Virus record (IMG/VR): IMGVR_UViG_3300032893_000735
Span: 41,826 to 105,825 of that record
Reading direction: 5' to 3' (one strand)
Source: a virus
Length of the DNA stretch: 64,000 nt
Part shown: positions 1-64,000 of the stretch, piece after piece
Position numbering within the stretch: the stretch's first letter is position 1
Layout of the letters: each line of letters begins with the position of its first letter
The notes under the pieces: generated by a model
What the model saw: the letters and a program-made list of their open reading frames with translations, nothing else
The model's database searches: none
What the model was told of the DNA's origin: nothing
Position numbers and translations under genes: made by a program

Positions 1-954
1 CCAGCCTTGACCGGTTGTTGTGGTGATGTCGCCTACGTTTTTGTCGAGTAGGACACCGTAGTGGTCTTCGTCGGCATACCTAGTCCCGATCAGGTCGATA
101 TATGAGCCCCCGAGCGCCAGTAGCTTTTCTGACAAGAAGAGGTGGTTAGATACCTTCTCGCAAAGCAGGGTAGTCTCCGAGTTGGTATCGGACACCGCGT
201 CATCAGCTTTGATTAATTCGTAACGCCATCCTGCCTTACTCTTGCCGACAGATGAAGCGTAAACAGTAGGTTCTTTTCGACCAGTTTTCTTTGCCGCGTA
301 AACTGGACAAGTAAACTCGTTCGCTGCGCCTGCCTTACCTTCCTCCACACAAAAGCTGGGCCAGAAGACGTTCATCCATGTGGGGTCTTCCTTGATGTAG
401 AAGTGGCCGCGAATCTCGTTTAAAAAACCCTCTGCGAGACTCTTTTCTGCGGTGAGGTACAGAATTCTAATATTCGGAAAGCAAAGAATCCAATTTACAG
501 TATCTATATGGTCGAAACTTGATTTTGCCGCGCCGCGAGGGTACAGAAGAAGTCTAGTCTTGACATCGCTTTGTTTATTTATCGGCTTCGTAGGATCTTT
601 CTTAATAAACAACTTAGTGAAAGGCCCGTAATACTCGTCACAGAAAATGTTCTCTTCGATTGGACGCGTTCCGTTGTCGGAGGCTGGGTTCGTCATCCAG
701 CAGAAGAATTGAGCCAGCCACATCAAATCAGTTTGGCAACGGTGCCGAACTTCTTTGCCAAGTCGAGTGTTTGGTATATGATCGGTGCCAAGTTGCATCA
801 TGTTTAGCAAATCTTGGCGGATACTAACTAGAAAGTCATACAAGGCCCTGTTGGGAATTTTCTCGGCATCTTTGTAGAACTCGTCGGGGGAATCCTCCAA
901 AAGAGAAGGATTCCCTCCATACTCAATTATCAATTCATCAAAATTCGACGCCAA
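1..954 (-). CDS. terL: Terminase large subunit, N-terminal 318 residues (runs off the left edge)
   Basis: The large terminase is the ATPase-nuclease motor that packs DNA into the prohead. The visible part is the ATPase domain. It has a Walker A-like motif PRGAAKSS (residues 139-146), a Walker B-like LIKADDAV (247-254) and a coupling motif LIGTRYADEDHYG (288-300), all typical of phage terminases. The start is a TTG 8 nt after AGAGGA; no ATG or GTG lies better placed. The nuclease domain lies outside the window. It is the first gene after a TTGACA-N8-TATAAT element. Assignment is by motif order, not by search. Confidence 0.85.
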   Translation of the reverse strand, partial: MASNFDELIIEYGGNPSLLEDSPDEFYKDAEKIPNRALYDFLVSIRQDLLNMMQLGTDHIPNTRLGKEVRHRCQTDLMWLAQFFCWMTNPASDNGTRPIEENIFCDEYYGPFTKLFIKKDPTKPINKQSDVKTRLLLYPRGAAKSSFDHIDTVNWILCFPNIRILYLTAEKSLAEGFLNEIRGHFYIKEDPTWMNVFWPSFCVEEGKAGAANEFTCPVYAAKKTGRKEPTVYASSVGKSKAGWRYELIKADDAVSDTNSETTLLCEKVSNHLFLSEKLLALGGSYIDLIGTRYADEDHYGVLLDKNVGDITTTTGQGW

Positions 955-979
955 GATATATCCTCTAATCTATAACTCT

Positions 980-999
980 ATTATACCACACTCTGTCAA
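980..999 (-). promoter_or_regulatory. Candidate promoter upstream of terL (TTGACA-N8-TATAAT)
   Basis: A perfect TATAAT box sits 26 nt before the terL start, with TTGACA only 8 nt upstream of it. The same geometry recurs at 13882-13901 and 14261-14280, so it may be a phage-specific promoter rather than an ordinary sigma-70 one. Confidence 0.5.
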
Positions 1000-1000
1000 G

Positions 1001-1150
1001 TTACTTCTTCTTTGTGGCCTTCTTTGCCTGTTTAGCGGTCATGACTTTTTCGCCCTTTTCAACCTTAGCCATTCCGCCCTTCTTGACTTTGCCGCCCTTC
1101 TTATATGTAGAGGGAGACGCCATACTGCCCGTCTGTTTCATTCCAGTCAT
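1001..1150 (-). CDS. Small lysine-rich protein (49 aa)
   Basis: The product is unrecognised. It is 49 residues, very rich in Lys, Gly and Met, with the pattern YKKGGKVKKGG followed by a C-terminal run of Lys and Ala. The start ATG follows GGAAGG by 4 nt. Similar small basic proteins follow in the same leftward operon (positions 1152, 5447 and 5798), so this may be a DNA-binding or virion-packaged basic protein; that role is inferred from composition and context only. Confidence 0.65.
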   Translation of the reverse strand: MTGMKQTGSMASPSTYKKGGKVKKGGMAKVEKGEKVMTAKQAKKATKKK

Positions 1151-1151
1151 A

Positions 1152-1337
1152 TTACCTTCCTTTTGATTTCTTTTTCTTGCTCACCCCGGCTTCACTGAGG
1201 GCGATTGCGATCCCTTGTTTAGGGTTGGTTACTTTCTGGCCAGAGCTAGACTTCAGCTTTCCCGACTTAAACTCGTGCATCACATCCGATACCGCTTTAC
1301 GCTTACCGGCTTTGGTGGTTGGTTTTCTTGCTGGCAT
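1152..1337 (-). CDS. DUF6496-like small basic protein (61 aa)
   Basis: The product resembles the DUF6496 family of small proteins found in phages and bacteria: a VMHEFKSGKLKSSSG stretch followed by KVTNPKQGIAIALSEAG (residues 19-52) and a Lys-rich tail. The function is not known. The reading frame stays open upstream, but the family alignment begins near this ATG, which lies just after a copy of the dispersed palindrome (ATCCAGAAAATGGAC). It is cotranscribed with its 49-aa neighbour. Confidence 0.7.
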   Translation of the reverse strand: MPARKPTTKAGKRKAVSDVMHEFKSGKLKSSSGQKVTNPKQGIAIALSEAGVSKKKKSKGR

Positions 1338-1422
1338 ATTTCGTCCATTTTCTGGATTGCTTCGTCCTGTTCTCTCAGTTGATCTGGCTAGGCCGGGTAT
1401 CGTCGTGCTCACAGCGTCAGCG

Positions 1423-4128
1423 CTACTGGAAGCAGCGCACATTGTACGTTTTTGCTGTAGGCGTGGCGCTTGTTCCGCCGTAATTCCAAACGAGCACTGC
1501 CACTGTGTTTGTGCCGTTTCCATAAGCCTGAACGACGAATGGATAGCCAGGGCCGGCGGATCCATCTGTGGCGGTCGCAACACAATTCATGCCGGACGTT
1601 GCTCCAGTCACTGTGACAGCCGCGCTGGTATTGCTACCCGATGGAACGCTCGATCCGCCGATGCTTGAGCTGGTCCCCGTAAGAGGGGCGATGTAGTTAT
1701 TCACGGCCACCCACGAGGATCCGTTGTAAATCCATCCGTAGGTTGTTCCCGCGCTCAAAGCGTCGCGAACAAAGTCGCCCTGTTGGTATCCGGTTCCCGA
1801 ACTCGGAATAGATTGCCTAGTCTCAGTGCTGGAGAAAAAGACGCCTGTTCCTCCGCTCACGGTTTGCGCATAGGTACGACCGGATATTGGATCAAAAATC
1901 GAGGACCCATGCGGAGGATAATTTGGCGATGACATGCTGAGCGTAATCGGGTTGGAGTAGCTGAAATTCGGAACCTTAACGCTAAAGAACGGCGAGGATG
2001 TGGAGAAAACAACATACGGGGTCAAAGATGAAGGGCTTCCCGTATAGCTAATATCATCACCATTGAATCGAAGGCCGCTCCCTGCGTTGTCTCCACTTGC
2101 TCCAAGAAAATATGTTCCATAAACCATCGTCGGCGTCGTTTGTGTGTCCGAAATTACGTTGTTCTCTGCTACCGAACCAGACCATGCTGTCACGGTGCTG
2201 ATCGTAATTCCAGACTGCCAAAGGGAAAAACAAAAGCTGGACGCGCTTCCGTTTCGCTGGCCGGGATTATGAATATGGTTCCCCGAGATATCCAAATCAG
2301 TGACCGTCGAGAGTGGCTGAATCGTGATGCCTGAACACAGTGGGCTTTCGATGGTGTTTCCGATAATAGACACGTTCGCCAGCGGGGTCGCATTCGATCC
2401 CGACAGAGCGATGCCCGCAGAAAAGCTATTGGTCGCCAGCGTGTCTGCGACGAATCGAATGTTGTTGTTCTCGATGTGGACATTCGTCAAACCGTAGGTG
2501 CTTGCCGGAAAGAGAGCAACTCCCGATTCGTCATTGGAAACCGACCAGGGATTGGCACCTCGGTTCACGCTGATGATGTTTCCGGTTATGTTCAACCCGT
2601 CATAACTCCCGTCCGTAGCCCAGATCGAAACTCCTCGATTCACATTCGAGCAGGTGTTTCCGATCACATTGAGGTCATGAACGACGGATTCATTTGCACT
2701 CGTGGCAACGCATGCCCTGTAGTTTTGGATAACATTGCCGCTGACGATCTTCGAATCCTGGTGCACCTCGATTGCGGTTCGCACCCCAATTCCCGCGGCT
2801 TGAAACGTGTTTCCCTCCACGATCCCGCCTGTCCCCGTCAGATAAATCTCCGAGGAGTCATGGTCGTAGGTTCCACCGATCCCCATGTTGGACCAATGAT
2901 TGTTGATGATCGAACAGTTATTGCACAAGTTGAGCGAAACCGTCTGAACGTCGTTCCCATTGATGAACTTTACGTTTTGAACCGTGACATTATGCGCCGT
3001 CCCGCCATTTATCTGAAAGGCGATGTGCTCATTTGCGCCGATTGGGTTGCTGTTCACTGCGTTGTTCGCGGCGTTCCCATCGATGGTCAGGTTTTCGATG
3101 GTCACGTTTGCGGGCGAACCGCTGAAATCGAACAACGCCCGATAGTTGCCGAGTGAATTTCCAATCTTGATTGTTCCGCTTCCGGTGAAGCCGATATTGT
3201 TGTAAGGGATCGTGTAAATATAGCCGCCCGGTGAGGGATTTGAGCCGATGACACACACAGTGGAATCGGGTATGTAAATTCGCACCGGGACAGTATAGGC
3301 TCCCCCCGCCGTGATCGCTGCCCCAATCGCCGCGCGGTCGTCCGTTGAGCCGTCGCACTTCGCTCCATAAGCCGCGTTGCGAATGTCGATTACCGGCGTC
3401 ACGGCAGAGATCGCATTCGCAGCCGCGACGGTACTAAAGTTGGCAGGTCCAGGAGTTCCCGTCTGCCCGATGCTGGAGGGGTTAATCGCGTTTCCATCTA
3501 CGACGGCGGTAGCCGCGCCTTGAGCATTATTCTGCCCAGTCCCGCCTAAAGGAATCGAAATAGGGTAAGACGGGGCGGTTGAAGAATTGGCGCAAACATT
3601 CGGAATGACCTGGGACCCTTGCCCAGGCGCGGATATAGTCTCAGTTACACAATAGTTCAGAGGGATATAGTACCCGTAGTTCCCGTTCGAGTCAGTTGTC
3701 ACTGAGCTAGAGGCGATAGGAACAGACAAAGCTGGGTCAGAATAAATAGTCGCCCCAGACCCCGTACCCGTAACCGTAACCCTAACCGTAGCATAAGGAG
3801 CCACCTGAGCGGTGATAGTATTCGTCCCGCGCATCAGGACTTGGTTAGTCCGATGGTAACCTCCTGTCGCTTGCTGGGCCAGTCCGAAAAATGGACAAAG
3901 TAAAATAAGTAGTAGTAAAAGTTTCTTCACAATCCCTCTGTCTAGTTCCGGAGTTACTTGTTCTGTGGACAAATCTCGGAGGATAATCTCCGCCAGTCTC
4001 GCTTCGTTCTCATGTTCAGCAGCTATTGCTTTGTACCCATTGTGTCGAGCCATCCCAGCTTCCCGTATTGATTTCTGGCGATGGCCCGAAACGAACAACC
4101 TGACTCGCTCCAAAACTTCGAACGTCAT
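1423..4128 (-). CDS. Tail spike / pectate-lyase-fold protein
   Basis: This large protein (901 aa) looks like a beta-helical tail spike that binds or cuts surface polysaccharide. Around residues 245-270 it has the NAAYGAKCDGSTDD entry motif of the pectate-lyase superfamily, followed by many short N- and G-rich helix turns (residues 330-640) and a Ser/Gly/Thr-rich C-terminus. A strong Sec signal peptide (VKKLLLLLILLCPFFGLAQQ) begins at residue 67, where a GTG at 3930 follows AGAGGG; the ATG at 4128 also has a good AGAGG. So either the gene has two starts, or a 66-residue segment is fused in front. A copy of the dispersed palindrome encodes the CPFFG part of the signal. Catalytic residues were not identified. 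Confidence 0.75.
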   Translation of the reverse strand: MTFEVLERVRLFVSGHRQKSIREAGMARHNGYKAIAAEHENEARLAEIILRDLSTEQVTPELDRGIVKKLLLLLILLCPFFGLAQQATGGYHRTNQVLMRGTNTITAQVAPYATVRVTVTGTGSGATIYSDPALSVPIASSSVTTDSNGNYGYYIPLNYCVTETISAPGQGSQVIPNVCANSSTAPSYPISIPLGGTGQNNAQGAATAVVDGNAINPSSIGQTGTPGPANFSTVAAANAISAVTPVIDIRNAAYGAKCDGSTDDRAAIGAAITAGGAYTVPVRIYIPDSTVCVIGSNPSPGGYIYTIPYNNIGFTGSGTIKIGNSLGNYRALFDFSGSPANVTIENLTIDGNAANNAVNSNPIGANEHIAFQINGGTAHNVTVQNVKFINGNDVQTVSLNLCNNCSIINNHWSNMGIGGTYDHDSSEIYLTGTGGIVEGNTFQAAGIGVRTAIEVHQDSKIVSGNVIQNYRACVATSANESVVHDLNVIGNTCSNVNRGVSIWATDGSYDGLNITGNIISVNRGANPWSVSNDESGVALFPASTYGLTNVHIENNNIRFVADTLATNSFSAGIALSGSNATPLANVSIIGNTIESPLCSGITIQPLSTVTDLDISGNHIHNPGQRNGSASSFCFSLWQSGITISTVTAWSGSVAENNVISDTQTTPTMVYGTYFLGASGDNAGSGLRFNGDDISYTGSPSSLTPYVVFSTSSPFFSVKVPNFSYSNPITLSMSSPNYPPHGSSIFDPISGRTYAQTVSGGTGVFFSSTETRQSIPSSGTGYQQGDFVRDALSAGTTYGWIYNGSSWVAVNNYIAPLTGTSSSIGGSSVPSGSNTSAAVTVTGATSGMNCVATATDGSAGPGYPFVVQAYGNGTNTVAVLVWNYGGTSATPTAKTYNVRCFQ

Positions 4129-4140
4129 GCGGCCTCTAAT

Positions 4141-4860
4141 CTAGTGAGTATTATGGTAGAGTTCAGATCCCCATACGGCAGGTTCTATAAGCCGAGTTCC
4201 CATGCTAACTCCGTTCCAGGTTTTCTTCAGGGCACAGATAGTTCCTGAACAAGGGGCTGGGAACAGATAAGAATGGAACTTGGTTTGGAAATCCCCAGTG
4301 GTCTTCCCGAGATTATATGTAACGGTATTAGTGTTGTGTAGGGTTTGGGTTATGTCAGGCGAGGAGACTAATTTATCGAAATCGTATATGGACTTGTGTA
4401 GCATGTCCAGGTTGTCGTCTAATCTATTTTCAGTTTGAGGCAGGTTAACCAGAGCCCGGTGGGCATCCCCGCCGATAGTATTCATCTGGGTTTGGGTATC
4501 TTGGATCAGGCCAGTTGCGGTTTGAATGGTGCTTCGAAGGTCAACTACTCCGCCGTTCAGGTTGTCGAACAAAACTTGGCCGTGACCGTCCCAAGTAGAC
4601 ATCTGCTGCTGTTCGTGTCGTGCGACCAAATCGGTATGGACGACCAAAGACCGAGACTCATTAATCAGTTTGTCCGCGAGAACAATCGTCTCGTCGGCCT
4701 TGCTGATCGTCGTGTCCATTTTCTGGACGACAGGCGCGGCTTCGGATACGATAGCCTTGGACCGCTGTCCGACTCCACCCCACTCCCAAGTGGCCCAGGT
4801 AGCCATCGCTACCAAGGCCAGCAAGAAGATTCCAATCGAATTTAAGATATATTTGTTCAT
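4141..4860 (-). CDS. Membrane-anchored coiled-coil protein
   Basis: The product (239 aa) is unrecognised. It has one N-terminal transmembrane segment (about residues 7-26, IGIFLLALVAMATWATW) followed by a long helical region with heptad-like spacing (40-190), so it probably sits in the inner membrane with a periplasmic stalk. An imperfectly conserved Cys pair lies near the C-terminus. A perfect palindrome copy at 4714 encodes VVQKMD. It lies between the tail spike and small membrane proteins; a role in lysis or virion assembly is possible but unproven. Confidence 0.6.
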   Translation of the reverse strand: MNKYILNSIGIFLLALVAMATWATWEWGGVGQRSKAIVSEAAPVVQKMDTTISKADETIVLADKLINESRSLVVHTDLVARHEQQQMSTWDGHGQVLFDNLNGGVVDLRSTIQTATGLIQDTQTQMNTIGGDAHRALVNLPQTENRLDDNLDMLHKSIYDFDKLVSSPDITQTLHNTNTVTYNLGKTTGDFQTKFHSYLFPAPCSGTICALKKTWNGVSMGTRLIEPAVWGSELYHNTH

Positions 4861-5198
4861 TACTTCTTAATGAGAGCCGTATACTGCGGGATGTCCTTAA
4901 TCAAGGCTTCGACGGCCTGAATAACATTGATATCGAATCCAGTATTTTGCAGTTTGGCGGACGCAGCCGAGTCCCCAGCGTGCATAATAGCAGCTACATC
5001 GCCGAGAATAGCATACGCCAGTTTCTCAATAGGAAGTGCAATCGCACCATACGTAGGCACGGCTGCGGTCACTGCTTCAACCGTAGACTCAGTGGCCTGA
5101 ACTTTCTGGATACCAGCCTCGACCTTGGGTTCGTCAGCCTTAACCTTCTCGAAAACTGTTGCGAAAAAATGTCCTACTGTTTTAAACGGATTAGTCAC
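4860..5198 (-). CDS. Hypothetical protein (112 aa)
   Basis: The product is unrecognised. It has an amphipathic N-terminus (FKTVGHFFATVFEKVKADEP), a Val/Glu/Thr-rich helical middle and a hydrophobic segment around residues 45-70. Its stop codon overlaps the start of the next gene by one base (TAATG), so the two are translationally coupled. No function can be given. Confidence 0.6.
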   Translation of the reverse strand: MTNPFKTVGHFFATVFEKVKADEPKVEAGIQKVQATESTVEAVTAAVPTYGAIALPIEKLAYAILGDVAAIMHAGDSAASAKLQNTGFDINVIQAVEALIKDIPQYTALIKK

Positions 5199-5212
5199 TT
5201 GTATCTCCTCTG

Positions 5213-5437
5213 TTACTTTTGTGTAGGGTCCGCTGTAGTCTGGACCTCGTTAGATTTGTTCCCGATAGCTTTGCCTGTCAATAGCCCGATGCCCGCTCCG
5301 ATTACTCCAGAGGCGGTTTCCTGCCCGAGACCAAACTGCTTGGACATAAGAGAGAAGGCAATCCCGATAATCAGAACGGTAATCGCCACCCAGGCGGTGT
5401 CCATCGTATTTAGAGCGTTAATTATTTTCTGTAGCAT
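5213..5437 (-). CDS. Holin-like small membrane protein
   Basis: The product (74 aa) has one clear membrane segment (residues 15-33, AWVAITVLIIGIAFSLM), a second weakly hydrophobic Gly-rich segment (43-58) and a short polar C-terminus. The size and topology fit a class II holin, which would make membrane holes that release the lysozyme at 14591-15052. The lysozyme is 9 kb away, so the pairing is only an inference. Other small membrane proteins in the window could play the same role. Confidence 0.4.
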   Translation of the reverse strand: MLQKIINALNTMDTAWVAITVLIIGIAFSLMSKQFGLGQETASGVIGAGIGLLTGKAIGNKSNEVQTTADPTQK

Positions 5438-5446
5438 TTGTTTTCC

Positions 5447-5767
5447 TTACATTCCAGGAGCAGCCGTCGGAGTCGCGGGGGCAGATTGAGGCACGGCGGC
5501 TGCGGCGGGAGGACCGGCTGGAGCGGCTTGTGCGGATTGGTCGGGAACATTCTGGTCTATATGAGCCAAAAGAGCTGCCTTATCTGGTAGAACATGTTCC
5601 TCATCTTCAGGAGTAGTACCGTCGTCAGCAGGGGCGAACTTGTGGCGGACAATGTGCCCGCCTGACTTGCCATGCCTAATGTGGATCTCGTGTGGGTGCT
5701 TACCCTTGCTGGACGACTTCTTACCCCCGCCCATTCCCGCCTTGCTGCGGCTTGATTCGTTCTTCAT
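5447..5767 (-). CDS. Hypothetical basic, Ala/Pro-tailed protein
   Basis: The product (106 aa) is unrecognised. The first 45 residues are rich in Lys, Gly, Ser and His (GGGKKSSSKGKHPHE), the middle is acidic, and the last 40 are Ala/Pro-rich and probably disordered. A perfect palindrome copy lies about 14 nt upstream of the start. It belongs to the leftward structural operon. Confidence 0.55.
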   Translation of the reverse strand: MKNESSRSKAGMGGGKKSSSKGKHPHEIHIRHGKSGGHIVRHKFAPADDGTTPEDEEHVLPDKAALLAHIDQNVPDQSAQAAPAGPPAAAAVPQSAPATPTAAPGM

Positions 5768-5797
5768 TGGTTATCCTTTGTCCAGAAAATGGACGGG

Positions 5798-5989
5798 TTA
5801 CTTGATGGCCTTCTTCAGCATGTTTTTCGCAGATTCCGGAGTCGATCCCTTAACTTTGATCTTGATCTTCGTCTCCCCGAGTTTCTTGGCCTGCTTCTTA
5901 TCCGACTTAGCATCGGCCTTCATGATCTTCTTTTCCAACTTCTTGTCAGACTTCGCGTCTTTCTTTGCTGCCTTCATATCTTTTGCCAT
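5798..5989 (-). CDS. Small Lys-rich helical protein
   Basis: The product (63 aa) is unrecognised. It is almost entirely Lys, Ala and Asp with repeats of DAKSDKK, so it should be a charged helix. With the proteins at 1001, 1152 and 5447 it forms a set of small basic proteins in one operon. DNA condensation or scaffolding are possibilities, but nothing in the sequence proves either. Confidence 0.55.
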   Translation of the reverse strand: MAKDMKAAKKDAKSDKKLEKKIMKADAKSDKKQAKKLGETKIKIKVKGSTPESAKNMLKKAIK

Positions 5990-6007
5990 GATAAAATCCT
6001 TTGATAG

Positions 6008-7102
6008 TTAGTTACATGTTGAGCAATTCGGCCAAGTTCCGGAAGTACAATCCCCGAGTTGACCCGATGTTTTCCAACATACTCCGTGTCCAGCCGTGGG
6101 TGTTCCAGAGATCCCTGGGACTCCTAAATTCGTCCTCGCACCTGCCGCCGTAGTTGCTCCTGTGCCGCCGTTGTAAACTGCCGCAGATGTATTGACATTG
6201 GAACCTGACACATTAGGGGTGATCGAATCGGGCGAGATGTACGTGTAAGCGGCCCCCGCCGAGAGACCGTAGTTCATATCCACGCCATTCAGAAGGTTTG
6301 GCGTGCCCGCTGTGTTCGTGTTCGTGAAGGCCACGTTTGCTGTGCCTCCGCCATTCGTCAACAAAGCTCCGGATATAATCATCTGGCCGCTTTGATTCGT
6401 AAGGTTAGCCGTTGCCGATGCCGTGCTCAGTTCGGTGTTGATAAATACAGCCACGGAGCTAGCACCGTTCTGCGTGACAAGCGCCGTACCGGTTAGCCCG
6501 TTGAAATACGGCTGTCCTCCGGTGATCGTAATCGTGCCCGCTGCTTGAACGCTGATGAACTGCGGCGATCCTCCCTGGATCGTAAGATTCGTGTTCAGAG
6601 CCCCGCCAATCCTCGCCGATTGAACCGCACCGGTGTAGGCGTAAGTAACATTCGTGGCCGTGGTGGTGAAGTTGAATAGCGTTGTCGGGCCATTTAGCGT
6701 GATGTTCCCTGTTACCGTTACCGCGCACCCATTCCCGTTGATCGTGGCCGCATAAGCAGGAAATGAAATGTTTCCCGTATACGTGTACGGAGTAGACGTG
6801 GGAGTGCAATTTATCACGAATGGTTCTGTCAGTGCCGATACGGCAGGAAGGAGAGTTGTCAGTGACTTGAACGGATAGGAGATCGATCCATTTTCAGTGT
6901 AACTATCTGCCCTCGTGCCGTCAAGATAAAATGTCGCTACCGGAGTCGTACCAGTCCCTATTCCAGCTCCGTATATAACACCACCCACATAAACATTCCC
7001 GACAACTCCGAGATTTGTGTATGGATAGTTCGTTGTCTGTCCGAATAATGGACTAGCCGCGAGAATCAGCAAGAAAAGAATAGATGCGAGAGTCTTTTTC
7101 AT
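6008..7102 (-). CDS. Secreted-type virion or tail protein with a signal peptide
   Basis: The product (364 aa) starts with a classical Sec signal peptide (MKKTLASILFLLILAASPLFGQ, cleavage probably after FGQ). The rest is Gly/Thr/Asn-rich beta structure. Residues 65-330 have irregular NxT/GxG repeats, and the C-terminus carries GGTGATTAAGARTNLG, a motif found in many phage tail-fibre proteins. It follows AGAGGA by 1 nt. A palindrome copy at 7039 encodes the SPLFGQ part of the signal, just as in the tail spike. A tail-fibre or spike-associated role is likely; enzymatic activity is not evident. Confidence 0.6.
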   Translation of the reverse strand: MKKTLASILFLLILAASPLFGQTTNYPYTNLGVVGNVYVGGVIYGAGIGTGTTPVATFYLDGTRADSYTENGSISYPFKSLTTLLPAVSALTEPFVINCTPTSTPYTYTGNISFPAYAATINGNGCAVTVTGNITLNGPTTLFNFTTTATNVTYAYTGAVQSARIGGALNTNLTIQGGSPQFISVQAAGTITITGGQPYFNGLTGTALVTQNGASSVAVFINTELSTASATANLTNQSGQMIISGALLTNGGGTANVAFTNTNTAGTPNLLNGVDMNYGLSAGAAYTYISPDSITPNVSGSNVNTSAAVYNGGTGATTAAGARTNLGVPGISGTPTAGHGVCWKTSGQLGDCTSGTWPNCSTCN

Positions 7103-7106
7103 TCCT

Positions 7107-7733
7107 CTACAGCCTCGTAATAGCGAATTCTGTTACGGTGACTGTGTTGCTTCCGCCACCTGAAAAAGTAAATGATGGGATGAAGTTAAGGTCAGAGATA
7201 GACAAACCGGAAACACTAGCCGTGTTGCTGACGGCCACGACTGACCCGTTCATATACTGAGCAGCGGCTCCGAAACTCAGGATCTTGGTTGTCGAGTCCC
7301 ATAGGAATTGAGCCTTGAGCCAGAAGTTGATACTGGCTGACGACGTAATCCCAGAAGTTGCCGTACCTGTTACAATATTTGTGCATCCAGTTCCCAAAGT
7401 TCCGATGGTATAGTTCTTAGAGTACGGACCTTCGGACCAAGTTGACTTCTTTGCGTTGTAAAGATTAACCAGACAGTTTGTAGTAGTGGCCCCCGAGATT
7501 GTACCCGCCATCTGGACCTCAAACGGGTGACCGTCGAAAACATCAGGAGAAACATCAGGCGGTACGCTGATAAAAAGTCCAACAGGGTAGGTAGTTGTAG
7601 ACAGAGGGAACAATGGAGAAGGAAATCTAGAGTATACCCCGGATGCCGAAGGAGCGAGCAAAGGAGTCTCTGAAGTTCCCGAGACTACTTGCGTGTAGTT
7701 ACGAATTCCGTAGGAGGTATCCGAGCGGCTCAT
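7107..7733 (-). CDS. Putative virion decoration protein, paralog A
   Basis: The product (208 aa) is a beta-rich protein. It is clearly paralogous to the product of 8902-9534: both share SxTSETxLLAPxASGV, FPSPxFPLSTTTYPVGxFI, FDGHPFEV and DLNFIPSFTF in the same order, and it is weakly similar to 8392-8877. Clustered paralogs of this type are common among virion surface or adsorption proteins, but the family is not recognised. It has no signal peptide. Confidence 0.6.
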   Translation of the reverse strand: MSRSDTSYGIRNYTQVVSGTSETPLLAPSASGVYSRFPSPLFPLSTTTYPVGLFISVPPDVSPDVFDGHPFEVQMAGTISGATTTNCLVNLYNAKKSTWSEGPYSKNYTIGTLGTGCTNIVTGTATSGITSSASINFWLKAQFLWDSTTKILSFGAAAQYMNGSVVAVSNTASVSGLSISDLNFIPSFTFSGGGSNTVTVTEFAITRL

Positions 7734-7761
7734 TTATCCTTCAATCTGTCCACAAAATGGA

Positions 7762-8118
7762 CTAAACAGAATACCAAATAAACAATCTTGTTCCGGTTGC
7801 TGTAAGTCCCGTAACCGCAAAATCACGCCAGTTTACCCTGCCCATAACAGCAGGTTCCGAGTCTACAATAAGTTCCGTGTTGGCGGGGGAAGCAGAAGGA
7901 ACGACCAACGGAGGATACAAAGTTGAACTGTCAGAGGGGGCGGTGATAGTTACGGTACCTGCGGTAGACGCTCCGCCGGGACCGACGGCCAGAACGAGCT
8001 TGGATACTCGGATTCCACAACCCTGAGTACAGTTGGTCGAAGTCACCGCAGCGGCATTCCGAAATGTCGTTATATCTGTATCTATCACAATCGGTGAAGT
8101 ATTCAGAGAGTTCGCCAA
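7762..8118 (-). CDS. Putative small virion protein (118 aa)
   Basis: The product is unrecognised. It looks like one compact beta-sandwich domain with many short hydrophobic strands and a single Cys pair (TNCTQGCG, residues 30-37). It has the size of capsid or tail decoration proteins and lies between their likely paralogs. A palindrome copy overlaps its stop region. Confidence 0.55.
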   Translation of the reverse strand: MANSLNTSPIVIDTDITTFRNAAAVTSTNCTQGCGIRVSKLVLAVGPGGASTAGTVTITAPSDSSTLYPPLVVPSASPANTELIVDSEPAVMGRVNWRDFAVTGLTATGTRLFIWYSV

Positions 8119-8127
8119 GGTGACTCC

Positions 8128-8346
8128 TTAGTCGTTTAATTTAAAGTGTTTACGAAGCAGAGTTTTGAGGCTGAAGACCTGGGCATCGAAGTGAACCTTG
8201 AGGTATGAGTCCGACACATCACGTGCGTCCATAACATCGCACAGGTATTTCTTTAGGTCAACTTCAATTTCTTTTACCAGCAGGTGCCGATCAGCTCCCC
8301 AGATTACTACGAGAACGAATACTATAGCGCAGATAATTGCGATCAT
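8128..8346 (-). CDS. Small single-pass membrane protein
   Basis: The product (72 aa) has an N-terminal transmembrane segment (residues 2-18, IAIICAIVFVLVVIWGA) and a charged helical tail containing KKYLCDVMDARD. The function is unknown; holin, pinholin or inner-membrane spanin are possibilities. A stable GNRA-capped hairpin lies directly before its ribosome-binding site. Confidence 0.55.
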   Translation of the reverse strand: MIAIICAIVFVLVVIWGADRHLLVKEIEVDLKKYLCDVMDARDVSDSYLKVHFDAQVFSLKTLLRKHFKLND

Positions 8347-8358
8347 TTCGTCTCCTCT

Positions 8359-8376
8359 GGGGGCCTTTCGGCCCCC
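8359..8376 (-). other. Intercistronic GC hairpin with a GAAA loop
   Basis: On the transcribed strand the RNA would be a 7-bp all-GC stem (GGGGGCC/GGCCCCC) capped by GAAA. It is followed at once by AGAGGAGACGA and the start of the 72-aa membrane protein. There is no T-run, so it is not a normal terminator. It may stabilise the mRNA or limit read-through translation. Confidence 0.6.
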
Positions 8377-8391
8377 GTGGGTTTAGTGATA

Positions 8392-8877
8392 TTACACGAG
8401 TTCTAGTTTAAACTCAGTAATGGTTAGAGTAGAAGTCGGGTCCCCTCCGCTTCCTTTCGCTCCGCCAACACAAAAAACCAAATCGGACTGCGAGGGGATG
8501 GAGTATAGAGTAGTGTTGTTCCCTGACTGGATAACTTGTTGAGAAACAGAGTCCCATACCAGATTCACTTCAGAAACAAAATTACTTACCAGCGAACCGC
8601 TCCCCGAAGTTGTCCCTAGAGCTACGCCGGGTAAGTTAACCAAGATAGGGGATGAAGTCGAGGTTCCCAAGTATATAGTAGCGTTCGGGTTCGCTCCTCC
8701 AGAAGAAATTTCAACCCGACCAGTTACGATCAGTCTTAAAAGTTTTCCAGAAAGAAGAGGCGCAGAAGGGGCGGACAATACAGCGGTTCCTCCCGAAGCC
8801 AGTTGTACCAAAGAAGTAGTTGTGGATGTCTCGGACAAAACTGACAGTTGAGAGGGCTCTATTTTTGCTAAGAACAA
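8392..8877 (-). CDS. Putative virion protein, distant paralog of the 7107 and 8902 products
   Basis: The product (161 aa) is a beta-rich protein. Its C-terminal pattern (NLVWDSxSQQ ... LTITEFKLELV) matches the ends of the products of 7107 (FLWDSTTK ... VTVTEFAITRL) and 8902 (FMWDSLTK ... NIKEFCINRL). It lacks their N-terminal 45 residues. The function is not known; a structural role is inferred from the cluster. Confidence 0.55.
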   Translation of the reverse strand: MFLAKIEPSQLSVLSETSTTTSLVQLASGGTAVLSAPSAPLLSGKLLRLIVTGRVEISSGGANPNATIYLGTSTSSPILVNLPGVALGTTSGSGSLVSNFVSEVNLVWDSVSQQVIQSGNNTTLYSIPSQSDLVFCVGGAKGSGGDPTSTLTITEFKLELV

Positions 8878-8901
8878 TTTTATCTCCTGTTTTGTGGTGA
8901 T

Positions 8902-9534
8902 TTACAGCCGATTGATGCAGAATTCCTTGATGTTCACGGTTGTCGTTGCTGCCGATGCGAAGGTGAACGAAGGAATAAAGTTCAAGTCGGTAATAGCGAC
9001 CGACGTTGCGTTGGCATTGGCGGCATTGGCTACGACCGCGCCGTTGATGTACTGGGTGGTTCCGCACCACGATAGGATCTTGGTGAGGCTGTCCCACATG
9101 AACGTGGTCTTCAGCAAACAGTTGATGGTCACGCTCGAAGTCAAACCAGCGGTTGCGGTTCCAGTAAGAACCTTGGTACAACCTGTGCCGAGAGTAGCCA
9201 ATGTGTAGCTAGATGAAGCCGAACCACCAGAGAATGTTGAAGCCTTGGCATTGTACAGATTGACCAAAGTGTTCGTGGTTGCGGTGCTCGAAGCGGTGAA
9301 GGACAGGCTGACTTCGAAAGGATGCCCGTCAAACTGACTACCAGCAATATCTGCCGGAACGCCAATAAACACGCCAACAGGATAGGTGGTGGTTGAAAGC
9401 GGGAACTCCGGCGAAGGGAAATATGGAGAAACGCCAGAGGCGGTGGGAGCGAGCAGGGCGGTTTCAGAGGTTACGGATACGACCTGCGAATAGTTGAAAT
9501 TGGGGTAGCCAAAGCTAGAGTCTTGACGCGCCAT
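8902..9534 (-). CDS. Putative virion decoration protein, paralog B
   Basis: The product (210 aa) is a close paralog of the 7107-7733 product, with shared blocks from end to end (SETALLAPTASGV, FPLSTTTYPVGVFI, FDGHPFEV, DLNFIPSFTF). It is the first protein gene downstream of the tRNA array in the leftward direction. The two copies may be alternative or co-assembled surface proteins. Confidence 0.6.
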   Translation of the reverse strand: MARQDSSFGYPNFNYSQVVSVTSETALLAPTASGVSPYFPSPEFPLSTTTYPVGVFIGVPADIAGSQFDGHPFEVSLSFTASSTATTNTLVNLYNAKASTFSGGSASSSYTLATLGTGCTKVLTGTATAGLTSSVTINCLLKTTFMWDSLTKILSWCGTTQYINGAVVANAANANATSVAITDLNFIPSFTFASAATTTVNIKEFCINRL

Positions 9535-9570
9535 TTATTGATTCCTTTATAGTTGTGGGGTGATTTGTCT

Positions 9571-9589
9571 GGGGCCTAGAATCAGCCCC
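9571..9589 (-). other. Hairpin between the tRNA array and the virion genes
   Basis: An inverted repeat GGGGC/GCCCC encloses 9 nt just after the last tRNA of the leftward array. There is no following T-run, so it is a processing or pausing candidate rather than a clear terminator. Confidence 0.35.
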
Positions 9590-9642
9590 ACGTTGCGCAG
9601 GCCCGAACCGGGTCTCGATTAGTGTCCAGAAAACGGACAAGA

Positions 9643-9724
9643 TGGAGCGGAAGACGAGATTCGAACTCGCATGTCTAAGACGGTTGCTTGGAAGGCAACG
9701 GCTCTACCACTGAGCGACTTCCGC
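9643..9724 (-). tRNA. tRNA-Gly (anticodon TCC)
   Basis: The acceptor stem is GCGGAAG/CTTCCGC with discriminator T and encoded CCA. The anticodon loop is CTTCCAA and the T-loop TTCGAAT. The variable region is unusually long, about 12 nt. Confidence 0.88.
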
Positions 9725-9729
9725 GAACT

Positions 9730-9807
9730 TGGTCCCCGAAGACGGACTTGAACCGCCCACCTAGCGGTTATCGACCGCTTGCTCTTGTCAAGATGAGCTA
9801 TTCGGGG
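9730..9807 (-). tRNA. tRNA-Ile (anticodon GAT)
   Basis: The acceptor is CCCCGAA/TTCGGGG, discriminator A, CCA encoded. The anticodon arm AGCGG/CCGCT holds loop TCGATAA. Confidence 0.85.
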
Positions 9808-9808
9808 A

Positions 9809-9882
9809 TGGTGCCGAATAAGAGATTCGAACTCCTGTCTTCTGGGTGTAGACCAGAGGCCCTGCCTTTAGGCGAACTCGGC
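9809..9882 (-). tRNA. tRNA-Val (anticodon TAC)
   Basis: The acceptor is GCCGAGT/ATTCGGC, CCA encoded. The anticodon stem TCTGG/CCAGA encloses TCTACAC; the T-loop is TTCGAAT. Confidence 0.88.
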
Positions 9883-9887
9883 AAAAC

Positions 9888-9962
9888 TGGTGATCGCAGA
9901 CAGAATCAAACTGTCATATCAGGCTTCGGAGACCTGCGCTCTGTTCTTTGAGCTATGCGACC
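9888..9962 (-). tRNA. tRNA-Arg (anticodon CCG)
   Basis: The acceptor is GGTCGCA/TGCGATC, CCA encoded. The anticodon stem CAGGT/GCCTG encloses CTCCGAA. Confidence 0.85.
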
Positions 9963-9966
9963 AAAC

Positions 9967-10042
9967 TGGAGATCCCGCCGAGACTCAAACTCGGGTCTGA
10001 AGTTTAGGAAACTACTGCTCTATTCTCCTGAGCTACGGGACC
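9967..10042 (-). tRNA. tRNA-Arg (anticodon CCT)
   Basis: The acceptor is GGTCCCG/CGGGATC, CCA encoded. The anticodon loop is TTCCTAA; the stem has one T-T mismatch. Confidence 0.82.
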
Positions 10043-10048
10043 GAAACT

Positions 10049-10124
10049 TGGAACTCCTGGAGGGAGTCGAACCCCCGACCTAGACTTTAGAAAAATCCCG
10101 CTCTTCCGTCTGAGCTACAGGAGC
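10049..10124 (-). tRNA. tRNA-Arg (anticodon TCT)
   Basis: The acceptor is GCTCCTG/CAGGAGT, CCA encoded. The anticodon stem GGATT/AGTCT encloses TTTCTAA; the T-loop is TTCGACT. Confidence 0.88.
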
Positions 10125-10128
10125 AAAC

Positions 10129-10203
10129 TGGTAGACCGCCAGAGACTCGAACTCTGTCCAAGACGCGGTAAAAGCACGTTATGCACCCTCACACTCACGG
10201 TCC
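10129..10203 (-). tRNA. tRNA-Lys (anticodon TTT)
   Basis: The acceptor is GGACCGT/GCGGTCT, CCA encoded. The anticodon stem ACGTG/CGCGT encloses CTTTTAC. The D-arm is weak, with G-T pairs. Confidence 0.8.
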
Positions 10204-10209
10204 AAAACT

Positions 10210-10285
10210 TGGTGCGTCCAGAGGGAAACGATCCCCCGACCTTCTCATTAAGAGTGAGTTGCTCTACCAACTGAGCTATGGACGC
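10210..10285 (-). tRNA. tRNA-Lys (anticodon CTT)
   Basis: The acceptor is GCGTCCA/TGGACGC, CCA encoded. The anticodon loop is CTCTTAA. The D-arm carries the usual AGTTGGTA. Confidence 0.87.
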
Positions 10286-10286
10286 A

Positions 10287-10379
10287 TGGTAGGCGATGAG
10301 TGAGTTGAACACTCCCGTTGCGCTAATCTGGCGCTTTCCCGAGTCTATAAGTCTCAGCCGCACACCGATGCTATCGCCC
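10287..10379 (-). tRNA. Class II tRNA of unclear identity (best anticodon reading TAT)
   Basis: The acceptor is GGGCGAT/ATCGCCT with A and CCA. A GCGC/GCGC variable arm makes it class II (Leu, Ser or Tyr type), and the T-arm is GAGTG/CACTC. The anticodon arm pairs best as CTGAG/CTCGG around a 9-nt loop ACTTATAGA. A 7-nt loop CTTATAG gives TAT (Ile) but needs an A-A closing mismatch; ATA (Tyr) would break the stem. Confidence 0.7.
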
Positions 10380-10386
10380 GTAAACT

Positions 10387-10457
10387 TGGTGCCAAAGCGG
10401 GGAATCAAACCCCTCATTCCGCTTTATGAGGGCAGATGCCGAATCATCGGCCTTGGC
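10387..10457 (-). tRNA. tRNA-Met-type (anticodon CAT)
   Basis: The acceptor is GCCAAGG/CTTTGGC, CCA encoded. The anticodon loop is CTCATAA with one C-A mismatch in the stem; the D-arm is short. Elongator Met, initiator, or Ile2 (lysidine-modified) cannot be told apart here. Confidence 0.78.
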
Positions 10458-10462
10458 AAAAC

Positions 10463-10537
10463 TGGCGGGAGATGTAGGATTTTAACCCACAAGTTCCGGG
10501 TTGGAGCCGGACAGTTTGACATTGAGCTTAATCTCCC
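10463..10537 (-). tRNA. tRNA-Trp (anticodon CCA)
   Basis: The acceptor is GGGAGAT/ATCTCCC with discriminator G, as expected for Trp, and encoded CCA. The stem TCCGG/CCGGA encloses CTCCAAC. Confidence 0.88.
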
Positions 10538-10538
10538 G

Positions 10539-10613
10539 TGGAACCCGGTAGCGGAGTTCAACCGCTGTTTCGAAGTTCGTAGCTTCGCGCCTTATGCGTT
10601 AGACGAACCGGGC
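10539..10613 (-). tRNA. tRNA-Arg (anticodon ACG)
   Basis: The acceptor is GCCCGGT/ACCGGGT, CCA encoded. The stem CGAAG/CTTCG encloses CTACGAA. Confidence 0.88.
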
Positions 10614-10622
10614 ATTTTAAAA

Positions 10623-10696
10623 TGGTCGGGGTAGAGGTAATCGAAACCTCGTCTTATGATCCCAAATCATAGGCTTGACCTTCCAGCTATACCCCG
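10623..10696 (-). tRNA. tRNA-Pro (anticodon TGG)
   Basis: The acceptor CGGGGTA/TACCCCG has the C1-G72 pair typical of Pro, discriminator A, CCA encoded. The stem TATGA/TCATA encloses TTTGGGA. Confidence 0.88.
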
Positions 10697-10697
10697 A

Positions 10698-10773
10698 TGG
10701 TGGGCAGTCGCAGAATCGAACTGCGCCGTGAGGCTTTTCAGACCTCCGTTCCAACCATGCAAACTCACTACCC
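10698..10773 (-). tRNA. tRNA-Phe (anticodon GAA)
   Basis: The acceptor is GGGTAGT/ACTGCCC, CCA encoded. The stem GAGGT/GCCTC encloses CTGAAAA; the T-loop is TTCGATT. Confidence 0.88.
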
Positions 10774-10885
10774 AAAACTTATTCGGTTTTATCTGCATCA
10801 TCATTCTCGGGCATATAAGAGGTTAGTCAAGCTAACGTAGGATGCTTGCAATGGCAGAGCGGGAAACCGAAAAACACCTTTGTAT
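10774..10885 (-). ncRNA. Structured non-tRNA segment in the tRNA array
   Basis: This 112-nt stretch has no tRNA features. Its transcript is closed by TTCGGTTT/AAACCGAA and contains GTTAG/CTAAC and GCATC/GATGC helices. It may be a small RNA, a decayed tRNA or a processing spacer. A TTGACT-N7-TATATG element lies inside it. Confidence 0.4.
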
Positions 10886-10961
10886 TGGTGGAGCATGTCG
10901 GATCTGCCCCGACTGCCTCCGCGTTGCAGGCGCGGCGCTCTCCTAATTGAGCTAATGCCCC
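10886..10961 (-). tRNA. tRNA-Ala (anticodon TGC)
   Basis: The acceptor is GGGGCAT/ATGCTCC, discriminator A, CCA encoded. The stem CCGCG/CGCGG encloses CCTGCAA. The T-loop (GGCAGAT) departs from the usual TTCRANY. The first tRNA base overlaps the stop codon of the upstream HNH gene. Confidence 0.8.
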
Positions 10962-11542
10962 TACTCGGGGTGCCTCCATTTGTAAGGCCCGTCCCGATTA
11001 TTATAGTGGTCCAAATCATGACAATTAGGGCATAAGAGTTCCAAATTGTCTATCGTATTATTTGTTCGATCTCTATCCTTATGGTGAACTTGCAAAATTT
11101 CCGGATGAAGATCATACCCACATCTGTTACAAATCTTATCGTAAGTTCGAAGTGCTATCGCTCTGTAGCTGTATCTTCCATCGCCATAATGACTTGGTCT
11201 GAGAATTTCATTATGCTTTCCCATTCTTTGGGCGTCATCTTTGCAGATTCTAGAACAAAATCGGAGTCCGCTCTTCGATTTCTTGAGATTAGATTGACTT
11301 CTGTAAAAGATCAACCCACAGTTGTCACACTTTAGTTCATGTATTTTAGACGGATTGGATGCTCGGAAACATTCAGGGCTACAGTATCTCCTACCTGCAT
11401 GTTTTGGGGCATAGAAACTTTTTCCGCAAAAAGTACAGAACTGCAAAAACAACTTACGCTGCTTTCCATCATAGATAGTTGAAACAATTACCTCTTCCAC
11501 GTTTAGTCCTCTTCTGGGGGCGGGACCTACGCGAATCATCAA
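10961..11542 (-). CDS. HNH homing-type endonuclease with zinc fingers
   Basis: The product (193 aa) has two FCxxC/CSxxC zinc knuckles (about residues 36-60 and 71-97), then a C-terminal HNH module: ICNRCGYDLHPEILQVHHKDRDRTNN with ELLCPNCHD (residues 136-176). Such proteins nick or cut DNA and are usually selfish free-standing elements in phages. It lies between two tRNA genes, and its stop codon abuts tRNA-Ala, which fits insertion beside a tRNA. The start ATG follows AGGTGG; a GTG at 11500 after GAGGAC is an alternative. Confidence 0.85.
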   Translation of the reverse strand: MMIRVGPAPRRGLNVEEVIVSTIYDGKQRKLFLQFCTFCGKSFYAPKHAGRRYCSPECFRASNPSKIHELKCDNCGLIFYRSQSNLKKSKSGLRFCSRICKDDAQRMGKHNEILRPSHYGDGRYSYRAIALRTYDKICNRCGYDLHPEILQVHHKDRDRTNNTIDNLELLCPNCHDLDHYNNRDGPYKWRHPE

Positions 11543-11615
11543 TCCACCACCTGTAGAATTTCTATGCTACAGGACATTTACCACGCTTGAGTTTAGCATC
11601 CTCAAACACTTATTT

Positions 11616-11695
11616 TGGGGTGGCCGGAGGAAGTTGAATCCTCAAGAAGCAAATTCCACAGACTTGTCCGACATACCCGTAGTCGGCACGGCCAC
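11616..11695 (-). tRNA. tRNA-His (anticodon GTG)
   Basis: The acceptor is GTGGCCG/CGGCCAC with discriminator C, the His identity base, and encoded CCA. The stem CAAGT/ATTTG encloses CTGTGGA; the T-loop is TTCAACT. Confidence 0.85.
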
Positions 11696-11722
11696 ACTTG
11701 TTGTCCATTATCTGGACGAAAC

Positions 11723-11804
11723 TGGAGCCTAGTGAGGGACTCGAACCCTCGCGTTGGAATGGCAGTTTACAAAACTGCTGCTGTCGCCGCTGAGCCAACT
11801 AGGC
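11723..11804 (-). tRNA. tRNA-Thr (anticodon TGT)
   Basis: The acceptor is GCCTAGT/ACTAGGC, CCA encoded. The stem GCAGT/ACTGC encloses TTTGTAA; the T-loop is TTCGAGT. Confidence 0.9.
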
Positions 11805-11850
11805 ATTTCACGTCCGCACTTAGGGAGGCGGAACTCCAACTTACAAAGAA

Positions 11851-11879
11851 ATACTACCACAACATTTCTTAATTGTCAA
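11851..11879 (-). promoter_or_regulatory. Promoter inside the tRNA array (TTGACA-N17-TAGTAT)
   Basis: A consensus TTGACA lies 17 bp upstream of TAGTAT, preceded by TGTGG as in the 13302 promoter. Transcription would start about 40 nt before tRNA-Thr(TGT), giving the distal half of the array its own start. Confidence 0.65.
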
Positions 11880-11887
11880 GCGAAATC

Positions 11888-11962
11888 TGGAGCCGAATAG
11901 CGGCCTCAAACCGCTGTCTCATGCGTACCAAGCATGTGCTCTTTCTGTTGAGCTAATTCGGC
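11888..11962 (-). tRNA. tRNA-Thr (anticodon GGT)
   Basis: The acceptor is GCCGAAT/ATTCGGC, CCA encoded. The stem CATGC/GCATG encloses TTGGTAC. Confidence 0.88.
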
Positions 11963-11963
11963 T

Positions 11964-12037
11964 TGGAGCCCAATTGGGGAATTCAACCCCAGTCTTCTCT
12001 GTACGAAGGAGATGTACTGGCACTGTACTAATCGGGC
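11964..12037 (-). tRNA. tRNA-Thr (anticodon CGT)
   Basis: The acceptor is GCCCGAT/ATTGGGC, CCA encoded. The anticodon loop is TTCGTAC; the stem has one C-A mismatch. Confidence 0.83.
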
Positions 12038-12043
12038 ATTAGT

Positions 12044-12118
12044 TGGCTCCGCCGCGAGGTTACGATCCCCGTTTCCCGAGTTCAAAGCCCGGTGCCTTAC
12101 CGATTAGACGACGGCGGA
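12044..12118 (-). tRNA. tRNA-Gln (anticodon TTG)
   Basis: The acceptor is TCCGCCG/CGGCGGA with discriminator G and CCA, as usual for Gln. The stem CCGGG/CTCGG encloses CTTTGAA. Confidence 0.88.
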
Positions 12119-12124
12119 ATAACT

Positions 12125-12203
12125 TGGGGAGGTAGACGGGAATTGAACCCGCGTAACACGGTGTGAAAGACCGTGGACAAAAACCAGCGTTGTCGGCTAC
12201 CTC
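12125..12203 (-). tRNA. tRNA-Glu (anticodon TTC)
   Basis: The acceptor is GAGGTAG/CTACCTC, CCA encoded. The stem ACGGT/ACCGT encloses CTTTCAC; the T-loop is TTCAATT. Confidence 0.88.
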
Positions 12204-12220
12204 AAACTTTTTATCTAAAA

Positions 12221-12307
12221 TGGCGGAAGTCGGAGGTAACGATCCCCCATCCCTTTCGGGAGCCACGGTTTTCAAAACCGTTTGTCTCACCATCGACGGC
12301 GACTTCC
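12221..12307 (-). tRNA. tRNA-Ser (anticodon TGA)
   Basis: Class II with a CTCCC/GGGA-type variable arm. The acceptor is GGAAGTC/GACTTCC with discriminator G. The stem ACGGT/ACCGT encloses TTTGAAA. Confidence 0.9.
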
Positions 12308-12311
12308 AAAC

Positions 12312-12399
12312 TGGCGGTTGGTTGAGAAATCGAATCCCCGTGCCTTACGACACTCCGACTGCTTTCGAAACAGTTTGCGAACCTTTCGCGGAACCAACC
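12312..12399 (-). tRNA. tRNA-Ser (anticodon CGA)
   Basis: Class II. The acceptor is GGTTGGT/ACCAACC with discriminator G and CCA. The stem ACTGT/GCAGT encloses TTCGAAA; the T-loop is TTCGATT. Confidence 0.9.
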
Positions 12400-12408
12400 T
12401 TAAACTAA

Positions 12409-12546
12409 TTCGCGGAGAGAATTTCGGCGTCAGTACAATGTTTCTTTCGCTGGGCAGTTTCTCTCTGCCTCGGATCGGGTTCTAGACCCCGTTAGCTAGT
12501 ACCTGAAAAGCATCCCTCGTCTGCACACGACCTATTTCTAGCGCGA
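12409..12546 (-). ncRNA. Structured non-tRNA RNA candidate in the tRNA array
   Basis: The 138-nt transcript would be closed by TTCGCG/CGCGAA. Inside are hairpins TCGT/ACGA, GCT/AGC, CGGG/CCCG (loop GTCTAGAA) and GGCAG/CTGCC (loop AGAGAAA). There is no T-arm and no CCA end, so it is not a normal tRNA. It could be a small RNA or the remains of a class II tRNA. Confidence 0.45.
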
Positions 12547-12549
12547 AAC

Positions 12550-12635
12550 TGGCGGAAAGCACAGGAGTTTAACCTGATACCTTTCAGTACGCATCCGCTT
12601 CCAACGGAGCCTCGGAACGTCCGAGTTTACTTTCC
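12550..12635 (-). tRNA. tRNA-Ser (anticodon GGA)
   Basis: Class II. The acceptor is GGAAAGT/GCTTTCC with G and CCA. The anticodon loop is TTGGAAG, with one mismatch at the base of the stem. Confidence 0.85.
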
Positions 12636-12636
12636 A

Positions 12637-12725
12637 TGGCGGAGAAGGTGGGTGCTGACCCCACGCGGCTCTTTCAAGTCCACTGGTTTAGCAAACCAGC
12701 CCGTTTACCGTTCCGGCACTTCTCC
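12637..12725 (-). tRNA. tRNA-Ser (anticodon GCT)
   Basis: Class II. The acceptor is GGAGAAG/CTTCTCC with G and CCA. The stem CTGGT/ACCAG encloses TTGCTAA. Confidence 0.9.
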
Positions 12726-12733
12726 GTAAAACT

Positions 12734-12799
12734 TGGTTGAGAACGTGTGCTCTGGTCGGGTTGATTAAGCACGTTTACCGCAGCCGACCAGCGTTCTCA
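12734..12799 (-). ncRNA. 66-nt tRNA-like RNA with a predicted pseudoknot and ACCA end
   Basis: It sits between two tRNAs with the same CCAAGTTT spacers and ends in ACCA, but it has no T-loop and no usable anticodon arm. The RNA has an outer stem TGAGAACG/CGTTCTCA and an inner 8-bp stem CTGGTCGG/CCGACCAG. GTGCT in the inner loop can pair with AGCAC between the two 3-prime strands, making a pseudoknot. It is probably processed like a tRNA; its role is unknown. Confidence 0.6.
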
Positions 12800-12803
12800 A
12801 ACT

Positions 12804-12881
12804 TGGTGCGGATGGTCGGATTTGAGCCGACAGACCGAAAGGTTTGAGCTTTCGAGGTATTCCAATTCCCATCACATCCGC
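12804..12881 (-). tRNA. tRNA-Leu (anticodon CAA), short variable loop
   Basis: The acceptor is GCGGATG/CATCCGC, discriminator A, CCA encoded. The stem GAAAG/CTTTC encloses CTCAAAC. The variable loop is about 5 nt, unlike normal class II Leu tRNAs, and the D-arm pairs poorly. Confidence 0.75.
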
Positions 12882-12886
12882 AAACT

Positions 12887-12968
12887 TGGTACCCGCAGAG
12901 GGACTTGAACCCCCACCCCTAGAGAATGCATCCTAAGTGCATCGTGTCTGCCATTCCACCATGCGGGC
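12887..12968 (-). tRNA. tRNA-Leu (anticodon TAG)
   Basis: The acceptor is GCCCGCA/TGCGGGT, A, CCA encoded. The stem ATGCA/TGCAT encloses CTTAGGA; the T-loop is TTCAAGT. Confidence 0.9.
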
Positions 12969-12978
12969 AAAATTAAAC

Positions 12979-13065
12979 TGGTACTCGGGAAGGGACTCGA
13001 ACCCTCATCCCCTTTCGAGGATTAGCACCTCAAGCTAACGCGGCTTCCAATTTCGCCACCCGAGT
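12979..13065 (-). tRNA. tRNA-Leu (anticodon GAG)
   Basis: Class II with a TCCTC/GGGGA variable arm. The acceptor is ACTCGGG/CCCGAGT with A and CCA. The stem TTAGC/GCTAA encloses TTGAGGT. Confidence 0.9.
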
Positions 13066-13140
13066 AAAACTTTGTCGGATTTGTCCAGGCGGGGTCCGAC
13101 TGGCCTCGATACGTTTAAAGTGGTGTTTGTCATCCACTAA
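13066..13140 (-). ncRNA. 75-nt structured spacer, possible decayed tRNA
   Basis: It is exactly tRNA-length, between tRNA-Leu(GAG) and tRNA-Cys. The transcript can form AGTGG/CCACT and GTCGGA/TCCGAC hairpins but has no acceptor, T-loop or CCA. Confidence 0.3.
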
Positions 13141-13215
13141 TGGAGTACCGTGCTGGACTTCAACCAGCTAAAGAGGTTTTGCAGACCTCTGATTCGAGCC
13201 TTTATCTTACGGTAC
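13141..13215 (-). tRNA. tRNA-Cys (anticodon GCA)
   Basis: The acceptor is GTACCGT/ACGGTAC, discriminator T (usual for Cys is U), CCA encoded. The stem GAGGT/ACCTC encloses CTGCAAA. Confidence 0.88.
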
Positions 13216-13216
13216 A

Positions 13217-13292
13217 TGGTAGGCGGCCCGAGATTCGAACTCGGATATCAACGATCTTAAATCGTTTGCCTTTGCCGTTAGGCTAGCCGCCC
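13217..13292 (-). tRNA. tRNA-Leu (anticodon TAA), short variable loop
   Basis: The acceptor is GGGCGGC/GCCGCCT, A, CCA encoded. The stem AACGA/TCGTT encloses TTTAAGA; the T-loop is TTCGAAT. The 5-nt variable loop is of class I, unusual for Leu. It is the first tRNA of the array. Confidence 0.83.
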
Positions 13293-13301
13293 ACTAAAAA
13301 C

Positions 13302-13330
13302 ATCCTACCACGGACAATTGGGTTTGTCAA
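13302..13330 (-). promoter_or_regulatory. Promoter of the tRNA array (TTGACA-N17-TAGGAT)
   Basis: TTGACA lies 17 bp upstream of TAGGAT. The start point would fall a few bases before tRNA-Leu(TAA), so transcripts begin almost at the first tRNA. GTGG precedes the -10 box, as at 11851. Confidence 0.7.
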
Positions 13331-13875
13331 GCGAAAAGATAGGGCCTCCACCGTTCATCTTCTTCCAACCCAACAAGTCTCAGCAAAGCACGAGACGTAT
13401 GAACAGTCAATCGACCAGGAGGATTTAGCAACTTCATGTCCGCCTCTTCGGGCGTCCTATCAGCCTTCTTGAGGTTGCAAAATTTGCAAGCGGAAGTCAG
13501 GTTCTCCCAAATAAATCCGCCGCCTCGACTCTCAGGCAGGATATGATCCAGCGTCAGTACAACCTTCTGTGGCTTCCCGTTAACGAGGATCGTCGAGCCT
13601 TCCTTAGCCCCGCAATACTGGCATCTATAACGATCCCTAGCGTAAATGTTCGACCGAGTAAGGATCGATATCCGAACAGGAATCCGCTTGTAGTTCCTCA
13701 GCCGGATAACGCAGGGGAGCATGATGCCGGGATAGACCTCAACACCGTAGTCTTCTTCCGCAACCGCTGAACCCTTGACTAGCAACTTCAGGGCGTTCTT
13801 AGCCCGCGTGATGCTGACGGGCTCATACGAGGCGTTAAGAACAAGAACTGCTTTATTTACGAGTGATCCGCTCAT
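13327..13875 (-). CDS. HNH endonuclease
   Basis: The product (182 aa) has the domain layout of a bacterial McrA-like HNH family. The N-terminal part contains VLVLNASYEPVSITRAKNA, followed by YRCQYCGAKEG (about residues 93-103), a core LTLDHILPESRGG and WENLTSACKFCNLKKADRTPEEA. Zinc-binding Cys pairs (CQYC, CKFC) and the catalytic His are intact. It may act in DNA repair, restriction or mobility. Its start lies only 6 nt after a TATAAT box, so the mRNA may be nearly leaderless. Confidence 0.82.
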   Translation of the reverse strand: MSGSLVNKAVLVLNASYEPVSITRAKNALKLLVKGSAVAEEDYGVEVYPGIMLPCVIRLRNYKRIPVRISILTRSNIYARDRYRCQYCGAKEGSTILVNGKPQKVVLTLDHILPESRGGGFIWENLTSACKFCNLKKADRTPEEADMKLLNPPGRLTVHTSRALLRLVGLEEDERWRPYLFA

Positions 13876-13881
13876 GAGTCT

Positions 13882-13901
13882 ATTATAGCATACCCAGTCA
13901 A
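13882..13901 (-). promoter_or_regulatory. Candidate promoter TTGACT-N8-TATAAT before the HNH gene
   Basis: It has the same two boxes and the same 8-bp gap as those at 980 and 14261. TATAAT ends 6 nt before the ATG, which would place the transcript start at or very near the start codon. Confidence 0.45.
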
Positions 13902-13908
13902 ACCGTAC

Positions 13909-14253
13909 TCACCATAGCCCGTTGAACGCACCTTTGTTAGCAAGTTGCTTCATCCGTTTATTGAACAAACGACCGTGGCAGGACTTCTGTGTGACTCTAT
14001 CCCATGTTTCCACATGTACGCATTCATGAAGGACCGTAAGGATCGTGATCGCCTTGAATTTCTTTATCTCTTCCGAAATCCAGATTTCGAACTTCCGCTC
14101 GTCTTTAGGAACCTTTCCATGTTTGGACAAGGTGTTCCCGATGGAGTGCGGTGGCATCTTTGACTTCTTCTGCCACTTGATTTTCACATTCTTTAGTTTG
14201 TTCCGGAAGTACCGTGAGTTGGCCAGATGGAATATCTCTTCAAGTCTAGTCAT
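13909..14253 (-). CDS. SprT-like zinc metalloprotease
   Basis: The product (114 aa) has HECVHVETWD with a third zinc ligand in KSCHGRLFNKRM and a C-terminal helix, as in the SprT/Spartan family. These proteases, in eukaryotes, cut DNA-protein crosslinks; the phage role is unknown. Active-site His and Glu are present. The start is the ATG 7 nt after a TATAAT box. The length is close to that of a bare SprT domain. Confidence 0.75.
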   Translation of the reverse strand: MTRLEEIFHLANSRYFRNKLKNVKIKWQKKSKMPPHSIGNTLSKHGKVPKDERKFEIWISEEIKKFKAITILTVLHECVHVETWDRVTQKSCHGRLFNKRMKQLANKGAFNGLW

Positions 14254-14260
14254 TTAATAT

Positions 14261-14280
14261 ATTATATCACGCAGAGTCAA
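14261..14280 (-). promoter_or_regulatory. Candidate promoter TTGACT-N8-TATAAT before the SprT-like gene
   Basis: This is the third instance of the TTGACW-N8-TATAAT arrangement, again only 7 nt before an ATG. Confidence 0.45.
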
Positions 14281-14594
14281 CCATTAAGATAAGCCAACAG
14301 ATCTGGATTGTCCCTGAGAACCTGGAGCAGAACCGGAGCCACACAGTTCACGAAATCTTCCGCGTCCAGTTTTGGATCAGTTTCATACGCTCCGGTAAAC
14401 GACGGGTAAGTGCAACAATGCAGGGCCTCGTGCAATAAAACTTCTTTGGCTTTAGTCGCCCTGAGATTTTTCCGGATACGTATCTCCGTCAGATCGAAGT
14501 CCGTTGAACCGAGTTCGTCAGGAAGTTCTTCAAGTGTCTTCCGGACAATCTTGTACGTATGAGGTCCGATCTTGATTGTCCGTGGCATCTTCAT
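14277..14594 (-). CDS. HExxH zinc-peptidase-like protein
   Basis: The product (105 aa) has a VLLHEALHCC motif (residues 51-60) that looks like a zincin active site, preceded by a small beta-rich domain (KIGPHTYKIV). It resembles the minimal metallopeptidases common in phages, function unknown. This ATG follows CAAGG and overlaps the stop of the lysozyme gene by 4 nt; the frame is open upstream. Confidence 0.6.
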   Translation of the reverse strand: MKMPRTIKIGPHTYKIVRKTLEELPDELGSTDFDLTEIRIRKNLRATKAKEVLLHEALHCCTYPSFTGAYETDPKLDAEDFVNCVAPVLLQVLRDNPDLLAYLNG

Positions 14595-15052
14595 GTTCGC
14601 GCCTTGAATAATTCCGATTCCCACTGCCTACGTCTGGTCAGTCCATCAACCGGGGCCAGAACTCCCTTAACCCGAGACTTGTTATATTTCAGGATCTCAG
14701 AGGGAACAGCATCGTACTTCCCGTCATTAAGTCCAGTTTCGGACACTAGGGTTTTAAGGGTTCCGCAACCTAGATTGTAACAGAAGCTGGACAGCGCGTC
14801 GAACTGGTTCTGGTTCAGAGGGGTTTTAATGAAAGCTACAATATATTTTTCTGAGCGATTCTTCAAGTCCTCCGCAAAGTCGGACATGGCTTTGTCCATA
14901 GTCTCGGGAACCTTCTCATTGTCCAGCAGCGGACCCTTGTGCATCAAGTGCCCGACGCCTTCCGTGGCATTCCCTGACAGGTCATTATATGGAACAAGTT
15001 TGACGCCTTCAAATCCGGCGATCTTCTTGACAGCTTCTGGGGAGGTGTTCAT
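14591..15052 (-). CDS. T4-type lysozyme (endolysin)
   Basis: The product (153 aa) is a glycoside hydrolase family 24 muramidase that cuts peptidoglycan at lysis. The catalytic block GFEGVKLVPYNDLSGNATEGVGH (here quoted in parts: GFEGVKLVPYND, then EGVGH) carries the expected Glu and Asp, and LNQNQFDALSSFCYNLG matches the second family motif. There is no signal peptide, so it would need a holin. It lies in an operon with an HNH gene and two metalloprotease-like genes. Confidence 0.88.
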   Translation of the reverse strand: MNTSPEAVKKIAGFEGVKLVPYNDLSGNATEGVGHLMHKGPLLDNEKVPETMDKAMSDFAEDLKNRSEKYIVAFIKTPLNQNQFDALSSFCYNLGCGTLKTLVSETGLNDGKYDAVPSEILKYNKSRVKGVLAPVDGLTRRRQWESELFKART

Positions 15053-15597
15053 AGGGGCCAGTGATAAACCTGGGGGTCAGTTTGTCTAGCAAATTTTCGC
15101 AAAAGATGGATAGGTACTTTATCTGCATCGGGGCGGAAGTCAATTATCTTGTAAGCACCCTTCCACAGATTGCACCTGACGCACAGAGGCTGAATGTTAT
15201 AGATCTGATTACTTCCTCCTAAAAAAAGAGAAAGGATGTGGTCTGGGACAAGACGATACTCGGATGATCCGCACCTCAGACATTCGTGATTATATTTTTC
15301 TTTAAGGGATTCCCATTCTTCGGGGAGAAATTTACCGTCAGCCTCTGCTTCTCTTTGAAGCCTGTGACGTTTCTTCCTCGCAGCGTAACTCTCTGTTCCG
15401 TCTTCGCTGTGTACTCTTCGAACTCTTTCTTTTCTGAAAGTCGAACGAGTCTCTCTAGGCTCTATTCTATCTGGGTCTTCGTCCCAGCGACTACTCCTAC
15501 ACCCAGCACATCTGACTGGAATCGAATAGGCAGACCATGCGTACCCACATAGGTTGCACTCACATTCATACATTGTTACTATGATTTTTTCAATCAT
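15049..15597 (-). CDS. HNH endonuclease with N-terminal zinc ribbon
   Basis: The product (182 aa) has a zinc ribbon (CNLCGYAW ... RCAGCRSSRW, residues 15-40), a basic linker and a C-terminal HNH domain (HECLRCGSSEY, LVPDHILSLFLGGSNQIYNIQPLCVRCN). It looks like a free-standing mobile nuclease. The N-terminal ribbon resembles that of the product of 15621, so the two neighbours share a DNA-recognition part. The start follows AGAGGAAACGA. Confidence 0.82.
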   Translation of the reverse strand: MIEKIIVTMYECECNLCGYAWSAYSIPVRCAGCRSSRWDEDPDRIEPRETRSTFRKERVRRVHSEDGTESYAARKKRHRLQREAEADGKFLPEEWESLKEKYNHECLRCGSSEYRLVPDHILSLFLGGSNQIYNIQPLCVRCNLWKGAYKIIDFRPDADKVPIHLLRKFARQTDPQVYHWPL

Positions 15598-15620
15598 TCG
15601 TTTCCTCTTCCGAACAGTAA

Positions 15621-15968
15621 CTACTGCTTCGGCGGTTTACAGATATAGCAAGTGCAGGTAGCAGAATGTTTAGGTCTTCCAAGTTTTAAGGCCATCTGCG
15701 CCAAAATAGATTCAGCTACAGAAGATCCAGGTGGCTTTGGTTTCTCTGTTTGAGTCTCGTTCTTCAAAACTTCTACACAGGAGAATTGGTCTAACTCCGA
15801 AGAGGAAAGTATTCGACTAACTTCTTGTTCTATCGGTACTGTTTTAGAATCCCTAGAATTCCAGTCTCGATGCTTCCCTTTTCCAGCACAACGCTTAGGA
15901 ATGCTTTCGGATAGCCAAGTATGCCCGCACCAGCAAATACATTCGTTTACTTCTTTTCGTCTTATCAT
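15621..15968 (-). CDS. Zinc-ribbon protein related to the neighbouring HNH protein
   Basis: The product (115 aa) begins with CICWCGHTWLSESIPKRCAG, the same zinc ribbon as in the 15049 product (CNLCGYAWSAYSIPVRCAG), but has no nuclease domain; it ends with CTCYICKPPK. A DNA-binding regulator or nuclease remnant is possible. Two near-identical 18-bp palindromes sit directly before its start, which suggests autoregulation. The reading frame continues upstream, but that part crosses the palindromes and looks non-coding. Confidence 0.55.
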   Translation of the reverse strand: MIRRKEVNECICWCGHTWLSESIPKRCAGKGKHRDWNSRDSKTVPIEQEVSRILSSSELDQFSCVEVLKNETQTEKPKPPGSSVAESILAQMALKLGRPKHSATCTCYICKPPKQ

Positions 15969-15969
15969 C

Positions 15970-16040
15970 TGGTTCCATAGTACCAAGTTATTTGTCGTCC
16001 CATAGAACCCGATCTTTATCTTTTGGTTCCATAGTACCAA
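15970..16040 (-). promoter_or_regulatory. Pair of palindromic operator-like sites (TTGGTTCCATAGTACCAA)
   Basis: One copy of TGGTTCCATAGTACCA ends 1 nt before the 15621 gene start. A second, extended to TTGGT/ACCAA, lies 53 bp further upstream. A partial third copy (CCCATAGAAC) lies between. The symmetry fits a dimeric repressor. Confidence 0.6.
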
Positions 16041-16433
16041 AACTTTTAAGGGAGGGTCGGGGTCGCTAGGTGAAGTCTCAGTCCTACGGCACAACGCGGG
16101 GGTCAGGCCCCCGGTGGGTGGGCCGCGTTTCGTAGGGTCCCCCGCAAGTCGCACATATCAAACGACTTAGCGCCACCGTAGACAAGTCTCTTGGAGAATC
16201 TCCGCCGGACCGATACTGCATCTATTGCCACACTGTAGTCACAGCTTACCTGTAACCTATTGATTCTAAAGGGGCGATGCAAAACTAATGTTATCGGTCG
16301 ATGGGTTTGGCCGATTCGGTGGCCGATGCCCGGTGAAAACTGTATGTTGATTCTAAACGACTTAGGCCATGTAACCCCGCCGCTGTGTCCTGTTCTATGG
16401 CCGATAGCCTAAGGTAAACGTCTCAGTACTGAG
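16041..16433. other. Non-coding stretch in the control region
   Basis: About 390 bp without a convincing gene on either strand. It is mixed in composition and contains TTGATTCTAAA twice (near 16260 and 16350) and the related segments GGCCGAT several times. No promoter or RNA could be assigned with confidence. Confidence 0.4.
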
Positions 16434-16637
16434 TCATTTAGATCCTAATACAGACGTGCTACTTGCCTTGGACACGTCTTTGCCTCTACCCTTGCGCTTT
16501 GCTCTAGTCTTTGGCTTAAGTCTTTTAAAGCCTTGCAGTTGCCTAGTCGCATCCAAGACTTGTTTAATGCTGGCCTTGGGGTCCTGGATAATACGGATTA
16601 GGGCTAGCTCTGCTATTTGAGATTGAGTCTTGGGCAT
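16434..16637 (-). CDS. Hypothetical basic protein (67 aa, start uncertain)
   Basis: The product is unrecognised. It has a helical N-terminus (SQIAELALIRIIQDPKASI) and a strongly basic tail (KPKTRAKRKGRGKD), as in small DNA-binding proteins. This is the first leftward gene from the divergent control region, where a phage regulator would be expected. No Shine-Dalgarno precedes this ATG; an in-frame ATG at 16790 after ACGGACGGA would give 118 aa. Confidence 0.45.
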   Translation of the reverse strand: MPKTQSQIAELALIRIIQDPKASIKQVLDATRQLQGFKRLKPKTRAKRKGRGKDVSKASSTSVLGSK

Positions 16638-16852
16638 TAGGTAAGCGATACTACGTAAGCGTATGGGTTGGTACGGGCCCGTGTGATCCATTGCGAATCT
16701 AGCAATAATTGACCGCGACTGAGGATAGCGCTTGCTGTGTGCGGGCCCGTCTATAGTGTATAGAGTGATTCGGGGCGCGAAAACGTGCATTCCGTCCGTA
16801 AAATGGATTTTCGCAATGTTTTTCGGCCTTCATTATCAATCGTTTAGGGTAG

Positions 16853-16870
16853 TTTTCCACATTTTCCACA
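16853..16870 (+). promoter_or_regulatory. Two adjacent DnaA-box-like 9-mers (TTTTCCACA twice)
   Basis: TTTTCCACA occurs twice without a gap. Each matches TTWTNCACA, the DnaA-box consensus. Single copies stand about 10 nt before the -35 boxes of the promoters at 18977 and 21798. They could bind host DnaA or simply be a shared activator site. Confidence 0.55.
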
Positions 16871-16881
16871 GACAGGGGAGA

Positions 16882-16910
16882 TTGACACAAATTCGGGATA
16901 GTGGGAATCT
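16882..16910 (+). promoter_or_regulatory. Early rightward promoter (TTGACA-N17-GAATCT)
   Basis: There is a perfect -35 TTGACA; the -10 (GAATCT) is weak but shares AATCT with the 18977 promoter. It lies just after the paired TTTTCCACA boxes and 30 nt before the first rightward gene. Confidence 0.55.
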
Positions 16911-16939
16911 AGGAATGTCAACGCAACAAAGGAGACGAG

Positions 16940-17431
16940 ATGGCACAGCAACCAAATTGGAAGAGCATCGGCACGGTCGGAGATGTTAACCCGTTGGACT
17001 ATGACGGCGGATACGTATATGAGGATACGACTGGCGTCTATCCTGCCGAATTGGAATATGTCCGGAATGTATCGGGCACAGAAGACGAAAACGGACCGTG
17101 GGAAGTCTATCGCTGGCCATTGGACCGCTACGAAATGGTCGACGCGGGCGGTGATACGCTGCTAGTGCCGTTTGGGTTTGGCTCTCGTTCAGATCTTCCT
17201 CATCCGCTGGCCAATTACGACGCGTGGTTTAATGACGACATTTCGCAAGTAGCATCCTATGTTGGATCCAACGTTGCGGAGATGCGTGCTTCGCTGTGCT
17301 CCGACAATCCGATGGAGCGGGCCTGGGTATATTTGGACCTTGCGACCTGCCACGGTTTCGAGAATTTCGACTCTTACCCTCTTGACTACTCGGACCGCGA
17401 AGAACTGGAGAAGCGGTACGCAACGTTATAG
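16940..17431 (+). CDS. Hypothetical acidic protein, first rightward gene
   Basis: The product (163 aa) is unrecognised. It is acidic and aromatic-rich (many Asp, Tyr and Trp), with no membrane segment or known motif; the C-terminal half (ASLCSDNPMERAWVYLDLATCHGFENF) may be helical. The start follows AAAGGAG by 5 nt. Its position behind the first rightward promoter suggests an early host-takeover gene. Confidence 0.65.
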   Translation: MAQQPNWKSIGTVGDVNPLDYDGGYVYEDTTGVYPAELEYVRNVSGTEDENGPWEVYRWPLDRYEMVDAGGDTLLVPFGFGSRSDLPHPLANYDAWFNDDISQVASYVGSNVAEMRASLCSDNPMERAWVYLDLATCHGFENFDSYPLDYSDREELEKRYATL

Positions 17432-17500
17432 AATCCGTCCAGATAATGGACAACTTACAGCGTAACCCATCCGCTATATGATGGGCGGGGAGTTGAGACA

Positions 17501-17593
17501 ATGCCTGATTTTTCTATCGGATGTTTGCTGGTTATTCTCGGCGTAGTGTTGTGTTTAGTGGCGCAGTTTCTCGCCGAATGGATCAATGATTAG
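17501..17593 (+). CDS. Tiny membrane protein (30 aa)
   Basis: MPDFSIGCLL opens a protein that is almost entirely one transmembrane helix (residues 4-24), ending EWIND. The start follows GGGGAG at 8 nt. It is one of many tiny membrane proteins in the rightward operon. Confidence 0.5.
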   Translation: MPDFSIGCLLVILGVVLCLVAQFLAEWIND

Positions 17594-17690
17594 CGTCCAT
17601 TTTTCAGACAACACCCTAGGGTAAAATCGCCAGTACTGCGCTGTTTTGCCCTACTGATCTGTACTCACGGCGCAATGGAGGAGCTAGAAA

Positions 17691-17894
17691 ATGAATTCCT
17701 ATGTGGTAATCTGCGGAAACATTGGAATGGTGTATTCCGGCGGAGTGTATCAATCCGCATTGGACGCGTTCACAGTCTACAAAAACAAGTCTATTCGGGG
17801 CGAGGGGCGCGCAAGCGGCGAAAGTGTTACCATGTTCCGGAATGGCGAAGTAATCAAGGAATTCATCGGAAGCACGGACGAAAACGAAGACTAA
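17691..17894 (+). CDS. Hypothetical protein (67 aa)
   Basis: The product is unrecognised: a small beta-strand-rich protein with FTVYKNKS and MFRNGEVIKEF segments and an acidic end (STDENED). A strong GGAGGAG stands before the start. A longer reading frame in another phase over the same DNA lacks a ribosome-binding site and was not taken. Confidence 0.6.
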   Translation: MNSYVVICGNIGMVYSGGVYQSALDAFTVYKNKSIRGEGRASGESVTMFRNGEVIKEFIGSTDENED

Positions 17895-17997
17895 TCGCAG
17901 AGTGGCCGTCCGGAAAATGGACGGTTAATGCGGCGGTCCCGTCACAAGCCGGGACAATCCAAACCGTATTCCGTGAAACTCACGGCGAAAGGGAAAC

Positions 17998-18516
17998 ATG
18001 TACGTCCCGAAGAATCTCAAGCTATGGACATTGCCGGATTCATACTTCGGCGAGCGCTGGACGGATTATTACGTGGTAATCGGTGCTCACCGGGACAGCG
18101 ACACAATTTCTCGGTGCAACTTCGATTGCATCCTTGCCGACTTGGAAAAACTGGAATCTGAAACGTGCAAGGAATGGGACAATGGGACGGATGACGAATC
18201 CGCCTTGCAGCACGTCACAGAGAATCATTGGGCCGTTGGATGGGTCGAATGGATCGGAATTCACAAGAATGCGCCCGATGAATTGTTGCGGCGAGCCGAT
18301 GAAATAATTGGCGAGCTGGAAGATTATCCGGTGTACAACGATGACAAGCTGTCAGAATTCGAAGATGAACAGGCTTGTGAAGCTTGGAAGTCTTACAGCT
18401 TGCGGGACCGAATCGAACTATGTGCGGAGTATGGAGTCTCGATTTTCGCCGCGCGGCGCGACTATCCGCCGTATGACGATCAAGGCGGAATTCAGCAAAC
18501 CTTACTAGGCTACTAA
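17998..18516 (+). CDS. Hypothetical protein (172 aa)
   Basis: The product is unrecognised. It is acidic, with VVIGAHRDSDTI near the N-terminus and several aromatic clusters, and resembles the early protein at 16940 in composition. The start follows AAAGGGAAAC. Confidence 0.6.
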   Translation: MYVPKNLKLWTLPDSYFGERWTDYYVVIGAHRDSDTISRCNFDCILADLEKLESETCKEWDNGTDDESALQHVTENHWAVGWVEWIGIHKNAPDELLRRADEIIGELEDYPVYNDDKLSEFEDEQACEAWKSYSLRDRIELCAEYGVSIFAARRDYPPYDDQGGIQQTLLGY

Positions 18517-18537
18517 TCCCATTTTCCGGACAAAACA

Positions 18538-18720
18538 ATGAAACCAAATAATTGGATCAATCCTCGGGACGATTACGCGATCTGTAGAGCAAAACAGGTC
18601 GTCGGGTACCGGACCGGCTCCGCCCTGCAATCACACATTAACACTTGTCACGGCGGGCAAGTTTCCGATACTTGCCCCGCGTGCAAAGAGATTCAGCGCA
18701 AGATGGAGGCAGCAAAGTGA
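18538..18720 (+). CDS. Small zinc-finger-like protein (60 aa)
   Basis: The segment CRAKQ..HINTCHGGQ..CPACK carries four Cys and two His that could bind zinc. The function is unknown. Its stop overlaps the GTG start of the next gene. Confidence 0.55.
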   Translation: MKPNNWINPRDDYAICRAKQVVGYRTGSALQSHINTCHGGQVSDTCPACKEIQRKMEAAK

Positions 18721-18941
18721 CCATTCAGCAAGCCGCATGGCAAAAAAGAAGCGACGTTGTCGATGTAGACTGGAAGGAATTGTGGGAGCGGTACGACTAC
18801 CCGCATGCTACGATTCTCGGAGGCTGCCAGAACGTCTCGCACCGCACGGCGCAACCGTTCTGGAGCACACTCAAACGGGCGGCGGTTTTGACCGTGCTGT
18901 TTACGGCAGTGTTCGCCATTTTCACCGCAATTGTGTTTTAG
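18717..18941 (+). CDS. Tail-anchored membrane protein (74 aa)
   Basis: GTG start in a GTGA overlap. A soluble N-terminal half is followed by a C-terminal transmembrane helix (VLTVLFTAVFAIFTAIVF), so it is likely inserted by its tail with the N-terminus in the cytoplasm. The stop codon touches a palindrome copy. Function unknown. Confidence 0.55.
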   Translation: MTIQQAAWQKRSDVVDVDWKELWERYDYPHATILGGCQNVSHRTAQPFWSTLKRAAVLTVLFTAVFAIFTAIVF

Positions 18942-18957
18942 TCCATTTTCTGGAAAG

Positions 18958-19005
18958 TTTTCCACAATTTTCAGGCTTGACACGGAAAACAATAACAACT
19001 AATCT
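18958..19005 (+). promoter_or_regulatory. Early promoter with upstream TTTTCCACA box
   Basis: TTTTCCACA, 10 nt, TTGACA, 17 bp, TAATCT. The module matches the one at 21780 base for base in spacing, give or take 1 nt. It drives the gene at 19027. Confidence 0.7.
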
Positions 19006-19026
19006 TGAATCATTGGAGGGCAAGAC

Positions 19027-19341
19027 ATGGTCCTCGACCCGCGTTACAAAGCAATGGAGAACCCTACTATCCTACTCATGCACGCTATTGGATGGCAGGG
19101 CGGAACGGTTCACCAAGTGGCGGAACATACAGGCTTGCCCGTGCCCGATATTCTTTCCTTACACAAGCATGAGCCGTATTCCGGCTTGAATTCTTCGGCG
19201 TGCTCCGGGTGGACCAGTGTAAGAACGTGTTCTCTCGAATGGAACCAGGAACGGATCTTCCCGAAGTACCACGGCAACATTGACTTTTGGTCCGGGGTTT
19301 TACAGGCTCAGTTCAGCATCGAGGTAATGGGCCTATCCTAA
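19027..19341 (+). CDS. Hypothetical protein (104 aa)
   Basis: The product is unrecognised. Residues 20-45 (GWQGGTVHQVAEHTGLPVPDILSL) read like a helix-turn-helix, so DNA binding is possible. A TTGGAGGG Shine-Dalgarno precedes the ATG. It has its own promoter. Confidence 0.55.
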   Translation: MVLDPRYKAMENPTILLMHAIGWQGGTVHQVAEHTGLPVPDILSLHKHEPYSGLNSSACSGWTSVRTCSLEWNQERIFPKYHGNIDFWSGVLQAQFSIEVMGLS

Positions 19342-19386
19342 CGGCACAATCCGAAAAATGGACAACTCACGGGGGGAAGGTGTACC

Positions 19387-19536
19387 ATGAAAACAATTTT
19401 CTGGGATGTGTTTCATAATGGGCGCAAGATTGACAGCGTACCATATTCGGCGGACTGTGATAAGGAATATGTGCGCCGCTCACTGATTGAACACGACGGG
19501 TATAACCCCGACATCCTTGTCCGCAAGGCGCGATAA
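19387..19536 (+). CDS. Hypothetical protein (49 aa)
   Basis: A short protein starting MKTIFWDVFHNGRKID, possibly one beta-alpha unit. The start follows GGGGGAAGG. Its TAA overlaps the ATG of the next gene (TAATG), so the two are coupled. Confidence 0.6.
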   Translation: MKTIFWDVFHNGRKIDSVPYSADCDKEYVRRSLIEHDGYNPDILVRKAR

Positions 19537-19871
19537 TGCGAATGTGGATGGTCGAACCCCGGCTAATGTGTCGCAAGCATCTGTTAGGTGAGCACGTAGA
19601 GCTGCACATGCTAGTCGGGAGCCTTCAGCGCGGAAAGTCAATAGCAGGTTTCTTGTCTAGGGGCCTGCTAGAACCTCAACACATACGAGAGCGTCACGCG
19701 ATTTTAGTTGCGGAAATGGAACGGCGGGGATACTCTCATAACAGTGCACTCGCGGAATACGAAACCGATATAACCGGCAAGGTGGACAGACAAAAGTCAT
19801 TGCAGGATCTTTCGGGAAGGTGTATCGAGTGTGCGGAACGGATCAAAGAACAAGGAGGCGCGGAAAAATGA
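19536..19871 (+). CDS. Pyrimidine dimer DNA glycosylase (endonuclease V / DenV-like)
   Basis: The product (111 aa) matches the layout of the pyrimidine-dimer glycosylase family in phages: MRMWMVEPRLMCRKHLLGEHVELH at the N-terminus (given here in parts: MRMWMVEPRLMCRKHL, then EHVELH), then a conserved HAILVAEMERRGYSHNS. Such enzymes cut UV-damaged DNA at thymine dimers. It would protect phage DNA from light damage, which suits a phage of surface soil or water. The assignment rests on motif recall. Confidence 0.65.
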   Translation: MRMWMVEPRLMCRKHLLGEHVELHMLVGSLQRGKSIAGFLSRGLLEPQHIRERHAILVAEMERRGYSHNSALAEYETDITGKVDRQKSLQDLSGRCIECAERIKEQGGAEK

Positions 19872-20038
19872 TTTTCAGGACAAGGAAAGACGCGAAGTCG
19901 TGGGCGAAAGCGAATCTCCGAGGAAAATACTATCGCCTTGTGACATCTTACGTAAACGCAGAGCGCGGCTATGAGACGAAAATCGCTCTCCAGTCCCGCC
20001 CATTTAGCCGAATGAATGATCCGAAAGTTTACGCCTAA
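19868..20038 (+). CDS. Hypothetical basic protein (56 aa)
   Basis: Starts by ATGA overlap with the glycosylase gene. The sequence (MIFRTRKDAKSWAKANL ... YYRLVTSYV) is basic and probably alpha-beta. Function unknown; coupling suggests joint expression with the repair enzyme. Confidence 0.55.
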   Translation: MIFRTRKDAKSWAKANLRGKYYRLVTSYVNAERGYETKIALQSRPFSRMNDPKVYA

Positions 20039-20133
20039 CCGCTTAGCCGGAGCGTTATCCGGCCCCTCTACCGGGTTTAACGGTCCCGGCACTGATGAGC
20101 GCGAAAGGCGCGAAAGGGAGAATCCAAAAAAAA

Positions 20134-20961
20134 ATGGACAGAACGACGAATCGAGTGGACGTACCGAAACGGGTTTTAGATCGCGTCTACGCATCGAAAC
20201 CTGAAGACTGGAAACAGCACGAAAACGGCGGCGGATGGGTGCATAAAACCGCTTATGTTGAAAAATCGGCTTATTTGCATCCTACGTCGATTGTGTCCGG
20301 CGATGCTCGGGTGTACGGCAATGCTCGGGTGTACGGCGATGCTTGGGTGTCCGGCAATGCTTGGGTGTACGGCAATGCTCGGGTGTACGGCGATGCTTGG
20401 GTGTCCGGCAATGCTCGGGTGTCCGGCAATGCTTGGGTGTCCGGCGATGCTCGGGTGTCCGGCGATGCTCGGGTGTCCGGCGATGCTTGGGTGTCCGGCA
20501 ATGCTCGGGTGTCCGGCAATGCTCAGGTGTCCGGCGATGCTTGGGTGTCCGGCAATGCTCGGGTGTACGGCAATGCTCAGGTGTCCGGCAATGCTCAGGT
20601 GTCCGGCGATGCTTGGGTGTCCGGCAATGCTCGGGTGTACGGCAATGCTCAGGTGTCCGGCGATGCTCGGGTGTACGGCAATGCTCGGGTGTCCGGCGAT
20701 GCTCGGGTGTCCGGCGATGCTTGGGTATTTTCGCCCCTCTACATCCAAGGCACAATGCACTCGCTCACCTTGTGCAGTTTTACGCAAATTGCTGTAGGGT
20801 GCCACGTCCATGATATAACCTATTGGATGAAGCATTACAAGGCAATAGGGCGGACCGAGGGGTACACGAAAGAACAGGTAAGCGAGTACAAACGACATTT
20901 GGATTATTTGGCCGCAGAGTCTGAGCGGCTACTGGCTGCAAAAATCGAAACGAAGGAATAA
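20134..20961 (+). CDS. Left-handed beta-helix repeat protein
   Basis: The product (275 aa) has a unique N-terminus, about 24 six-residue repeats (residues 50-197) of the type SGNARV, YGNAWV and SGDAWV, and a unique C-terminal 80 residues. Hexapeptide repeats of this type fold as a left-handed beta-helix, as in bacterial transferases and some phage proteins. There is no transferase catalytic His at the expected site, so the role is unknown. The repeat units differ only at a few positions and are near-perfect 18-nt DNA repeats. The start after AAGGGAG was preferred over an ATG at 20095. Confidence 0.75.
   Translation: MDRTTNRVDVPKRVLDRVYASKPEDWKQHENGGGWVHKTAYVEKSAYLHPTSIVSGDARVYGNARVYGDAWVSGNAWVYGNARVYGDAWVSGNARVSGNAWVSGDARVSGDARVSGDAWVSGNARVSGNAQVSGDAWVSGNARVYGNAQVSGNAQVSGDAWVSGNARVYGNAQVSGDARVYGNARVSGDARVSGDAWVFSPLYIQGTMHSLTLCSFTQIAVGCHVHDITYWMKHYKAIGRTEGYTKEQVSEYKRHLDYLAAESERLLAAKIETKE
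20300..20725 (+). repeat. 18-nt tandem repeat coding for the hexapeptide array
   Basis: About 24 units of GGTGTCCGGCRATGCTYR differ at three positions (tcc/tac, a/g, c/t). The unit variants are shuffled rather than ordered, which points to recent recombination or slippage. Confidence 0.9.
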
Positions 20962-21052
20962 CCAACCGCCCGCCGGAGCGTATCCGGTAGGCTCTACAGG
21001 CAAGCCGTCACGGGGCAGAGCTGAGCATCTACTAATTGCCTAAAGGAGAACC

Positions 21053-21580
21053 ATGAGTAAGTACACGGAACAGGCGGAAAAGTTTCTCAAGGACCACGGC
21101 CTGACATTCACGGCGCAGCTTATCGGGTCTGATTGCCCGAAGTTTTGCGAAGATGCAGCCAAAATGCGGGAAATGGACAACCACGAATTCCTATCAGAAG
21201 TAAACGAAGCGGGCGAAAGTTTTGCAGAATCCGCCCAAGAAATGTTAGACGCACTCCGCGCGGCGCAAGAATCCGAGGACAATGAGGCTGAGGATGAAGC
21301 GCGGCGGACAATTGACGCGCACCCGCTTTCGGTCCAGGTTCGTGGCGGATGGCATACTCCGGGTTGCGGCGGCAGAGTGGCGGAGGAATTCGAGATTCTG
21401 CTAGGCACCGGTGGCCCCGCATCCAGGATCATCGGGGAACTGAACGAATACGCCGAACCCGATTCGGCGCGGTTTGAATATCAGGATTGGTTTAAGCCGT
21501 GGACTCCAGCGCTCAACTTGTCTGAAGATCAGAATGAAGCGATCCTAGAATTTGCCCGCCAGTTCTATTACGGCGAATAA
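21053..21580 (+). CDS. Conserved hypothetical phage/plasmid protein
   Basis: The product (175 aa) has an acidic helical N-terminal half and a C-terminal block VQVRGGWHTPG ... EEFEILLGTGGPASRI ... WFKPWTPA, which I recall from phage and plasmid proteins of unknown function. No catalytic motif is evident. The start follows AAAGGAG. Confidence 0.65.
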   Translation: MSKYTEQAEKFLKDHGLTFTAQLIGSDCPKFCEDAAKMREMDNHEFLSEVNEAGESFAESAQEMLDALRAAQESEDNEAEDEARRTIDAHPLSVQVRGGWHTPGCGGRVAEEFEILLGTGGPASRIIGELNEYAEPDSARFEYQDWFKPWTPALNLSEDQNEAILEFARQFYYGE

Positions 21581-21653
21581 CTCACGGCGCAACCGGCCCG
21601 CCCATCGGCCTAAAGGTGGGGCAGAGAATCAGGAAAGGGGAGTAAAAAAAAAG

Positions 21654-21755
21654 ATGGCATACCCAACTCTTGAGCAATTTGAGCAAGCCCGCCGCGAACT
21701 AAGGCGTGCGGATAACACCGAACTGGAACAGAAAAAGCCAAAGAGCAACGAGTAA
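21654..21755 (+). CDS. Tiny charged protein (33 aa)
   Basis: MAYPTLEQFEQARREL opens a short helical, charged protein. The start follows AAAGGGGAG. Function unknown. Confidence 0.45.
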   Translation: MAYPTLEQFEQARRELRRADNTELEQKKPKSNE

Positions 21756-21779
21756 CAGTCCAGAAAATGGACGACAGAG

Positions 21780-21826
21780 TTTTCCACAGCTTTCGGCTTG
21801 ACAAAAACAACCAAACGAAGTAGTTT
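21780..21826 (+). promoter_or_regulatory. Early promoter with upstream TTTTCCACA box
   Basis: TTTTCCACA, 9 nt, TTGACA, 17 bp, TAGTTT. The same module as at 18958. A palindrome copy lies 7 nt upstream, so a regulator bound there could act on this promoter. Confidence 0.7.
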
Positions 21827-21845
21827 TGATTGAAAAGGAGAAACT

Positions 21846-21998
21846 ATGTCACCAGCAACGAAAGGCCAGATCACCAAGGCGCGGAAGATCGAGGACAGCC
21901 GCGCACGTTTTAACGCCGTCCGGGCGGTGTTTGCCAAGTCGATGCCCGCCGAACAAGCAAAGCACGCGGCGCGAAAGGCACTCGTAACGTCCAAGTAA
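21846..21998 (+). CDS. Small basic protein (50 aa)
   Basis: A Lys/Arg/Ala-rich helical protein (MSPATKGQITKARKIED). It is the first gene after a clear promoter. Its last codons and stop lie within a palindrome copy, GTCCAAGTAATGGAC, where TAA is the stop. Confidence 0.6.
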   Translation: MSPATKGQITKARKIEDSRARFNAVRAVFAKSMPAEQAKHAARKALVTSK

Positions 21999-22077
21999 TG
22001 GACACGGCAGACTTGCTCTGCCCAGATAGCTAACCCCGATTATCTGGAGAGGGCAAGAACCGAAATAGGGAGAATTT

Positions 22078-22269
22078 GTGATTGAAACCACAATCAAGTG
22101 TGACGTGTGCGGGGCTGTCAAGGGCCAAACCAACCATTGGTTCGACTTGTGGCGGAGCGACGAAGGTTGTATCATCGTGGCCCCATCAAAACCTGACGTA
22201 ACCGCCAGTCAAGTATGCGGGAAGAAATGCCTGCATGTTCTGATCGACAAATTACTGGAGGGGAAATGA
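22078..22269 (+). CDS. Small zinc-finger protein (63 aa)
   Basis: GTG start after TAGGGAG. It has two Cys pairs (CDVCG and CGKKC) likely to bind zinc. Function unknown. ATGA overlap with the next gene. Confidence 0.6.
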   Translation: MIETTIKCDVCGAVKGQTNHWFDLWRSDEGCIIVAPSKPDVTASQVCGKKCLHVLIDKLLEGK

Positions 22270-22391
22270 ACATCCTAGTCGAACCCCAAGGTGAGGGCGA
22301 CGTAGTGGCAGGAATGGTTAACGGTGTTATCCTGTCTGTCCCGTTTTGGGCAATTGTACTAGTCGTGATGTGGCTGAAGGGGTGCTTGTGA
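22266..22391 (+). CDS. Small membrane protein (41 aa)
   Basis: A short protein with one transmembrane helix (residues 17-37, NGVILSVPFWAIVLVVMW). Starts at an ATGA overlap and ends in a GTGA overlap with the next gene, so three genes are coupled in a chain. Confidence 0.55.
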   Translation: MNILVEPQGEGDVVAGMVNGVILSVPFWAIVLVVMWLKGCL

Positions 22392-22594
22392 GGAAACCAA
22401 TTGCAACTTTGGAGATCACTGCGGGGTCCCTCCTTCGCGGAGAAATTCGCAGAGAACTTGACAAAATTGTCTATCGACACCCTGAGATTTCTTACCGTGA
22501 GTTTAAGGGATTTCTTTCTAGTGATTTCATCATACGTGGCCCTTTGGCGCATGTAGGCAGGATCAAGAGGTGGCTGGAGGAGGTAGGCAATTGA
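22388..22594 (+). CDS. Hypothetical protein (68 aa)
   Basis: GTG start in a GTGA overlap, behind GAAGGGG. It is basic and helical (ELDKIVYRHPEISYREF). Function unknown. Confidence 0.5.
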   Translation: MRKPIATLEITAGSLLRGEIRRELDKIVYRHPEISYREFKGFLSSDFIIRGPLAHVGRIKRWLEEVGN

Positions 22595-22830
22595 CCGACC
22601 TCACGGCGAGATCAACCCGGCTACGATTCACAACCAGCTCCGAGGTTCGGGAGGCGGGCAAGCATCGGAGAGTAGTCTGCGAAGCGCGACCACAATACCT
22701 GATTGTCAAGGCATCCGGCCTGCATTCGTGTTATAGTATCCCTTGGGATGCTATCTGGAGCCTAGCAGTTAAACAAGATGTCGCGGCTAAGAAGGCCGCG
22801 AAGAAGGCGAAGAAGGAACCGTCCAAATAA
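22591..22830 (+). CDS. Hypothetical protein with Lys/Ala tail (79 aa)
   Basis: TTG start in a TTGA overlap with a strong GGAGGAGG before it. A folded N-terminal part is followed by a KKAAKKAKK tail. The stop codon lies inside a palindrome copy whose other half is the start of the next gene (TAATGG). Confidence 0.55.
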   Translation: MTDLTARSTRLRFTTSSEVREAGKHRRVVCEARPQYLIVKASGLHSCYSIPWDAIWSLAVKQDVAAKKAAKKAKKEPSK

Positions 22831-23993
22831 TGGACGAGAAAGCAGGATCAATGAAAGGCTTCAAGGGTTTTGACAAGGATCTGAAGTGCCGAGGTTTCCA
22901 ATACGAACTTGGCAAAACATTCGCCCACGAAGGAACCGTAGACCTTTGTTCGCCCGGCTTCCATTTCTGCGAAAACCCGCTTGACGTGCTCTCTTATTAC
23001 GGGGTGGCAAACGGAAATCGTTTCGCGGAAGTAGAGGTCGATGGAGTAACTGACCAGAAGGAAAACGATTCAAAACGGGTCTGTTCTTCTCTTGCCATCG
23101 GTGCAGAAATTTCCCTCAAGAATCTAGTCGATCATTCGATTAAATTCATCTTCAACAAAACCACAAACCCCACCAGTGGCGACTACGCGCACTCGGCCAC
23201 CAGCGGCGACTACGCGCACTCGGCCACCAGCGGCAACAACGCGCACTCGGCCACCAGTGGCGACTGCGCGCCCTCGGCCACCAGTGGCGACTGCGCGCGC
23301 TCGGCCACCAGCGGCAACAACGCGCATTCGGCCACCAGCGGCGACTACGCGCACTCGGCCACCAGCGGCGTCTACGCGCACTCGGCCACCAGCGGCAACT
23401 ACGCGCACTCGGCCACCAGCGGCAACTACGCGCACTCGGCCACCAGCGGCGACTACGCGCACTCGGCCACCAGCGGCAACAACGCGCACTCGGCCACCAG
23501 CGGCGTCTACGCGCACTCGGCCACCAGCGGCATCTACGCGCGCTCGGCCACCAGCGGCAACTACGCGCACTCGGCCACCAGCGGCGACTACGCGCACTCG
23601 GCCACCAGCGGCAACAACGCGCATTCGGCCACCAGCGGCGACTACGCGCACTCGGCCACCAGCGGCAACAACGCGCACTCGGCCACCAGCGGCATCTACG
23701 CGCGCTCGGCCACCAGCGGCAACTACGCGCACTCGGCCACCAGCGGCGACTACGCGCATTCGGCCACCAGCGGCGACTACGCGCGCTCGTCTGCTATGGG
23801 GGGAAATTCAATAGCCGCCGCTATTGGTAGAAACGGCGCAGCAAAGGCATCCGTAGGAAACTGGATCGTTCTGGCGGAATACAAGGACAACGGAGAGATT
23901 GTATCCGTGAAAATGGCAAAAGTGGACGGCGAGAAGATCAAGGCCGACACTTTTTACCAACTCAAAAACGGGGAGTTTACGGAAGCTGAATGA
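22830..23993 (+). CDS. DUF7666-like protein with nonapeptide repeats
   Basis: The product (387 aa) has an N-terminal domain of a phage family I recall as DUF7666 (GFKGFDKDLKCRGFQYELGK ... GFHFCENPLDVLSYY), then about 23 copies of a 9-residue repeat SGDYAHSAT (residues 112-318), then a short tail. The repeats probably form a beta-solenoid. The function is unknown; a role in host binding or decoy display is possible. The start ATGGAC is one arm of a palindrome; ATG at 22851 is an alternative. Confidence 0.65.
   Translation: MDEKAGSMKGFKGFDKDLKCRGFQYELGKTFAHEGTVDLCSPGFHFCENPLDVLSYYGVANGNRFAEVEVDGVTDQKENDSKRVCSSLAIGAEISLKNLVDHSIKFIFNKTTNPTSGDYAHSATSGDYAHSATSGNNAHSATSGDCAPSATSGDCARSATSGNNAHSATSGDYAHSATSGVYAHSATSGNYAHSATSGNYAHSATSGDYAHSATSGNNAHSATSGVYAHSATSGIYARSATSGNYAHSATSGDYAHSATSGNNAHSATSGDYAHSATSGNNAHSATSGIYARSATSGNYAHSATSGDYAHSATSGDYARSSAMGGNSIAAAIGRNGAAKASVGNWIVLAEYKDNGEIVSVKMAKVDGEKIKADTFYQLKNGEFTEAE
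23173..23793 (+). repeat. 27-nt tandem repeat coding for the nonapeptide array
   Basis: About 23 units of CGCNCACTCGGCCACCAGYGGC plus a variable codon pair; the units differ mainly at GAC/AAC/GTC/ATC and TAC/AAC/TGC. The protein therefore varies at two positions of each turn. Confidence 0.9.
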
Positions 23994-25081
23994 CCAATCT
24001 AACCAAACGCGGAAACGTGTACCATTATCAATCCACAGTCGGCGGGAATCGCCTTCGCTGTTCGTTGGGCGTCTCTGACCCGAAGTCCGCGTCTCGGCTG
24101 GAGAACCGCGTCACCTTTGCTCTGGCGGACGGGCCAAAGTCCGCTATCTGGCCCGAACTGAAAGCGGCGCTCCCGAAGACCGGTTTTGATATTTTAACCA
24201 AAAACTTGAACCTTCCGGCGGATTCTCCTGACCTGCTAGAGTTTGAGCAATCGTTTTTAAAGGATCTGTCCCGCCGAGCGGACCTAAGCGACATCGCCGC
24301 TTCCACGGCAGAAATGTATGGGCGGATTTGCGGTACTTTTTTTGATCGGATGGTCGAGATTGGCGTCCAGAAAATTGACGAACTCACGGCGCAAACGATG
24401 GCCGATTACTTTGTCTGGCGGAAGAAATCTATACTGGCCAAAAACCCGGACAAAGGTGCTAGGGGTCTCGAAACCGAAAGCCGCATCTTGAAAGAGATGT
24501 TCAACTTCGCGGAGAAATCCGGCCTACCAGCACCCCAGTTTGACCCGTACAAGTCGCCGGTCGCGGCGGACGAACCTGATCCGTTTTCGGCGGACGATCT
24601 GGAAAAAATGAATAGTGTAGCCGAAGAAACCGAACGACTTGTCTACTTGATTTTCCGATGGACAGGTCTTCGCCGGTCGGACGTAGCGGATCTAACCTGG
24701 GGCGCAATCGAATGGGGGAAGTCGGTTCTGTCCTGTGTTACCAAGAAGCGGAAAGTGATGGTTCATGTTCCGATGGCTCCAGTTTTGGTCGATGCGCTAA
24801 AGGATGTGTACTCGGGTCAACCCGCGTCCGAAAATATTTTGGTCGGACTCACCAAAAACATGCTATACTCAATCATCAAGGGTTTGGGGGAGAAGGCTGG
24901 AGTTGAGAACTGCCACCCCCATAGGTTCCGCCACACGTTCGCTATTAACATTTTGGAGCGCGGCGGATCGATCTATGACGTGGCTAAGATCCTGGGCAAC
25001 CAAACCAGCACCGTAGAGAAATACTACGGGAAATTCACTGATCAGGCGCAGGAACGAGTACGGACAATGTTGTCCAAATAA
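23990..25081 (+). CDS. int: Tyrosine recombinase (phage integrase)
   Basis: The product (363 aa) has an N-terminal SAM-like core-binding domain (about residues 85-180) and a catalytic domain with Arg in TGLRRSDVADL (228), Lys in CVTKKRKV (about 253), HRFRHTF (311-317) and the nucleophile Tyr in VEKYYGKF (345-346). It would join phage and host DNA at att sites. The usual GH before the Tyr is GN here. ATGA overlap with the repeat-protein gene. The last codons and the stop run into a palindrome copy. No att site could be recognised. Confidence 0.88.
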   Translation: MTNLTKRGNVYHYQSTVGGNRLRCSLGVSDPKSASRLENRVTFALADGPKSAIWPELKAALPKTGFDILTKNLNLPADSPDLLEFEQSFLKDLSRRADLSDIAASTAEMYGRICGTFFDRMVEIGVQKIDELTAQTMADYFVWRKKSILAKNPDKGARGLETESRILKEMFNFAEKSGLPAPQFDPYKSPVAADEPDPFSADDLEKMNSVAEETERLVYLIFRWTGLRRSDVADLTWGAIEWGKSVLSCVTKKRKVMVHVPMAPVLVDALKDVYSGQPASENILVGLTKNMLYSIIKGLGEKAGVENCHPHRFRHTFAINILERGGSIYDVAKILGNQTSTVEKYYGKFTDQAQERVRTMLSK

Positions 25082-25097
25082 TGGACGAGGAGGAACA

Positions 25098-25448
25098 ATG
25101 GCTGATTTATCTGGTTTGAAGGTCGGGGACCCTGTAGTAATCTGCACGGCTGGGTATGGAGATGCGCCCGACAAGATGGAACGTTCCGAGGTAGTCGAGG
25201 TCACAAAAGGCGGAAACTACAAACTCAAGGGAAGCACGGCAGTTTGGAATACTAAAGGAAACTATCGAGGTCAAGATCCTTACAGTAGGATGTATTTCGA
25301 CAGGTTCAACCAAGAGATCTGGGACGGAAACGTTAAACAATGGCGGGAAGTAAGAGACCGTTTTCGTCTCAAGAATCTCGATTTTGGAAAGCTACCCATT
25401 GAGACCGTTCGCAAAATGTTGAAGGTTCTCGGAGAGGAGAGTTTATGA
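25098..25448 (+). CDS. Hypothetical protein (116 aa)
   Basis: Starts after GGAGGAACA. The N-terminal half looks like a small beta-barrel (SGLKVGDPVVIC ... KGGNYKLKG), the C-terminal half is helical and basic. Function unknown. ATGA overlap with the next gene. Confidence 0.6.
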   Translation: MADLSGLKVGDPVVICTAGYGDAPDKMERSEVVEVTKGGNYKLKGSTAVWNTKGNYRGQDPYSRMYFDRFNQEIWDGNVKQWREVRDRFRLKNLDFGKLPIETVRKMLKVLGEESL

Positions 25449-25555
25449 GTGATTTGAACTGGAAGCAACGGCTCGGCTTAATCGCGGGCCTGATTATTTT
25501 CTTCCTGTTTTTCGCAACGGTATTCATCGACCTAACCTGCGGCGGGTTGTTTTAA
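25445..25555 (+). CDS. Small membrane protein (36 aa)
   Basis: One transmembrane helix (LGLIAGLIIFFLFFATVFI), starts in an ATGA overlap. First of a row of tiny membrane proteins. Confidence 0.55.
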   Translation: MSDLNWKQRLGLIAGLIIFFLFFATVFIDLTCGGLF

Positions 25556-25570
25556 CAGAACGGGGGTAAA

Positions 25571-25711
25571 ATGCACATCGAATTATCCAAAGCGTATTTG
25601 TGTCTGGACTGCGACTGTATTGGGGATAACTCACGGCAGTGCGCGGCCTGTGGGAGTCATTCGATTATCAGCATGAAGGTTGTGGCTAAGGCAGAGAAAG
25701 CATCCAAATGA
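25571..25711 (+). CDS. Small zinc-ribbon protein (46 aa)
   Basis: CLDCDC and CAACGS make a likely zinc ribbon. Starts after GGGGGTAAA, ends in an ATGA overlap. Function unknown. Confidence 0.55.
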   Translation: MHIELSKAYLCLDCDCIGDNSRQCAACGSHSIISMKVVAKAEKASK

Positions 25712-25785
25712 AACACTACAGTCTGATTGACGAGATCGTCATTGTATTTGGAGTAGTCGGGCTGGTTCTGTACCTGACGAAGTAA
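25708..25785 (+). CDS. Tiny membrane protein (25 aa)
   Basis: MKHYSLIDEIVIVFGVV begins a 25-residue peptide that is mostly one transmembrane helix. Coupled by ATGA to the zinc-ribbon gene. Its small size limits confidence. Confidence 0.4.
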   Translation: MKHYSLIDEIVIVFGVVGLVLYLTK

Positions 25786-25827
25786 CGACAACGCTGGCAC
25801 AACGGTATCAGCCCAAGGAGGGCAAAA

Positions 25828-26007
25828 ATGTACGACCCGATGAGTGAACCTAACTGTCAGGACTACCAACGCGCCTACGGAGACGAGACGGTTCGCGTTG
25901 AGTGCTCCCAGTGTTGCTACGCGGTTTCCGGCACGGACATCATGTCCCTCGAAGCCAAGGTTGATAGACATGAGCGAGAGCAACACCCGCCGCACGTTGA
26001 GCGGTAA
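25828..26007 (+). CDS. Small Cys-containing protein (59 aa)
   Basis: Starts after AAGGAGGGC. CSQCCYAV and a C-terminal HEREQHPPH suggest a C2H2-like zinc site. Function unknown. Confidence 0.55.
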   Translation: MYDPMSEPNCQDYQRAYGDETVRVECSQCCYAVSGTDIMSLEAKVDRHEREQHPPHVER

Positions 26008-26060
26008 CGTCGCGATGTCCACAACGAACATGAGCGTAAAAGATAAAAGGAGTCCAAAAA

Positions 26061-26240
26061 ATGGACAACGAATCCGTGTTTGTAAGCATGGTCTGCGATC
26101 AAGTAGCCAAGATCGAGAAGAATATGAGGGAGATGCGGGCCTTCTATATCTTCTCAGACACCCGACCCGGAACCGACACCGAACGTCTGACTAAAGACGC
26201 CGATGATTGGGTAGCGTATCAGAAACTATTCCAGTTTTAG
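26061..26240 (+). CDS. Hypothetical protein (59 aa)
   Basis: The start codon ATGGAC is the right arm of a perfect palindrome, and AAAGGAG lies directly before the left arm, so a hairpin would sit between Shine-Dalgarno and start. Helical (QVAKIEKNMREM). Function unknown. Confidence 0.55.
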   Translation: MDNESVFVSMVCDQVAKIEKNMREMRAFYIFSDTRPGTDTERLTKDADDWVAYQKLFQF

Positions 26241-26248
26241 GAGGAGAG

Positions 26249-26467
26249 ATGACTGTAAACAACAAGAAATTCCCGACAAGATGGGAACCGACCGGCTACG
26301 TCTTTGAAGACCCGCCAAAGAAGGATCTCAGTGGGCAGAGGTTCATCCTCGCCACTTTCATCGGGTTCTTCGTGGGGTTGTTTTTGGCGATTGTTGCCGA
26401 CCCTGCGGCTTTTCTGCTTGGGTGGGTGATTTCTACGGGAGTAGTTTACGCGGCGCTCAGTTCGTAG
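26249..26467 (+). CDS. Small two-helix membrane protein (72 aa)
   Basis: Two transmembrane segments (residues 32-48 and 52-68) follow a polar N-terminus, so it is a membrane hairpin. Starts after AGGAGGAG. Function unknown. Confidence 0.6.
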   Translation: MTVNNKKFPTRWEPTGYVFEDPPKKDLSGQRFILATFIGFFVGLFLAIVADPAAFLLGWVISTGVVYAALSS

Positions 26468-26478
26468 GAGGATGAAGG

Positions 26479-26652
26479 ATGATCTACGAGGAGACATTCT
26501 TCGACTTACTCAAAAGTCCGGGGCATTGGCTGTTTGAATTGTTTTTGATGGCCGTGTTTGATGGTATAATCGGAGCGTTGCTCTGGCCGTTTGTTCGGAA
26601 ACACTGGGCGCATCATTTGGACAGAGACAGAAAAGAAGGGTTGTCCAAATAA
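26479..26652 (+). CDS. Small membrane-associated protein (57 aa)
   Basis: A hydrophobic middle (WLFELFLMAVFDGIIGALLW) is followed by a basic end. The stop lies in the loop of a palindrome copy identical to the one ending the integrase gene. Function unknown. Confidence 0.5.
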   Translation: MIYEETFFDLLKSPGHWLFELFLMAVFDGIIGALLWPFVRKHWAHHLDRDRKEGLSK

Positions 26653-26668
26653 TGGACGAGGAGGTGTC

Positions 26669-26860
26669 ATGAGTATTACTCACATTTTAGCTAGGATCGC
26701 GCTCTACAGTGCGGGATGGTTCCTGACCGCCACGACTTTCATTAACCTCTTCCGTTGGGCCGAAAAACAACGAACGAATCAGAAAGTGGACTGCCGGTTT
26801 GAAGGGGTTGTAGTGGCTACTTTCATCTGGGCGGTTTTGCTCGGGATTATTTACTGGTAG
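26669..26860 (+). CDS. Small two-helix membrane protein (63 aa)
   Basis: Two hydrophobic segments (residues 7-24 and 42-61). Starts after GAGGAGGTG directly behind a palindrome copy. Function unknown. Confidence 0.55.
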   Translation: MSITHILARIALYSAGWFLTATTFINLFRWAEKQRTNQKVDCRFEGVVVATFIWAVLLGIIYW

Positions 26861-26872
26861 ATAAGGCGGGGT

Positions 26873-29071
26873 ATGGACGACGTATTATGGCTTGACTATG
26901 AAATCGTAAGCGAATGTGACCTCTCAGTTCGGGGGCTCGACAACTACGCAAAACATCCGTCTACCCGTGTAGCGATTGCGGCTTATGCGCACGGAGACCG
27001 GGCCACCAGAGCTTGGGAATCCCATAAATCCCCAATGCCGTCCGACCTGCGAGACGCGCTCGAAAATCCTTTCGTAACTGTCTACGCTTGGAACGCACAA
27101 TTCGAGCAAGCGATTACTTGGGAGGTCTTGGGGATTCATAAGCCAATCGAAGAGTACCGTGACCCAATGGCGGCGGCGCGGTACTTGTCCCTTCCTGGTT
27201 CTCTGGAAGATGCGGGCGAAATCCTTGGACTCGGGGCAGATCAGGCCAAAATGGCGGCAGAAGGAAGGCGACTTGTCCGGTTATTCTGCGAACCGGAAGA
27301 ATCGGGCGGCGCAGATACTTTATTCGGAAAGAGCAGTGCGTCCTTCCGCGACGGGCAGACCGACCCGGAGGACTGGAAAAAATTTGTAGGGTATTGCAAA
27401 CGAGACGTTGACGCGATGCGCACGATCTACAAGAAGCTAATGAAATTCCCCATGCCGGATTTTGAATGGGAGACTTGGCTTCTAGACCAGAAGATCAACG
27501 CTCGCGGCTTGCCTGTTTCGATGGATCTGGTTTCCGGCGCACAGAGGATCGTGGATAAGGAGATCGACCGGCTTACTATCCGGTTGAGGGAAATAACCAG
27601 CCTCGAAAACCCAAACTCGACTGTCCAGTTTCTGGACTGGGTTAAGTCACAAGGGTATGGATTCTCCAGCATCGGTAAAAATTTCGTTGCTCGTGCTCTG
27701 GCAGGCGAGTGCCCACTCACCGAAGAGGCTAAAGAAGCCCTTATCATCCGAGGGCAAACGGCCAAGTCGTCAATCAAGAAATACACCAACATTGCCGACA
27801 CGGTAAGCAGCGACGGGCGGTTGCGGTATCAATACACGTATTACGGAGCGTCACGCACCGGCAGATGGGCGGCGCATGGGGTCAACGTCGGAAACCTTTC
27901 AAAGCCGACCAAGCAGGTTGAAAAGAAAATGGACAGGGCTATTGAGCTTGTCCGTAAAGGCGACTATGAAACTGTTCTGTCCGAATTTGGCAAGCCGCTG
28001 GACGTTGTCACTTCCACGGTTCGGTCCAGCTTTGAGGCCCCCGAGGGCCAACAATTTGTTGTGTGCGACCTTGGCTCGATTGAAAACAGAGTCCTCGGGT
28101 GGGTTTCTCGATGCGACAAAATCCTGAACGTGTTCAGGTCCAAGTTTAAGTACGAAGGTCCGGACCATCCAGAAAAAGGCATCTTCAACGGTATGGAATT
28201 TCCGATGGACCCCTACTTGGATTTTGCAACCAAGATGTACGGTCAGAGCTACCATGACCTCTGGGTGGAATGGAAAATCGGTGGCAACTCAACCAAACGA
28301 AACAACAGTAAGGCTCCGGTTTTGGGCGCGGGTTTTCTTCTTGGCCCCGGTAAAGAAGAGTTAGACGAAAACGGGAATCTAATCCGCACAGGGTTACTCG
28401 GGTATGCCAAGGCGCTCGGGGTAGATATGACTCTAGAAGACGCAACTCAATCTATCAAGGTGTTCCGGGATACTTTTGTAGAGGTAACTTGGTACTGGAA
28501 GGACATCCACAATGCCGCGATTAGGGCTATACGAAACCCTGGACAGATCGTCGGGGTGGGTGTTCCGCATACAGACCGAGATCGGGAATACTACCTGAAG
28601 ATTGGGCATCCTCTAGATTGGGAACCTTTAATCTTTTTCCGCTGCCACGGGACCAAAGTTCTGGAAATGAAACTGCCCAGCGGGCGAAGTCTTCATTACA
28701 TGTTCCCTGAGATTAGGGAAGAAGACGCTGAATATCAGGGACGGACCTACAAAAAGAGTTTCGTCTACTACAAAGGGAAAGAACAGGGTAGTCAGTCCTG
28801 GGGTGAGTGCATCGCTTCCCCAGGACGATTTACTGAGAACTCGGTGCAGGCGATTGCCAGGGATATTCTGGCAAGCGGGATGAAGGAAGCGGATCAAGCG
28901 GGTATGGACATAGTTTTGCATTGCTACGACGAAATCGGGGTGTTAGCCCCTATCGGGTCTCATCTGGACGAAAAGCTACTTGCCTCTTGCATGACCAAAA
29001 AACTTTCATGGGCACCTGACCTTCCACTAGTAGCTGAGGGTTTTTCGAGTCCGGCATATAAGAAGGGATAA
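26873..29071 (+). CDS. polA: DNA polymerase I-type (family A) with 3-5 exonuclease
   Basis: The replicative polymerase (732 aa). The exonuclease domain begins LDYEIVSE (residues 7-14) and ends with the YxxxD motif YCKRD (174-178). The polymerase domain has GRWAAHGVNVGNL (330-342), motif A VCDLGSIENRV with Asp399, and motif C HCYDEIG (683-689). Both metal-binding Asp residues are present. A palindrome copy at 27623 encodes VQFLDW. It stands at the head of the replication block after a run of tiny membrane-protein genes. Confidence 0.92.
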   Translation: MDDVLWLDYEIVSECDLSVRGLDNYAKHPSTRVAIAAYAHGDRATRAWESHKSPMPSDLRDALENPFVTVYAWNAQFEQAITWEVLGIHKPIEEYRDPMAAARYLSLPGSLEDAGEILGLGADQAKMAAEGRRLVRLFCEPEESGGADTLFGKSSASFRDGQTDPEDWKKFVGYCKRDVDAMRTIYKKLMKFPMPDFEWETWLLDQKINARGLPVSMDLVSGAQRIVDKEIDRLTIRLREITSLENPNSTVQFLDWVKSQGYGFSSIGKNFVARALAGECPLTEEAKEALIIRGQTAKSSIKKYTNIADTVSSDGRLRYQYTYYGASRTGRWAAHGVNVGNLSKPTKQVEKKMDRAIELVRKGDYETVLSEFGKPLDVVTSTVRSSFEAPEGQQFVVCDLGSIENRVLGWVSRCDKILNVFRSKFKYEGPDHPEKGIFNGMEFPMDPYLDFATKMYGQSYHDLWVEWKIGGNSTKRNNSKAPVLGAGFLLGPGKEELDENGNLIRTGLLGYAKALGVDMTLEDATQSIKVFRDTFVEVTWYWKDIHNAAIRAIRNPGQIVGVGVPHTDRDREYYLKIGHPLDWEPLIFFRCHGTKVLEMKLPSGRSLHYMFPEIREEDAEYQGRTYKKSFVYYKGKEQGSQSWGECIASPGRFTENSVQAIARDILASGMKEADQAGMDIVLHCYDEIGVLAPIGSHLDEKLLASCMTKKLSWAPDLPLVAEGFSSPAYKKG

Positions 29072-29079
29072 ATTTTCCG

Positions 29080-29106
29080 TTGACCACCCCTAGTTTGTGG
29101 TATACT
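29080..29106 (+). promoter_or_regulatory. Promoter after polA (TTGACC, TATACT)
   Basis: TTGACC lies 15 bp before TATACT (17 bp if the -10 is read as TACTTC), right behind the polA stop. GTGG precedes the -10, as in the tRNA promoters. It would drive the gene at 29125. Confidence 0.55.
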
Positions 29107-29124
29107 TCTCGTGATGGAGGGAAC

Positions 29125-29337
29125 ATGACCCAGGAACAGCTAGTAGACAAAATCATTGAGGTATTTCTTCGACCGAAGATCTCAGACGACGAATTCGTAA
29201 ACAAGGTAGCCGTTCGGACGGATATTTGGGATCTGGTCGAAAGATACGAAAAGGAAATCATAGGCGAGGTGGAAGACGAAAACAACGAACTTCGGGAAAG
29301 AATACGGGAAATGGAGGGGATGAATGGCAGCGTTTGA
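29125..29337 (+). CDS. Hypothetical acidic coiled-coil protein (70 aa)
   Basis: Starts after GGAGGG. The C-terminal half is a charged coiled coil (VEDENNELRERIREME). Function unknown. Confidence 0.6.
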   Translation: MTQEQLVDKIIEVFLRPKISDDEFVNKVAVRTDIWDLVERYEKEIIGEVEDENNELRERIREMEGMNGSV

Positions 29338-29503
29338 AGCTAGGGTTTTGGCGTACATCTGCGTAGCTCTGGGAGTAGTCTCCTCGGTAGTAAACTCTCT
29401 GGGTCTGTCTTTATTGTTTTTCCTTGTAGGGTTGACCTTCTTCGGGGTTGTTTTCTACCTACAATACAAAAATAACGGAGGTGGGCCGCTGAGTCCAGCA
29501 TGA
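29324..29503 (+). CDS. Small two-helix membrane protein (59 aa)
   Basis: Two transmembrane helices (residues 8-25 and 28-46). Overlaps the end of the upstream gene by 14 nt in another frame; a GGAGGGGATGA precedes it. Ends in an ATGA overlap. Confidence 0.55.
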   Translation: MAAFEARVLAYICVALGVVSSVVNSLGLSLLFFLVGLTFFGVVFYLQYKNNGGGPLSPA

Positions 29504-29706
29504 CAGAAATTGCGGAAAGATCGGAAATTGAAATTATGAGGGAGCAACAGCAGGTTATCCAGAAACTTCAGCGTAAAATCTGGAGGCTGGAGAAGCGGTT
29601 GCAGGAAAAGATCAAGTACGAATATGGTCTCCTGCAAGGGGTAGGGATCGACCCGAATTTGTTAGCAAAGATTCAAGCCAAGGATCAGAAGGTTCTGAAT
29701 AGTTAG
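29500..29706 (+). CDS. Coiled-coil protein (68 aa)
   Basis: Residues 8-45 are a heptad-patterned coiled coil (IMREQQQVIQKLQRKIWRLE). Coupled by ATGA to the membrane protein before it. With the previous gene it could form a membrane complex, but this is only inferred from the overlap. Confidence 0.55.
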   Translation: MTEIAERSEIEIMREQQQVIQKLQRKIWRLEKRLQEKIKYEYGLLQGVGIDPNLLAKIQAKDQKVLNS

Positions 29707-29815
29707 TCCAGAAAATGGCCGGAATTTGTCGGAACCGAAGACTGGATAGACAAAAACGGGGTTGTGTTTTGCTCGGAAGAGTGCTATTCTGAGCTTCACC
29801 AGAGGGAGGAAGACA

Positions 29816-30010
29816 ATGGCTAATATTCAGCAGGCGGCGAAGTGGCTTCGAGAAGGGAAGAGGGTCCGAAGGCCCGATTGGTTTGACGGATTTTATCTTA
29901 TTGTAGGTGCCGATGGGTGCGTGCAAACCGCGTATGAAAACCCTTTTGAGGATTTGGAAGTAGAAGATCTTCTCGCCGAGGATTGGGAGGAACACACGTG
30001 GGTCAACTAG
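29816..30010 (+). CDS. DUF2829 / Tad2-like protein (possible anti-Thoeris)
   Basis: The product (64 aa) has the family pattern of DUF2829: AAKWLREGKRVRRPDW (residues 7-22), GFYLIVGADG and an end DLLAEDWEEHTW. Tad2 proteins of this family trap cyclic ADP-ribose signals and so block the Thoeris defence. Here the protein is shorter than typical Tad2 (about 80-90 aa), so part of the core may be missing. It lies 1.1 kb before two NAD-synthesis genes, which points to a shared theme of countering NAD-using defences. Starts after GGGAGGAAGAC. Confidence 0.5.
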   Translation: MANIQQAAKWLREGKRVRRPDWFDGFYLIVGADGCVQTAYENPFEDLEVEDLLAEDWEEHTWVN

Positions 30011-30939
30011 CTTTGGATCTCAGGCCCGACCGTTTAGAGGACGTTCTGGGGAACGAGTCTACGAAAAAGGCTCTACAGTCCTTCATAGACAAGGATTCAT
30101 TCCCTAATGTCTTCTTGTTCATCGGACCCCCCGGCTGTGGCAAGACTACCTTAGCTCAGATCGTAGCTGAAACCGTTGCTGGGGAAGGCGGAAGCATCCA
30201 CGAGGTCAATGGGTCCGCTCAAAATAAAGTTGAGGACGCCAGAGAACTTTCCGAAATCGCCGCTAGCTGTCCGTTTAACGGACGGCGCAGGGTGTTCATT
30301 CTAAACGAGTTCCACCAATTTACCGGCCCAGCCCAGGAATGTCTGAAAGACCCGATGGAGAAAACGCCTTCGGTTTGGGTCATCACGACGGACATGCCTG
30401 AAAAAATCAGCCCAGCCATCAAGTCCAGGGCGTCGGCAGCTACCTTCGAGCTAAAGCCTCTCGCCCGAAAAGAAATCCGAACCCTAATCAACCGGGCAGC
30501 AGGAGAAGTTCTACCAGCCCTCCAGATCGACGAGATCATCAAGGTTCTGGAACAAAGAAACATCGGGGCACCTCGGGAAATCTTGGGGGTCGTGGATCAG
30601 ATTTTGGCGGGGGTTCCGCTCGAACAAGCCATCCACGGTTCCGAACACGAGCCGCTTTACCGAGACGTGGCTTCTGCCGTTTTGTCCGGAAACTGGACTA
30701 AGACTGCGAACCTGCTAAAGCAGATTCCGACTCCTGATTTTCAGGCGATGGTAAGTGTGGTTTCTGCTAAGCTAAGCTGGGCACTTTTGGACGAAGGATT
30801 CGGCACGAGGGCAGATGCTTTGTCGGCATGTCTGGTCGGAATGGCTGGGGCTACGTACCAAGCTGGAGTGGCTTACGGTAGCTTGAGAGCATTGCTATAC
30901 AAGGCTTGCCGAGCGATTCAGAAAGGAGAAAACCGATGA
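29998..30939 (+). CDS. Clamp loader AAA+ ATPase (DnaX/RFC-like)
   Basis: This protein (313 aa) would load the sliding clamp encoded at 52254. It has Walker A GPPGCGKTT (residues 43-51), a Walker B-like FILNEF instead of the usual DE-box, and sensor-1 VITTDMPEKI; an arginine of the SRC type is replaced by KSRASA. The C-terminal part is helical, as in clamp loader subunits. The GTG after GGGAGG was chosen; a TTG at 29983 is open but has no ribosome site. The start overlaps the end of the DUF2829 gene by 13 nt. A palindrome at 30684 encodes LSGNWT. Confidence 0.8.
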   Translation: MGQLALDLRPDRLEDVLGNESTKKALQSFIDKDSFPNVFLFIGPPGCGKTTLAQIVAETVAGEGGSIHEVNGSAQNKVEDARELSEIAASCPFNGRRRVFILNEFHQFTGPAQECLKDPMEKTPSVWVITTDMPEKISPAIKSRASAATFELKPLARKEIRTLINRAAGEVLPALQIDEIIKVLEQRNIGAPREILGVVDQILAGVPLEQAIHGSEHEPLYRDVASAVLSGNWTKTANLLKQIPTPDFQAMVSVVSAKLSWALLDEGFGTRADALSACLVGMAGATYQAGVAYGSLRALLYKACRAIQKGENR

Positions 30940-31127
30940 TCAAACTGAAAAATAGCAGCGGGGTTTTGGTCTGGGCTAACCCCGACCAAGTAGCTATGTT
31001 GTTCCAGCGGCCAGTAGATATCTCGGAGAGCACTTTGGTTTTCGCAAACGGAATGGTAGAGAAGTTCAACTACTCCGGGCAGTATCTGGCGGACCTGTTG
31101 GATGGGAAAGAAGTTCTAACCGATTAA
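30936..31127 (+). CDS. Hypothetical protein (63 aa)
   Basis: ATGA overlap with the clamp loader. Small beta-rich protein (KNSSGVLVWANPDQVAM). Function unknown. Confidence 0.55.
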   Translation: MIKLKNSSGVLVWANPDQVAMLFQRPVDISESTLVFANGMVEKFNYSGQYLADLLDGKEVLTD

Positions 31128-31155
31128 CCGTCCAGAAAATGGACAAGGAGACGTT

Positions 31156-31959
31156 ATGTTTGAAGTATCGGGAGTGGTAGCCGGAAATATTCCGTATTCC
31201 CTTCTAAAGTTTTCGGGAGGAGAGTTGCATCCTAAACTTCTGAAGAACATAAATGGCAGGGAAACCGCAATTCACATCCACGGAAATATCACATCATCCG
31301 ATGACCTAATGGAACTTGCTCTTTTGGTGGATGCCCTCCGCCGGAGCGCTGTTCCTTGTCCGCCAATCACGGCGTCGATTCCTTACTTTCCTTACGCTCG
31401 CCAAGATCGAGCTTGCGCACAAGGGGAATCTCTAGCCGTCAAGGTGGCTTGTGATTTCATCAATAGCCTTAATTTTGTTTCCGTGGAAGTATGGGACGCC
31501 CACAGTGATGTGACTACGGCTCTTTTGAACAGATCTATCAATCGGCATCAGAAAGAATTTGTCTCCCGAATTAAGTGGCAGAATACCGTTCTGGTGGCCC
31601 CAGACGCCGGGGCTATTAAGAAAATTCTGGAGATTGCCAAACTCACGAGTATGTCAGTGGTACGCGCCGATAAAATTCGTAGCGTAGAAGACGGAAGCAT
31701 TACCGGAACCGTGGTATACTCGGAACACATCGGAAACAAGGATTTCCTGATTGCTGATGATATTTGTGATGGAGGACGAACTTTCATTGAACTGGCTAAG
31801 GTTCTTAGACCGCTGACAACTGGAAAAATCTATCTGTATGTCACGCATGGAATTTTCAGCAAGGGATTGGATGTGTTTAACGGACTTATTGACGGAGTTT
31901 ACACGGCCAATCCGTTCCCAGACGTGGACATCTCCCACAAACTTCTGACAATCATTTAG
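31156..31959 (+). CDS. prs: Ribose-phosphate pyrophosphokinase (PRPP synthetase)
   Basis: The product (267 aa) makes PRPP from ribose-5-phosphate and ATP. It has the PRPP-binding loop FLIADDICDGGRTF (about residues 195-208), YFPYARQDR (76-84) with catalytic residues of the family, and VAPDAGA. It is about 45 residues shorter than bacterial Prs, as in other phage versions. It is followed by NAMPT after 8 nt, forming a PRPP plus nicotinamide to NMN module. A perfect palindrome lies directly before its Shine-Dalgarno. Confidence 0.85.
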   Translation: MFEVSGVVAGNIPYSLLKFSGGELHPKLLKNINGRETAIHIHGNITSSDDLMELALLVDALRRSAVPCPPITASIPYFPYARQDRACAQGESLAVKVACDFINSLNFVSVEVWDAHSDVTTALLNRSINRHQKEFVSRIKWQNTVLVAPDAGAIKKILEIAKLTSMSVVRADKIRSVEDGSITGTVVYSEHIGNKDFLIADDICDGGRTFIELAKVLRPLTTGKIYLYVTHGIFSKGLDVFNGLIDGVYTANPFPDVDISHKLLTII

Positions 31960-31967
31960 GAGGCAAT

Positions 31968-33437
31968 GTGAACATCTTCCCGCCGCACGCGACGGACTTT
32001 TACAAAACCGGACATATTCGCCAGTACCCCGAAGGTACCGAATACGTCTACTCTAATTGGACTTGCCGAAGCGACAAATGGGCGCAAGTTCTCCCAGATT
32101 TTGACCATAAGATAGTATTCTTTGGCCTGCAAGGAGTATGCAAGTGGCTGCTGATTGACTTGTGGAACGACAACTTTTTCCATCAGCCGAAAGAAGTTGT
32201 TCTTGACAAGTACAAACGGAGGATGGACGCGGCGTTGGGTTCCGGGGCGGTCGGTACGGAGCACATCTCGGCACTTCATGATCTCGGATACCTTCCTGTG
32301 CGCATTAAGGCGCTTCCAGAGGGGAGTAGGGTCGATGTTCGAGTTCCCATGTGGACCATCGTAAACACGAAGCCGGAGTTCTTCTGGGTGACTAATTACC
32401 TAGAGACACAGCTTAGTGCGGAATTGTGGCAAGCCATGACCAGTGCAACGACGGCGTATGAATACCGTCGTTTGTTTGAAAAGTACGCAGAGACGACAGG
32501 AGCTAACAAGGATTTCATTCCTTGGCAGGGGCATGATTTCAGCTTCAGAGGAATGAGCAGCATCGGTAGCGCCGTTCAAAGCGGGGCAGGCCACTTGCTC
32601 AGCTTTAAGGGAACAGACACCATCTCGGCTATTGACTATCTGGATGAATACTACGAATCAAAGTGGTCTTTGATAGGCGGGAGTGTCCCTGCTACGGAAC
32701 ATTCTGTAATGTGCATGGGTGGGTTTTTGGGAGAGGAAGATACCTACCGTCGTTTGATCGAGGAGGTGTATCCTTATGGCGTCGTCAGTATCGTAAGCGA
32801 CACGTGGGATTTCTGGCATATAATGACCGATACAGTCCCTCGTCTGAAGCCGTCGATTATGGCACGAAACGGAAAAGTAGTTTTCCGCCCAGACAGCGGT
32901 GATCCAGTTAAGATAATCTGCGGAGACCCTAGTGCCGACCTTGGAACACCGGAGCGCCGAGGAGCAGTAAGTATTTTGTGGGACGAATTCGGGGGAACCA
33001 CCACCGACAAGGGGTACAAAACCCTAGACAGCCACGTCGGTTTGATTTACGGAGACAGTATCAGTCTGGATCGGGCGGGGCAAATATTCGAACAGCTAAA
33101 AGCGAAGGGATTCTCTAGTGACAATATCGTGTTCGGTATAGGAAGCTTCACCTACCAGCACGTCACGCGGGATACTTTTGGAACGGCCATTAAGGCTACT
33201 TGGGGAGTAGTGAACGGGCAAGAACGTGATCTATTCAAAGATCCGAAGACTGACAATGGCGTGAAGAAATCGGCTTGCGGATTGATTCGGGTGGAGTTTG
33301 AGAACGGTCATTACGTCCTCTACGACCATCAAACAAAAGAACAAGAAGAAGGTGGTCTACTTGAAACTGTATTCTTGGACGGAAAGATAGTCAAGAATCA
33401 GACTTTACAGGAGATCAGAACTAGGATGGCAGAATAA
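31968..33437 (+). CDS. nadV: Nicotinamide phosphoribosyltransferase (NAMPT, NadV)
   Basis: The product (489 aa) joins nicotinamide to PRPP to give NMN, the first step of NAD salvage. Full-length NAMPT features are present: WQGHDFSFRGMSSIGSA (near residue 180), GSVPATEHSVMCMG with the catalytic-type His, and VFRPDSGDP for PRPP. GTG start after GGAGGC. With Prs it could rebuild NAD+ during infection, and so offset NAD-depleting defences, as phage NARP-type pathways do. The final adenylyltransferase step is not in the window. Confidence 0.92.
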   Translation: MNIFPPHATDFYKTGHIRQYPEGTEYVYSNWTCRSDKWAQVLPDFDHKIVFFGLQGVCKWLLIDLWNDNFFHQPKEVVLDKYKRRMDAALGSGAVGTEHISALHDLGYLPVRIKALPEGSRVDVRVPMWTIVNTKPEFFWVTNYLETQLSAELWQAMTSATTAYEYRRLFEKYAETTGANKDFIPWQGHDFSFRGMSSIGSAVQSGAGHLLSFKGTDTISAIDYLDEYYESKWSLIGGSVPATEHSVMCMGGFLGEEDTYRRLIEEVYPYGVVSIVSDTWDFWHIMTDTVPRLKPSIMARNGKVVFRPDSGDPVKIICGDPSADLGTPERRGAVSILWDEFGGTTTDKGYKTLDSHVGLIYGDSISLDRAGQIFEQLKAKGFSSDNIVFGIGSFTYQHVTRDTFGTAIKATWGVVNGQERDLFKDPKTDNGVKKSACGLIRVEFENGHYVLYDHQTKEQEEGGLLETVFLDGKIVKNQTLQEIRTRMAE

Positions 33438-33466
33438 CCGTCCAGAAAATGGACAAAGGAGAAGGT

Positions 33467-33811
33467 ATGAAGCTGGTAATCTCACTCGACTACAGTACGT
33501 TTCTGGCAATTCCTGCGGAGCAAGCCGGTATTGTTGTCCCCGCATTGAGCCAAGCGACGTATGTTTCCAAGAACTATAACGAAAAAACCTACAAACCCGA
33601 CGAGGCGCGTACTCTTGACTTTAAGTTCGAGCCGGACAGCATGTTCGAGGAGGCCCCCGACGCGATCACGGCAATTCAGAAGTCCAGGGACGAGAGCGAA
33701 CAGAAGTACCTGAAGGAATGGACCAAGGGACAGGAACTCCAGAAGGAAATCGTAGAGTTGAAGAAGAAGTTGGAGGCTCTGAAAACCGCCGTAACTGAGG
33801 AGGCTTTGTGA
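33467..33811 (+). CDS. Hypothetical coiled-coil protein (114 aa)
   Basis: The folded N-terminal 70 residues are unrecognised; the C-terminal 40 form a coiled coil (ELQKEIVELKKKLEALK). Starts after AAAGGAGAAGG, directly behind a palindrome copy; an in-frame ATG inside the palindrome has no ribosome site. GTGA overlap with the next gene. Confidence 0.6.
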   Translation: MKLVISLDYSTFLAIPAEQAGIVVPALSQATYVSKNYNEKTYKPDEARTLDFKFEPDSMFEEAPDAITAIQKSRDESEQKYLKEWTKGQELQKEIVELKKKLEALKTAVTEEAL

Positions 33812-34083
33812 CAGAATATGAACCTTACGATCCAGAAGAAGGTGAAGACCTATACATGAAAGATCCCGAATCCCAATCGATTAAGGGGTTCAAAGAGGCT
33901 CTAGACATCTTCGCTAAGTATGCCAAAAAAGGCGACTTAGAAAGATTCTTCTGTGGCGCGGAGCATGATATTATCTACATGTACACGGACACCGATACCC
34001 TACACCCGAATTCTCCAGACGGAAAGAGACTTCGGGAACTAGGCTTCCACGTATCGGATGATGCCTGGGCGTACTTCACTTAA
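33808..34083 (+). CDS. Hypothetical acidic protein (91 aa)
   Basis: GTG start in a GTGA overlap. Acidic N-terminus (YDPEEGEDLY), then FFCGAEHDIIYMYTD and a C-terminal helix. It is the last gene before a strong terminator. Function unknown. Confidence 0.6.
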   Translation: MTEYEPYDPEEGEDLYMKDPESQSIKGFKEALDIFAKYAKKGDLERFFCGAEHDIIYMYTDTDTLHPNSPDGKRLRELGFHVSDDAWAYFT

Positions 34084-34088
34084 CCCAA

Positions 34089-34118
34089 AGGCCCCAAAAT
34101 ATCGGGGCCTAATTTTTT
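34089..34118 (+). terminator. Rho-independent terminator
   Basis: Stem AGGCCCC/GGGGCCT with loop AAAATATC, followed by AA and six T. It ends the rightward polA-nadV operon. Confidence 0.9.
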
Positions 34119-34126
34119 GAAATATG

Positions 34127-34154
34127 TTGACAAATCTCGGAAGCGTGATAGTAT
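34127..34154 (+). promoter_or_regulatory. Promoter TTGACA-N16-TAGTAT
   Basis: It stands 9 nt after the terminator, so transcription restarts here. The start would be near 34161, at the first base of the structured RNA. Confidence 0.75.
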
Positions 34155-34160
34155 TGTTCT

Positions 34161-34313
34161 AGGTGGTTCTGATTTGTTTCGTTGGGACTGGCCAGTCCCC
34201 TGCTCTGCGGGTCTCGAATCCCGCCCGGTATGCATGTAGTCGGTCCTAGGAAACCGCTATACACCGCAGAGACGCGAAAGCGTTAGGTAGGCCGAAACAA
34301 ACCGGAACCATCT
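34161..34313 (+). ncRNA. Structured leader or small RNA (about 153 nt)
   Basis: A 9-bp outer stem (34161-34169 with 34305-34313) and a second 9-bp stem (34173-34181 with 34293-34301) close a multibranch core. The core has hairpins GGGACT/AGTCCC with a GGCC loop (34184-34199), CGGT/ACCG (34241-34256) and ACGC/GCGT with a GAAA loop (34272-34283), plus an 8-bp stem CTCTGCGG/CCGCAGAG (34203-34210 with 34264-34271) that competes with GCGGG/CCCGC. No known riboswitch or ribozyme was recognised. It has its own promoter and is followed by the 34345 gene, so it could be a cis-acting leader or a free RNA. Confidence 0.65.
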
Positions 34314-34344
34314 GTTTCATCCATTTTATGGAAAAGGAGGCATC

Positions 34345-34611
34345 ATGAAACAAATCGTAACAGTCACCGAAGTCGAAGGAGAGGGTCTTGAGGCTCTCTT
34401 GGGGCAGAATGTTTTGCTGTTCTGCATGAACTACATATACGCCGGAAAGCTGGTAGGCGTGAATACAACCTTTGTCAAGATTGAAGGGGCTAAGATCGTG
34501 TTTGAAACTGGTCCTTTCTCGGATAAATCGTACAAGGACGCACAGAATCTTCCGGCGTCGGAGTGGTATGTCCAAACCTCCGCTATCGAGTCTTTCGGAC
34601 TCGGAAAGTAG
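34345..34611 (+). CDS. Hypothetical protein downstream of the structured RNA (88 aa)
   Basis: The product is unrecognised; it looks like a small beta-barrel (VLLFCMNYIYAGKLVGVNTTFVKIEGAKIV quoted in part: MNYIYAGKLVGVNTTFVKI). Starts after AAAGGAGG, 31 nt behind the structured RNA. If that RNA is a regulatory leader, this is its target. Confidence 0.6.
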   Translation: MKQIVTVTEVEGEGLEALLGQNVLLFCMNYIYAGKLVGVNTTFVKIEGAKIVFETGPFSDKSYKDAQNLPASEWYVQTSAIESFGLGK

Positions 34612-34616
34612 GTTTT

Positions 34617-34844
34617 ATGCGGGCAGTTAAACAAAAGTATCGGTCAGGGTCAGGGTCACGGTCACGGTCAGGGGCACGGTCAGGGTCAGGGTCAGGGTCA
34701 GGGTCAGGGGCACGGTCAGGGTCAGGGTCAGGGGCACGGTCACGGTCAGGGTCACGGTCAGGGGCAGGGTCAGGGTCAGGGTCAGGGTCATGGTCATGGT
34801 CACGGTCATGGCCATGGTCACGGTCAGGGTCATGGTCGTATTGA
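34617..34844 (+). CDS. Possible low-complexity Ser/Gly/Arg protein
   Basis: A reading frame of 75 aa starting MRAVKQKYR and continuing as SG, SR and AR dipeptides through the hexamer repeat. It may be real (GGAAAGTAGG precedes it) or just the translation of a DNA repeat; two other frames through the repeat are also open. Confidence 0.3.
   Translation: MRAVKQKYRSGSGSRSRSGARSGSGSGSGSGARSGSGSGARSRSGSRSGAGSGSGSGSWSWSRSWPWSRSGSWSY
34642..34836 (+). repeat. Hexamer repeat GGTCAG/GGTCAC (telomere-like, G-quadruplex potential)
   Basis: About 32 tandem copies of GGTCAN, where N is G, C or T. At 34682-34710 four spaced GGG runs separated by TCA fit a stable G-quadruplex in the rightward transcript. 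The repeat lies between two genes of the same operon. Confidence 0.9.
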
Positions 34845-34897
34845 CGAATGAAGGGTCTATTAAAGTAGGCCCTTTGTCCATTCTGGACGGAGGCGAC

Positions 34898-35071
34898 ATG
34901 AAAGTTTGGGTAGCTACTGCACATGAACATTACGAAGCAGGTTGGACGTTCGCCGTCTACCGCAACGAACCCACCGACGAAGAAATGAAACTGGACGCAG
35001 AAGATACCGATCCAGATGAACCGCTGTTTGATTGGTACTCAGCAAAAGAATTTGAGGTTAAGGAGAACTGA
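34898..35071 (+). CDS. Hypothetical acidic protein (57 aa)
   Basis: Starts after GGAGGC, with a 13-bp palindrome variant directly before and a GGGTCTA/TAGGCCC hairpin with TTT (34854-34875) that may weakly terminate upstream transcription. Acidic, with WTFAVYRNEPTDEE. Function unknown. Confidence 0.55.
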   Translation: MKVWVATAHEHYEAGWTFAVYRNEPTDEEMKLDAEDTDPDEPLFDWYSAKEFEVKEN

Positions 35072-35229
35072 TGAAAGTGGAATACAAAGTAACACCGAGA
35101 GAAGTTGAAGAGTTGATGGACAAGATTGATGATCTTGGCCCGAGCAAATATCCTGGAATGACCTATGAGCAGGGTATCTACGAGGCCCTGAGTTGGGTAC
35201 TTTACGGGGAAGACAAACCGGAAGTTTAA
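35071..35229 (+). CDS. Hypothetical protein (52 aa)
   Basis: TGATG overlap with the previous gene behind AAGGAG. Short helical protein (PREVEELMDKIDDL). Function unknown. Confidence 0.55.
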   Translation: MKVEYKVTPREVEELMDKIDDLGPSKYPGMTYEQGIYEALSWVLYGEDKPEV

Positions 35230-35238
35230 GGAGAACTG

Positions 35239-35469
35239 ATGAGCGTTTCACAGCAACAAATCGACGAAAATGTAGAGTTAGCCAAGGCGTGTATACCGTC
35301 CCTGTTGGAAGACCCTTCTTACCTGAGGATGGTCCGCAACCAATTTGCAGCAGCGGCTTTGACTGGACTGCTTTCAAAAGAGGGTTCCGGTACTTGCAGG
35401 CGGTTCGCAGAGACTGCTTTTAGGTTCGCAGACGCTATGCTCGAAGAAATGAAGAAGGAGTCCATTTAA
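35239..35469 (+). CDS. Hypothetical helical protein (76 aa)
   Basis: Starts after AAGGAG. An all-helical acidic protein (VRNQFAAAALTGLLSKEG). Its stop overlaps the start of the recombinase gene (TAATGG), so it may be expressed with the recombination module. Confidence 0.55.
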   Translation: MSVSQQQIDENVELAKACIPSLLEDPSYLRMVRNQFAAAALTGLLSKEGSGTCRRFAETAFRFADAMLEEMKKESI

Positions 35470-36710
35470 TGGAATTCACAGAACAAGAACTAAAAGCAAT
35501 ACGATCCGAATTTTGCCGTGGGTTTACGGACGACCAATTCAACGTTTTTATGACTTTCTGCCGAGTACGTAACCTGATGCCCGGAAAGCATGTTGTCGGG
35601 CAGATCCGCAAGTCTAGCGAGTGGGACGAAGTAGCCAACGCTAAGGTGAAGACGGAGAAGGTCATCTTTATCACCACAATTGACGCCGCTCGATTGATTG
35701 CCCAGCGGTCAGGGGAATACACGGGGCAAGCCCCAGAACAGTATATCTATTTGGACGATAGCGGACTTCCGAATTTGATCTCGGAAATTCCCCTGCCTGA
35801 CCCGAAAAACAAGCAACTACCTCGGGAACCTTGGGCCGTGCGCACATCCATCTATCGCAAGGGATTTGACCATCCGATTACCAGTGTAGCTCGGTTTGAT
35901 GCCTACGCGGTTACTCGTCGCGTACAAGGGGGAGGTCTAGTTTTAACGGACATGTGGCAACGTAGGGCTCCGGAGATGCTCGCAAAATGCTGCGAAATGC
36001 TAGGACTGAGGAAGGCATTTCCTGAAGAGTTGGCAGGCATCTTTGTTGAGTCAGAATTTAAGCCTGATCCTGAGGATGTAACGTCGCCTGTAACTCCCGC
36101 TGCGGTGCTCTCTGCACAAAACATTCCCCTTCCCCCGACCGTACCTGTCGTGAACCAAGCACCAGCCGAACCGACGAACAACCCGAGGCTGACAGATCCT
36201 GAAGTGAAGCAAACTCCACCTGAACCAAAGGCTTCCGCTTCGGAAAAGGCGGAAAAAGCAGCCTTCAAGCCAGTGAAGAAGTCGACAAAGAAGGGAGCCG
36301 AACCGGCTAGTCCAGTTTCTGGAAAAAATGAGTGGGAGATCACCGACGAGGATATCGAAAACGCCTGCAAGCCCCGACCCGAGTTCGACGAAGCCGCCAA
36401 CAAAAGGGAGGCGCAAGAATTCGTAGAGGCGGTAACCAGCTTTACCCCAGAAGAGGCAGTTGCCCAAGGTCTGCCGGTCCCTCCTGATCCGCTCCCGACT
36501 AAGGAGGAGATGAAGAAGAACACAGATCATGTCCGCGAACTTACAGCAGCCGGGGCGATGAACGGAGACTTGAAAAACTACTTCCTGAAGATCAGCGGAA
36601 AGACCGATCCAAAGTTTTTGACAGTCGGGGATTGGAAGAGGGCTTTTGACGAGTTGGACAAGGCTAAGGCTGACGGTCGGCTCAAAGAATTCTTGAAGGA
36701 GAATAAGTAA
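35469..36710 (+). CDS. bet: Bet/RecT-family single-strand annealing recombinase
   Basis: The product (413 aa) has the Bet signature: GFTDDQFNVFMTFC, LMPGKHVVGQIRKS, TTIDAARLIAQRSGEYTGQ (residues 17-85) and PEMLAKCCEMLGLRKAFPEELAGI near residue 180 (given in part). It would anneal complementary single strands during repair or replication. The C-terminal 200 residues are Pro/Glu/Lys-rich and probably a flexible linker plus a small domain. A near palindrome at 36310 encodes SPVSGKN. Partners in the window are SSB (38337) and the PD-(D/E)XK nuclease (42534). Confidence 0.85.
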   Translation: MEFTEQELKAIRSEFCRGFTDDQFNVFMTFCRVRNLMPGKHVVGQIRKSSEWDEVANAKVKTEKVIFITTIDAARLIAQRSGEYTGQAPEQYIYLDDSGLPNLISEIPLPDPKNKQLPREPWAVRTSIYRKGFDHPITSVARFDAYAVTRRVQGGGLVLTDMWQRRAPEMLAKCCEMLGLRKAFPEELAGIFVESEFKPDPEDVTSPVTPAAVLSAQNIPLPPTVPVVNQAPAEPTNNPRLTDPEVKQTPPEPKASASEKAEKAAFKPVKKSTKKGAEPASPVSGKNEWEITDEDIENACKPRPEFDEAANKREAQEFVEAVTSFTPEEAVAQGLPVPPDPLPTKEEMKKNTDHVRELTAAGAMNGDLKNYFLKISGKTDPKFLTVGDWKRAFDELDKAKADGRLKEFLKENK

Positions 36711-37327
36711 TGCGCAACCACCTGCCTGCTAAACTTCAGATGTGGAGCCGCCCTCCTGACCACGAGGGGAGGATATATCTTAGCGCGATGTGCGGTTCTT
36801 GCGGATTAAAAGGACCGCCTGCTTTGTATATCAAGGATGCGGACAGATTGTTTTGGGAAATGGTTAAGGAGGAACCAAAAATGAAATGTGACCACAGATT
36901 CGCCAGAGCCATGGAACTTTATCCTGGAAACGTAAAGGTTATCTGCGGACCCTGCGGGAAAACAGGACCATCGGGAGGGGCAAGTGTGGCTTTCGCCTAC
37001 AAACTGTTCTGGGAATCTGTTAAACTGAAAGAGGAAGGAAAGACAATGAATGAAGACTATGAGCGGGGAGTTATGGACGCGACTAAGCCTTTTAGTTCGG
37101 ACCCCGAAGAATGGGGTAACATACGTTTGGCCGAACGCCGCAAGTCACTTCTCGCCAAGAAGGTAACGAAGTGGGTAATTGTTATGAGGCGCGGGTTTGG
37201 CTTAGAGGAATCAATATTCCAAGGTCGTCTTTTTGATTCAAAAGAACGTGCAGATGAACATGCTAGGTCTACCATCGGAGATCAAACGCTAGGTGTATTC
37301 CCCCTCGAAATCGAGGTCCCAGCTTGA
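36710..37327 (+). CDS. Protein with duplicated zinc knuckle
   Basis: The product (205 aa) carries two copies of a Cys knuckle plus helix: MCGSCGLKGPP ... DRLFWEMVKEE and ICGPCGKTGPS ... YKLFWESVKLKEE (residues 27-55 and 79-110). The pattern is somewhat like half of the Lar restriction-alleviation family, but the match is weak. The C-terminal 90 residues are unrelated. TAATG overlap with the recombinase gene. Confidence 0.55.
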   Translation: MRNHLPAKLQMWSRPPDHEGRIYLSAMCGSCGLKGPPALYIKDADRLFWEMVKEEPKMKCDHRFARAMELYPGNVKVICGPCGKTGPSGGASVAFAYKLFWESVKLKEEGKTMNEDYERGVMDATKPFSSDPEEWGNIRLAERRKSLLAKKVTKWVIVMRRGFGLEESIFQGRLFDSKERADEHARSTIGDQTLGVFPLEIEVPA

Positions 37328-37503
37328 CTCACTACGAGACCCAGCTAAAACCGAGCCTAGAAACTGTCAAAATAGACGCCGATAAATTCCTGTGCGACGA
37401 GCCGGGATTTGTGGTATTCTATAAGCGAAATCCAGAGACTTTGAAAGCCGAGGAAGTCGCACGATTCAAATCTTCGAACGTGAAGAACGTTTCGGAGACC
37501 TAA
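37324..37503 (+). CDS. Hypothetical protein (59 aa, TTG start)
   Basis: TTG start inside a TTGA overlap with the previous stop. Mixed protein with LCDEPGFVVFYKRNPETL. Function unknown. A palindrome copy follows the stop. Confidence 0.5.
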   Translation: MTHYETQLKPSLETVKIDADKFLCDEPGFVVFYKRNPETLKAEEVARFKSSNVKNVSET

Positions 37504-37531
37504 CCCGTCCATTTTGCGGACAAGGAGATTT

Positions 37532-38344
37532 ATGGCTACTTATTATGTTCGAGACACATTCGGATTTGTGACCGTGGTAGAGGCTGATTCTTTCTACACG
37601 AACGCGGGGGCGTATGTTTTCTACAATACTACAACAGAAGGACCCGTCAACAGTACGGCGGTAGGCAACTTCCGCACCGAACACGTTGTGTCCGTCATCG
37701 AGGACGAGGCTTTCGAGACACACTTCCCCGCTCATGAAGACGAAGAAGATCCAGAAGAAACGGGCGAGGAAGAGGAATGTGGCGAGTGCGACGGCGTTTG
37801 CCTTGACTGCCGGTTCAAGGAACTCTTGGATTCCGATGAGTTCTTCGAAGCTGTTTACGACGTAATCGAGGCGCGGGAGCAAGCGACTTCTGAGATGGAG
37901 GCAGAAGACGCCGAAGCGGAGGCGACTGCCCCCGAAGTTGGACCTGTTGAAATCCGATGGAACTCCGATCGCGAATATTTTGAATACGGATTCACTACCC
38001 CGAAGGGGTGGGTTGGGTTCAACAGAGCAGACAAGGACGACAAGGAAACCGCAGAAGAATCTCGTGCAGAGTATTTGGGCGGGGGTGAAGAATCGTGGTT
38101 CTTTGAAGATATTGGGGTAACAGTCCCTCTTCTCAAGGTAGTCAAGTGTACTCCAAAGGACGGAGATTCGGTTCAACTCGGATTCTTGACTACTGACGGG
38201 TTTGTTAACTTCTACGAGGGAGTGGGCGAAGAGGGTGCATTTAGTTCAGCCAGCTACGGGCTAAAGCAATACAATGAAGGATTTCGTAAATGGAGGTATA
38301 CGGACCCCTCCAAGTATACCTTCTCGGAGGTGGAGAATGGCTAA
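37532..38344 (+). CDS. Hypothetical acidic protein (270 aa)
   Basis: An N-terminal small domain, a very acidic linker with two Cys pairs (ECGECDGVCLDC, residues 81-92), a helical stretch and a C-terminal domain (residues 140-270). Possibly a zinc-binding adaptor. Starts after AAGGAG directly behind a palindrome copy; overlaps the SSB gene by 8 nt. Confidence 0.6.
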   Translation: MATYYVRDTFGFVTVVEADSFYTNAGAYVFYNTTTEGPVNSTAVGNFRTEHVVSVIEDEAFETHFPAHEDEEDPEETGEEEECGECDGVCLDCRFKELLDSDEFFEAVYDVIEAREQATSEMEAEDAEAEATAPEVGPVEIRWNSDREYFEYGFTTPKGWVGFNRADKDDKETAEESRAEYLGGGEESWFFEDIGVTVPLLKVVKCTPKDGDSVQLGFLTTDGFVNFYEGVGEEGAFSSASYGLKQYNEGFRKWRYTDPSKYTFSEVENG

Positions 38345-38777
38345 GGGTTATTCGTTTGCAATTGTAGAGGGGAACATTGGTCGCGATCCGGAAGTGAAAG
38401 CTCTCCCCTCGGGGGCTAAGGTAGTCAACTTCAGCCTTGGATACGAACGAGGTTTCGGAGATAAGACTCACACCTGCTGGGTCGATGTTGTTTGCTTCAA
38501 GGATCAGGCCGACTTTGCTGAGCGGTATTTGAAAAAGAGCAAGGCTGTCCGAGTAGTCGGTGAGATTGATGTCAGGTCTTGGGAAGACAAAAACACAGGC
38601 CAAAAGCGGTACAAGACGGAGATTATCGCCGACAAAATCCAGTTTGTGGACAGTGGTTCTCGTTCAGAAGCTCCTGCTCGACAGCAATCAGCTCCACAGA
38701 CCCGCCAGCAAGCGGCACCTGCGGCTAGGGAAGAGTCTAACCCGTTCGATGACGACAGTTTGGATATACCGTTCTGA
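38337..38777 (+). CDS. ssb: Single-stranded DNA-binding protein
   Basis: The product (146 aa) has an OB-fold (residues 3-105: VEGNIGRDPEVKALPSG, KTHTCWVDVVCF) followed by a Gln/Pro/Ala linker and the acidic tip DDDSLDIPF that binds partner proteins. It protects single strands during replication and would work with the Bet recombinase. The ATG after GGAGG is preferred over an in-frame upstream ATG. Confidence 0.92.
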   Translation: MAKGYSFAIVEGNIGRDPEVKALPSGAKVVNFSLGYERGFGDKTHTCWVDVVCFKDQADFAERYLKKSKAVRVVGEIDVRSWEDKNTGQKRYKTEIIADKIQFVDSGSRSEAPARQQSAPQTRQQAAPAAREESNPFDDDSLDIPF

Positions 38778-38783
38778 GGTGAA

Positions 38784-39044
38784 ATGAAAATCCAAGTAAC
38801 TCAACAGCACATCAACCAGGGCCACCGAGGATCTTGCACCAAAGATCCGGTGGCCTTAGCTTTGTCTGACGCTGGGTATATTATGCCTTGGGCGTCCCCC
38901 TCTTATATCAAGTGGATGGATATACACGGGTATTGGAGAGAAACAGAAACTCCGTCGGATGTTTACTACTTCATGAGTTCATTTGACAATAATGGGCCTG
39001 TGGAGCCTTTTGAGTTTGAAATTGGCGAGGGAAACGTAGTATAG
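38784..39044 (+). CDS. Hypothetical protein (86 aa)
   Basis: Starts after TGAGGTGAA. It opens MKIQVTQQHINQGHRGSC, then DPVALALSDAG; this pattern occurs in small phage proteins of unknown function. No catalytic motif. Confidence 0.6.
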   Translation: MKIQVTQQHINQGHRGSCTKDPVALALSDAGYIMPWASPSYIKWMDIHGYWRETETPSDVYYFMSSFDNNGPVEPFEFEIGEGNVV

Positions 39045-39061
39045 TTACGACAGGAGTAAAA

Positions 39062-40081
39062 ATGCCGCGTAAGAAACCAGAACCGAAGAAGATTGAACTC
39101 AACGAAGAGCAGAAAGAAGTAGTTGAATTCAGGGAGGGATTTGCTTGCTGCCTAGCAGGCCCCGGCGCGGGAAAAACCAGTGTTTTAGTTGAGAGGCTTG
39201 TCTCTCTGATTGAGGAGGGAGTACCCGCCTCTGATCTGATATCCCTCAGCTTCACATCTACCGCCGCGAAGAATCTTCGAGACAGAGTCGAAGCTAGAGT
39301 CGGAAAACTGTCCACTAATCGGACAGCGGGTTGTGTCACCTTCCACTCAATGGCCCTGAGTTTTGCGCAAGAAGAACGAAACGAATTCAGCTATAATTTG
39401 TCCGAGTTTCCCTTAGCCACAGAGCCGGTAGCTAATAAACTGTCCGCCGAAGCCGCTAAAAAATACGAAATTGACCCGAGGTCTCTACGGTCGTCGGTCA
39501 GCCTGTTCAAGAGGCGCAGGATTTCCCCGCGTAAGGCGGTTCGGGATTCCGAGAATTCACTAAAAGCCTCTGAGCTAAAGATGGCGCTGGCGTACCAGGA
39601 CTATGAAAAGCGTTGCGCGGAACAAGGTATTCTGGATTTTGATTCTCTGATTTTTCAGATGGTGGAGATTCTGGACAAGAAACCGAAAGTCAGGGGACGC
39701 TGGGTTCGGGATTGGCTGCAACTCGATGAATCCCAGGACATGTCCAAAATTGAATGGGACCTGGCCAAACTTATCTCCGGCAAGAGCGTTCTCGCCGTAG
39801 GGGATATCTCGCAGGGAATCTATGGATTCCGGGGAAGCGACCCCCGACTGTTTCGTGACATGTCCGAGATTTTCCCAGGCACAAAAACTCTATATCTGAG
39901 TTGCAATTTTCGTAGTTCGCCCCAGATTATCGACTTCATACGACCAGTTGCGGCCAGTCAGGATCTGGCGGCTAAGTTTCACACTCAAAATCCATCCGGT
40001 CCTCCTCCTCTAGTGAAGGGCTTTTCTTCCGCCGTGGAAGAAGCGAACTGGGTGGTTAGTAGGATCAAGGAGAATCTATGA
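39062..40081 (+). CDS. UvrD/PcrA-like SF1 helicase, N-terminal half (split gene)
   Basis: The product (339 aa) has SF1 motifs: a Q-motif, Walker A GPGAGKTS (residues 33-40), motif Ia SFTSTAAKNL, motif II LQLDESQDMSK, motif III VLAVGDISQGIYGFRGSD and the next NFRSSPQIIDF. It ends EEANWVVSRIKENL, exactly where an intact UvrD would enter motif IV. The rest of the enzyme is the product of 40466-41311. Neither half alone holds all motifs, so both must associate to work, if the helicase is active. A palindrome lies in KLSTNRTAG. Confidence 0.88.
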   Translation: MPRKKPEPKKIELNEEQKEVVEFREGFACCLAGPGAGKTSVLVERLVSLIEEGVPASDLISLSFTSTAAKNLRDRVEARVGKLSTNRTAGCVTFHSMALSFAQEERNEFSYNLSEFPLATEPVANKLSAEAAKKYEIDPRSLRSSVSLFKRRRISPRKAVRDSENSLKASELKMALAYQDYEKRCAEQGILDFDSLIFQMVEILDKKPKVRGRWVRDWLQLDESQDMSKIEWDLAKLISGKSVLAVGDISQGIYGFRGSDPRLFRDMSEIFPGTKTLYLSCNFRSSPQIIDFIRPVAASQDLAAKFHTQNPSGPPPLVKGFSSAVEEANWVVSRIKENL

Positions 40082-40263
40082 GAATCATCAGGTGGTTTAG
40101 GCAGTTTCGAGCTTGGATTGAGTCGGTAGAGGCGGAACGAGAGGAACAGCTTATAAAGGACGTTATGTACGAGATGACTGGGGTGTACGAGGACAACAGA
40201 CGAACTCGGGCGGAGGCTATCATACGGATAGTAAGGTACCGCGACCCAAAAAGGTCTTGGTGA
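40078..40263 (+). CDS. Small basic protein inserted between the helicase halves (61 aa)
   Basis: Starts in an ATGA overlap with the N-half. Helical, charged (WFRQFRAWIESVEAERE). Function unknown. It separates the two helicase halves. Confidence 0.55.
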   Translation: MRIIRWFRQFRAWIESVEAEREEQLIKDVMYEMTGVYEDNRRTRAEAIIRIVRYRDPKRSW

Positions 40264-40277
40264 GGAGAATCCAGATA

Positions 40278-40466
40278 ATGGACAAGTGGATTAGCGTAGA
40301 GGAAGAACTGCCGAAATTCGTAGGCAAAAGTGCAGGAGACGGTCGAGACTTCGCCTACATCGGTTGGGACGGCGTAGACATCGCACCCCTTAACGAATAT
40401 TCAGGGTATTGGCCGCATCTTGTGACCCACTGGATGCCTCTTCCGGAACCGCCGAAGGAGAAGTGA
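40278..40466 (+). CDS. DUF551-like protein (62 aa)
   Basis: The product has the DUF551 layout, WISVEEELP at the start and LVTHWMPLPEPP at the end. These proteins are common in phages; function unknown. The start ATGGAC is one arm of a palindrome. Its stop overlaps the start of the helicase C-half, so all four genes are coupled. Confidence 0.72.
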   Translation: MDKWISVEEELPKFVGKSAGDGRDFAYIGWDGVDIAPLNEYSGYWPHLVTHWMPLPEPPKEK

Positions 40467-41311
40467 TGGACAAAACTACTGCGATCATTTGCAGGACAAA
40501 TCTCGGACTTAGGCCGTTTGAGCAGGCTCTGGCCGATGCTAGCATACCTTACAGGCTCGTGGGCCGTAGCGGGTTTTGGCAACAGCCCGAGGTTCGCCTC
40601 CTTCTAGCCCACCTCCAATGCTGTATCTACCCTTCGGACTACGCCGTTCTATCCGCGCTTCGGGGGCCATTCTACGTCACAAAGTACCTCCCCAAATCCA
40701 AAATAGCGGCGCGAGTCAAGGAGTTGCAGACAGACGGGGAACCTTCTGCTTGGCACCTACTTACCAAGGAAAGCTACTCGCTGGTCGAGAACAAGAACCT
40801 AAAGGCACTTCAAGATTTTGTCCAGTTTATCCACCAACTCAGCCGGTACAAGGATCTCCGACCGGCGGACGTGGTTAAGCAGGTCATCGTGGCACTCCAC
40901 GCAGTTGACTACTACGACTGTGAAACAACGGAAGACAATGACCCAATCCAGAACTTAAACGAGCTTGTGAAAATCGCAGGTAAGCATTCTACTCTGAAGG
41001 AGTTTTTGGATTACGCCCGCCGAGTAACTGCGGCGTCTAAGAAGCGATCTGGGGTAGCGCTGAGCACAATCCACAGCGCCAAGGGGCTCGAATGGCAACG
41101 TGTCTTTATGGTCCAGTGCTCGGAAGGAATAATCCCGCACGCAAAATCCACGGACCTAGACGGAGAACGCAACGCTTTTTTTGTCGGCGCATCCAGAAGC
41201 GAGCGGGAGCTGATCCTGACGTATTCAGGACGACCGTCGCAATTCCTTGAGCCTTACCTAAAGACCGTGGTAGAATCTGAGACAAAGGAGGAGACAGATG
41301 TCCGCAATTGA
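40466..41311 (+). CDS. UvrD/PcrA-like SF1 helicase, C-terminal half (split gene)
   Basis: The product (281 aa) begins TTAIICRTNLGLRPFEQAL, then SIPYRLVG (the post-motif IV region), and holds motif V VALSTIHSAKGLEWQRV and motif VI FVGASRSERELIL. Its frame is the same as that of the N-half, and the inserted 384 nt between the N-half stop and this start is a multiple of three. It has its own AAGGAGAAG before the ATG. Confidence 0.88.
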   Translation: MDKTTAIICRTNLGLRPFEQALADASIPYRLVGRSGFWQQPEVRLLLAHLQCCIYPSDYAVLSALRGPFYVTKYLPKSKIAARVKELQTDGEPSAWHLLTKESYSLVENKNLKALQDFVQFIHQLSRYKDLRPADVVKQVIVALHAVDYYDCETTEDNDPIQNLNELVKIAGKHSTLKEFLDYARRVTAASKKRSGVALSTIHSAKGLEWQRVFMVQCSEGIIPHAKSTDLDGERNAFFVGASRSERELILTYSGRPSQFLEPYLKTVVESETKEETDVRN

Positions 41312-41885
41312 GTTGTACAAAAAACTAGAAGATGGAACGATGAAGGCGTGCGGGATCTTTTACTGTTCTGAATGCAGAATTGTGGCTAATACAAAAGAGG
41401 ATGCTGAATGGTGCCACGGACCACACCTTTGCGCTTGCGGGGAGAAAGTAACCCAAAGCTACCGTAGAATCTGCGACAGGTGCCAATCAAAAGAGTGGCG
41501 TGAAAAAGAGGAGGCGAGGGAAGCCGAACGATTCGAGAAAGCAGAAAAGATCACCGAGGACGAATACACAGGAGAACACGTCTACGCGGGCGATTCCTTC
41601 TACGAGTCGGTAGAATACGCACTTAATTCCTACGACGAAGGATGCGGACCTGAATATGTATGGGCCTGCAAACCACGTGGATTGCCGAAAGTTGGCATAG
41701 AGGACGTAGTGTGCAACCTTCTGGATAACATGTGGGAGGACGCGGATGAATCAGATTTAGAAGGTCTGCCCGAACTAGAAGCAGCGTTGGAAAAGTTTAA
41801 TGAGGCCAACGAGCACATACAAGTTTGGGAACCGGACTACAGCACGGCTATTTTAGTCCACAAAATGGACAAGGAGGAAGCATGA
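41298..41885 (+). CDS. Cys-rich acidic protein (195 aa)
   Basis: An N-terminal zinc region with three Cys pairs (CSEC, CACG, CDRC, residues 23-63), an acidic coiled middle and a C-terminal helical domain. Perhaps a zinc-binding adaptor. Overlaps the helicase C-half by 14 nt; a palindrome at 41856 codes for LVHKMDKE at its end. Confidence 0.6.
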   Translation: MSAIELYKKLEDGTMKACGIFYCSECRIVANTKEDAEWCHGPHLCACGEKVTQSYRRICDRCQSKEWREKEEAREAERFEKAEKITEDEYTGEHVYAGDSFYESVEYALNSYDEGCGPEYVWACKPRGLPKVGIEDVVCNLLDNMWEDADESDLEGLPELEAALEKFNEANEHIQVWEPDYSTAILVHKMDKEEA

Positions 41886-42193
41886 CTAAGTGGCGTAAAT
41901 TCTTGGATTTTCTGATTTCACTGACCCCGAAATATTGGTTGATGAGTTACGGATACGATGAAATCTGGGACAAGAAGCTCAACTGTTTACTGGATAAATA
42001 CAATTTCACAAGGCATACCCAATACACGGCCTTTCTCGGCAAGTGTGAAGTTTGGGTGGCAAACCATCCGTATGCTTCTTTCACCCCTCCATACCTAGAC
42101 TCAGTTAGACCGTCTCGATTAACTATCATCCGTGCTCAGAGGAAACTGGTAGAGGATGTAATCAAGATGCAGGCGGACGAGGGGGTCGAATGA
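41882..42193 (+). CDS. Hypothetical protein (103 aa)
   Basis: ATGA overlap, behind AAGGAGGAAG. Aromatic-rich (LISLTPKYWLMSYGYDEIW), basic at the end. Function unknown. Confidence 0.6.
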   Translation: MTKWRKFLDFLISLTPKYWLMSYGYDEIWDKKLNCLLDKYNFTRHTQYTAFLGKCEVWVANHPYASFTPPYLDSVRPSRLTIIRAQRKLVEDVIKMQADEGVE

Positions 42194-42537
42194 TATTACC
42201 ATTCTACAAAGTAGCCTTATCGTTTCCCCTACCTGCGGGAATTTTTGAAACAGATACGAGCAGGATAGTAGACACGCCTTGTTTGATCTTCAAGTCAGAG
42301 GTTCCGAGATACGTAGACTTTGACTTACCTGACGACTGGATACCGATTCGTTGGATTTGTTTATCCTGCTTCGAGGCGTGCGGAGATGAAACTGATGTTT
42401 TCAAAACAGGAAGCGCACCACGGAGGGAACTGAAGAGAGTAACGGGACCTACTCAGAAGCAGCAAAATCAAATGCTCGACCACGCTCGGCAACACGAGAT
42501 CATGTGGGCTTGGGCGAGAGGATTGGAGAAGAAATGA
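42190..42537 (+). CDS. Hypothetical protein with Cys pair (115 aa)
   Basis: ATGA overlap on both sides. It has WICLSCFEAC, and a basic helical end (GPTQKQQNQMLDHARQ). Function unknown. Confidence 0.6.
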   Translation: MILPFYKVALSFPLPAGIFETDTSRIVDTPCLIFKSEVPRYVDFDLPDDWIPIRWICLSCFEACGDETDVFKTGSAPRRELKRVTGPTQKQQNQMLDHARQHEIMWAWARGLEKK

Positions 42538-43697
42538 GCTTGTACACATCCGCGAATGGTCGAGTTGTGAGCCACGCCTCAAGTTCCGCAATTGATCTTT
42601 TTAAGGGATGCAGGCGAAGGTTCTATCTGGAAAAGATACAAGGCTGGAGAGAGAAGGACAAGAAAGGGTCCTTGGAATTTGGCAAGGCAATCGAAGCCGC
42701 CGTCCAGTTCTTCTATGAGAACGGATGCAAACCAGGAGGCGCAGTAGACCACTTCAAAATGATCTGGCTGAAGTTCGCCGAGATCCCGATGAAATACACC
42801 GACCAAGAAGGTGACTTCTGGAACCTGATGAAGATGGGGTCCGAACTCATGCGGTTGTTCGAGGCTACCTACCAGACAATCCCGATCAAGCACCCGAAAT
42901 TCCAACTCGAATACCGTAAGAAGATCTACCCTGGCTCTCAGTACGATGACCTGGAGTTCCTGGGGTACGTGGACATCCTGAGTACGGAGGACGACGGAGA
43001 ACGCCGGGTAGTTGATATGAAGACGGCGAAAAACCAGCTTGACCTAACCCCGAACATGCTGTCTATGGATGGACAGTTGAGAAAATACGCATGGCTCACC
43101 GGAATACCCCGAGTAGCCTTCTTGAACTTCGTCAAAACTTCCAACCCTGATTCTTTTAAGAAGGGGGTTTCGGTTACTCTTCTGGAGGACGAATACGGAT
43201 TTAAGGCCGGGGAATCGTTTGTTGTCTACAAGGCAGTGGTTCAGGAGGAAGAAGACGGAAGCGACTATACTATTCTGACTCTGGCCTCCCCTGAAACAAT
43301 CCAGAAAATGGACGAGGAACTCGAAGCTATCTCAGGTAAGGGTTCCACGGCCAGGAAGGAAGAGGTCGTAGCTCGGTATTTCACAGAGAAACTTCTTTTC
43401 AACGTAGATCGGCAGTCGGTAACGAAGACGCGAATCCAATACGTCGAAGCCTACATCTCCCCCGAAGACATCCAAGAAACTGGACAAGGTGTCGGGATAG
43501 ATGTATTATCGATTAAACAGGCAGGGGATATGAACTTCTTCGCGGCAGATGGTGGCGTGCGATTCCCAAATAATAGGTGCGTGTACTGCCAATTTAGCCC
43601 GATCTGCCTGAAGAACAAGGAACTGACCGAGCAGACTTTGGTTCAGATCAAAGCTGATTCGGACGACTGGTTGAAGGATTTGGAGGAAGCAGAATGA
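42534..43697 (+). CDS. PD-(D/E)XK exonuclease with Fe-S type cysteines
   Basis: The product (387 aa) is a RecB/Cas4-like nuclease. It has SAIDLFKGCRRRFYLEK near the N-terminus, the core FLGYVDILS with VVDMKTAK (motif II-III, around residues 145-170), and YCQFSPIC at the end. One Cys near the N-terminus and three near the C-terminus could hold a 4Fe-4S cluster as in Cas4 and AddB. It would resect DNA ends for the Bet recombinase. A near palindrome at 43299 encodes IQKMDEE. Confidence 0.85.
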   Translation: MSLYTSANGRVVSHASSSAIDLFKGCRRRFYLEKIQGWREKDKKGSLEFGKAIEAAVQFFYENGCKPGGAVDHFKMIWLKFAEIPMKYTDQEGDFWNLMKMGSELMRLFEATYQTIPIKHPKFQLEYRKKIYPGSQYDDLEFLGYVDILSTEDDGERRVVDMKTAKNQLDLTPNMLSMDGQLRKYAWLTGIPRVAFLNFVKTSNPDSFKKGVSVTLLEDEYGFKAGESFVVYKAVVQEEEDGSDYTILTLASPETIQKMDEELEAISGKGSTARKEEVVARYFTEKLLFNVDRQSVTKTRIQYVEAYISPEDIQETGQGVGIDVLSIKQAGDMNFFAADGGVRFPNNRCVYCQFSPICLKNKELTEQTLVQIKADSDDWLKDLEEAE

Positions 43698-43927
43698 TCA
43701 TCACCACAAAGTCAGGAAGCAAGTACCGTATTGACCTGGATGCAAAAACCTGGTCGAGTGTCCATTTTTCGGACGAATCTGGCTACCTGCGAACCGCAGG
43801 CGGGGACTATGACTATATCCGATTTGAGATCGGAGCACCCCTGGAGATGCTATGCCCGCCGATCACCGAAGGGTCAGCGGCACGGTACATTGAAACCAGC
43901 GATATTGTTTCTGTGGAGGACGAATGA
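43694..43927 (+). CDS. Hypothetical protein (77 aa)
   Basis: ATGA overlap with the nuclease. Small beta-rich domain. A perfect palindrome at 43760 lies inside the gene and encodes SVHFSDES, with no adjacent start. Function unknown. Confidence 0.55.
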   Translation: MIITTKSGSKYRIDLDAKTWSSVHFSDESGYLRTAGGDYDYIRFEIGAPLEMLCPPITEGSAARYIETSDIVSVEDE

Positions 43928-44217
43928 CCCAGTATAGTACGCCCGATAATACCCCCGTTGAACGCATTTTGCGTAATAAAATACGCTGTTTGCGTTGTAA
44001 CACTGAGATCGAAAGCAAGCACAGACATGACTTCAAATACTGCCCGTGCGGAGCCGCAGCGGTGGACGGAGGACTGGACTACCTGAAGAGGTGCGGGAAC
44101 ATGGAGGACATTGTGGAACTGTCCGAGTTCACAACTGAACCGGAGCCGCCACGCCGGAAAAGGACAGAGGCGGAGACTGAACAGCTACTTTTAGCCCTGT
44201 TTGGGAAGTCCAAATAA
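43924..44217 (+). CDS. Zinc-ribbon-like protein (97 aa)
   Basis: ATGA overlap. LRCNTEIES and KYCPCGAAAVDG make a zinc ribbon; the end is basic. The reading frame ends in a near palindrome (44208). Function unknown. Confidence 0.6.
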   Translation: MTQYSTPDNTPVERILRNKIRCLRCNTEIESKHRHDFKYCPCGAAAVDGGLDYLKRCGNMEDIVELSEFTTEPEPPRRKRTEAETEQLLLALFGKSK

Positions 44218-44246
44218 TGGATTTCGGCCTGCACCACTGGAAAATG

Positions 44247-44278
44247 ATGTTTTTCGACCGTGGATAATGTTTTTCGAC
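44247..44278 (+). repeat. Direct repeat ATGTTTTTCGAC before the initiator gene
   Basis: Two perfect 12-bp copies 20 bp apart, ending 14 nt before the initiator start. The spacing, about two helix turns, fits a protein bound on one face, perhaps the initiator itself controlling its own synthesis. Confidence 0.55.
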
Positions 44279-44292
44279 GGAAAGGAGGATAT

Positions 44293-45519
44293 GTGCCAAA
44301 AAGAGTAGTAGATGGGGAGGGGATATGGGGGTCCGACAAGATCCTCCGGCTAAGTACGGAATTCCAGCCTGAATACGCCAACCTTCTTCCGCTCGCGGAA
44401 GCTAACGGAGTTTTCGAAGTTAACCCGCATAAAGTGTGGTCAAGGGTCTATGCCTACAACAGACGGAACGTAACTGTCGAGTGGGTCCAAGAACTTCTCA
44501 ACGAACTCGTGGAGGTCGGTCTTCTCTTGATATGGGAGGACAACGGCAAAGTGTGGGGATTCTGGGACGGGAACGAAAAGGCCGGACGGTTGCCGAAAGA
44601 GTCAGAGCAAAAGAAGTATAAAAACCTCCCACCGAACCCTCCCAAAAATCTCAGCGAAGTCTCAGCGGAGACTCAGCGGAGACTCAGCGGATTCTCAGCG
44701 GAGCTTCCGCTGAATCTCCCCCCTAGGTTTGGTATGGTTAGTAATGTAATGGTTAGTATAGGAACGGACCCTGCGGGGCTCGGTTCTAATTTTTCAAATC
44801 CAGAAAACGGACAAGACTGCGAGGAAGATGTGAACCTGAAGAGATTCAAAGACGAGATGGCAACCATCGGAGTAAACCACGGATTTAAGGTGAAGGCATA
44901 TGACGACGCTTGGGCGGAGTTGAAGACTCTAACCACTGCCCACGGATCTCAGGCGGTCCTGAACGACTTCGACGAGTTCCTGTCCGAGAGTGAAGGTGAA
45001 GAATTCCCGAAGGGAGTTTTGCAGAAGTACCAGTACATCGCCGCCGACCGGCTTTTGGGGAACTCGCCCACGTCGGCAAAGGCGGAAATCAAGTCTCCCG
45101 CCGTGACTGACCTCTGCCGAGAACTCACCTACATGTCCGATGGGGTAATTTCCTTCATCGACAAGCAGAAGATCAAGCTGGCTGAGTTGCTGAAGGACTG
45201 GACGGTAGACGAAATCAAGGCCGTGTTCCGCGAGTGGCTGGACGCCCAAGACGTGAATGACGCCAAGAATGTCCAGTACCTCCCTGGCAAGTTCGTACAG
45301 ATTGCCGACTCCAAGTGCTATTCTTTGCGTAGGAGCCGTCAGGAGAAGGCTGCCGAGGCCGAGGCTAGGGCAGCTAAGGTCAAAGAGCTACAAGAGGCCG
45401 CAGAACGCGATCTAGAGGCATCCAGGAAGAAGAGGGAAGAGGAAGAACAGGTTCTGGACCCACTTGGGCTGTTCTCAGACGAAAATAATTCTACCAGTGT
45501 CGCGGAAGGTGTGGTATAA
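44293..45519 (+). CDS. Replication initiator-like protein containing iterons
   Basis: The product (408 aa) has an N-terminal winged-helix-type domain (residues 7-95: ILRLSTEFQPEYANLLPLAEANG, in parts) of the kind found in phage replication initiators and replisome organisers, a linker, and a C-terminal helical domain with a coiled-coil tail. Five 11-bp repeats lie in the linker-coding DNA, as lambda O carries its origin inside the gene. The GTG after AAAGGAGG was chosen. It is followed by the methyltransferase gene. Initiator function is inferred from the fold pattern and the iterons. Confidence 0.65.
   Translation: MPKRVVDGEGIWGSDKILRLSTEFQPEYANLLPLAEANGVFEVNPHKVWSRVYAYNRRNVTVEWVQELLNELVEVGLLLIWEDNGKVWGFWDGNEKAGRLPKESEQKKYKNLPPNPPKNLSEVSAETQRRLSGFSAELPLNLPPRFGMVSNVMVSIGTDPAGLGSNFSNPENGQDCEEDVNLKRFKDEMATIGVNHGFKVKAYDDAWAELKTLTTAHGSQAVLNDFDEFLSESEGEEFPKGVLQKYQYIAADRLLGNSPTSAKAEIKSPAVTDLCRELTYMSDGVISFIDKQKIKLAELLKDWTVDEIKAVFREWLDAQDVNDAKNVQYLPGKFVQIADSKCYSLRRSRQEKAAEAEARAAKVKELQEAAERDLEASRKKREEEEQVLDPLGLFSDENNSTSVAEGVV
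44650..44704 (+). other. Candidate replication origin: five 11-bp iterons
   Basis: CTCAGCG starts at 44650, 44661, 44672, 44683 and 44694, at exact 11-bp steps, with the full unit CTCAGCGGAGA. The period is not a multiple of three, so the repeat is not kept for the protein. An inverted TTCCGCTGA follows at once, then an AT-richer stretch with ATGGTTAGTA twice (44736-44758). Confidence 0.7.
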
Positions 45520-45527
45520 TCCAGAAA

Positions 45528-47372
45528 ATGGACAAAGCACTTACAGTTGGGTCGCTATTCGCGGGTATAGGCGGCTTCGACCTTGGATTTGAGAGAGCGG
45601 GATTTGAGGTAAATTGGTGCGTCGAGATCGATCCGTTCTGCCGAAAGGTCTTAGCCAAGCATTTTCCGAACGCCAAACGGTATGAAGACGTTAGGGAAGT
45701 TGGAAAACACAATTTGGAACCAGTGGACGTGATTTGTGCTGGGTTCCCTTGCTTTCCGTCAGGGAGCCTAGTTCTTTCTTCTAAGGGGTATCAACCTATT
45801 GAAAACATACGGGTAGGCGATCTTGTGCTTACCCATAAAGGTAGGTGGAGAAAGGTCACAGGAACCGGTGGTAGAAATAATGCGCCACTTGTTACTCTTA
45901 AAGGACAAGGACATTGCGGATTAGAGGCTACTCCCGACCATCCATTTTGGAGCAGAAAAACTAAAGGATATTATCCTTCTGTCAACGGTAAAAGGAAGAA
46001 TTTACGTGTATTTGACGGAGAAGCCTCGTGGACTGATGCGAAGGATATGTCGGGTTTGAGATGGGCTTGTCCTACGTCGGTGGAACCTCTTCCCGTTCCT
46101 GTTATAGAGCCTCTGAACAACCGTTGCAAGACTCCCCCGGTTCAGGATGAAAAATTTTGGTGGATTGTCGGGCGGTGGTTAGGAGATGGTTGGTGTCAGC
46201 AGACTCAGAGGCCGGATCGCCCTGAAGGGGAATTGTGGGGTAAATTTGTAATATGCTGCGACCATGTTGAAGCTGATGAGTTGGAGTTGAAAATATCAGA
46301 AGTATTTGGTATTTCTCCTAGAAAAGAAGTATGCCGAACTGCTACCAAATTTTACATAGGAGATAAGTCAACTTGTACGTGGTTTGAATCTAACTTCGGA
46401 AAAGGAGCCTCCGAAAAAACATTACCGGCTTGGGTGTACGGGATGCCTGAAAGATTTCGAACTGCCCTTCTTGAAGGTTACAAGAGTGCCGATGGGTCTA
46501 CAAATAAGCCTGGAAATCATCGTTTTACGACGGTAAGCAAGTCTCTTGCAACCTCGATTCGTTTATTATCTGAAACTTTGGGTTTTAGTAGTTCTTTGCA
46601 CCACTATGAAATTCCCCCGACGACGGTTATTGAGGGGCGAGTTGTAAACCAAAAACCTCAGTATCAAGTAGTTATGAATCAAAATCCTCGTAGCAACGGG
46701 ATGCGAGATGAAAAACATAACTGGTATAAGGTACGAAGTTCTAAATCCTGTGGAAAATTTACTGATGTATTTAATATTGAGGTAGAAGAAGACAATACCT
46801 ACGTGGTAGAAAACATAGTAGTACACAACTGTCAAGATATTTCCGTAGCTGGAAAAGGTGTTGGAATTTCAGGAGAACGAAGTGGACTCTTCTTTGAAGC
46901 GGCAAGGATCATTAGCGAGATACGACCGCGATACGCAGTCTTGGAAAATGTACACGCCCTCCTTGTTCGGGGAATGGACCGAGTTCTCGGGACGCTTTCC
47001 GAAATCGGGTATGATGCGGAGTGGCATACTATTCGAGCTTCGGAATTCGGGTTGCCGCAAGAGAGAGAGAGAATCTGGATTGTTGCCTACCCTTCCGAAG
47101 AGCGAAACGAGAGATTCTTCGAAAGCCTCTATTCTAGCGAAGTTGGACAGAGGTGGTCGGGTGGCGAGACGGATTTGCAGTCGATCATCGATCTTGCGCT
47201 CGTCGGATCAAATAGTTTCCCTAAACCCTTGCTTTGCGGAGTGGATGACCGGCCTACCGGTTGGGTGGACAGAGTTGGATCTTGTGGAAACGCAGTAGTA
47301 CCGCAGATTCCAGAGTGGATAGCAAAACGGATACTTGAAGTTGAAGGCGTCCAGAAAATGGACAGGAGCTAA
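45528..47372 (+). CDS. DNA (cytosine-5) methyltransferase interrupted by an intein
   Basis: The precursor (614 aa) carries a methyltransferase of 254 aa split by a 360-aa intein (residues 75-434). The host enzyme has motif I FAGIGGFDLG (11-20), motif IV GFP|CQDIS joined only after splicing, motif VI ENV, motif VIII QERERIWIVA and motif X GNAVVPQI. It would methylate phage DNA or guard it from restriction. The start codon lies in a near palindrome behind a TATAAT (45515), and its end (GVQKMDRS) is a perfect palindrome. The target-recognition region is short, so specificity cannot be guessed. Confidence 0.92.
   Translation: MDKALTVGSLFAGIGGFDLGFERAGFEVNWCVEIDPFCRKVLAKHFPNAKRYEDVREVGKHNLEPVDVICAGFPCFPSGSLVLSSKGYQPIENIRVGDLVLTHKGRWRKVTGTGGRNNAPLVTLKGQGHCGLEATPDHPFWSRKTKGYYPSVNGKRKNLRVFDGEASWTDAKDMSGLRWACPTSVEPLPVPVIEPLNNRCKTPPVQDEKFWWIVGRWLGDGWCQQTQRPDRPEGELWGKFVICCDHVEADELELKISEVFGISPRKEVCRTATKFYIGDKSTCTWFESNFGKGASEKTLPAWVYGMPERFRTALLEGYKSADGSTNKPGNHRFTTVSKSLATSIRLLSETLGFSSSLHHYEIPPTTVIEGRVVNQKPQYQVVMNQNPRSNGMRDEKHNWYKVRSSKSCGKFTDVFNIEVEEDNTYVVENIVVHNCQDISVAGKGVGISGERSGLFFEAARIISEIRPRYAVLENVHALLVRGMDRVLGTLSEIGYDAEWHTIRASEFGLPQERERIWIVAYPSEERNERFFESLYSSEVGQRWSGGETDLQSIIDLALVGSNSFPKPLLCGVDDRPTGWVDRVGSCGNAVVPQIPEWIAKRILEVEGVQKMDRS
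45750..46829 (+). mobile_element. Intein with LAGLIDADG homing endonuclease inside the methyltransferase
   Basis: The intein begins with Cys1 (CFPSGSLVLSSKGYQPIE) and ends VVHN, followed by Cys as the +1 residue. Block A (CFPSGSLV), block B-type residues (TPDHPFW), the endonuclease motifs WIVGRWLGDGW and ALLEGYKSADGS, and block G (VVHN) are all present, so both splicing and homing look intact. It sits exactly before the catalytic Cys of the methyltransferase (GFP|CQDIS), so the first extein residue after splicing is the enzyme nucleophile. No copy of the dispersed palindrome occurs inside it. Confidence 0.92.
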
Positions 47373-47373
47373 A

Positions 47374-47814
47374 ATGGAAACTTCCACAAAATGGGATCTA
47401 CGATTTTTGAATCTAGCCAAAGAGGTTGCCTCATGGAGTAAAGATCCTCCGACTCAGGTGGGTGCGATTATCACCAGAGGAAAGAAGGTAGTCTCTTTGG
47501 GTTTCAACGGGTTTCCTTCTGGGATTGTGGATGATTCTAGGTTGGATGACCGGCCGACGCGACTCGGAATGACGATCCACGCTGAGCCCAACGCAATTCT
47601 CCAAGCCAAACAAGACCTGTCTGGATGTACGATTTACGTTTGGCCGTTTATGCCGTGTTCCGACTGCGCTCTTTTGGTGGTACAATCTGGAATCAAGCGA
47701 GTTGTTGCCCCTAGATCCGACAATCCGAGGTGGGCAGACAGCTTCACGCTGTCCGAAGAAATTTTCAACGAAGCAGGTGTATTTGTCCAGAAAATGGACA
47801 AGGAGATTTTATGA
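47374..47814 (+). CDS. dCMP/CMP deaminase
   Basis: The product (146 aa) has the zinc-dependent deaminase motifs HAEPNAI (about residues 68-74) and PFMPCSDCA (93-101). It likely converts dCMP to dUMP for dTTP synthesis, as the family does in phages. A palindrome encodes FVQKMDKE at its end, and the next gene starts just behind it. Confidence 0.88.
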   Translation: METSTKWDLRFLNLAKEVASWSKDPPTQVGAIITRGKKVVSLGFNGFPSGIVDDSRLDDRPTRLGMTIHAEPNAILQAKQDLSGCTIYVWPFMPCSDCALLVVQSGIKRVVAPRSDNPRWADSFTLSEEIFNEAGVFVQKMDKEIL

Positions 47815-48797
47815 AACACATTCCGTTTCCAGATATTCAGCAATTCCGAAACACCGTCAAGACCGTCCGAGAACGGGCGGAGTACAGTGGGGTTCCGCTC
47901 CCTACTCTGACATTTGTTGGGTCTGTTGAACTGCACGGAACAAACGCTTCTGTTGTCTTTCCAGAAAATGGACAGATTGTCGTGCAGAGTCGGACACGAA
48001 TCATTACCCCAGAGCACGATAACGCTGGGTTCGCTAAATGGGTTACAGAGAACGAGGAATGGTTCGTTACTCTTCGTCGTGTTTTGCGGGAAGAATTCAA
48101 ACTAGCAAACGGATTCGTTGTCTACGGAGAATGGTGCGGCCAAGGAATCCAGAAGGGTGTGGCTATTTCTCAGGTCTCCAAGAGATTTGTAGTATTTTCA
48201 ATCGCAGTTCTCAAAGGGGAAGATCGTGAATGGGTCCATCCTCTCTGCGTCAGGTCTTTGGTGTCCCCCATGTTTTACTGCATTTACGACTACCCGACTT
48301 GGACTTTGGATATTGATTTTAACAAGCCCGAAGAATCTCAAAACCGTCTGGTAGAATTGACTCAGGCGGTTGAGAATGAATGCCCAGTAGGGAAATCGTT
48401 TGGAGTTTCTGGAGTCGGTGAGGAGATTGTTTGGTGGCCGCTTCCCGCCCTTGACTTCAATACCAGAGATTTGGCTTTCAAGGTAAAAGGAGAAAAGCAC
48501 TCCGAGTCGAAAGTTAAGACTCTGGCGGCGGTTGATGTAGAAAAACTCAACTCCTTGAACGAACTTGTTGATACTATCTTGACAGAGCACCGTCTAGAAA
48601 AGAAAATCGAATCTCTTCTTGAGCAAGGAGGAAGTCTAGACATCAAGCAAACTGGCGCTTTTCTGAAGTTAGTCGGCCAGGATGTCTACAAGGAAGAAGC
48701 GGATACCATTTCCGAGGCAGGCTTCAAGGATAGCGAAGTCATGGGCGCGGTACAAAAGAAAGCAAAGAAATTCTGGATGGAAAAATTGTCCAGATAG
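47811..48797 (+). CDS. Rnl2-type RNA ligase-like protein lacking the nucleophilic lysine
   Basis: The product (328 aa) has the layout of phage RNA ligases: motif I VELHGTNAS (residues 39-47), motif III FVVYGEWCGQGIQ (104-116), IVWWPL and motif V DLAFKVKGEK (about 221-230). In the family, motif I reads (V/E)K(L/I)HGTN and the Lys is adenylylated; here it is Glu40. All other motifs are kept, so the protein may bind RNA or ATP without ligating, or a neighbouring residue takes over. A near palindrome encodes FPENGQ. Starts by ATGA overlap. Confidence 0.75.
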   Translation: MKHIPFPDIQQFRNTVKTVRERAEYSGVPLPTLTFVGSVELHGTNASVVFPENGQIVVQSRTRIITPEHDNAGFAKWVTENEEWFVTLRRVLREEFKLANGFVVYGEWCGQGIQKGVAISQVSKRFVVFSIAVLKGEDREWVHPLCVRSLVSPMFYCIYDYPTWTLDIDFNKPEESQNRLVELTQAVENECPVGKSFGVSGVGEEIVWWPLPALDFNTRDLAFKVKGEKHSESKVKTLAAVDVEKLNSLNELVDTILTEHRLEKKIESLLEQGGSLDIKQTGAFLKLVGQDVYKEEADTISEAGFKDSEVMGAVQKKAKKFWMEKLSR

Positions 48798-48813
48798 TGG
48801 ACAAGGAGGAACA

Positions 48814-49029
48814 ATGAAATACCAGAACGTGAAGAATGCTATGGAAGAAGCCGAGCGGTTTATCCGGAAATCGGACGCCCTGCTCAAACTGACGGACGAA
48901 GCTGTGGGGAACGATCACCTTGACGGCGACTACGTTGTTCAAGGGCACGCATCGGCCTCTGTCCGCCGGTCGTCCTTGGAGCTTTCCCATCTTTTGTCTC
49001 AGATGCGCAAGTCAGATTGGGAGGAGTAA
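48814..49029 (+). CDS. Hypothetical helical protein (71 aa)
   Basis: Starts after AAGGAGG directly behind a palindrome. Helical (MEEAERFIRKSDALLKLTD), with ASVRRSSLELSHLL at the end. TAATG overlap with the next gene. Function unknown. Confidence 0.6.
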   Translation: MKYQNVKNAMEEAERFIRKSDALLKLTDEAVGNDHLDGDYVVQGHASASVRRSSLELSHLLSQMRKSDWEE

Positions 49030-49229
49030 TGAGGACTACCACGCGGCAAGACACAGAACTTACGGATCAGATTCTAGATTGGGTGGTTTCGTCGGTAGAT
49101 ATGGAAGACCTTTACGGTAGAGAATCCATTCTGGAATATGCTTCCGAAAATTTCGAATTGGAGGACTTATTTACCGAGAAGGAACTTTCCAGTTGGGCTT
49201 ATGACAACGGATTTAAGAAGTTTGAATAG
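49029..49229 (+). CDS. Hypothetical acidic protein (66 aa)
   Basis: TAATG overlap, behind GGAGG. Acidic helical protein (DLYGRESILEYASENFELED). Function unknown. Confidence 0.6.
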   Translation: MRTTTRQDTELTDQILDWVVSSVDMEDLYGRESILEYASENFELEDLFTEKELSSWAYDNGFKKFE

Positions 49230-49237
49230 GAGGTACG

Positions 49238-49417
49238 GTGGAAACTCCTGAGCAATATGCAATGCAGATCCTAGACCGCCTTGGATTTTTGTTCGGGCAC
49301 GACTACGTTCCTGGAAACGCAATCGACAAGGCGGTTAAATTCACTATCGAAGTCTTTGAAGATAAAGATTTCGAGGATCTTAACGGGTATAACCAAAGTG
49401 ATTCGGGGTGGACATAA
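49238..49417 (+). CDS. Hypothetical protein (59 aa, GTG start)
   Basis: GTG start after TAGGAGG. It opens METPEQYAMQILDRLGF and ends QSDSGWT. Helical at the start. Function unknown; it leads directly into the primase-helicase gene. Confidence 0.6.
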   Translation: METPEQYAMQILDRLGFLFGHDYVPGNAIDKAVKFTIEVFEDKDFEDLNGYNQSDSGWT

Positions 49418-49418
49418 C

Positions 49419-51290
49419 GTGGAAGATTTGGATGCGTTGAAGAGTAATCCAGGGGTAATCAGGGTATACTCACGATACGTAAAGTTGAAGAAGGCGGGGA
49501 ACAAATACGTAGGATGCTGCCCGCTTCCTGAGCACAATGACGGCAGTCCGAGTTTCACAGTGTTCCCAGACATGCGGGCTAGTTGCTTCGGGTGCGGGGC
49601 TAATCTGAACGTATTCCAACTTGTCCAGAAAATGGACGGATGCGATTTTAAGACTGCGGTAGAAAAGGTGAAGGAAGAAGTGGGCGAGACGAGCTGGGAA
49701 TCCGCGAAGCAGAAGGTAGAAAGCACGTTTAAGGCCGTCGCGGAGCCGAAGACCTACAAGACCATCTCCTTAGAGCAGTGGAAGAAGATGGAGGATAATC
49801 TCGCGCAATCAAAATCCGCCCAAGACTTTCTCCTGAACGAGCGCGGGATTACATTTGAAACCGCCCAGAGGTTGCGACTTGGGTTTGTCCAGAATCTAGG
49901 AGCTTTGGCGGGGGCAGATGGGGCAGACATTGCTAACCAAGGCTGGATTGCTCTTCCTTCGATTGAGGACGGCAAAGTCGTGTCCGTGAAATACAGGTCC
50001 ATTATTCGGAAAAAGCCGGGAGGGTTTAGCCGCCAACCCGGTATGGCTACGGCTTTGTTCAACGCGGAAACCATTGATCCGTTTGAACCAGTAATGGTGG
50101 TGGAGGGGGAGTTCGATTCGTGCGCGCTAGAACAAGCAGGATTCAAAGCTGTTTCTGTCCCAAATGCAGGGGCGAAATTAACCCCGGAGCAGAAGGACAA
50201 GCTGATGCAAGCATCGATGGTGATCCTGGCTGGGGATACCGACGCTGCTGGCGTGACTTCGATGGACCGGCTCTGGAAGGAACTCGGAGAACGGGTTTAC
50301 AAACTGACGTGGCCGGAGGGGATGAAGGACGCGAACCAGACGCTTCTTGAGAACTGCGGTCGGGACGTTTCAAAATTCAAGAATCTTGTAGATGAGTTGA
50401 CTAGAAAGGCGAAAAGCCAGCCTATGCCCTCCGTTTATTCACTGCAAGAAGCCATGATGAATGGGGAAGAGGGAACGCTGTCCGAGAGGACGGATCGTCT
50501 TCGGATGCCGTGGTCTTGCCTTGATGACTCTTTGATTATTCTACCGGGGCATGTCTTCGGGTTCGGCAGCTCCAATACTGGCATGGGCAAGACACTTTGG
50601 ACAGTTCAGGTTAGCTTGTATAACGCTCGTAAGTTCGGGAGAACCGTGCTGAATTTTCAAGCTGAGATGGACCCGTCTGAGATCGGTGATTTGGTCGCCG
50701 CACAGATGCTCAGGGTTGACCGGAACACGTTGACTAAGTCGGACAGGGTTAAGGCGGCGCAAATCCTAGGGTCCGAAGGTGTTAATTACTATATTGGCCG
50801 GGATTCTAACCTTACGGAACTGAACGAGGTTCTTGACCTTTTGGAAGCAGCCATCAAGAGGCTGTCCCCCGAAATCGTGATCCTGGACCACTTCCATCAT
50901 TTTTCGGCTGGAACTTCGAACGAAGTGAACGCACAATCCGCTGCGATGACCAGAATCAAGGCGCTAGCAGACGCCTACAAGGTAATTTTTATCAACGTAG
51001 GACAACCCCGCAAAAGTAACCAGCAATCTCGTGGACGCAAAATTACAGTGGATGATTTTAAAGGCTCAGGCGCGTGGAAAGACGCCGCTAACTCTGTAAT
51101 GATTATCCACCGTGACCTAAACAAAGATGACGCTCCGACATCTAAGGGGCCTTACGAGGACCGTACTCTGGTCCAGGTTCTTAAGGGAAGATCGTTGGGT
51201 AGAGGATCATCCTCTGCCGTTCTTACTTGTTTCGGAGAGTTCGGCTGCTTCGAAGAAATTGATTCCGTCCACGAAGATCCTGAAGAATAA
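49419..51290 (+). CDS. DnaG-type primase fused to DnaB-type helicase
   Basis: The product (623 aa) unites both activities, as in T7 gp4. The N-terminal zinc domain has YVGCCPLPEHND and CFGCG (residues 28-67). The TOPRIM domain has VVEGEFDSCAL and VILAGDTDAAG (around 225-280). The helicase domain has Walker A GSSNTGMGKT (about 385) and Walker B IVILDHFHH. It would open the fork and prime the lagging strand with the polymerase and SSB. A GTG start at the end of the previous gene was chosen since the upstream frame overlaps that gene. A perfect palindrome encodes LVQKMDG. Confidence 0.9.
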   Translation: MEDLDALKSNPGVIRVYSRYVKLKKAGNKYVGCCPLPEHNDGSPSFTVFPDMRASCFGCGANLNVFQLVQKMDGCDFKTAVEKVKEEVGETSWESAKQKVESTFKAVAEPKTYKTISLEQWKKMEDNLAQSKSAQDFLLNERGITFETAQRLRLGFVQNLGALAGADGADIANQGWIALPSIEDGKVVSVKYRSIIRKKPGGFSRQPGMATALFNAETIDPFEPVMVVEGEFDSCALEQAGFKAVSVPNAGAKLTPEQKDKLMQASMVILAGDTDAAGVTSMDRLWKELGERVYKLTWPEGMKDANQTLLENCGRDVSKFKNLVDELTRKAKSQPMPSVYSLQEAMMNGEEGTLSERTDRLRMPWSCLDDSLIILPGHVFGFGSSNTGMGKTLWTVQVSLYNARKFGRTVLNFQAEMDPSEIGDLVAAQMLRVDRNTLTKSDRVKAAQILGSEGVNYYIGRDSNLTELNEVLDLLEAAIKRLSPEIVILDHFHHFSAGTSNEVNAQSAAMTRIKALADAYKVIFINVGQPRKSNQQSRGRKITVDDFKGSGAWKDAANSVMIIHRDLNKDDAPTSKGPYEDRTLVQVLKGRSLGRGSSSAVLTCFGEFGCFEEIDSVHEDPEE

Positions 51291-51292
51291 TG

Positions 51293-51321
51293 TTGCAGTT
51301 TAACCTTTGGTATGCTACACT
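51293..51321 (+). promoter_or_regulatory. Promoter TTGCAG-N17-TACACT
   Basis: It lies right behind the primase-helicase stop and 17 nt before the ribosome site of the next gene; the spacing is 17 bp. It may supply extra transcription of the clamp operon. Confidence 0.55.
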
Positions 51322-51338
51322 CAAAAGAAAGAGGAGAA

Positions 51339-52109
51339 ATGAGAGAACTTAACCCGCATGACCTTCTTTGGGCGGTTCGATTGCTGCCTCAAAGGGTTCG
51401 AAATCAAATGATTACCTACGGCTCCCGTCTGGTTCTTGGCGGTGGATTCGTTAGGTCAACCGTATCTGGCGAGAAGCCGAATGACATTGACCTTTTTACC
51501 CAGACGCCCGAAGACGCGAATTTGTTTGCTTCAGAACTGGCGAAGGAGGCGAAGAAGGGAGATCCTTACAAAACAGGGAATGCATTATCCGTTAAGCTGT
51601 CGCCCCGGCACTTTGTTCAATATGTCCACCGTTGGTCTTTCCCGACACCAGCGCATCTGATCGAGTCTTTTGATTTCACGATTGCGTGTTCTGCGTTGTG
51701 GTTTGACACCGAGTCCAGAAAATGGACAAGTTTGATCGACGATGAGTTCTATTCGGATTTGGCCGCGAAAAGGCTAGTGTATCGTTCTCCGCTTCGTAAT
51801 GAGGACGCTGGCGGTTCGATGCTCCGTGTTCTCAAGTTCTACCAGCGTGGGTTCCGAATCCCGATTGATTCGCTCGGGGCCGTTATTGCCCGTCTAGTAG
51901 ATGGAGTAGACTTGAACGGAGTAGCAACGGAGAGCTATAAAGATGGTCGTGTACTTGGTGGTACAAACATAGGAGATACCACTGAGAAACGGTGGGCAAG
52001 TATCATCACCGGCCTGCTTCACGAAGTAGATCCACAGATCGACCCCGACCACCTATCTCATTTGCCGAGGTCGGTACAAGAAGTAAAAGACGAGGAGGAA
52101 GTTCAGTGA
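51339..52109 (+). CDS. Nucleotidyltransferase of the CCA-adding/poly(A) polymerase type
   Basis: The product (256 aa) has VLGGGFVRS with NDIDLF (residues 32-53), the G-G and D-x-D of the pol-beta superfamily. It may repair tRNA 3-prime ends, which fits the large tRNA array, but the tRNAs already encode CCA. The head domain is followed by helices (MLRVLKFYQRGF) as in CCA enzymes. Starts after AGAGGAG; an ATG 27 nt upstream lacks a site. A palindrome encodes ESRKWTS. Confidence 0.65.
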   Translation: MRELNPHDLLWAVRLLPQRVRNQMITYGSRLVLGGGFVRSTVSGEKPNDIDLFTQTPEDANLFASELAKEAKKGDPYKTGNALSVKLSPRHFVQYVHRWSFPTPAHLIESFDFTIACSALWFDTESRKWTSLIDDEFYSDLAAKRLVYRSPLRNEDAGGSMLRVLKFYQRGFRIPIDSLGAVIARLVDGVDLNGVATESYKDGRVLGGTNIGDTTEKRWASIITGLLHEVDPQIDPDHLSHLPRSVQEVKDEEEVQ

Positions 52110-52273
52110 AGCCAGTAAGATGTCCCAACTGCGGTAAAGGCTGGGACCGATTCGGAGACGGTGATTGCGACTACTGCACCCGTAAAGAATTCCGTCCAGA
52201 AAATGGGCAGGATGACGACTTGACTATGTGGCCAGCTTGGCAACGGAGGACCGATGAAAATCCTAGCAAGTGA
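52106..52273 (+). CDS. Small zinc-ribbon protein (55 aa)
   Basis: GTG start in a GTGA overlap, behind GAGGAGG. CPNCGKGW and CDYCTRK form the zinc ribbon. A degenerate palindrome encodes RPENGQ. It overlaps the start of the clamp gene by 20 nt in another frame. Confidence 0.6.
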   Translation: MKPVRCPNCGKGWDRFGDGDCDYCTRKEFRPENGQDDDLTMWPAWQRRTDENPSK

Positions 52274-53324
52274 ACTCAAGAAGACTCTTAAGGTACTCTC
52301 TCCGATCAAAACGGAGACCTACCAGATCGGAGAGAACGGTATCTCCGCTCAGGACCAGTCAGAGGCTCTAGTTATCCTGGAATCTCCGTTGTCGCAACTT
52401 GGCGGTCCTTTCAACTTCTCCGGCAAGAAGTTCTCGCAGGTCGTCGCCCGAATGTCCGGGGAGATTGACTTGACGGTAGAAGGTAACAAGATGACCATCA
52501 GGTCCTCCAAGGCAAAGATCGAACTTGAGATCCAACAGATCAAGAAGCAGAACATCCCGGAGACTCCAGACAAGTTCATCAAGTTCTCAGAAGAGGAGTT
52601 TAAGACAGCGCTGGCTTTGTCCGCTTCGTTCGCCTCGACCAAGAAGAGCGAAGACTTCGGTGGGAAGGTTTTGATCCAGAGTCTTCCAATTGGAATTGAG
52701 GATGAACACCCGTCTGGGTATCGAATCGTAGGTACGGACAGCTTCGTCCTGACAGTAGCCAGTCGTGACCAGTCGGTTCCGTTTGAGTTCAAGTATTCGT
52801 TGAACCTTCTCGCTGCCTCGATTGTCCAGTTTCTGGACGGAGACATTGAGATCGGAGAAACGATTAGCCATCTGGTCCTGAAGGCGAAGGGTGCGACAGT
52901 TTACGCAGCCAAGTCAACCAAGGTCTATCCTCCGTTCGACCGGACTTTGGCAGCTACTAGCCCCGTAACTATCTCATTCCAGACTCATAAGTGGATGTCT
53001 TGCTTGAAGACGGTAGAACCCCTGATAGACGAATCGGTTGACGACGGAAATATCTGTTTACATTTCTTGGATGGTGTGGTACAATTCAAGACAATAGGAG
53101 TTGGATCAACGGCTTCGGACGAGACAGAGTATGAGCAGACTCTGCCCGATCCAGTTTTTGATCCGAAGGAATTTGAGATGCGGATTAAGGCTGAGCGACT
53201 GGCTAGTTTTCTTTCCAAGGCTGGGGAGTTCTCCACGTTGGGGGTAGCCTCTAGCAAGCAGCCATACCGATTTGAATCAGACGGGATTATTTCCATTATC
53301 CTGCCGCCAGCGGAGAAGCGATGA
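52254..53324 (+). CDS. dnaN: DNA polymerase sliding clamp (beta-type)
   Basis: The product (356 aa) has the three-domain length of bacterial beta clamps. It begins MKILASELKKTLKVLSPI as they do, with the VIDGE-like repeats of beta strands and IVGTDSFVLTVA in the second domain. It would ring DNA for the family A polymerase, with the loader encoded at 29998. A perfect palindrome at 52824 encodes IVQFLDGD. Starts after GGAGG. Confidence 0.82.
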   Translation: MKILASELKKTLKVLSPIKTETYQIGENGISAQDQSEALVILESPLSQLGGPFNFSGKKFSQVVARMSGEIDLTVEGNKMTIRSSKAKIELEIQQIKKQNIPETPDKFIKFSEEEFKTALALSASFASTKKSEDFGGKVLIQSLPIGIEDEHPSGYRIVGTDSFVLTVASRDQSVPFEFKYSLNLLAASIVQFLDGDIEIGETISHLVLKAKGATVYAAKSTKVYPPFDRTLAATSPVTISFQTHKWMSCLKTVEPLIDESVDDGNICLHFLDGVVQFKTIGVGSTASDETEYEQTLPDPVFDPKEFEMRIKAERLASFLSKAGEFSTLGVASSKQPYRFESDGIISIILPPAEKR

Positions 53325-53656
53325 AAAAGACAATCATGACCTTGACTCTAATTTTGATGGTCGGAGTAGCCTTAACCGCGCAAACAAACACTCCCTGCGA
53401 CAAGTCGGAAGTGAAAAAACCGAAGAATATTGATCCTACCTGGACTGAGTTTCTTGTTGCGCACCAAGTTCCCAGTTGCCCAGACGGGTACACCCTGCAA
53501 AAACGAACTTGGAGTGGTGGATATTATTTCCCCAATGTAGACCACGGTACGGTTGGTTCTTCAGAAATAGGTCATTATATTTGGGGAGATGTAAAGGACA
53601 ACCCATACAGTGATCCAGAATATCGGTGCCATCTTGATTCGTCAAAAGGTAAGTAA
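53321..53656 (+). CDS. Small secreted protein (111 aa)
   Basis: A Sec signal peptide (MKKTIMTLTLILMVGVALTAQ) is followed by a short Cys/Trp-rich body. Likely periplasmic; function unknown. Its signal peptide resembles those of the two virion proteins. ATGA overlap with the clamp. Confidence 0.6.
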   Translation: MKKTIMTLTLILMVGVALTAQTNTPCDKSEVKKPKNIDPTWTEFLVAHQVPSCPDGYTLQKRTWSGGYYFPNVDHGTVGSSEIGHYIWGDVKDNPYSDPEYRCHLDSSKGK

Positions 53657-53658
53657 AA

Positions 53659-54081
53659 ATGAAAAATCCATCTTATGTTTACTTATGTGGGGGGATCAAC
53701 GGTTTAAATGATTCCCAATGTAAAGATTGGCGACAAGTAGCCAAGTCTCTGCTGGTTATCCCAACTCTTGACCCTATGCGTAGGGACTACAGAGGTATTG
53801 AGGGTGGTAACGTCAACGAAATAGTACACGGGGATATTCGGGATCTAGAATCTTCTGAATTTGTTCTGGTGAATGCTACGAGACCAAGCTGGGGTACTGC
53901 TATGGAAGTTAGGGCGGCTTGGTCCGAGTACGGCCTCACAGTTGTTTCTTTCGTTGAGGACTCGAAGGTGTCTCCTTGGTTGGCTTATCATTCCAGCCGA
54001 ATAGTAAAAACAGTTGAAGAGGGGGCTGAGGTGATAAATAATCTCTATTCGGAGAGGGCGAAGTATGATAGTTTTTGTTGA
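53659..54081 (+). CDS. Nucleoside 2-deoxyribosyltransferase-like protein
   Basis: The product (140 aa) has YLCGGINGLNDSQCKDWR (a YLaGPI-like start), IPTLDPMRRD, DIRDLESSEFVLVNATRP and SWGTAMEVRAAW, in the order of the deoxyribosyltransferase superfamily. Such enzymes exchange or cut bases from deoxynucleosides. Next to QueD and a DpdA-like gene, a role in modified-nucleotide supply or salvage is likely. It overlaps QueD by 17 nt. Confidence 0.65.
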   Translation: MKNPSYVYLCGGINGLNDSQCKDWRQVAKSLLVIPTLDPMRRDYRGIEGGNVNEIVHGDIRDLESSEFVLVNATRPSWGTAMEVRAAWSEYGLTVVSFVEDSKVSPWLAYHSSRIVKTVEEGAEVINNLYSERAKYDSFC

Positions 54082-54424
54082 GGACAGTTTTGTTTCGGCT
54101 CATTGGCTCCCAAATGTCCCTGATGATCATAAGTGCAAGAAGTTGCACGGTCATACTTATCGAATCCGAATAGAGTTTGAGGGGAAAGTTGATAAACAAA
54201 CGGGCTGGGTGGTAGATTATTCGGAAATCAAGGAAAAATGGTCAGCCGTGAAGACCATCCTGGATCGTACCTGTTTAAATGAAATCAAAGGACTTGAAAA
54301 CTCTACTTGCGAGAACTTAGCGGATTGGATATGGGAAAGATTGGATGGCTTTAAGCACCGATACCCTTACCTGAAACGAATTGAGTTGCGAGAGACGGCA
54401 AATTGCGGAGTCGTTAAGGAATGA
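54065..54424 (+). CDS. queD: QueD (6-carboxy-tetrahydropterin synthase)
   Basis: The product (119 aa) is the second step of 7-deazaguanine (preQ0) synthesis. It has SAHWLP and CKKLHGHTYRI with the zinc-binding His residues and nucleophilic Cys, a Glu-containing VVDYSEIK, and STCENLADWIW, all as in QueD. The other steps (FolE, QueE, QueC) are not in the window. It is fused by overlaps to the neighbours, so it serves the same operon product, likely deazaguanine in DNA. Confidence 0.9.
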   Translation: MIVFVEDSFVSAHWLPNVPDDHKCKKLHGHTYRIRIEFEGKVDKQTGWVVDYSEIKEKWSAVKTILDRTCLNEIKGLENSTCENLADWIWERLDGFKHRYPYLKRIELRETANCGVVKE

Positions 54425-55173
54425 TACACTATCATGGGTGTCCGATTACTCCAGAGGCGGACGGGGCCAGAATCCTGAAAGGAAAACATGCTATGGTTTC
54501 CTTCGCCCATCCGTCTCAGTTGCCAATGGTGGCGGAGGTTTGCCAGTCGTTTTGCTTGGACAATGGGGCTTTCTCCGCTTGGAGGTCGGGTGATCCTGTT
54601 ACTGATTGGTCAAAATTTTATGAATGGGTAGAATTTTGGTACCGTAATCCAGGATTTGATTTTGTACTCATACCAGACGTAATTGAAGGAAGTGAGGGAG
54701 ATAATGACAGATTGATCCAAGAATGGCCGTTCTCTAGAACAGTAGGGGTACCGGTTTGGCATCTTCATGAATCTCTGGATAGACTTGAAAAGTTAGTAAA
54801 TGAATGGCCTAGAATCTCTTTCGGAAGTTCGGGGAGATACGAAAGGGTAGGTGATCGTATTTGGTGGGGCCGTATGAGTGAGGCTATGCGAGTATGCTGC
54901 GACGATCTTGGAAGACCGAAATCTAAACTTCATGGTCTTAGGATGCTAGACCCTGCGGTGTTCACTAAACTTCCGTTTTCCAGTGCAGACAGCACGAATG
55001 TAGCAAGAAACGTAGGCATAGATAAGAACTGGGAAGGTTCGCGCTACGCGCCAAAAAGTAAGACAATTCGAGGTTTGATACTTGCTGACAGAGCCGAGCA
55101 ATTCAATTCAGCCTCAGTATTCACAAAATTCGAATTTCAACCGACTTCTATCTTCGATTTTGAGGAACAGTGA
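54421..55173 (+). CDS. DpdA-like DNA 7-deazaguanine transglycosylase
   Basis: The product (250 aa) has the layout of phage DpdA relatives of tRNA-guanine transglycosylase: FCLDNGAFSAW (about 37-47), DFVLIPDVIEG (79-89), VPVWHLHESLDRLEKL, ISFGSSGRY and HGLRMLDPAVFTKLPF. DpdA-type proteins replace guanine in DNA by preQ0 or its derivatives, and this protects against restriction. It is ATGA-coupled to QueD, which supports that role. It is shorter than bacterial TGT, as expected. Confidence 0.8.
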   Translation: MIHYHGCPITPEADGARILKGKHAMVSFAHPSQLPMVAEVCQSFCLDNGAFSAWRSGDPVTDWSKFYEWVEFWYRNPGFDFVLIPDVIEGSEGDNDRLIQEWPFSRTVGVPVWHLHESLDRLEKLVNEWPRISFGSSGRYERVGDRIWWGRMSEAMRVCCDDLGRPKSKLHGLRMLDPAVFTKLPFSSADSTNVARNVGIDKNWEGSRYAPKSKTIRGLILADRAEQFNSASVFTKFEFQPTSIFDFEEQ

Positions 55174-55877
55174 TGAACGAACCTGAATACCTAGTACCAG
55201 TAAAAACTGATGCACTTCAGCTCGGGGAGGATATCAACGTCCTCCTCGGGCAAATTTCTAGCCACGAACTACGCCTCAGTCATTCTTACGCCCGTCTCGG
55301 GTCGCTACTTCTCCGCGCCAAAAACGAACAAGCCTGGACATTGCTGGGGTATGATCGGTTCTCCCTGATGATCGAAGATATTGGTAAGAAGATCGACCGG
55401 CGCAGGAGCCAGATGTACGCTATCCTGTCCGTTGCGGAAGTCCTGTCTCCGTATCTTTCCGAGCCACAGCTTGAGGCAATCGGGATCGCTAAGAGCCACG
55501 AATTGCGCAGGTTCGTTAAGCAATCAGGACGCAGGCCGGATGTTCACCTTCTGGACATGATTAAGACTCCTGAAGAAGACCCGATCACCTTGTCCGAACT
55601 CGCTGCTTCTTCTGAAATCACCGCCGCTCAACTCCGAGTCGAAGTGAACAAACTGCTCCATCAGGACGAACAACCGAAAGGTTTGTGGTACGATCTAGGA
55701 GGATGCTACTTCCTTCCTGACGAGAAGAAAGAAGTAGAACAGTTTTGGTCAGTAGGCCGGATGCTACTTGAAATCTCAGACGAGACTTCTGAGCACGAAG
55801 CCAAGAAACAAGTTATGTTGGCGGCAGTCCGCGAGTGCTTGGGTACTTGGCAGGCCGAGGTGGACAATGCGAATTGA
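55170..55877 (+). CDS. Hypothetical DNA-binding-like protein (235 aa)
   Basis: A helical N-terminal region with LGSLLLRAKNEQAWTLLGY and two apparent HTH-like segments (SLMIEDIGKKIDRRRSQM, LSELAASSEITAAQLRVEV). It may be a regulator. It is encoded in the stretch without palindromes and belongs to the modification operon by overlap. Confidence 0.5.
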   Translation: MMNEPEYLVPVKTDALQLGEDINVLLGQISSHELRLSHSYARLGSLLLRAKNEQAWTLLGYDRFSLMIEDIGKKIDRRRSQMYAILSVAEVLSPYLSEPQLEAIGIAKSHELRRFVKQSGRRPDVHLLDMIKTPEEDPITLSELAASSEITAAQLRVEVNKLLHQDEQPKGLWYDLGGCYFLPDEKKEVEQFWSVGRMLLEISDETSEHEAKKQVMLAAVRECLGTWQAEVDNAN

Positions 55878-56079
55878 GTGGATCGAACATCTTTGGGCTA
55901 AAGTATTCGGATATTTCTGGATGCCTTGTCCAAATTGTGGTCGCATGTACGGCGGGCATGAAGATGGCGGTGGCCTATACAAGTCAGTCTGGTCTGATTA
56001 CGCCGTTCCTACTTGCGCTGATCCTAAGTGCAAGGAAGAAGTTCACGAGAAGAACAAAAGGCTTTTTGATGAGTATTAA
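55867..56079 (+). CDS. Zinc-ribbon protein (70 aa)
   Basis: MPCPNCGRMYGG and CADPKCKEE hold four Cys. The start is the ATG near the end of the upstream gene. Function unknown. It overlaps the HNH gene after it. Confidence 0.6.
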   Translation: MRIEWIEHLWAKVFGYFWMPCPNCGRMYGGHEDGGGLYKSVWSDYAVPTCADPKCKEEVHEKNKRLFDEY

Positions 56080-56461
56080 GTGGGTTCGGGTACTAATAGG
56101 CCCAGAAGGCCGACCAATTCGGATTTTTCGTAACAAGGACTGGCTGGATTTTCCAGTAGAGCAAGTCCCACTTATGACCAAAGCCGAGGCCGTAGGTTCT
56201 ATCCGAGAGCAAGTTTTTGAGCGGGCAAGAAATCCAGAAACTAGACAGTTCGAGTGCGAGAACTGCGGGAGAGTTATTACTCGGGCGAACGGAGAGATGA
56301 ATGAACGCCGACCGAAAGGTGCTCGCGGAGGATTTACCGGAGGCGAGGTGTCGCTAGACAACTGCGAGGCGCTATGCCACTCTTGCCACCAGTCAGGCCC
56401 TGACTCCCGACATGGAGATCGACGCTGGCAAACAGCAAAACTAAGGACAACCAATGATTGA
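56069..56461 (+). CDS. HNH endonuclease (130 aa)
   Basis: The C-terminal half has FECENCGRVITRANGEMNE, then LDNCEALCHSCHQSGPDSRHGD, the HNH-like zinc and catalytic parts. The N-terminal half is a small domain of unknown type. It may be mobile or serve in DNA processing. It sits inside an operon by overlaps, so it is not obviously a recent insertion. Confidence 0.75.
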   Translation: MSIKWVRVLIGPEGRPIRIFRNKDWLDFPVEQVPLMTKAEAVGSIREQVFERARNPETRQFECENCGRVITRANGEMNERRPKGARGGFTGGEVSLDNCEALCHSCHQSGPDSRHGDRRWQTAKLRTTND

Positions 56462-56972
56462 TGTACTGAAATTCCAACACGTAATCAAAGACGTAATCAC
56501 CAAGACCAAGGTTCCTCCGAACAAGGTCGAGGATCTTACTCAAGAATGTTACTTGTCTTTGATCGAACAACAAGACCTTATTGAAAAGGCTAGGAGTCCT
56601 GAGGATTATGCTGCCTCCGTCTGCCGAAGCAAGATTTATCAGGTTTGGAAGCAAGAAAACGATATTAGCCGGGTAGACGGAAAGAACTACAAACCGGACA
56701 TCTGGTTCTTATCCTTGTCCGACCCTAAGATATACCAGAAGGTAGCTAAGATCGCTTGCCAGAGAACAGACATAACCGACGAAGAACTTTATTCTGGTAT
56801 TTTGCAATTACCTCTTGACGAAGCCCAGGTTATCTATGGTATATTTGTCGAAGGGTTGAAGAAGAAGGATTTAGCCGAGCAGCTTGGGATTGGAATACGG
56901 AGGCTTAATACTCGGCTGAGACGTGGAATTAAAAATCTGAAGGAATACTTCGAGGTGGTGGATGGGGATTAG
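56454..56972 (+). CDS. Sigma-70-family-like factor
   Basis: The product (172 aa) has a region 2-like part (VEDLTQECYLSLIE, SPEDYAASVCRSKIYQVWKQ) and a region 4-like helix-turn-helix (LPLDEAQVIYGIFVEG, KKDLAEQLGIGIRRLNTRLRRG). It may direct the host polymerase to phage promoters, perhaps the TTGACW-N8-TATAAT ones, but this is an inference. ATGA-type overlap with the HNH gene. Confidence 0.7.
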   Translation: MIDVLKFQHVIKDVITKTKVPPNKVEDLTQECYLSLIEQQDLIEKARSPEDYAASVCRSKIYQVWKQENDISRVDGKNYKPDIWFLSLSDPKIYQKVAKIACQRTDITDEELYSGILQLPLDEAQVIYGIFVEGLKKKDLAEQLGIGIRRLNTRLRRGIKNLKEYFEVVDGD

Positions 56973-57288
56973 AAACACAACCGAAGTTAGTTGTGATTTT
57001 AAAGGATGCAATCTCGGTCATGGCGGCGGGCCTGTTGTACTGTCTTGGTGCAACGAAGATGTTTCTTCTGGAAAGGTTCCGCCGCCTACTGGTTCGGAGA
57101 CTTTTGTGACTCTAACTCTTAACGGAGCACATCTTGCGTTTTGCTCCCGACTTCATGCAGCGGAATTCTTTCTGCCGGATATGTACGAAATTAAGCAGAA
57201 GGGGTTGGTGGAGTTCCCGAAAGACAAATGGACTGGACCAGAGGTTAGTCCAGAAAATGGACAGGAGGTCCCAAGTGCCGAAGTTTAG
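56962..57288 (+). CDS. Hypothetical protein (108 aa)
   Basis: Contains VSCDFKGCNLGHGGG and two beta stretches; a C-terminal tail encoded by a palindrome (VSPENGQEVPS). Function unknown. Overlaps both neighbours. Confidence 0.55.
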   Translation: MGIRNTTEVSCDFKGCNLGHGGGPVVLSWCNEDVSSGKVPPPTGSETFVTLTLNGAHLAFCSRLHAAEFFLPDMYEIKQKGLVEFPKDKWTGPEVSPENGQEVPSAEV

Positions 57289-57541
57289 GAAGAAGCCAGT
57301 AGTTATTGAAGCGTATAAGTACCAATCTGAACTAGGGAATAACCGTTTGATGAATTGGTTAGCTCAACAGGAAGCAAACGTCAAAGGATGGCTTTTCCAC
57401 GATGGCGAGATTGTAATTCCTACCCTCGAAGGCAACATGAAAGCGTCAGACGGAGACTGGATTATTCGAGGGGTTAGCGGTGAATTCTATCCTTGTAAGC
57501 CAGACATTTTTGAAAAGACCTATGATCCAGTGGAGGGCTAA
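57275..57541 (+). CDS. Conserved phage protein (88 aa)
   Basis: GTG start after CAGGAGG, directly behind a palindrome copy. MPKFRKKPVVIEAYKY and DGDWIIRGVSGEFYPCKPDIF are shared by many phage proteins of unknown function. TAATG overlap with the hydrolase-like gene. Confidence 0.7.
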   Translation: MPKFRKKPVVIEAYKYQSELGNNRLMNWLAQQEANVKGWLFHDGEIVIPTLEGNMKASDGDWIIRGVSGEFYPCKPDIFEKTYDPVEG

Positions 57542-57903
57542 TGAACGTAACTGAATTTCGAAACGCACAAATCGCTCTGGCCTGCTGGCGGGCGGGAGAA
57601 GGTGAACTCCACCAGACACAGTTGGCCGTCTGCCAAGTGTTCATGAATCGTTCCAAGGCCGGGTGGTACGACGGCGACTTGTACGAAAACTGCTACCGTT
57701 GGATTATGGAAAACCCAGGCAATTTCCCAGATGTCCGAGACCCGCAGTTCGCCCAGTTGCTCAACAAACTGGAGGCAGTGACCTCTGGTTTGGTTGCGGA
57801 CAAAACTGGAGGGGCTATGTATTTCTGCCGTAAGGACGAATTGCCTGAGAAATTTGACGGCGAAATCACCACCACAATCGGAAGTATTGTTTTCATTCGA
57901 TAG
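57541..57903 (+). CDS. Cell-wall hydrolase-like protein (SleB-type)
   Basis: The product (120 aa) has ALACWRAGEGELHQTQLAV and FMNRSKAGWYDGDLYENCY, in the manner of the SleB/hydrolase-2 family with the conserved Glu. It may cut peptidoglycan, but there is no signal peptide. It could also be a non-lytic phage homolog. Function is uncertain. Confidence 0.5.
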   Translation: MNVTEFRNAQIALACWRAGEGELHQTQLAVCQVFMNRSKAGWYDGDLYENCYRWIMENPGNFPDVRDPQFAQLLNKLEAVTSGLVADKTGGAMYFCRKDELPEKFDGEITTTIGSIVFIR

Positions 57904-57911
57904 GAGGGTAA

Positions 57912-58079
57912 GTGAGTCCGATTTACAACTACTCGTGTTTGGAATGCGGCAAGAAGATTGAAAAGCTGGTCAAGACTAGAGAGGAGCCTCCATACTGTCC
58001 AGATTGCGGACTTCCTACTGTTCAGGTTTGGAGTGCGCCAAGTCCAGCGCAATGGAAATGTTCTAAGGGGTCTTTATGA
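57912..58079 (+). CDS. FmdB-like zinc-ribbon protein (55 aa)
   Basis: GTG start after TAGGAGGG. MSPIYNYSCLECGKKIEKL and YCPDCGLPTVQ follow the FmdB regulatory-protein pattern. Four Cys are intact. ATGA overlap with the next gene. Confidence 0.7.
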   Translation: MSPIYNYSCLECGKKIEKLVKTREEPPYCPDCGLPTVQVWSAPSPAQWKCSKGSL

Positions 58080-58537
58080 GCAAGAAGCCGAAGACAAAAG
58101 CACAACTCGACCGAGCCGCCGATCTGAGACTCAAGAAGACGTATAACATTTCATTGGCGGACTACGATTATCTTCTGAATAAGAACGAGGGGAAGTGCTG
58201 GATCAGTGGGAAAGACCCAGGAACTCGGCGGCTACATGTTGATCACGACCACCGATGGAAGAAAGTTACGATCCGAGCAACTAAGTATGGAGACACTTGG
58301 GAGGCGACCGGAACCTATAACGGGGTCACATACAAAACCTTTGGAGCCAAGAAATCTCTCGCGGTTAGGGATCTGAAACGGAAGCTGCTACGGGCAAGTG
58401 TCCGTGGCTTACTCTCATACTCGTCAAATGCCGGTTTGCAAAAGTTCTCCGATGACCCAGAACAACTCCGGTCCGCCGCAGATTATCTCGAAAACTTTCA
58501 ACAAGGTAGTCCATTATCTGGACGGGAGGCAGAATGA
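58076..58537 (+). CDS. Endonuclease VII-like nuclease with altered zinc site
   Basis: The product (153 aa) has the recombination endonuclease VII pattern: YNISLADYDYLLNKNEGKCW, LHVDHDHRW and, after an inserted segment of about 45 residues (TIRATKYGDTWEATGTYNG..., given in part; AP2-like), RGLLSYSSNAGLQKF and LRSAADYLE. The family has CxxC pairs in these spots; here CWISG and LSYSSN leave only one of four Cys. The His-Asp core is kept. It may still cut DNA junctions, with a weakened zinc fold. Confidence 0.7.
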   Translation: MSKKPKTKAQLDRAADLRLKKTYNISLADYDYLLNKNEGKCWISGKDPGTRRLHVDHDHRWKKVTIRATKYGDTWEATGTYNGVTYKTFGAKKSLAVRDLKRKLLRASVRGLLSYSSNAGLQKFSDDPEQLRSAADYLENFQQGSPLSGREAE

Positions 58538-58989
58538 ACTGGTTCTGGAAGAAGAAGAAAGAAGAGCAAGATAAACCAGAGGATGAAATTGAATACTATG
58601 CTTGCTTTTCATGCGAAAACGGACACTGCCAAGATTACAAAATAGAAACGGACTACGTTCCACTTCTCAATAAGATTGAAGTTTGTGAGAAGTGCGGTGA
58701 GAGTTCGTTCCCATCTGTTTGTAAAGTAACAAAAACACATGTTCTACGTCTTGGTAGGTGTTGGGTTCCGAGGCGATCTGAAGGAACATTTGTCCGTTTT
58801 CTGGACAACGAAGATGAAGTAACCCTTTCAGAAGAATCAGTCACCTATCTCAAGAAGTTGTCCGGCCGAGAGTTTGCCGATGCTGATAAAGACTCTTCGG
58901 CATCCTACAAGAACGGACTCACAGACGGATGCACTATGACGGCTCAATACGTGTTGAGAGAACTGAAGGACGAGGAGACTAATGCCTAA
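58534..58989 (+). CDS. Cys-rich hypothetical protein (151 aa)
   Basis: Basic N-terminus (WFWKKKKEEQ), then CFSCENGHC and VCEKCGESS that may bind zinc. A perfect palindrome at 58792 encodes FVRFLDNE in the middle of the gene. Function unknown. Confidence 0.6.
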   Translation: MNWFWKKKKEEQDKPEDEIEYYACFSCENGHCQDYKIETDYVPLLNKIEVCEKCGESSFPSVCKVTKTHVLRLGRCWVPRRSEGTFVRFLDNEDEVTLSEESVTYLKKLSGREFADADKDSSASYKNGLTDGCTMTAQYVLRELKDEETNA

Positions 58990-60127
58990 GACGGTTCCGG
59001 TACCCTATGACATTCGGAAGGAAATCCACAAGGTCCATAGTCTGGACCCAGGTCGAAGTGCGCGTAAAATCGCTAAGGAGTTCGGGCTGCACCATAAGAC
59101 TGTTAGTCGAATCCTGAGAAACGGAGATTCGTGCGAACCGGTTGTCGAAGTAGAAGAACCTATCCGTCACGAATCTATTCTTCGGCTTCTCAAGAAAGGG
59201 CCTCGTTCGACAGAGGAACTAGCAGCATCTTTGTCTAGTTCCGTTCAAAACGTGTCGAAAACTATCGGAGAGATGAAGGAACGCGGGGCTATGTTGATCC
59301 AGACCGCGAATGGACTCCACGACCTCGCCGATAGTATTCTTCTTGAACCAGGAAGCGGGCAGGTGGATGGAACAAGTGATTATTGGACGCACGTATTCGG
59401 GTTCACTTCTGATAATCATTTGTGCAATCGTAACTCTCGTCTGGATGTGCTGAACTCCGCCTACGACCACTTCGAACGCGAAGGTGTTCGAATCGCCTAT
59501 AACGCCGGAAATTGGATCGACGGAGAGGCGAGATTCAACAAGACAGAATTGGTTACCGCTCCGGGTATGGACCACCAACTTGACTATCTGATTGACAACT
59601 TTCCGGAACGTGACGGAATTGAAACACATTACATCGCGGGAGATGACCACGAGGGGTGGTATCAGCAAAGAGAGGGAATCGAGATAGGCAAGTACCTTCA
59701 GATGAGGGCGGAAGAACAAGGAAGAACCGACCTCAAATATCTTGGGTACGGAGAGGCCGATGTCAAGCTATCTTTCGGGACAGGCTCCGCCGTTATGCGT
59801 GTCGTTCACCCTGGCGGCGGTTCTGCTTACGCAATTTCCTACACCGATCAGAAACGTGTAGAATCTTACCAAGGCGGAGAGAAGCCGCAAATTGAACTTG
59901 TCGGGCACTACCATAAGTTTAACCATGGTTATCCCCGAGAAGTCCACACTGTCCAAGGGGGGACAACTTGCGATCAGAGTATGTTTATGCGAAAGAAGAG
60001 GTTGCAAGCTCACGTTGGATACTGTATCATCAAGATCAAGCAAGATGATACTGGAGTTGTTACCCGATTCTCTGTTGAATGGTTCCCTTTTTTCGACAGA
60101 GGGTTTTATGAGAAGAGGTTTGCATAG
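58982..60127 (+). CDS. Calcineurin-like phosphoesterase with N-terminal HTH
   Basis: The product (381 aa) has two N-terminal helix-turn-helix parts (SARKIAKEFGLHHKTVSRIL and STEELAASLSSSVQNVSKTI), then a metallophosphoesterase core: FGFTSDNHLC, AGNWIDGE, IAGDDHEGWY, LVGHYHK. It resembles phage proteins with a DNA-binding front and a nuclease-like back, perhaps acting on DNA ends or cyclic nucleotides. The substrate is unknown. Confidence 0.72.
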   Translation: MPKTVPVPYDIRKEIHKVHSLDPGRSARKIAKEFGLHHKTVSRILRNGDSCEPVVEVEEPIRHESILRLLKKGPRSTEELAASLSSSVQNVSKTIGEMKERGAMLIQTANGLHDLADSILLEPGSGQVDGTSDYWTHVFGFTSDNHLCNRNSRLDVLNSAYDHFEREGVRIAYNAGNWIDGEARFNKTELVTAPGMDHQLDYLIDNFPERDGIETHYIAGDDHEGWYQQREGIEIGKYLQMRAEEQGRTDLKYLGYGEADVKLSFGTGSAVMRVVHPGGGSAYAISYTDQKRVESYQGGEKPQIELVGHYHKFNHGYPREVHTVQGGTTCDQSMFMRKKRLQAHVGYCIIKIKQDDTGVVTRFSVEWFPFFDRGFYEKRFA

Positions 60128-60153
60128 TCCAGAAAATGGACAGGAGGAAAAAG

Positions 60154-61011
60154 ATGGTTCCGATTGTAATTTATCACGGCAACTGTGCCGACGGATTTTC
60201 CGCAGCCTGGGCTGTTTGGAAGGCGCGTCCGTCATACGAGTTCTTTGCTGGTAAGTATCAGGAAGACCCTCCAGATGTGACTGGACGAGATGTGTATTTT
60301 GTAGACTTCTCGTACAAGAGGAATGTTATTCTTGAGATGTCGAAGAAGGCTCGGAGCATTATCGTACTCGACCACCACAAATCTTCGCAGGAAGACCTCG
60401 TTGATTTGCCCAGCAACGTGTCTGTGTATTTTGACATGAACCGTTCAGGGGCTCATATTGCCTGGGATCATTTCCATCCAGGAGAACCAGCACCTCCGCT
60501 GCTTCTTCGGGTCGAAGACAGAGATTTGTGGAAGTTCAGCTATCGAGATACGAAAGGAATTTCCGCTTATCTGTTTAGCCAGCCGTATGATTTTAAGCAA
60601 TGGGACTTCCTCATGAGGCTGTCCGAAGATGAGCATGATCTAGAGGAGATGGAGTCCTACGGAAATGTCATTTTGAAGAAGCAGGCCAAGGATATTGACG
60701 AAATCCTTCAGAACAAGTTTAGAATCAACCTTAATGGATCAGAAGTCTGGTGCGCAAACCTTCCTTATATGTGGCGCTCTGAGGCCGGACACATCTTGTC
60801 TAAGGACGAACCTTTTGCGGCTACGTTCTACACGGACGGAAAGTATGTAATCTTTAGCCTTCGATCTGCGGAGGATGGTTCGGATGTCTCAGAAGTGGCG
60901 AAGAAGTTTGGAGGCGGCGGGCATAAACACGCCGCTGGATTCAAAGTTACCTTCGAAGAGTTTGTCCGAATAATGGACGGGAGGAAAGATGAAAAAGCTA
61001 TTCAAGTTTAG
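60154..61011 (+). CDS. DHH-family phosphoesterase
   Basis: The product (285 aa) has the DHH motifs: HGNCADGFSAAWA (residues 7-19), VDFSYK, VLDHHKS (about 70-76), and the C-terminal DHHA1 pattern FGGGGHKHAAGF. It probably hydrolyses short oligonucleotides or dinucleotide signals (nanoRNase or c-di-AMP type). If it acts on cyclic dinucleotides, it could also counter CBASS-type defence, but this is a guess. Starts after CAGGAGGAAAAAG behind a palindrome; a second copy lies near its end. Confidence 0.8.
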   Translation: MVPIVIYHGNCADGFSAAWAVWKARPSYEFFAGKYQEDPPDVTGRDVYFVDFSYKRNVILEMSKKARSIIVLDHHKSSQEDLVDLPSNVSVYFDMNRSGAHIAWDHFHPGEPAPPLLLRVEDRDLWKFSYRDTKGISAYLFSQPYDFKQWDFLMRLSEDEHDLEEMESYGNVILKKQAKDIDEILQNKFRINLNGSEVWCANLPYMWRSEAGHILSKDEPFAATFYTDGKYVIFSLRSAEDGSDVSEVAKKFGGGGHKHAAGFKVTFEEFVRIMDGRKDEKAIQV

Positions 61012-61291
61012 ATGGAACTGTGGTCGGATGGGCGAGGTAGAGGGCCTGTTCATCTCTACGACCGAAGAACTCGAATCCTTCTACGATAAGGAACTCTACT
61101 TCGGAGAGATCCTCGGAAAGCACAGCGAAATTTTCGGAACTCTTGAGCGAGAAGACATCACAGTTCTGTCCGAGGACCAAGAATTTCTGGGCAAGATGGA
61201 GGAGATTCTGGGGGATCGTATTTCAGGGTATTGTCCGATGGACTATCTTTGGGATTACGAGGACGAGGAAGAGGATGAGGAGGACGAATAG
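60989..61291 (+). CDS. Hypothetical protein with acidic tail (100 aa)
   Basis: Starts after GGGAGG, directly behind a palindrome, and overlaps the DHH gene by 23 nt. It ends in EDEEEDEEDE. Function unknown. Confidence 0.6.
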   Translation: MKKLFKFRWNCGRMGEVEGLFISTTEELESFYDKELYFGEILGKHSEIFGTLEREDITVLSEDQEFLGKMEEILGDRISGYCPMDYLWDYEDEEEDEEDE

Positions 61292-61566
61292 TGAGTGCCA
61301 ATGACAAACAAGTAGGCGGTGACCACTATAAGTCCCGAGCTATCCAACCATGGGATTACATTGCGGCAAACAAACTTGATTTCTTTTCGGCAAATGTTGT
61401 AAAATACGTGACTCGATTCTCCCAAAAAGGTGGTATAGTTGATCTTGAGAAGGCGAGACACTATCTCGACAAGCTGATCGAGTTGCAAGAGGAAGACATT
61501 ACCGATGAAATCGAAGTCAGCCAGTATACAACACCTTTGGAGGAATCATGCCCGCAAACCCACTGA
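61291..61566 (+). CDS. DUF3310 protein (SaV-like)
   Basis: GTG start in a TAGTG overlap. VGGDHYKSRAIQPWDYI, then NVVKYVTRF and GGIVDLEKARHYLDKLI, are the DUF3310 pattern common in phages. Function unknown, often found near nucleotide-metabolism genes. Confidence 0.88.
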   Translation: MSANDKQVGGDHYKSRAIQPWDYIAANKLDFFSANVVKYVTRFSQKGGIVDLEKARHYLDKLIELQEEDITDEIEVSQYTTPLEESCPQTH

Positions 61567-61943
61567 TGAACCGGCTAGGAAACTCAGGTAACATATTCCA
61601 GGGAAAGTACAAGCGCGTACTTTGCGTGTGCTCGGCTGGCCTTCTCCGGTCCCCGACTGTGGCTCTGGTTCTTTCCCAGGAGCCGTACAACTTCAATACC
61701 CGAGCGGCGGGAGTAAACGAAGAATTCGCATTGATTCCCGTGGACAAGGTTCTTCTGCGGTGGGCGGACCAGATTGTAACAATGGACGACCGACAGGCCG
61801 AACTGATTCGTAACATGATGGAGGAAGGCGACGATACTCCGATTGTGGTACTAAATATCCCGGACGTATTTGAATACCGAGACCCTGAATTGATTGAGTT
61901 GATTCGGGAGCGGTATGATGAGGCTGCAAGCGGAGTGATGTGA
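61548..61943 (+). CDS. Low-molecular-weight protein tyrosine phosphatase-like
   Basis: The product (131 aa) has the P-loop CSAGLLRSPT (C-x4-5-R type, residues 28-37) and a general-acid-like DVFEYRDPE at the end, as in this phosphatase class. The partner is unknown; it may target host tyrosine phosphorylation. It overlaps the DUF3310 gene by 19 nt. Confidence 0.7.
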   Translation: MPANPLMNRLGNSGNIFQGKYKRVLCVCSAGLLRSPTVALVLSQEPYNFNTRAAGVNEEFALIPVDKVLLRWADQIVTMDDRQAELIRNMMEEGDDTPIVVLNIPDVFEYRDPELIELIRERYDEAASGVM

Positions 61944-61992
61944 GCAATTTTTAAGTTGTAATGACAACGCGGGCACGAGGGTACATGGAGGG

Positions 61993-62370
61993 ATGATGGG
62001 AACGTGTTCAGTTAGCTTCGGTACGGAAGCGGATGAGATTTGCGACTTTTGGGAAACCAAAATCAAAACCGCACGCAGGATTCATCGCTGCGGAGAGTGC
62101 GACAAAGACATCCAGCCTAAGCACAAGTACGAATCTCAGGCCTACGTCTTCGATGGTGCATTTCATCATGAAAAGAGATGCCTTATCTGTGCGGAAATTC
62201 GAGATGCGTTTCTTGAGGAAGGCTGCGCATATTGCCCCGGTGATATGTGGTCTGAAATACGCGATTACGTCTTTCCTGAGATGACGACCATCTGCTTTGA
62301 CCGACTGAAAACACCAGAAGCAAAGGATGAGTTACGGAGACGATGGATAGAATGGAAGTTTAACCGCTAG
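61993..62370 (+). CDS. Cys-rich hypothetical protein (125 aa)
   Basis: Several Cys pairs (CGECDKD, CLICAE, CAYCPGD) that may bind zinc, with an N-terminal CDFWETK. The second ATG, behind GGAGGG, is an equally good start. Function unknown. Confidence 0.6.
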   Translation: MMGTCSVSFGTEADEICDFWETKIKTARRIHRCGECDKDIQPKHKYESQAYVFDGAFHHEKRCLICAEIRDAFLEEGCAYCPGDMWSEIRDYVFPEMTTICFDRLKTPEAKDELRRRWIEWKFNR

Positions 62371-62403
62371 GCAACATCACGACTAAAACAGTGAGAGGTT
62401 GAC

Positions 62404-62523
62404 ATGACACAGAAACTGAATCCATATGATCCGGCTGCAATGAGGCGAGCTGCGCCAAAGCACACACCGAAACCTGTTCGCGGCCTGAGCCCCTATCAGG
62501 GACCAATCGGGAAAACCAAGTAG
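62404..62523 (+). CDS. Tiny basic Pro-rich protein (39 aa)
   Basis: MTQKLNPYDPAAMRRAAP opens a basic, Pro-rich peptide. Starts after GAGAGG. Function unknown. Confidence 0.45.
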   Translation: MTQKLNPYDPAAMRRAAPKHTPKPVRGLSPYQGPIGKTK

Positions 62524-62597
62524 CGTCGCGATCAGCACTACAATACTGGAAGATGTAGAGCAGCAATAACCGTCCAGAAAATGGACGAGGAGGAAAG

Positions 62598-64000: not shown

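Follow-up and report, generated by a model that had tools for sequence, protein, structure and literature searches.

Rep2009 of Lactococcus phage Tuc2009 and ORF13 of phage TP901-1 are reported to bind repeat-rich regions that lie within their own genes and serve as origins of replication (PMC8965321). A comparable principle governs ori-lambda in gene O, where an initiator with an N-terminal DNA-binding domain acts on a mid-gene origin made up of iterons followed by an AT-rich stretch (PMC7466680, PMC5043065). In plasmids of the pSK41 type (RepA_N), the protein linker encoded by the origin is reported to be dispensable for replication (PMC5703833). In the chromosome origin of Bacillus subtilis, oriC, the DnaA-trios and the DnaD recognition element are short, regular motifs on one strand that direct strand-specific loading (PMC10201434).

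We analyzed a stretch of 64,000 nucleotides (hereafter the window) that is part of a 105,825-base IMG/VR virus record. Based on the comparisons described below, an array of 11-bp repeats and the C-free stretch that follows it very probably constitute the initiator-dependent replication origin of this phage, located inside the initiator gene itself. The features of the locus are the following:

44293..45519, + strand: replication initiator gene, 408 amino acids (GTG start; Shine-Dalgarno sequence GGAGG at 44284)
44293..44640, + strand: N-terminal winged-helix-type domain, putative iteron binder (PHROG 1408, E 7e-9; AlphaFold pLDDT about 90)
44650..44660, + strand: iteron 1, CTCAGCGAAGT
44661..44671, + strand: iteron 2, CTCAGCGGAGA
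44672..44682, + strand: iteron 3, CTCAGCGGAGA
44683..44693, + strand: iteron 4, CTCAGCGGATT
44694..44704, + strand: iteron 5, CTCAGCGGAGC
44706..44714, - strand: inverted partial iteron (+ strand TCCGCTGAA, - strand TTCAGCGGA)
44724..44764, + strand: C-free, AT-richer stretch of 41 nt, putative unwinding and strand-capture element (longest C-free run, low stability, homologous place in all relatives)
44800..44814, + strand: copy of a start-associated inverted repeat (TCC-N7-GGAC), preceding the internal start of the C-domain
44821..44832, + strand: internal Shine-Dalgarno sequence (GAGGA) and in-frame GTG at 44830, from which the C-domain is probably translated separately (11 of 11 loci have a Shine-Dalgarno match of 4 nt or longer here)
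44830..45519, + strand: all-helical C-terminal domain, putative helicase or primase recruiter (encoded by its own ORF in six relatives and joined to an unrelated N-domain in locus L014; AlphaFold)
49281..51290, + strand: primase-helicase belonging to this replication module, probably starting at 49419 (synteny in relatives)

The open frame has its first GTG at 44260, but the initiator gene starts at the GTG at 44293, behind its Shine-Dalgarno sequence. PHROG 1408, the family matched by its N-domain and by those of 8 of 12 relatives, is annotated as a replication initiation protein. AlphaFold, supplied with 18 aligned rows that represent relatives either fused or in two parts, predicted with confidence both an N-domain of winged-helix pattern and an all-helical C-domain. 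Residues 135-175 were predicted to be disordered, and it is this stretch that most of the repeats and of the C-free run encode. The best viral Foldseek matches of the model include a "Replisome organizer" and other phage replication proteins. A fold search of the PDB with the model returned weak winged-helix matches and no significant one, a search of solved structures by sequence gave nothing convincing, and the C-domain matched no known family. An earlier note on this DNA had placed the iterons between an N-terminal winged-helix-type domain and a C-terminal domain, and the array indeed falls in the disordered linker between the two; the note had recognized both domains but overlooked that the gene is split in relatives and that the C-domain probably has a start of its own.

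The five iterons begin at 44650, 44661, 44672, 44683 and 44694, a step of exactly 11 bp that is out of frame with codons. The exact consensus CTCAGCGGAGA occurs in only two of the five, the core common to all being CTCAGCG(G/A). Over 44 nt, the self-match of the array at a lag of 11 is 0.91, whereas 200 dinucleotide shuffles of the linker reach 0.58 at most. Tandem Repeats Finder gives the array a score of 82, exceeded in the window by only three long arrays. Long tandem arrays of the window are found at 20293-20726 (18 bp, 24 copies), 23170-23789 (27 bp, 23 copies) and 34642-34837 (6 bp, 33 copies). Downstream of the iterons, the 41-nt run is the longest C-free run of the window on the + strand, is 68% A+T and ranks among the least stable 1% or so of local 40-mers; a 10-bp direct repeat, ATGGTTAGTA, lies within it at 44734 and 44749. 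The earlier note had thus rightly described five iterons inside the initiator gene at 11-bp steps, which stand out beyond all 200 shuffles, as well as an inverted half-iteron, an AT-richer stretch and a direct repeat following them. What it had missed in the AT-richer stretch is the C-free GG array: GG dinucleotides recur there with spacings of 5, 5, 15 and 10, a pattern partly decayed relative to that of related loci, and a strict pattern of four GG is absent from the window's own array.

Relatives of the locus were found by alignment-based searches. Searches of annotated phages with the protein, the N-domain or the window DNA returned no relatives, as did a first search of viral contigs with the single protein; alignments of two relatives then found them. 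Eleven distinct viral loci besides the window were retained (30-67% protein identity), near-identical copies (L003/L005/L021/L022/L025 and L015/L026) being counted once. The first initiator homologue adjoins a primase-helicase of 57% identity, and the order exonuclease, initiator, primase-helicase, clamp shows synteny with the relatives. At the homologous place, all eleven relatives carry 10- or 11-bp repeats, G+C-rich except in L012. These repeats give way to a C-free stretch in which GG recurs mostly at intervals of 5 or 6 nt. The self-match at lag 10 or 11 exceeds all 200 shuffles in 11 of the 12 distinct loci, the exception being L027, with the qualification that in some loci the best-scoring stretch takes in some of the GG array, and a 5-nt step likewise yields a lag of 10 or 11. 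In 11 of 12 loci the C-free run found here exceeds all others on the + strand of the locus, and again in 11 of 12, L027 excepted, it lies within the least stable 6% of local 40-mers. The iteron sequences themselves differ: the window and L015 share CAGCGGA, L012 has CTTAGA and most others are of CCGG type. The comparison with relatives that the earlier note had proposed as a check on conserved iterons therefore upholds their position, their period and the array downstream, but not their sequence.

Related N-domains also occur in two bacterial contigs, both Acidobacteria assemblies, and may provide a weak hint of Acidobacteria as the host; in one Acidobacteria contig (L154), whose N-domain is 52% identical, neither iterons nor a GG array were found. 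Other observations concern the gene content of the window. Its 22 tRNA genes form one cluster (9643-13292). An intein that has both Hint and LAGLIDADG-like domains interrupts the C5-cytosine DNA methyltransferase at 45528-47372. A UvrD-like helicase is split into N and C parts encoded by separate ORFs (39062-40081 and 40409-41311), and these parts are also apart in L015, L018, L020, L021 and L023.

The two domains of the initiator are fused in the window, L015, L016, L020 and L024. In six relatives (L012, L017, L018, L019, L021 and L023), the N-domain ORF terminates within the iterons or close to them, and a second ORF downstream encodes the C-domain. According to a tree of the N-domain that is weakly supported in places, the fused or split state changed at least three times. 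Because the gene is interrupted by stop codons at or close to the iterons in these six relatives, it is the DNA rather than the reading frame that is conserved, as the earlier note had claimed from the out-of-frame period. A further arrangement is seen in L014 (5068-6303), which belongs to the same phage group (57% primase identity) and in which the same C-domain follows an unrelated, DUF1376-like N-domain whose Pfam match is just under the curated cut-off; the linker of this protein holds different repeats and no GG array. N-domain and linker thus appear to have been swapped together while the C-domain stayed constant, which is what one would predict for an N-domain that reads the repeats and a C-domain that serves the replisome.

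In 11 of 11 loci, whether the gene is fused or split, the C-domain start carries a Shine-Dalgarno match of 4 nt or longer; the background figure for internal in-frame ATG or GTG codons within the window's genes is 23%. The C-domain starts were picked visually, close to the homologous position, which makes the comparison somewhat favourable. Since the match is present in all 11 loci, the C-domain is probably also made alone, from its own internal start. The inverted repeat preceding this start in the window is one copy of a dispersed 15-bp element, GTCCAGAAAATGGAC, behind which AAGGAG and, about 24 nt away, a start codon are often found. Its sites include 31130, 33440, 41856, 45521, 47785, 57248 and 60127, and it is present in L003 too. 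TCC-N7-GGAC occurs 51 times on the + strand of the window where 3.4 are expected, and 25 times in L003 where 1.2 are expected. The element resembles the start-associated sequences of cluster K mycobacteriophages (PMC3203893) but differs from them in being an inverted repeat, in its sequence and in being also intragenic.

Among described origins, one that is close to the window in layout is that of Tuc2009, an intragenic origin established by experiment. The Tuc2009 rep gene (orf16, Rep2009), whose record in the phage collection bears the note "contains origin of replication", has a linker of the same two-part layout, with a mid-gene origin and 11-bp head-to-tail iterons as in the window. In Tuc2009 the iterons are directly followed by a C-free GG array that is more regular and longer (a 58-nt C-free run) than the window's C-free run, with its GG spacings of 5, 5, 15 and 10. 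The iteron sequences of the two differ, the Tuc2009 protein is annotated as a DnaD-like helicase loader whereas that of the window belongs to PHROG 1408, and rep is a single gene in Tuc2009 whereas the window's relatives are often split. TP901-1 has no GG array, which shows that this element is not universal. With lambda O, the window shares an N-terminal DNA-binding-type domain, a candidate origin in the linker of the same gene and an adjacent AT-rich stretch. In lambda, however, O dimers bind four iterons spaced 20-24 bp apart, whereas the window has 11-bp direct repeats; lambda's inverted-repeat iterons of about 19 bp at a spacing of about 20 bp (lag of 20) are not found in the window, and the O gene has a C-free run of only 23 nt and no GG array. 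The C-domain of lambda O recruits a separate helicase loader, P; the phage of the window encodes a primase-helicase of its own. The lambda-O-like label of the earlier note accordingly holds for the principle of an intragenic origin but is not supported for the lambda ori layout, the 11-bp head-to-tail iterons being of the Tuc2009 type and the C-free stretch, with its partly decayed GG array, resembling that type. In pSK41-type plasmids, Rep boxes are central in the rep gene, as are the repeats in the window, but the initiator family differs by name. The motifs of B. subtilis oriC adjoin initiator sites and provide an analogy for the GG array only: with 3-nt trios and TnnT motifs in a chromosome origin, both period and sequence differ, and there is no sign of shared ancestry.

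A scan of viral contigs on DNA alone, for seven GG at 5-nt steps in a C-free stretch, identified at least 120 stretches, 99 of them nonredundant. Sixty-seven of the 99 listed arrays fall, at codon 70-280, within an ORF on the same strand that is 180 codons or longer. Over the 77 nt that precede the listed arrays, the mean best self-match is 0.57 at a lag of 11 and 0.30-0.36 at other lags, and 11 is the best upstream lag in 45 of 67 nonredundant ORFs among the matches listed. Of the 67 listed ORFs, 35 match PHROGs of DnaD-like helicase loaders and 24-26 match those of replication initiation proteins, with PHROG 1408 accounting for 24; a handful are out-of-frame readings or unrelated. The two-part arrangement of iterons and C-free array thus recurs in initiator genes of numerous phages that are not related to one another. 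Arrays with other steps behave differently: among the matches listed, an upstream lag-11 signal of at least 0.6 accompanies 37 of 98 arrays of 5-nt step, 2 of 94 of 4-nt step and 11 of 99 of 6-nt step. Initiator N-domains are nearby in 64 of 99 (5-nt), 1 of 99 (4-nt) and 4 of 105 (6-nt) loci among the matches listed, the first figure being partly circular in that the profiles of two of the three initiator domain types were built from the 5-nt set, which does not apply to the PHROG classification. Searching the phage collection with one GG array retrieved 84 records, mostly of Lactococcus, Streptococcus and Enterococcus phages, most of the arrays falling in genes whose annotation is replication protein or replisome organizer. 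We note that L099 (4373-5680) and three similar ORFs from the scan are initiators with an HNH endonuclease domain, which in L099 sits between N-domain and array. Scanning viral contigs with TAGGAACGGANCCTGCGG yielded one extra contig, L007, devoid of relatives of the window's replication genes, and the match was attributed to chance. DnaD TnnT motifs were ruled out as the explanation of the array, purine-only arrays (GGAAGGGAAGG) being without T. A hairpin after the array that seemed conserved, with an apparent compensatory change (CCC-TGC-GGG in the window, GCC-TGC-GGC in L003), was also rejected, as it scores no better than random stretches.

In the mechanism that we propose, the N-terminal winged-helix domain would bind the five head-to-tail iterons, one per helical turn, such that initiator subunits may stack on one face of the DNA. 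Strain from the stacked subunits could then open the C-free, AT-richer stretch next to them, and the strands, once melted, would be held while the C-domain recruits the primase-helicase that the phage itself encodes a few genes further downstream. It is conceivable, if somewhat short of probable, that the C-free array with GG every 5 nt is a general and previously unnamed phage origin element, a strand-specific single-strand code akin to the DnaA-trios that would capture the melted strand and set the site of helicase loading, common to unrelated N-domain families and kept where the gene is split. No description of a 5-nt GG array was found in the open-licence papers searched.

Other readings of the repeats were considered. 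Iteron-binding initiators often autoregulate, a general tendency that, together with the C-domain start found just downstream in all loci, would suit an autoregulatory operator governing the gene itself or the translation of its C-domain, replication beginning elsewhere. We give this reading little credence: the site lies some 350 bp inside the gene, a search for a promoter-like site near the array found none, and both the association of the C-free GG array with initiator genes across phages and the Tuc2009 precedent favour an origin, although operator and origin roles can coexist at one site. That the repeats are instead selected as protein, as a flexible repeat linker of which the DNA repeats are a by-product, would agree with the predicted disorder of a linker that is usually coding. 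It is extremely improbable given the out-of-frame period, the linker amino acids that are not conserved among relatives, and the naturally split genes, with stops in or near the array in six relatives and the C-domain read in its own ORF.

A different location altogether has to be weighed in light of the GC-skew analysis proposed by the earlier note. Over the whole record, the skew turns clearly near 16 kb of the window, where gene orientation changes, and shows nothing at 44.7 kb. Because phage skew mostly follows the gene strand, this evidence speaks only weakly against 44.7 kb. The noncoding divergent gene junction at the skew turn (16790-16940) holds two tandem DnaA-box-like sites, TTTTCCACA, at 16853 and 16862, and an origin near 16.8 kb, with the 44.7-kb repeats being secondary, would agree with both the turn and the sites. 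Yet the skew tracks gene orientation and there are only two sites, neither of which fits the strict box TTATNCACA, and we consider an origin at this junction very unlikely. The intragenic origin at the iterons and C-free stretch remains our preferred reading, although, besides the skew, the partly decayed GG array of the window, the L027 iterons that do not exceed shuffles, the lack of both arrays in L154, and a model and C-domain that match no solved structure significantly and no known family count against it.

Most phage origins are unmapped and, if the two-part signature of iterons and C-free array holds, origins would become readable from sequence in very many phages. The low-complexity linkers of initiators (EGKGREGKG, RLGKDRLGKD) would then be the shadow of a DNA element, and the split-gene relatives provide a natural test of selection on DNA versus peptide. 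The proposal further makes testable the idea that phages may use a single-strand loading code resembling that of bacterial chromosome origins.

Follow-up and report, generated by a model that had tools for sequence, protein, structure and literature searches.

From sequence comparison and structure models, we consider it likely that a class 1 homing intein resides in the α chain of a phage C5-cytosine DNA methyltransferase that is probably composed of two subunits, the β chain being nested in the same gene in another frame. The nested frame, which bears motif IX of this enzyme class, is strongly supported at the sequence level and is the more interesting of the two features. The DNA analyzed (the window) is a 64,000-nt stretch of an IMG/VR virus record of 105,825 bases. 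Coordinates of the features are given in Table 1.

Table 1. Features of the methyltransferase gene, its intein and the nested frame (positions in the window)
Feature	Position	Strand	Details
C5-cytosine DNA methyltransferase precursor (α frame, frame A)	45528..47372	+	614 codons; spliced product 254 aa
N-extein	45528..45749	+	motif I FAGIGG (45558-45575) up to GFP
Class 1 intein with LAGLIDADG endonuclease	45750..46829	+	360 aa
Intein Cys1, block A nucleophile	45750..45752	+	TGC codon
Intein block B, T-P-D-H	45930..45941	+	aligned with other inteins
First LAGLIDADG aspartate	46185..46187	+	GRWLGDGW; intein alignment
Second LAGLIDADG aspartate	46491..46493	+	GYKSADGS; intein alignment
Intein block G, VVHN	46818..46829	+	terminal Asn is AAC at 46827-46829
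+1 Cys, catalytic Cys of methyltransferase motif IV	46830..46832	+	TGT codon
C-extein	46830..47369	+	ENV 46944-46952; QERERIW 47058-47078; motif X GNAVVPQ 47286-47306
Nested β ORF, +1 frame (frame B)	46850..47298	+	149 open codons; stop 47296-47298
Shine-Dalgarno-like CAGGAG for β	46870..46875	+	six bases upstream of GTG 46882
Most likely translated β	46882..47298	+	GTG start, 138 aa; alternatives GTG 46858, TTG 46861
Motif IX in β	47224..47277	+	NPCFAEWMTGLPVGWTEL; profile comparison with canonical motif IX

The intein and the catalytic cysteine

The methyltransferase ORF matched Pfam PF00145 (DNA_methylase, 4.5e-45), phrog_363 (3e-70) and TIGR00675 (1.7e-42), and M.HhaI was the Foldseek fold match of the enzyme core in the AlphaFold model. 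Motifs I (FAGIGG), IV (GFP/CQ, the slash marking the splice junction), VI (ENV), VIII (QERER) and X (GNAVVPQ) were all found in frame A. When the insert is taken out, GFP and CQDIS join in frame to give ...DVICAGFP-CQDISVAGKG..., and motif IV is restored; it is uninterrupted in the intein-free relatives, as in L107 (DVICGGFPCQDISVA). An earlier note on this DNA had placed an intein here, with its +1 cysteine as the nucleophile of the methyltransferase. Both statements were borne out, the former to the exact base, by the junction codons, the restored motif, the Pfam and NCBIfam matches, and the AlphaFold and Foldseek results.

The insert itself matched Hint_2 (1.3e-6), LAGLIDADG_3 (PF14528, 3.3e-5) and, above its cutoff, the NCBIfam model intein_Cterm. 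It has the hallmarks of a class 1 intein, namely Cys1, TPDH in block B, VVHN in block G, a cysteine at +1 and the Hint fold; block F reads VFNIEVEEDNTYVV. Both LAGLIDADG motifs of the endonuclease, with their catalytic acidic residues, are present, and it matched I-DmoI structures. Blocks A, B, F and G and both LAGLIDADG aspartates align with those of 11 other inteins, in agreement with the note's view that the endonuclease motifs are intact. In the AlphaFold model of the intein, for which an alignment of relatives was supplied, the pLDDT of the blocks was mostly 85-98, and Foldseek returned TliVMA (best E 4.7e-18), PI-SceI and I-DmoI. PI-SceI and TliVMA likewise combine the Hint fold with an inserted two-motif LAGLIDADG endonuclease, but they occupy another site in another host protein and share only 13-16% identity with the insert. 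The intein differs from the exteins in composition (GC of 43.6% versus 50%, GC3 of 36% versus 48-51%).

In the splicing reaction, Cys1 would form a thioester, the +1 Cys would take this thioester over, and cyclization of the terminal Asn would let the intein leave. The freed +1 Cys would then serve as the methylation nucleophile. Alleles without the intein would be the expected target of the LAGLIDADG part, which should cleave them at the conserved codons of motif IV. The chemistry predicts an inactive precursor, because the nucleophile, at +1, would be blocked by its amide bond to an insert of 360 residues placed in the active-site loop.

Motif IX in the overlapping frame

The α chain contains motifs I-VIII and X and has neither motif IX nor an ordered target-recognition region. 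In profile comparisons the tail of frame A matched the canonical tail at motif X only, and AlphaFold predicted residues 536-590 of this frame to be disordered. The canonical motif IX was found in frame B, with a probability of 93% and an E of 3e-7 (for one comparison); frame C matched neither motif IX nor motif X. Since motif IX lies in the +1 frame and motif X in the methyltransferase frame, the enzyme is probably composed of two subunits.

The selected frame changes to +1 after motif VIII, as judged from the pattern of substitutions. Compared with L107, the nearest intein-free relative, the region 5' of the intein has mismatch fractions of 0.26/0.16/0.53 at codon positions 1/2/3, as is ordinary for frame A coding. 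From motif VIII to X the pattern inverts (0.53/0.26/0.19 at the frame A codon positions), and identity is 78% in frame B versus 43% in frame A. Over this segment, frame B was the more conserved in all eight relatives compared. Across the family its identity was 0.52 versus 0.36 for frame A, while in the N-half the values were 0.23 and 0.56, respectively. In the Streptomyces phages Euratis and phiBT1 (L023 and L024; ~1176-2277), frame A ends beyond motif VIII, and both IX and X are encoded in frame B. A note in the phiBT1 record states that the methylase may be inactive; it may be a two-chain enzyme instead.

Stop codons were counted in 77 methyltransferase loci, the window included, most of which had been chosen by frame A similarity only. 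The null was obtained by shuffling synonymous codons with the frame A protein kept. Between motifs IV and X, frame B had 55 stops versus 311 expected, and frame C had 780 versus 753. The internal controls for frame B were at expectation, both in the N-half (207 versus 204) and in the neighboring ORFs (770 versus 803). For the window alone the stop test was weak (1 versus 2.1 expected). A cross-validated frame B profile gave 157 bits for real sequences versus 70 for shuffles, with 70 of 71 above every shuffle; the window scored 137 bits against a shuffle maximum of 90.5. Frame C also scored above its null in the profile test, because the nucleotides are constrained, yet its stops are as numerous as expected. 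As the loci are related, the significance of both tests is overstated; the internal controls come from the same loci. A chance ORF is ruled out by the stop counts with these controls, together with the cross-validated profile.

In the window, the 146-codon ORF at 46858-47298 matched phrog_1008 at 7.5e-16, and frame B reached 153.5 bits against a synonymous null with a mean of 61 and a maximum of 82. PHROG 1008, labeled "DNA methyltransferase", was matched by all 92 of the 92 frame B proteins, and its label hides the overlapping +1 frame. The β chain had no match in Pfam, NCBIfam or PDB; its AlphaFold model was poor (mean pLDDT 65, pTM 0.28) and had no PDB fold match. Among loci fetched by frame B alone, frame A was intact in 80 of 80 and β was never found without α, which fits a subunit. 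Frame B is also retained 3' of the intein in other carriers (L291, L303, L311/B22, L335 and ESV2). We make no claim of a β frame in the P1-type Dmt, where the signal was weak (5 stops versus 12.9) and frame C was also low. In Paenibacillus phage Bloom, the overlapping coding sequences BLOOM_56 and BLOOM_57 are both annotated as methyltransferase. An out-of-frame ORF inside a phage methylase has been described in the ShiLan insertion, where it is a mobile HNH endonuclease (PMC11855218); the ORF of the window, in contrast, is conserved and belongs to the methyltransferase gene itself, which it overlaps.

Likely start of the nested frame

Several weak codons could serve as the start of β in the window, and GTG 46882 is the most likely of them on sequence grounds. 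It lies 17 codons past the catalytic Cys, the same position as the start in L033, L040, L059, L067 and L075. With this start, the intein is therefore located just before, and not inside, the probable β gene. Among the relatives, frame B has an ATG with a ribosome site upstream of motif IV in 23 of 77 loci, versus 8.1 expected. In loci of the L026 type the frame is open throughout and begins at an ATG in 79 of 80, mostly 4 bases after the ATG of the methyltransferase. The window's frame B contains stops 5' of the intein, and we initially favored the idea that the intein had broken a nested gene; this reading lost ground, as a β start 17 codons past the catalytic Cys is also seen in several relatives that have no intein.

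Same-site inteins in other phages

The insertion site is not unique, contrary to what had been supposed: comparison across phage C5 methyltransferases found inteins at the same junction to be common. The same residue junction was found in P1 Dmt (OP279344), Propionibacterium phage B22, Lactobacillus phage Nyseid, EBPR siphovirus 2 (ESV2), Mannheimia phage 587AP2 (whose host frame is broken 3' of the intein), Pseudomonas phage Lana, Erwinia phage Y3 (Erwinia jumbo phages) and RCS47. A scan with the intein alignment added dozens of IMG/VR contigs, and the C-extein matched a C5-methyltransferase profile in 66 of the 84 parsed inteins, a set that includes a few contigs fetched twice. The inteins of P1 Dmt, RCS47, B22, Nyseid, ESV2, Lana and Y3 likewise have the form P(or D)/C...HN/C at motif IV and are class 1 with LAGLIDADG. 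The P1 Dmt-type inteins are only 25-41% identical to that of the window, and most of their hosts are long methyltransferases encoded in one frame, motif IX included, unlike the window's gene. The examined records of these phages do not name an intein. At the end (near 2571) of the same-site intein of L290 the +1 residue is Ser (VVHN/SQGFSLAG); splicing would therefore put Ser in place of the catalytic Cys, and the resulting methyltransferase should be altered or inactive.

Judged by alignment, the intein joins this widespread same-site family as a new member, and its distribution has the pattern of a selfish homing element, because the nearest methyltransferases are intein-free (72, 68 and 65% identity over the motif I-VIII exteins) and the nearest inteins lie in distant methyltransferases (extein identity of 44-49%, intein identity of 46%). 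The patchy occurrence at one site over unrelated phages would result from homing to a conserved coding site. A patchy, horizontally moving distribution is known for the DNA methylase inteins of mycobacteriophages (PMC5050341, PMC9957025), and the location of inteins within conserved active-site motifs is a general theme (PMC5050341). Those inteins, like the window's, reside in phage methyltransferases and are ~32% identical to it, but their hosts are of the N4/N6 type, a different enzyme class and site from the C5 enzyme. The reports of phage methylase inteins that we found concern N4/N6 enzymes; within a literature search mostly confined to papers outside subscription, no paper was found that describes an intein at the catalytic Cys of C5 enzymes or a nested frame in phage methyltransferases.

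Genomic surroundings

Close to the methyltransferase gene lie a PD-(D/E)XK nuclease on the upstream side and, on the downstream side, a dCMP deaminase, an RNA ligase and a primase-helicase. No restriction gene was recognized beside it, where several neighbors had no family match, and the methyltransferase looks like an orphan enzyme. An ORF upstream of it contains tandem 11-base repeats (CTCAGCGGAGA) at 44639-44715. A dispersed palindrome, GTCCA-NNNNN-TGGAC (mostly GTCCAGAAAATGGAC; for example at 45521-45534, 47351-47364 and 47787-47800), has 28 near-copies of its core in the window versus 0.08 expected, and 37 exact copies in the 105.8 kb record, where the reversed pattern is absent (0). Several are located where genes start, often directly 5' of the ribosome site, and by sequence they appear operator- or stoperator-like. 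Outside the window, the same phage has a second intein-like insert with LAGLIDADG motifs (G000:C1 ~36787-36960, minus strand, L364), which ends in ...LTHN/T; its host looks like a portal protein.

Discussion

Two-polypeptide C5 methyltransferases are known in M.EcoHK31I and M.EaeI, which belong to restriction-modification systems. In these enzymes β is nested in α in another frame and carries motif IX; to our knowledge, neither has an intein. We liken the window's enzyme to the M.EcoHK31I type on that general description of it, the nested alternate-frame ORF with motif IX being present here. In the two-subunit model, β would be translated separately, in the +1 frame, from an initiation codon shortly 3' of the intein, and would supply motif IX and probably target recognition (through a conserved recognition-like region). 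The α chain would require splicing and β would be independent of it, so the intein would gate α only.

Frame B might instead encode an independent protein, such as a sliding-clamp-binding effector. In intein-free relatives, QL[TSDEN]LF-like motifs occur at the N-terminus of the frame (14 versus 0.23 for the strict pattern and 25 versus 1.1 for the loose one, against synonymous shuffles), and the resemblance of such QLTLF-like sequences to sliding-clamp-binding motifs is a lead only. We find this alternative unlikely, as the C-terminus of β matches the canonical C5-methyltransferase motif IX that α lacks, β was accompanied by α in every locus fetched by frame B, and the window's β is without the N-terminal motif.

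The earlier note also raised the possibility of a timing or redox switch, that is, of an intein kept as a regulator whose conditional splicing would start methylation late or in response to a redox cue. The insertion site does make activity depend on splicing, and conditional splicing has precedent in other inteins, such as that of mycobacterial DnaB (PMC6195587). The sequence lends the switch no support: an intein-specific cysteine pair was not found, and the sole extra cysteine nearby, at position -5, belongs to the normal methyltransferase sequence, 48 of 78 intein-free relatives having it too, which rules out a redox switch through it. Patchy same-site inteins across unrelated phages are, moreover, what is expected of a selfish element. 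We therefore regard a regulatory role as very improbable. As a selfish element, the intein would persist because the site is near-invariant and its excision has to be precise.

Programmed ribosomal frameshifting could join frames A and B into one protein with motif IX, and would suit the division of motifs I-VIII and IX between the frames as well as the frame B of phiBT1 and Euratis with IX and X. This has slighter prospects still, for starts with ribosome sites occur in frame B itself (as does the ATG of the L026 type), and, with motif X back in frame A, the ribosome would have to shift twice. That the element is a decayed intein or the relic of a methyltransferase is scarcely credible, the splicing, endonuclease and methyltransferase motifs being all intact over 614 codons without a stop, and nothing speaking for decay beyond the atypical GC3.

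Returning to the two-subunit enzyme, a broader picture may be sketched from these sequences, and we offer it tentatively. Hundreds of phages may hide a nested β in their C5 methyltransferase. In the intein-free ones, a β with a sliding-clamp motif could tie methylation to replicating DNA; in those with the intein, β would start just past it, and one mRNA would yield a splicing-dependent α and a splicing-independent β.

The same-site intein family, P1 Dmt included, offers ready systems to ask whether, in vivo, one residue can act both as the nucleophile of an enzyme and as that of splicing. Of greater importance than the intein is the overlapping frame, a same-strand double-coding region of considerable length that is retained throughout a large family of phage enzymes. 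The frame under selection changes measurably along the gene, and databases label the region as methyltransferase only. If it is confirmed, annotation pipelines that admit one frame lose half of the enzyme, and predictions of specificity made from frame A alone would be wrong.
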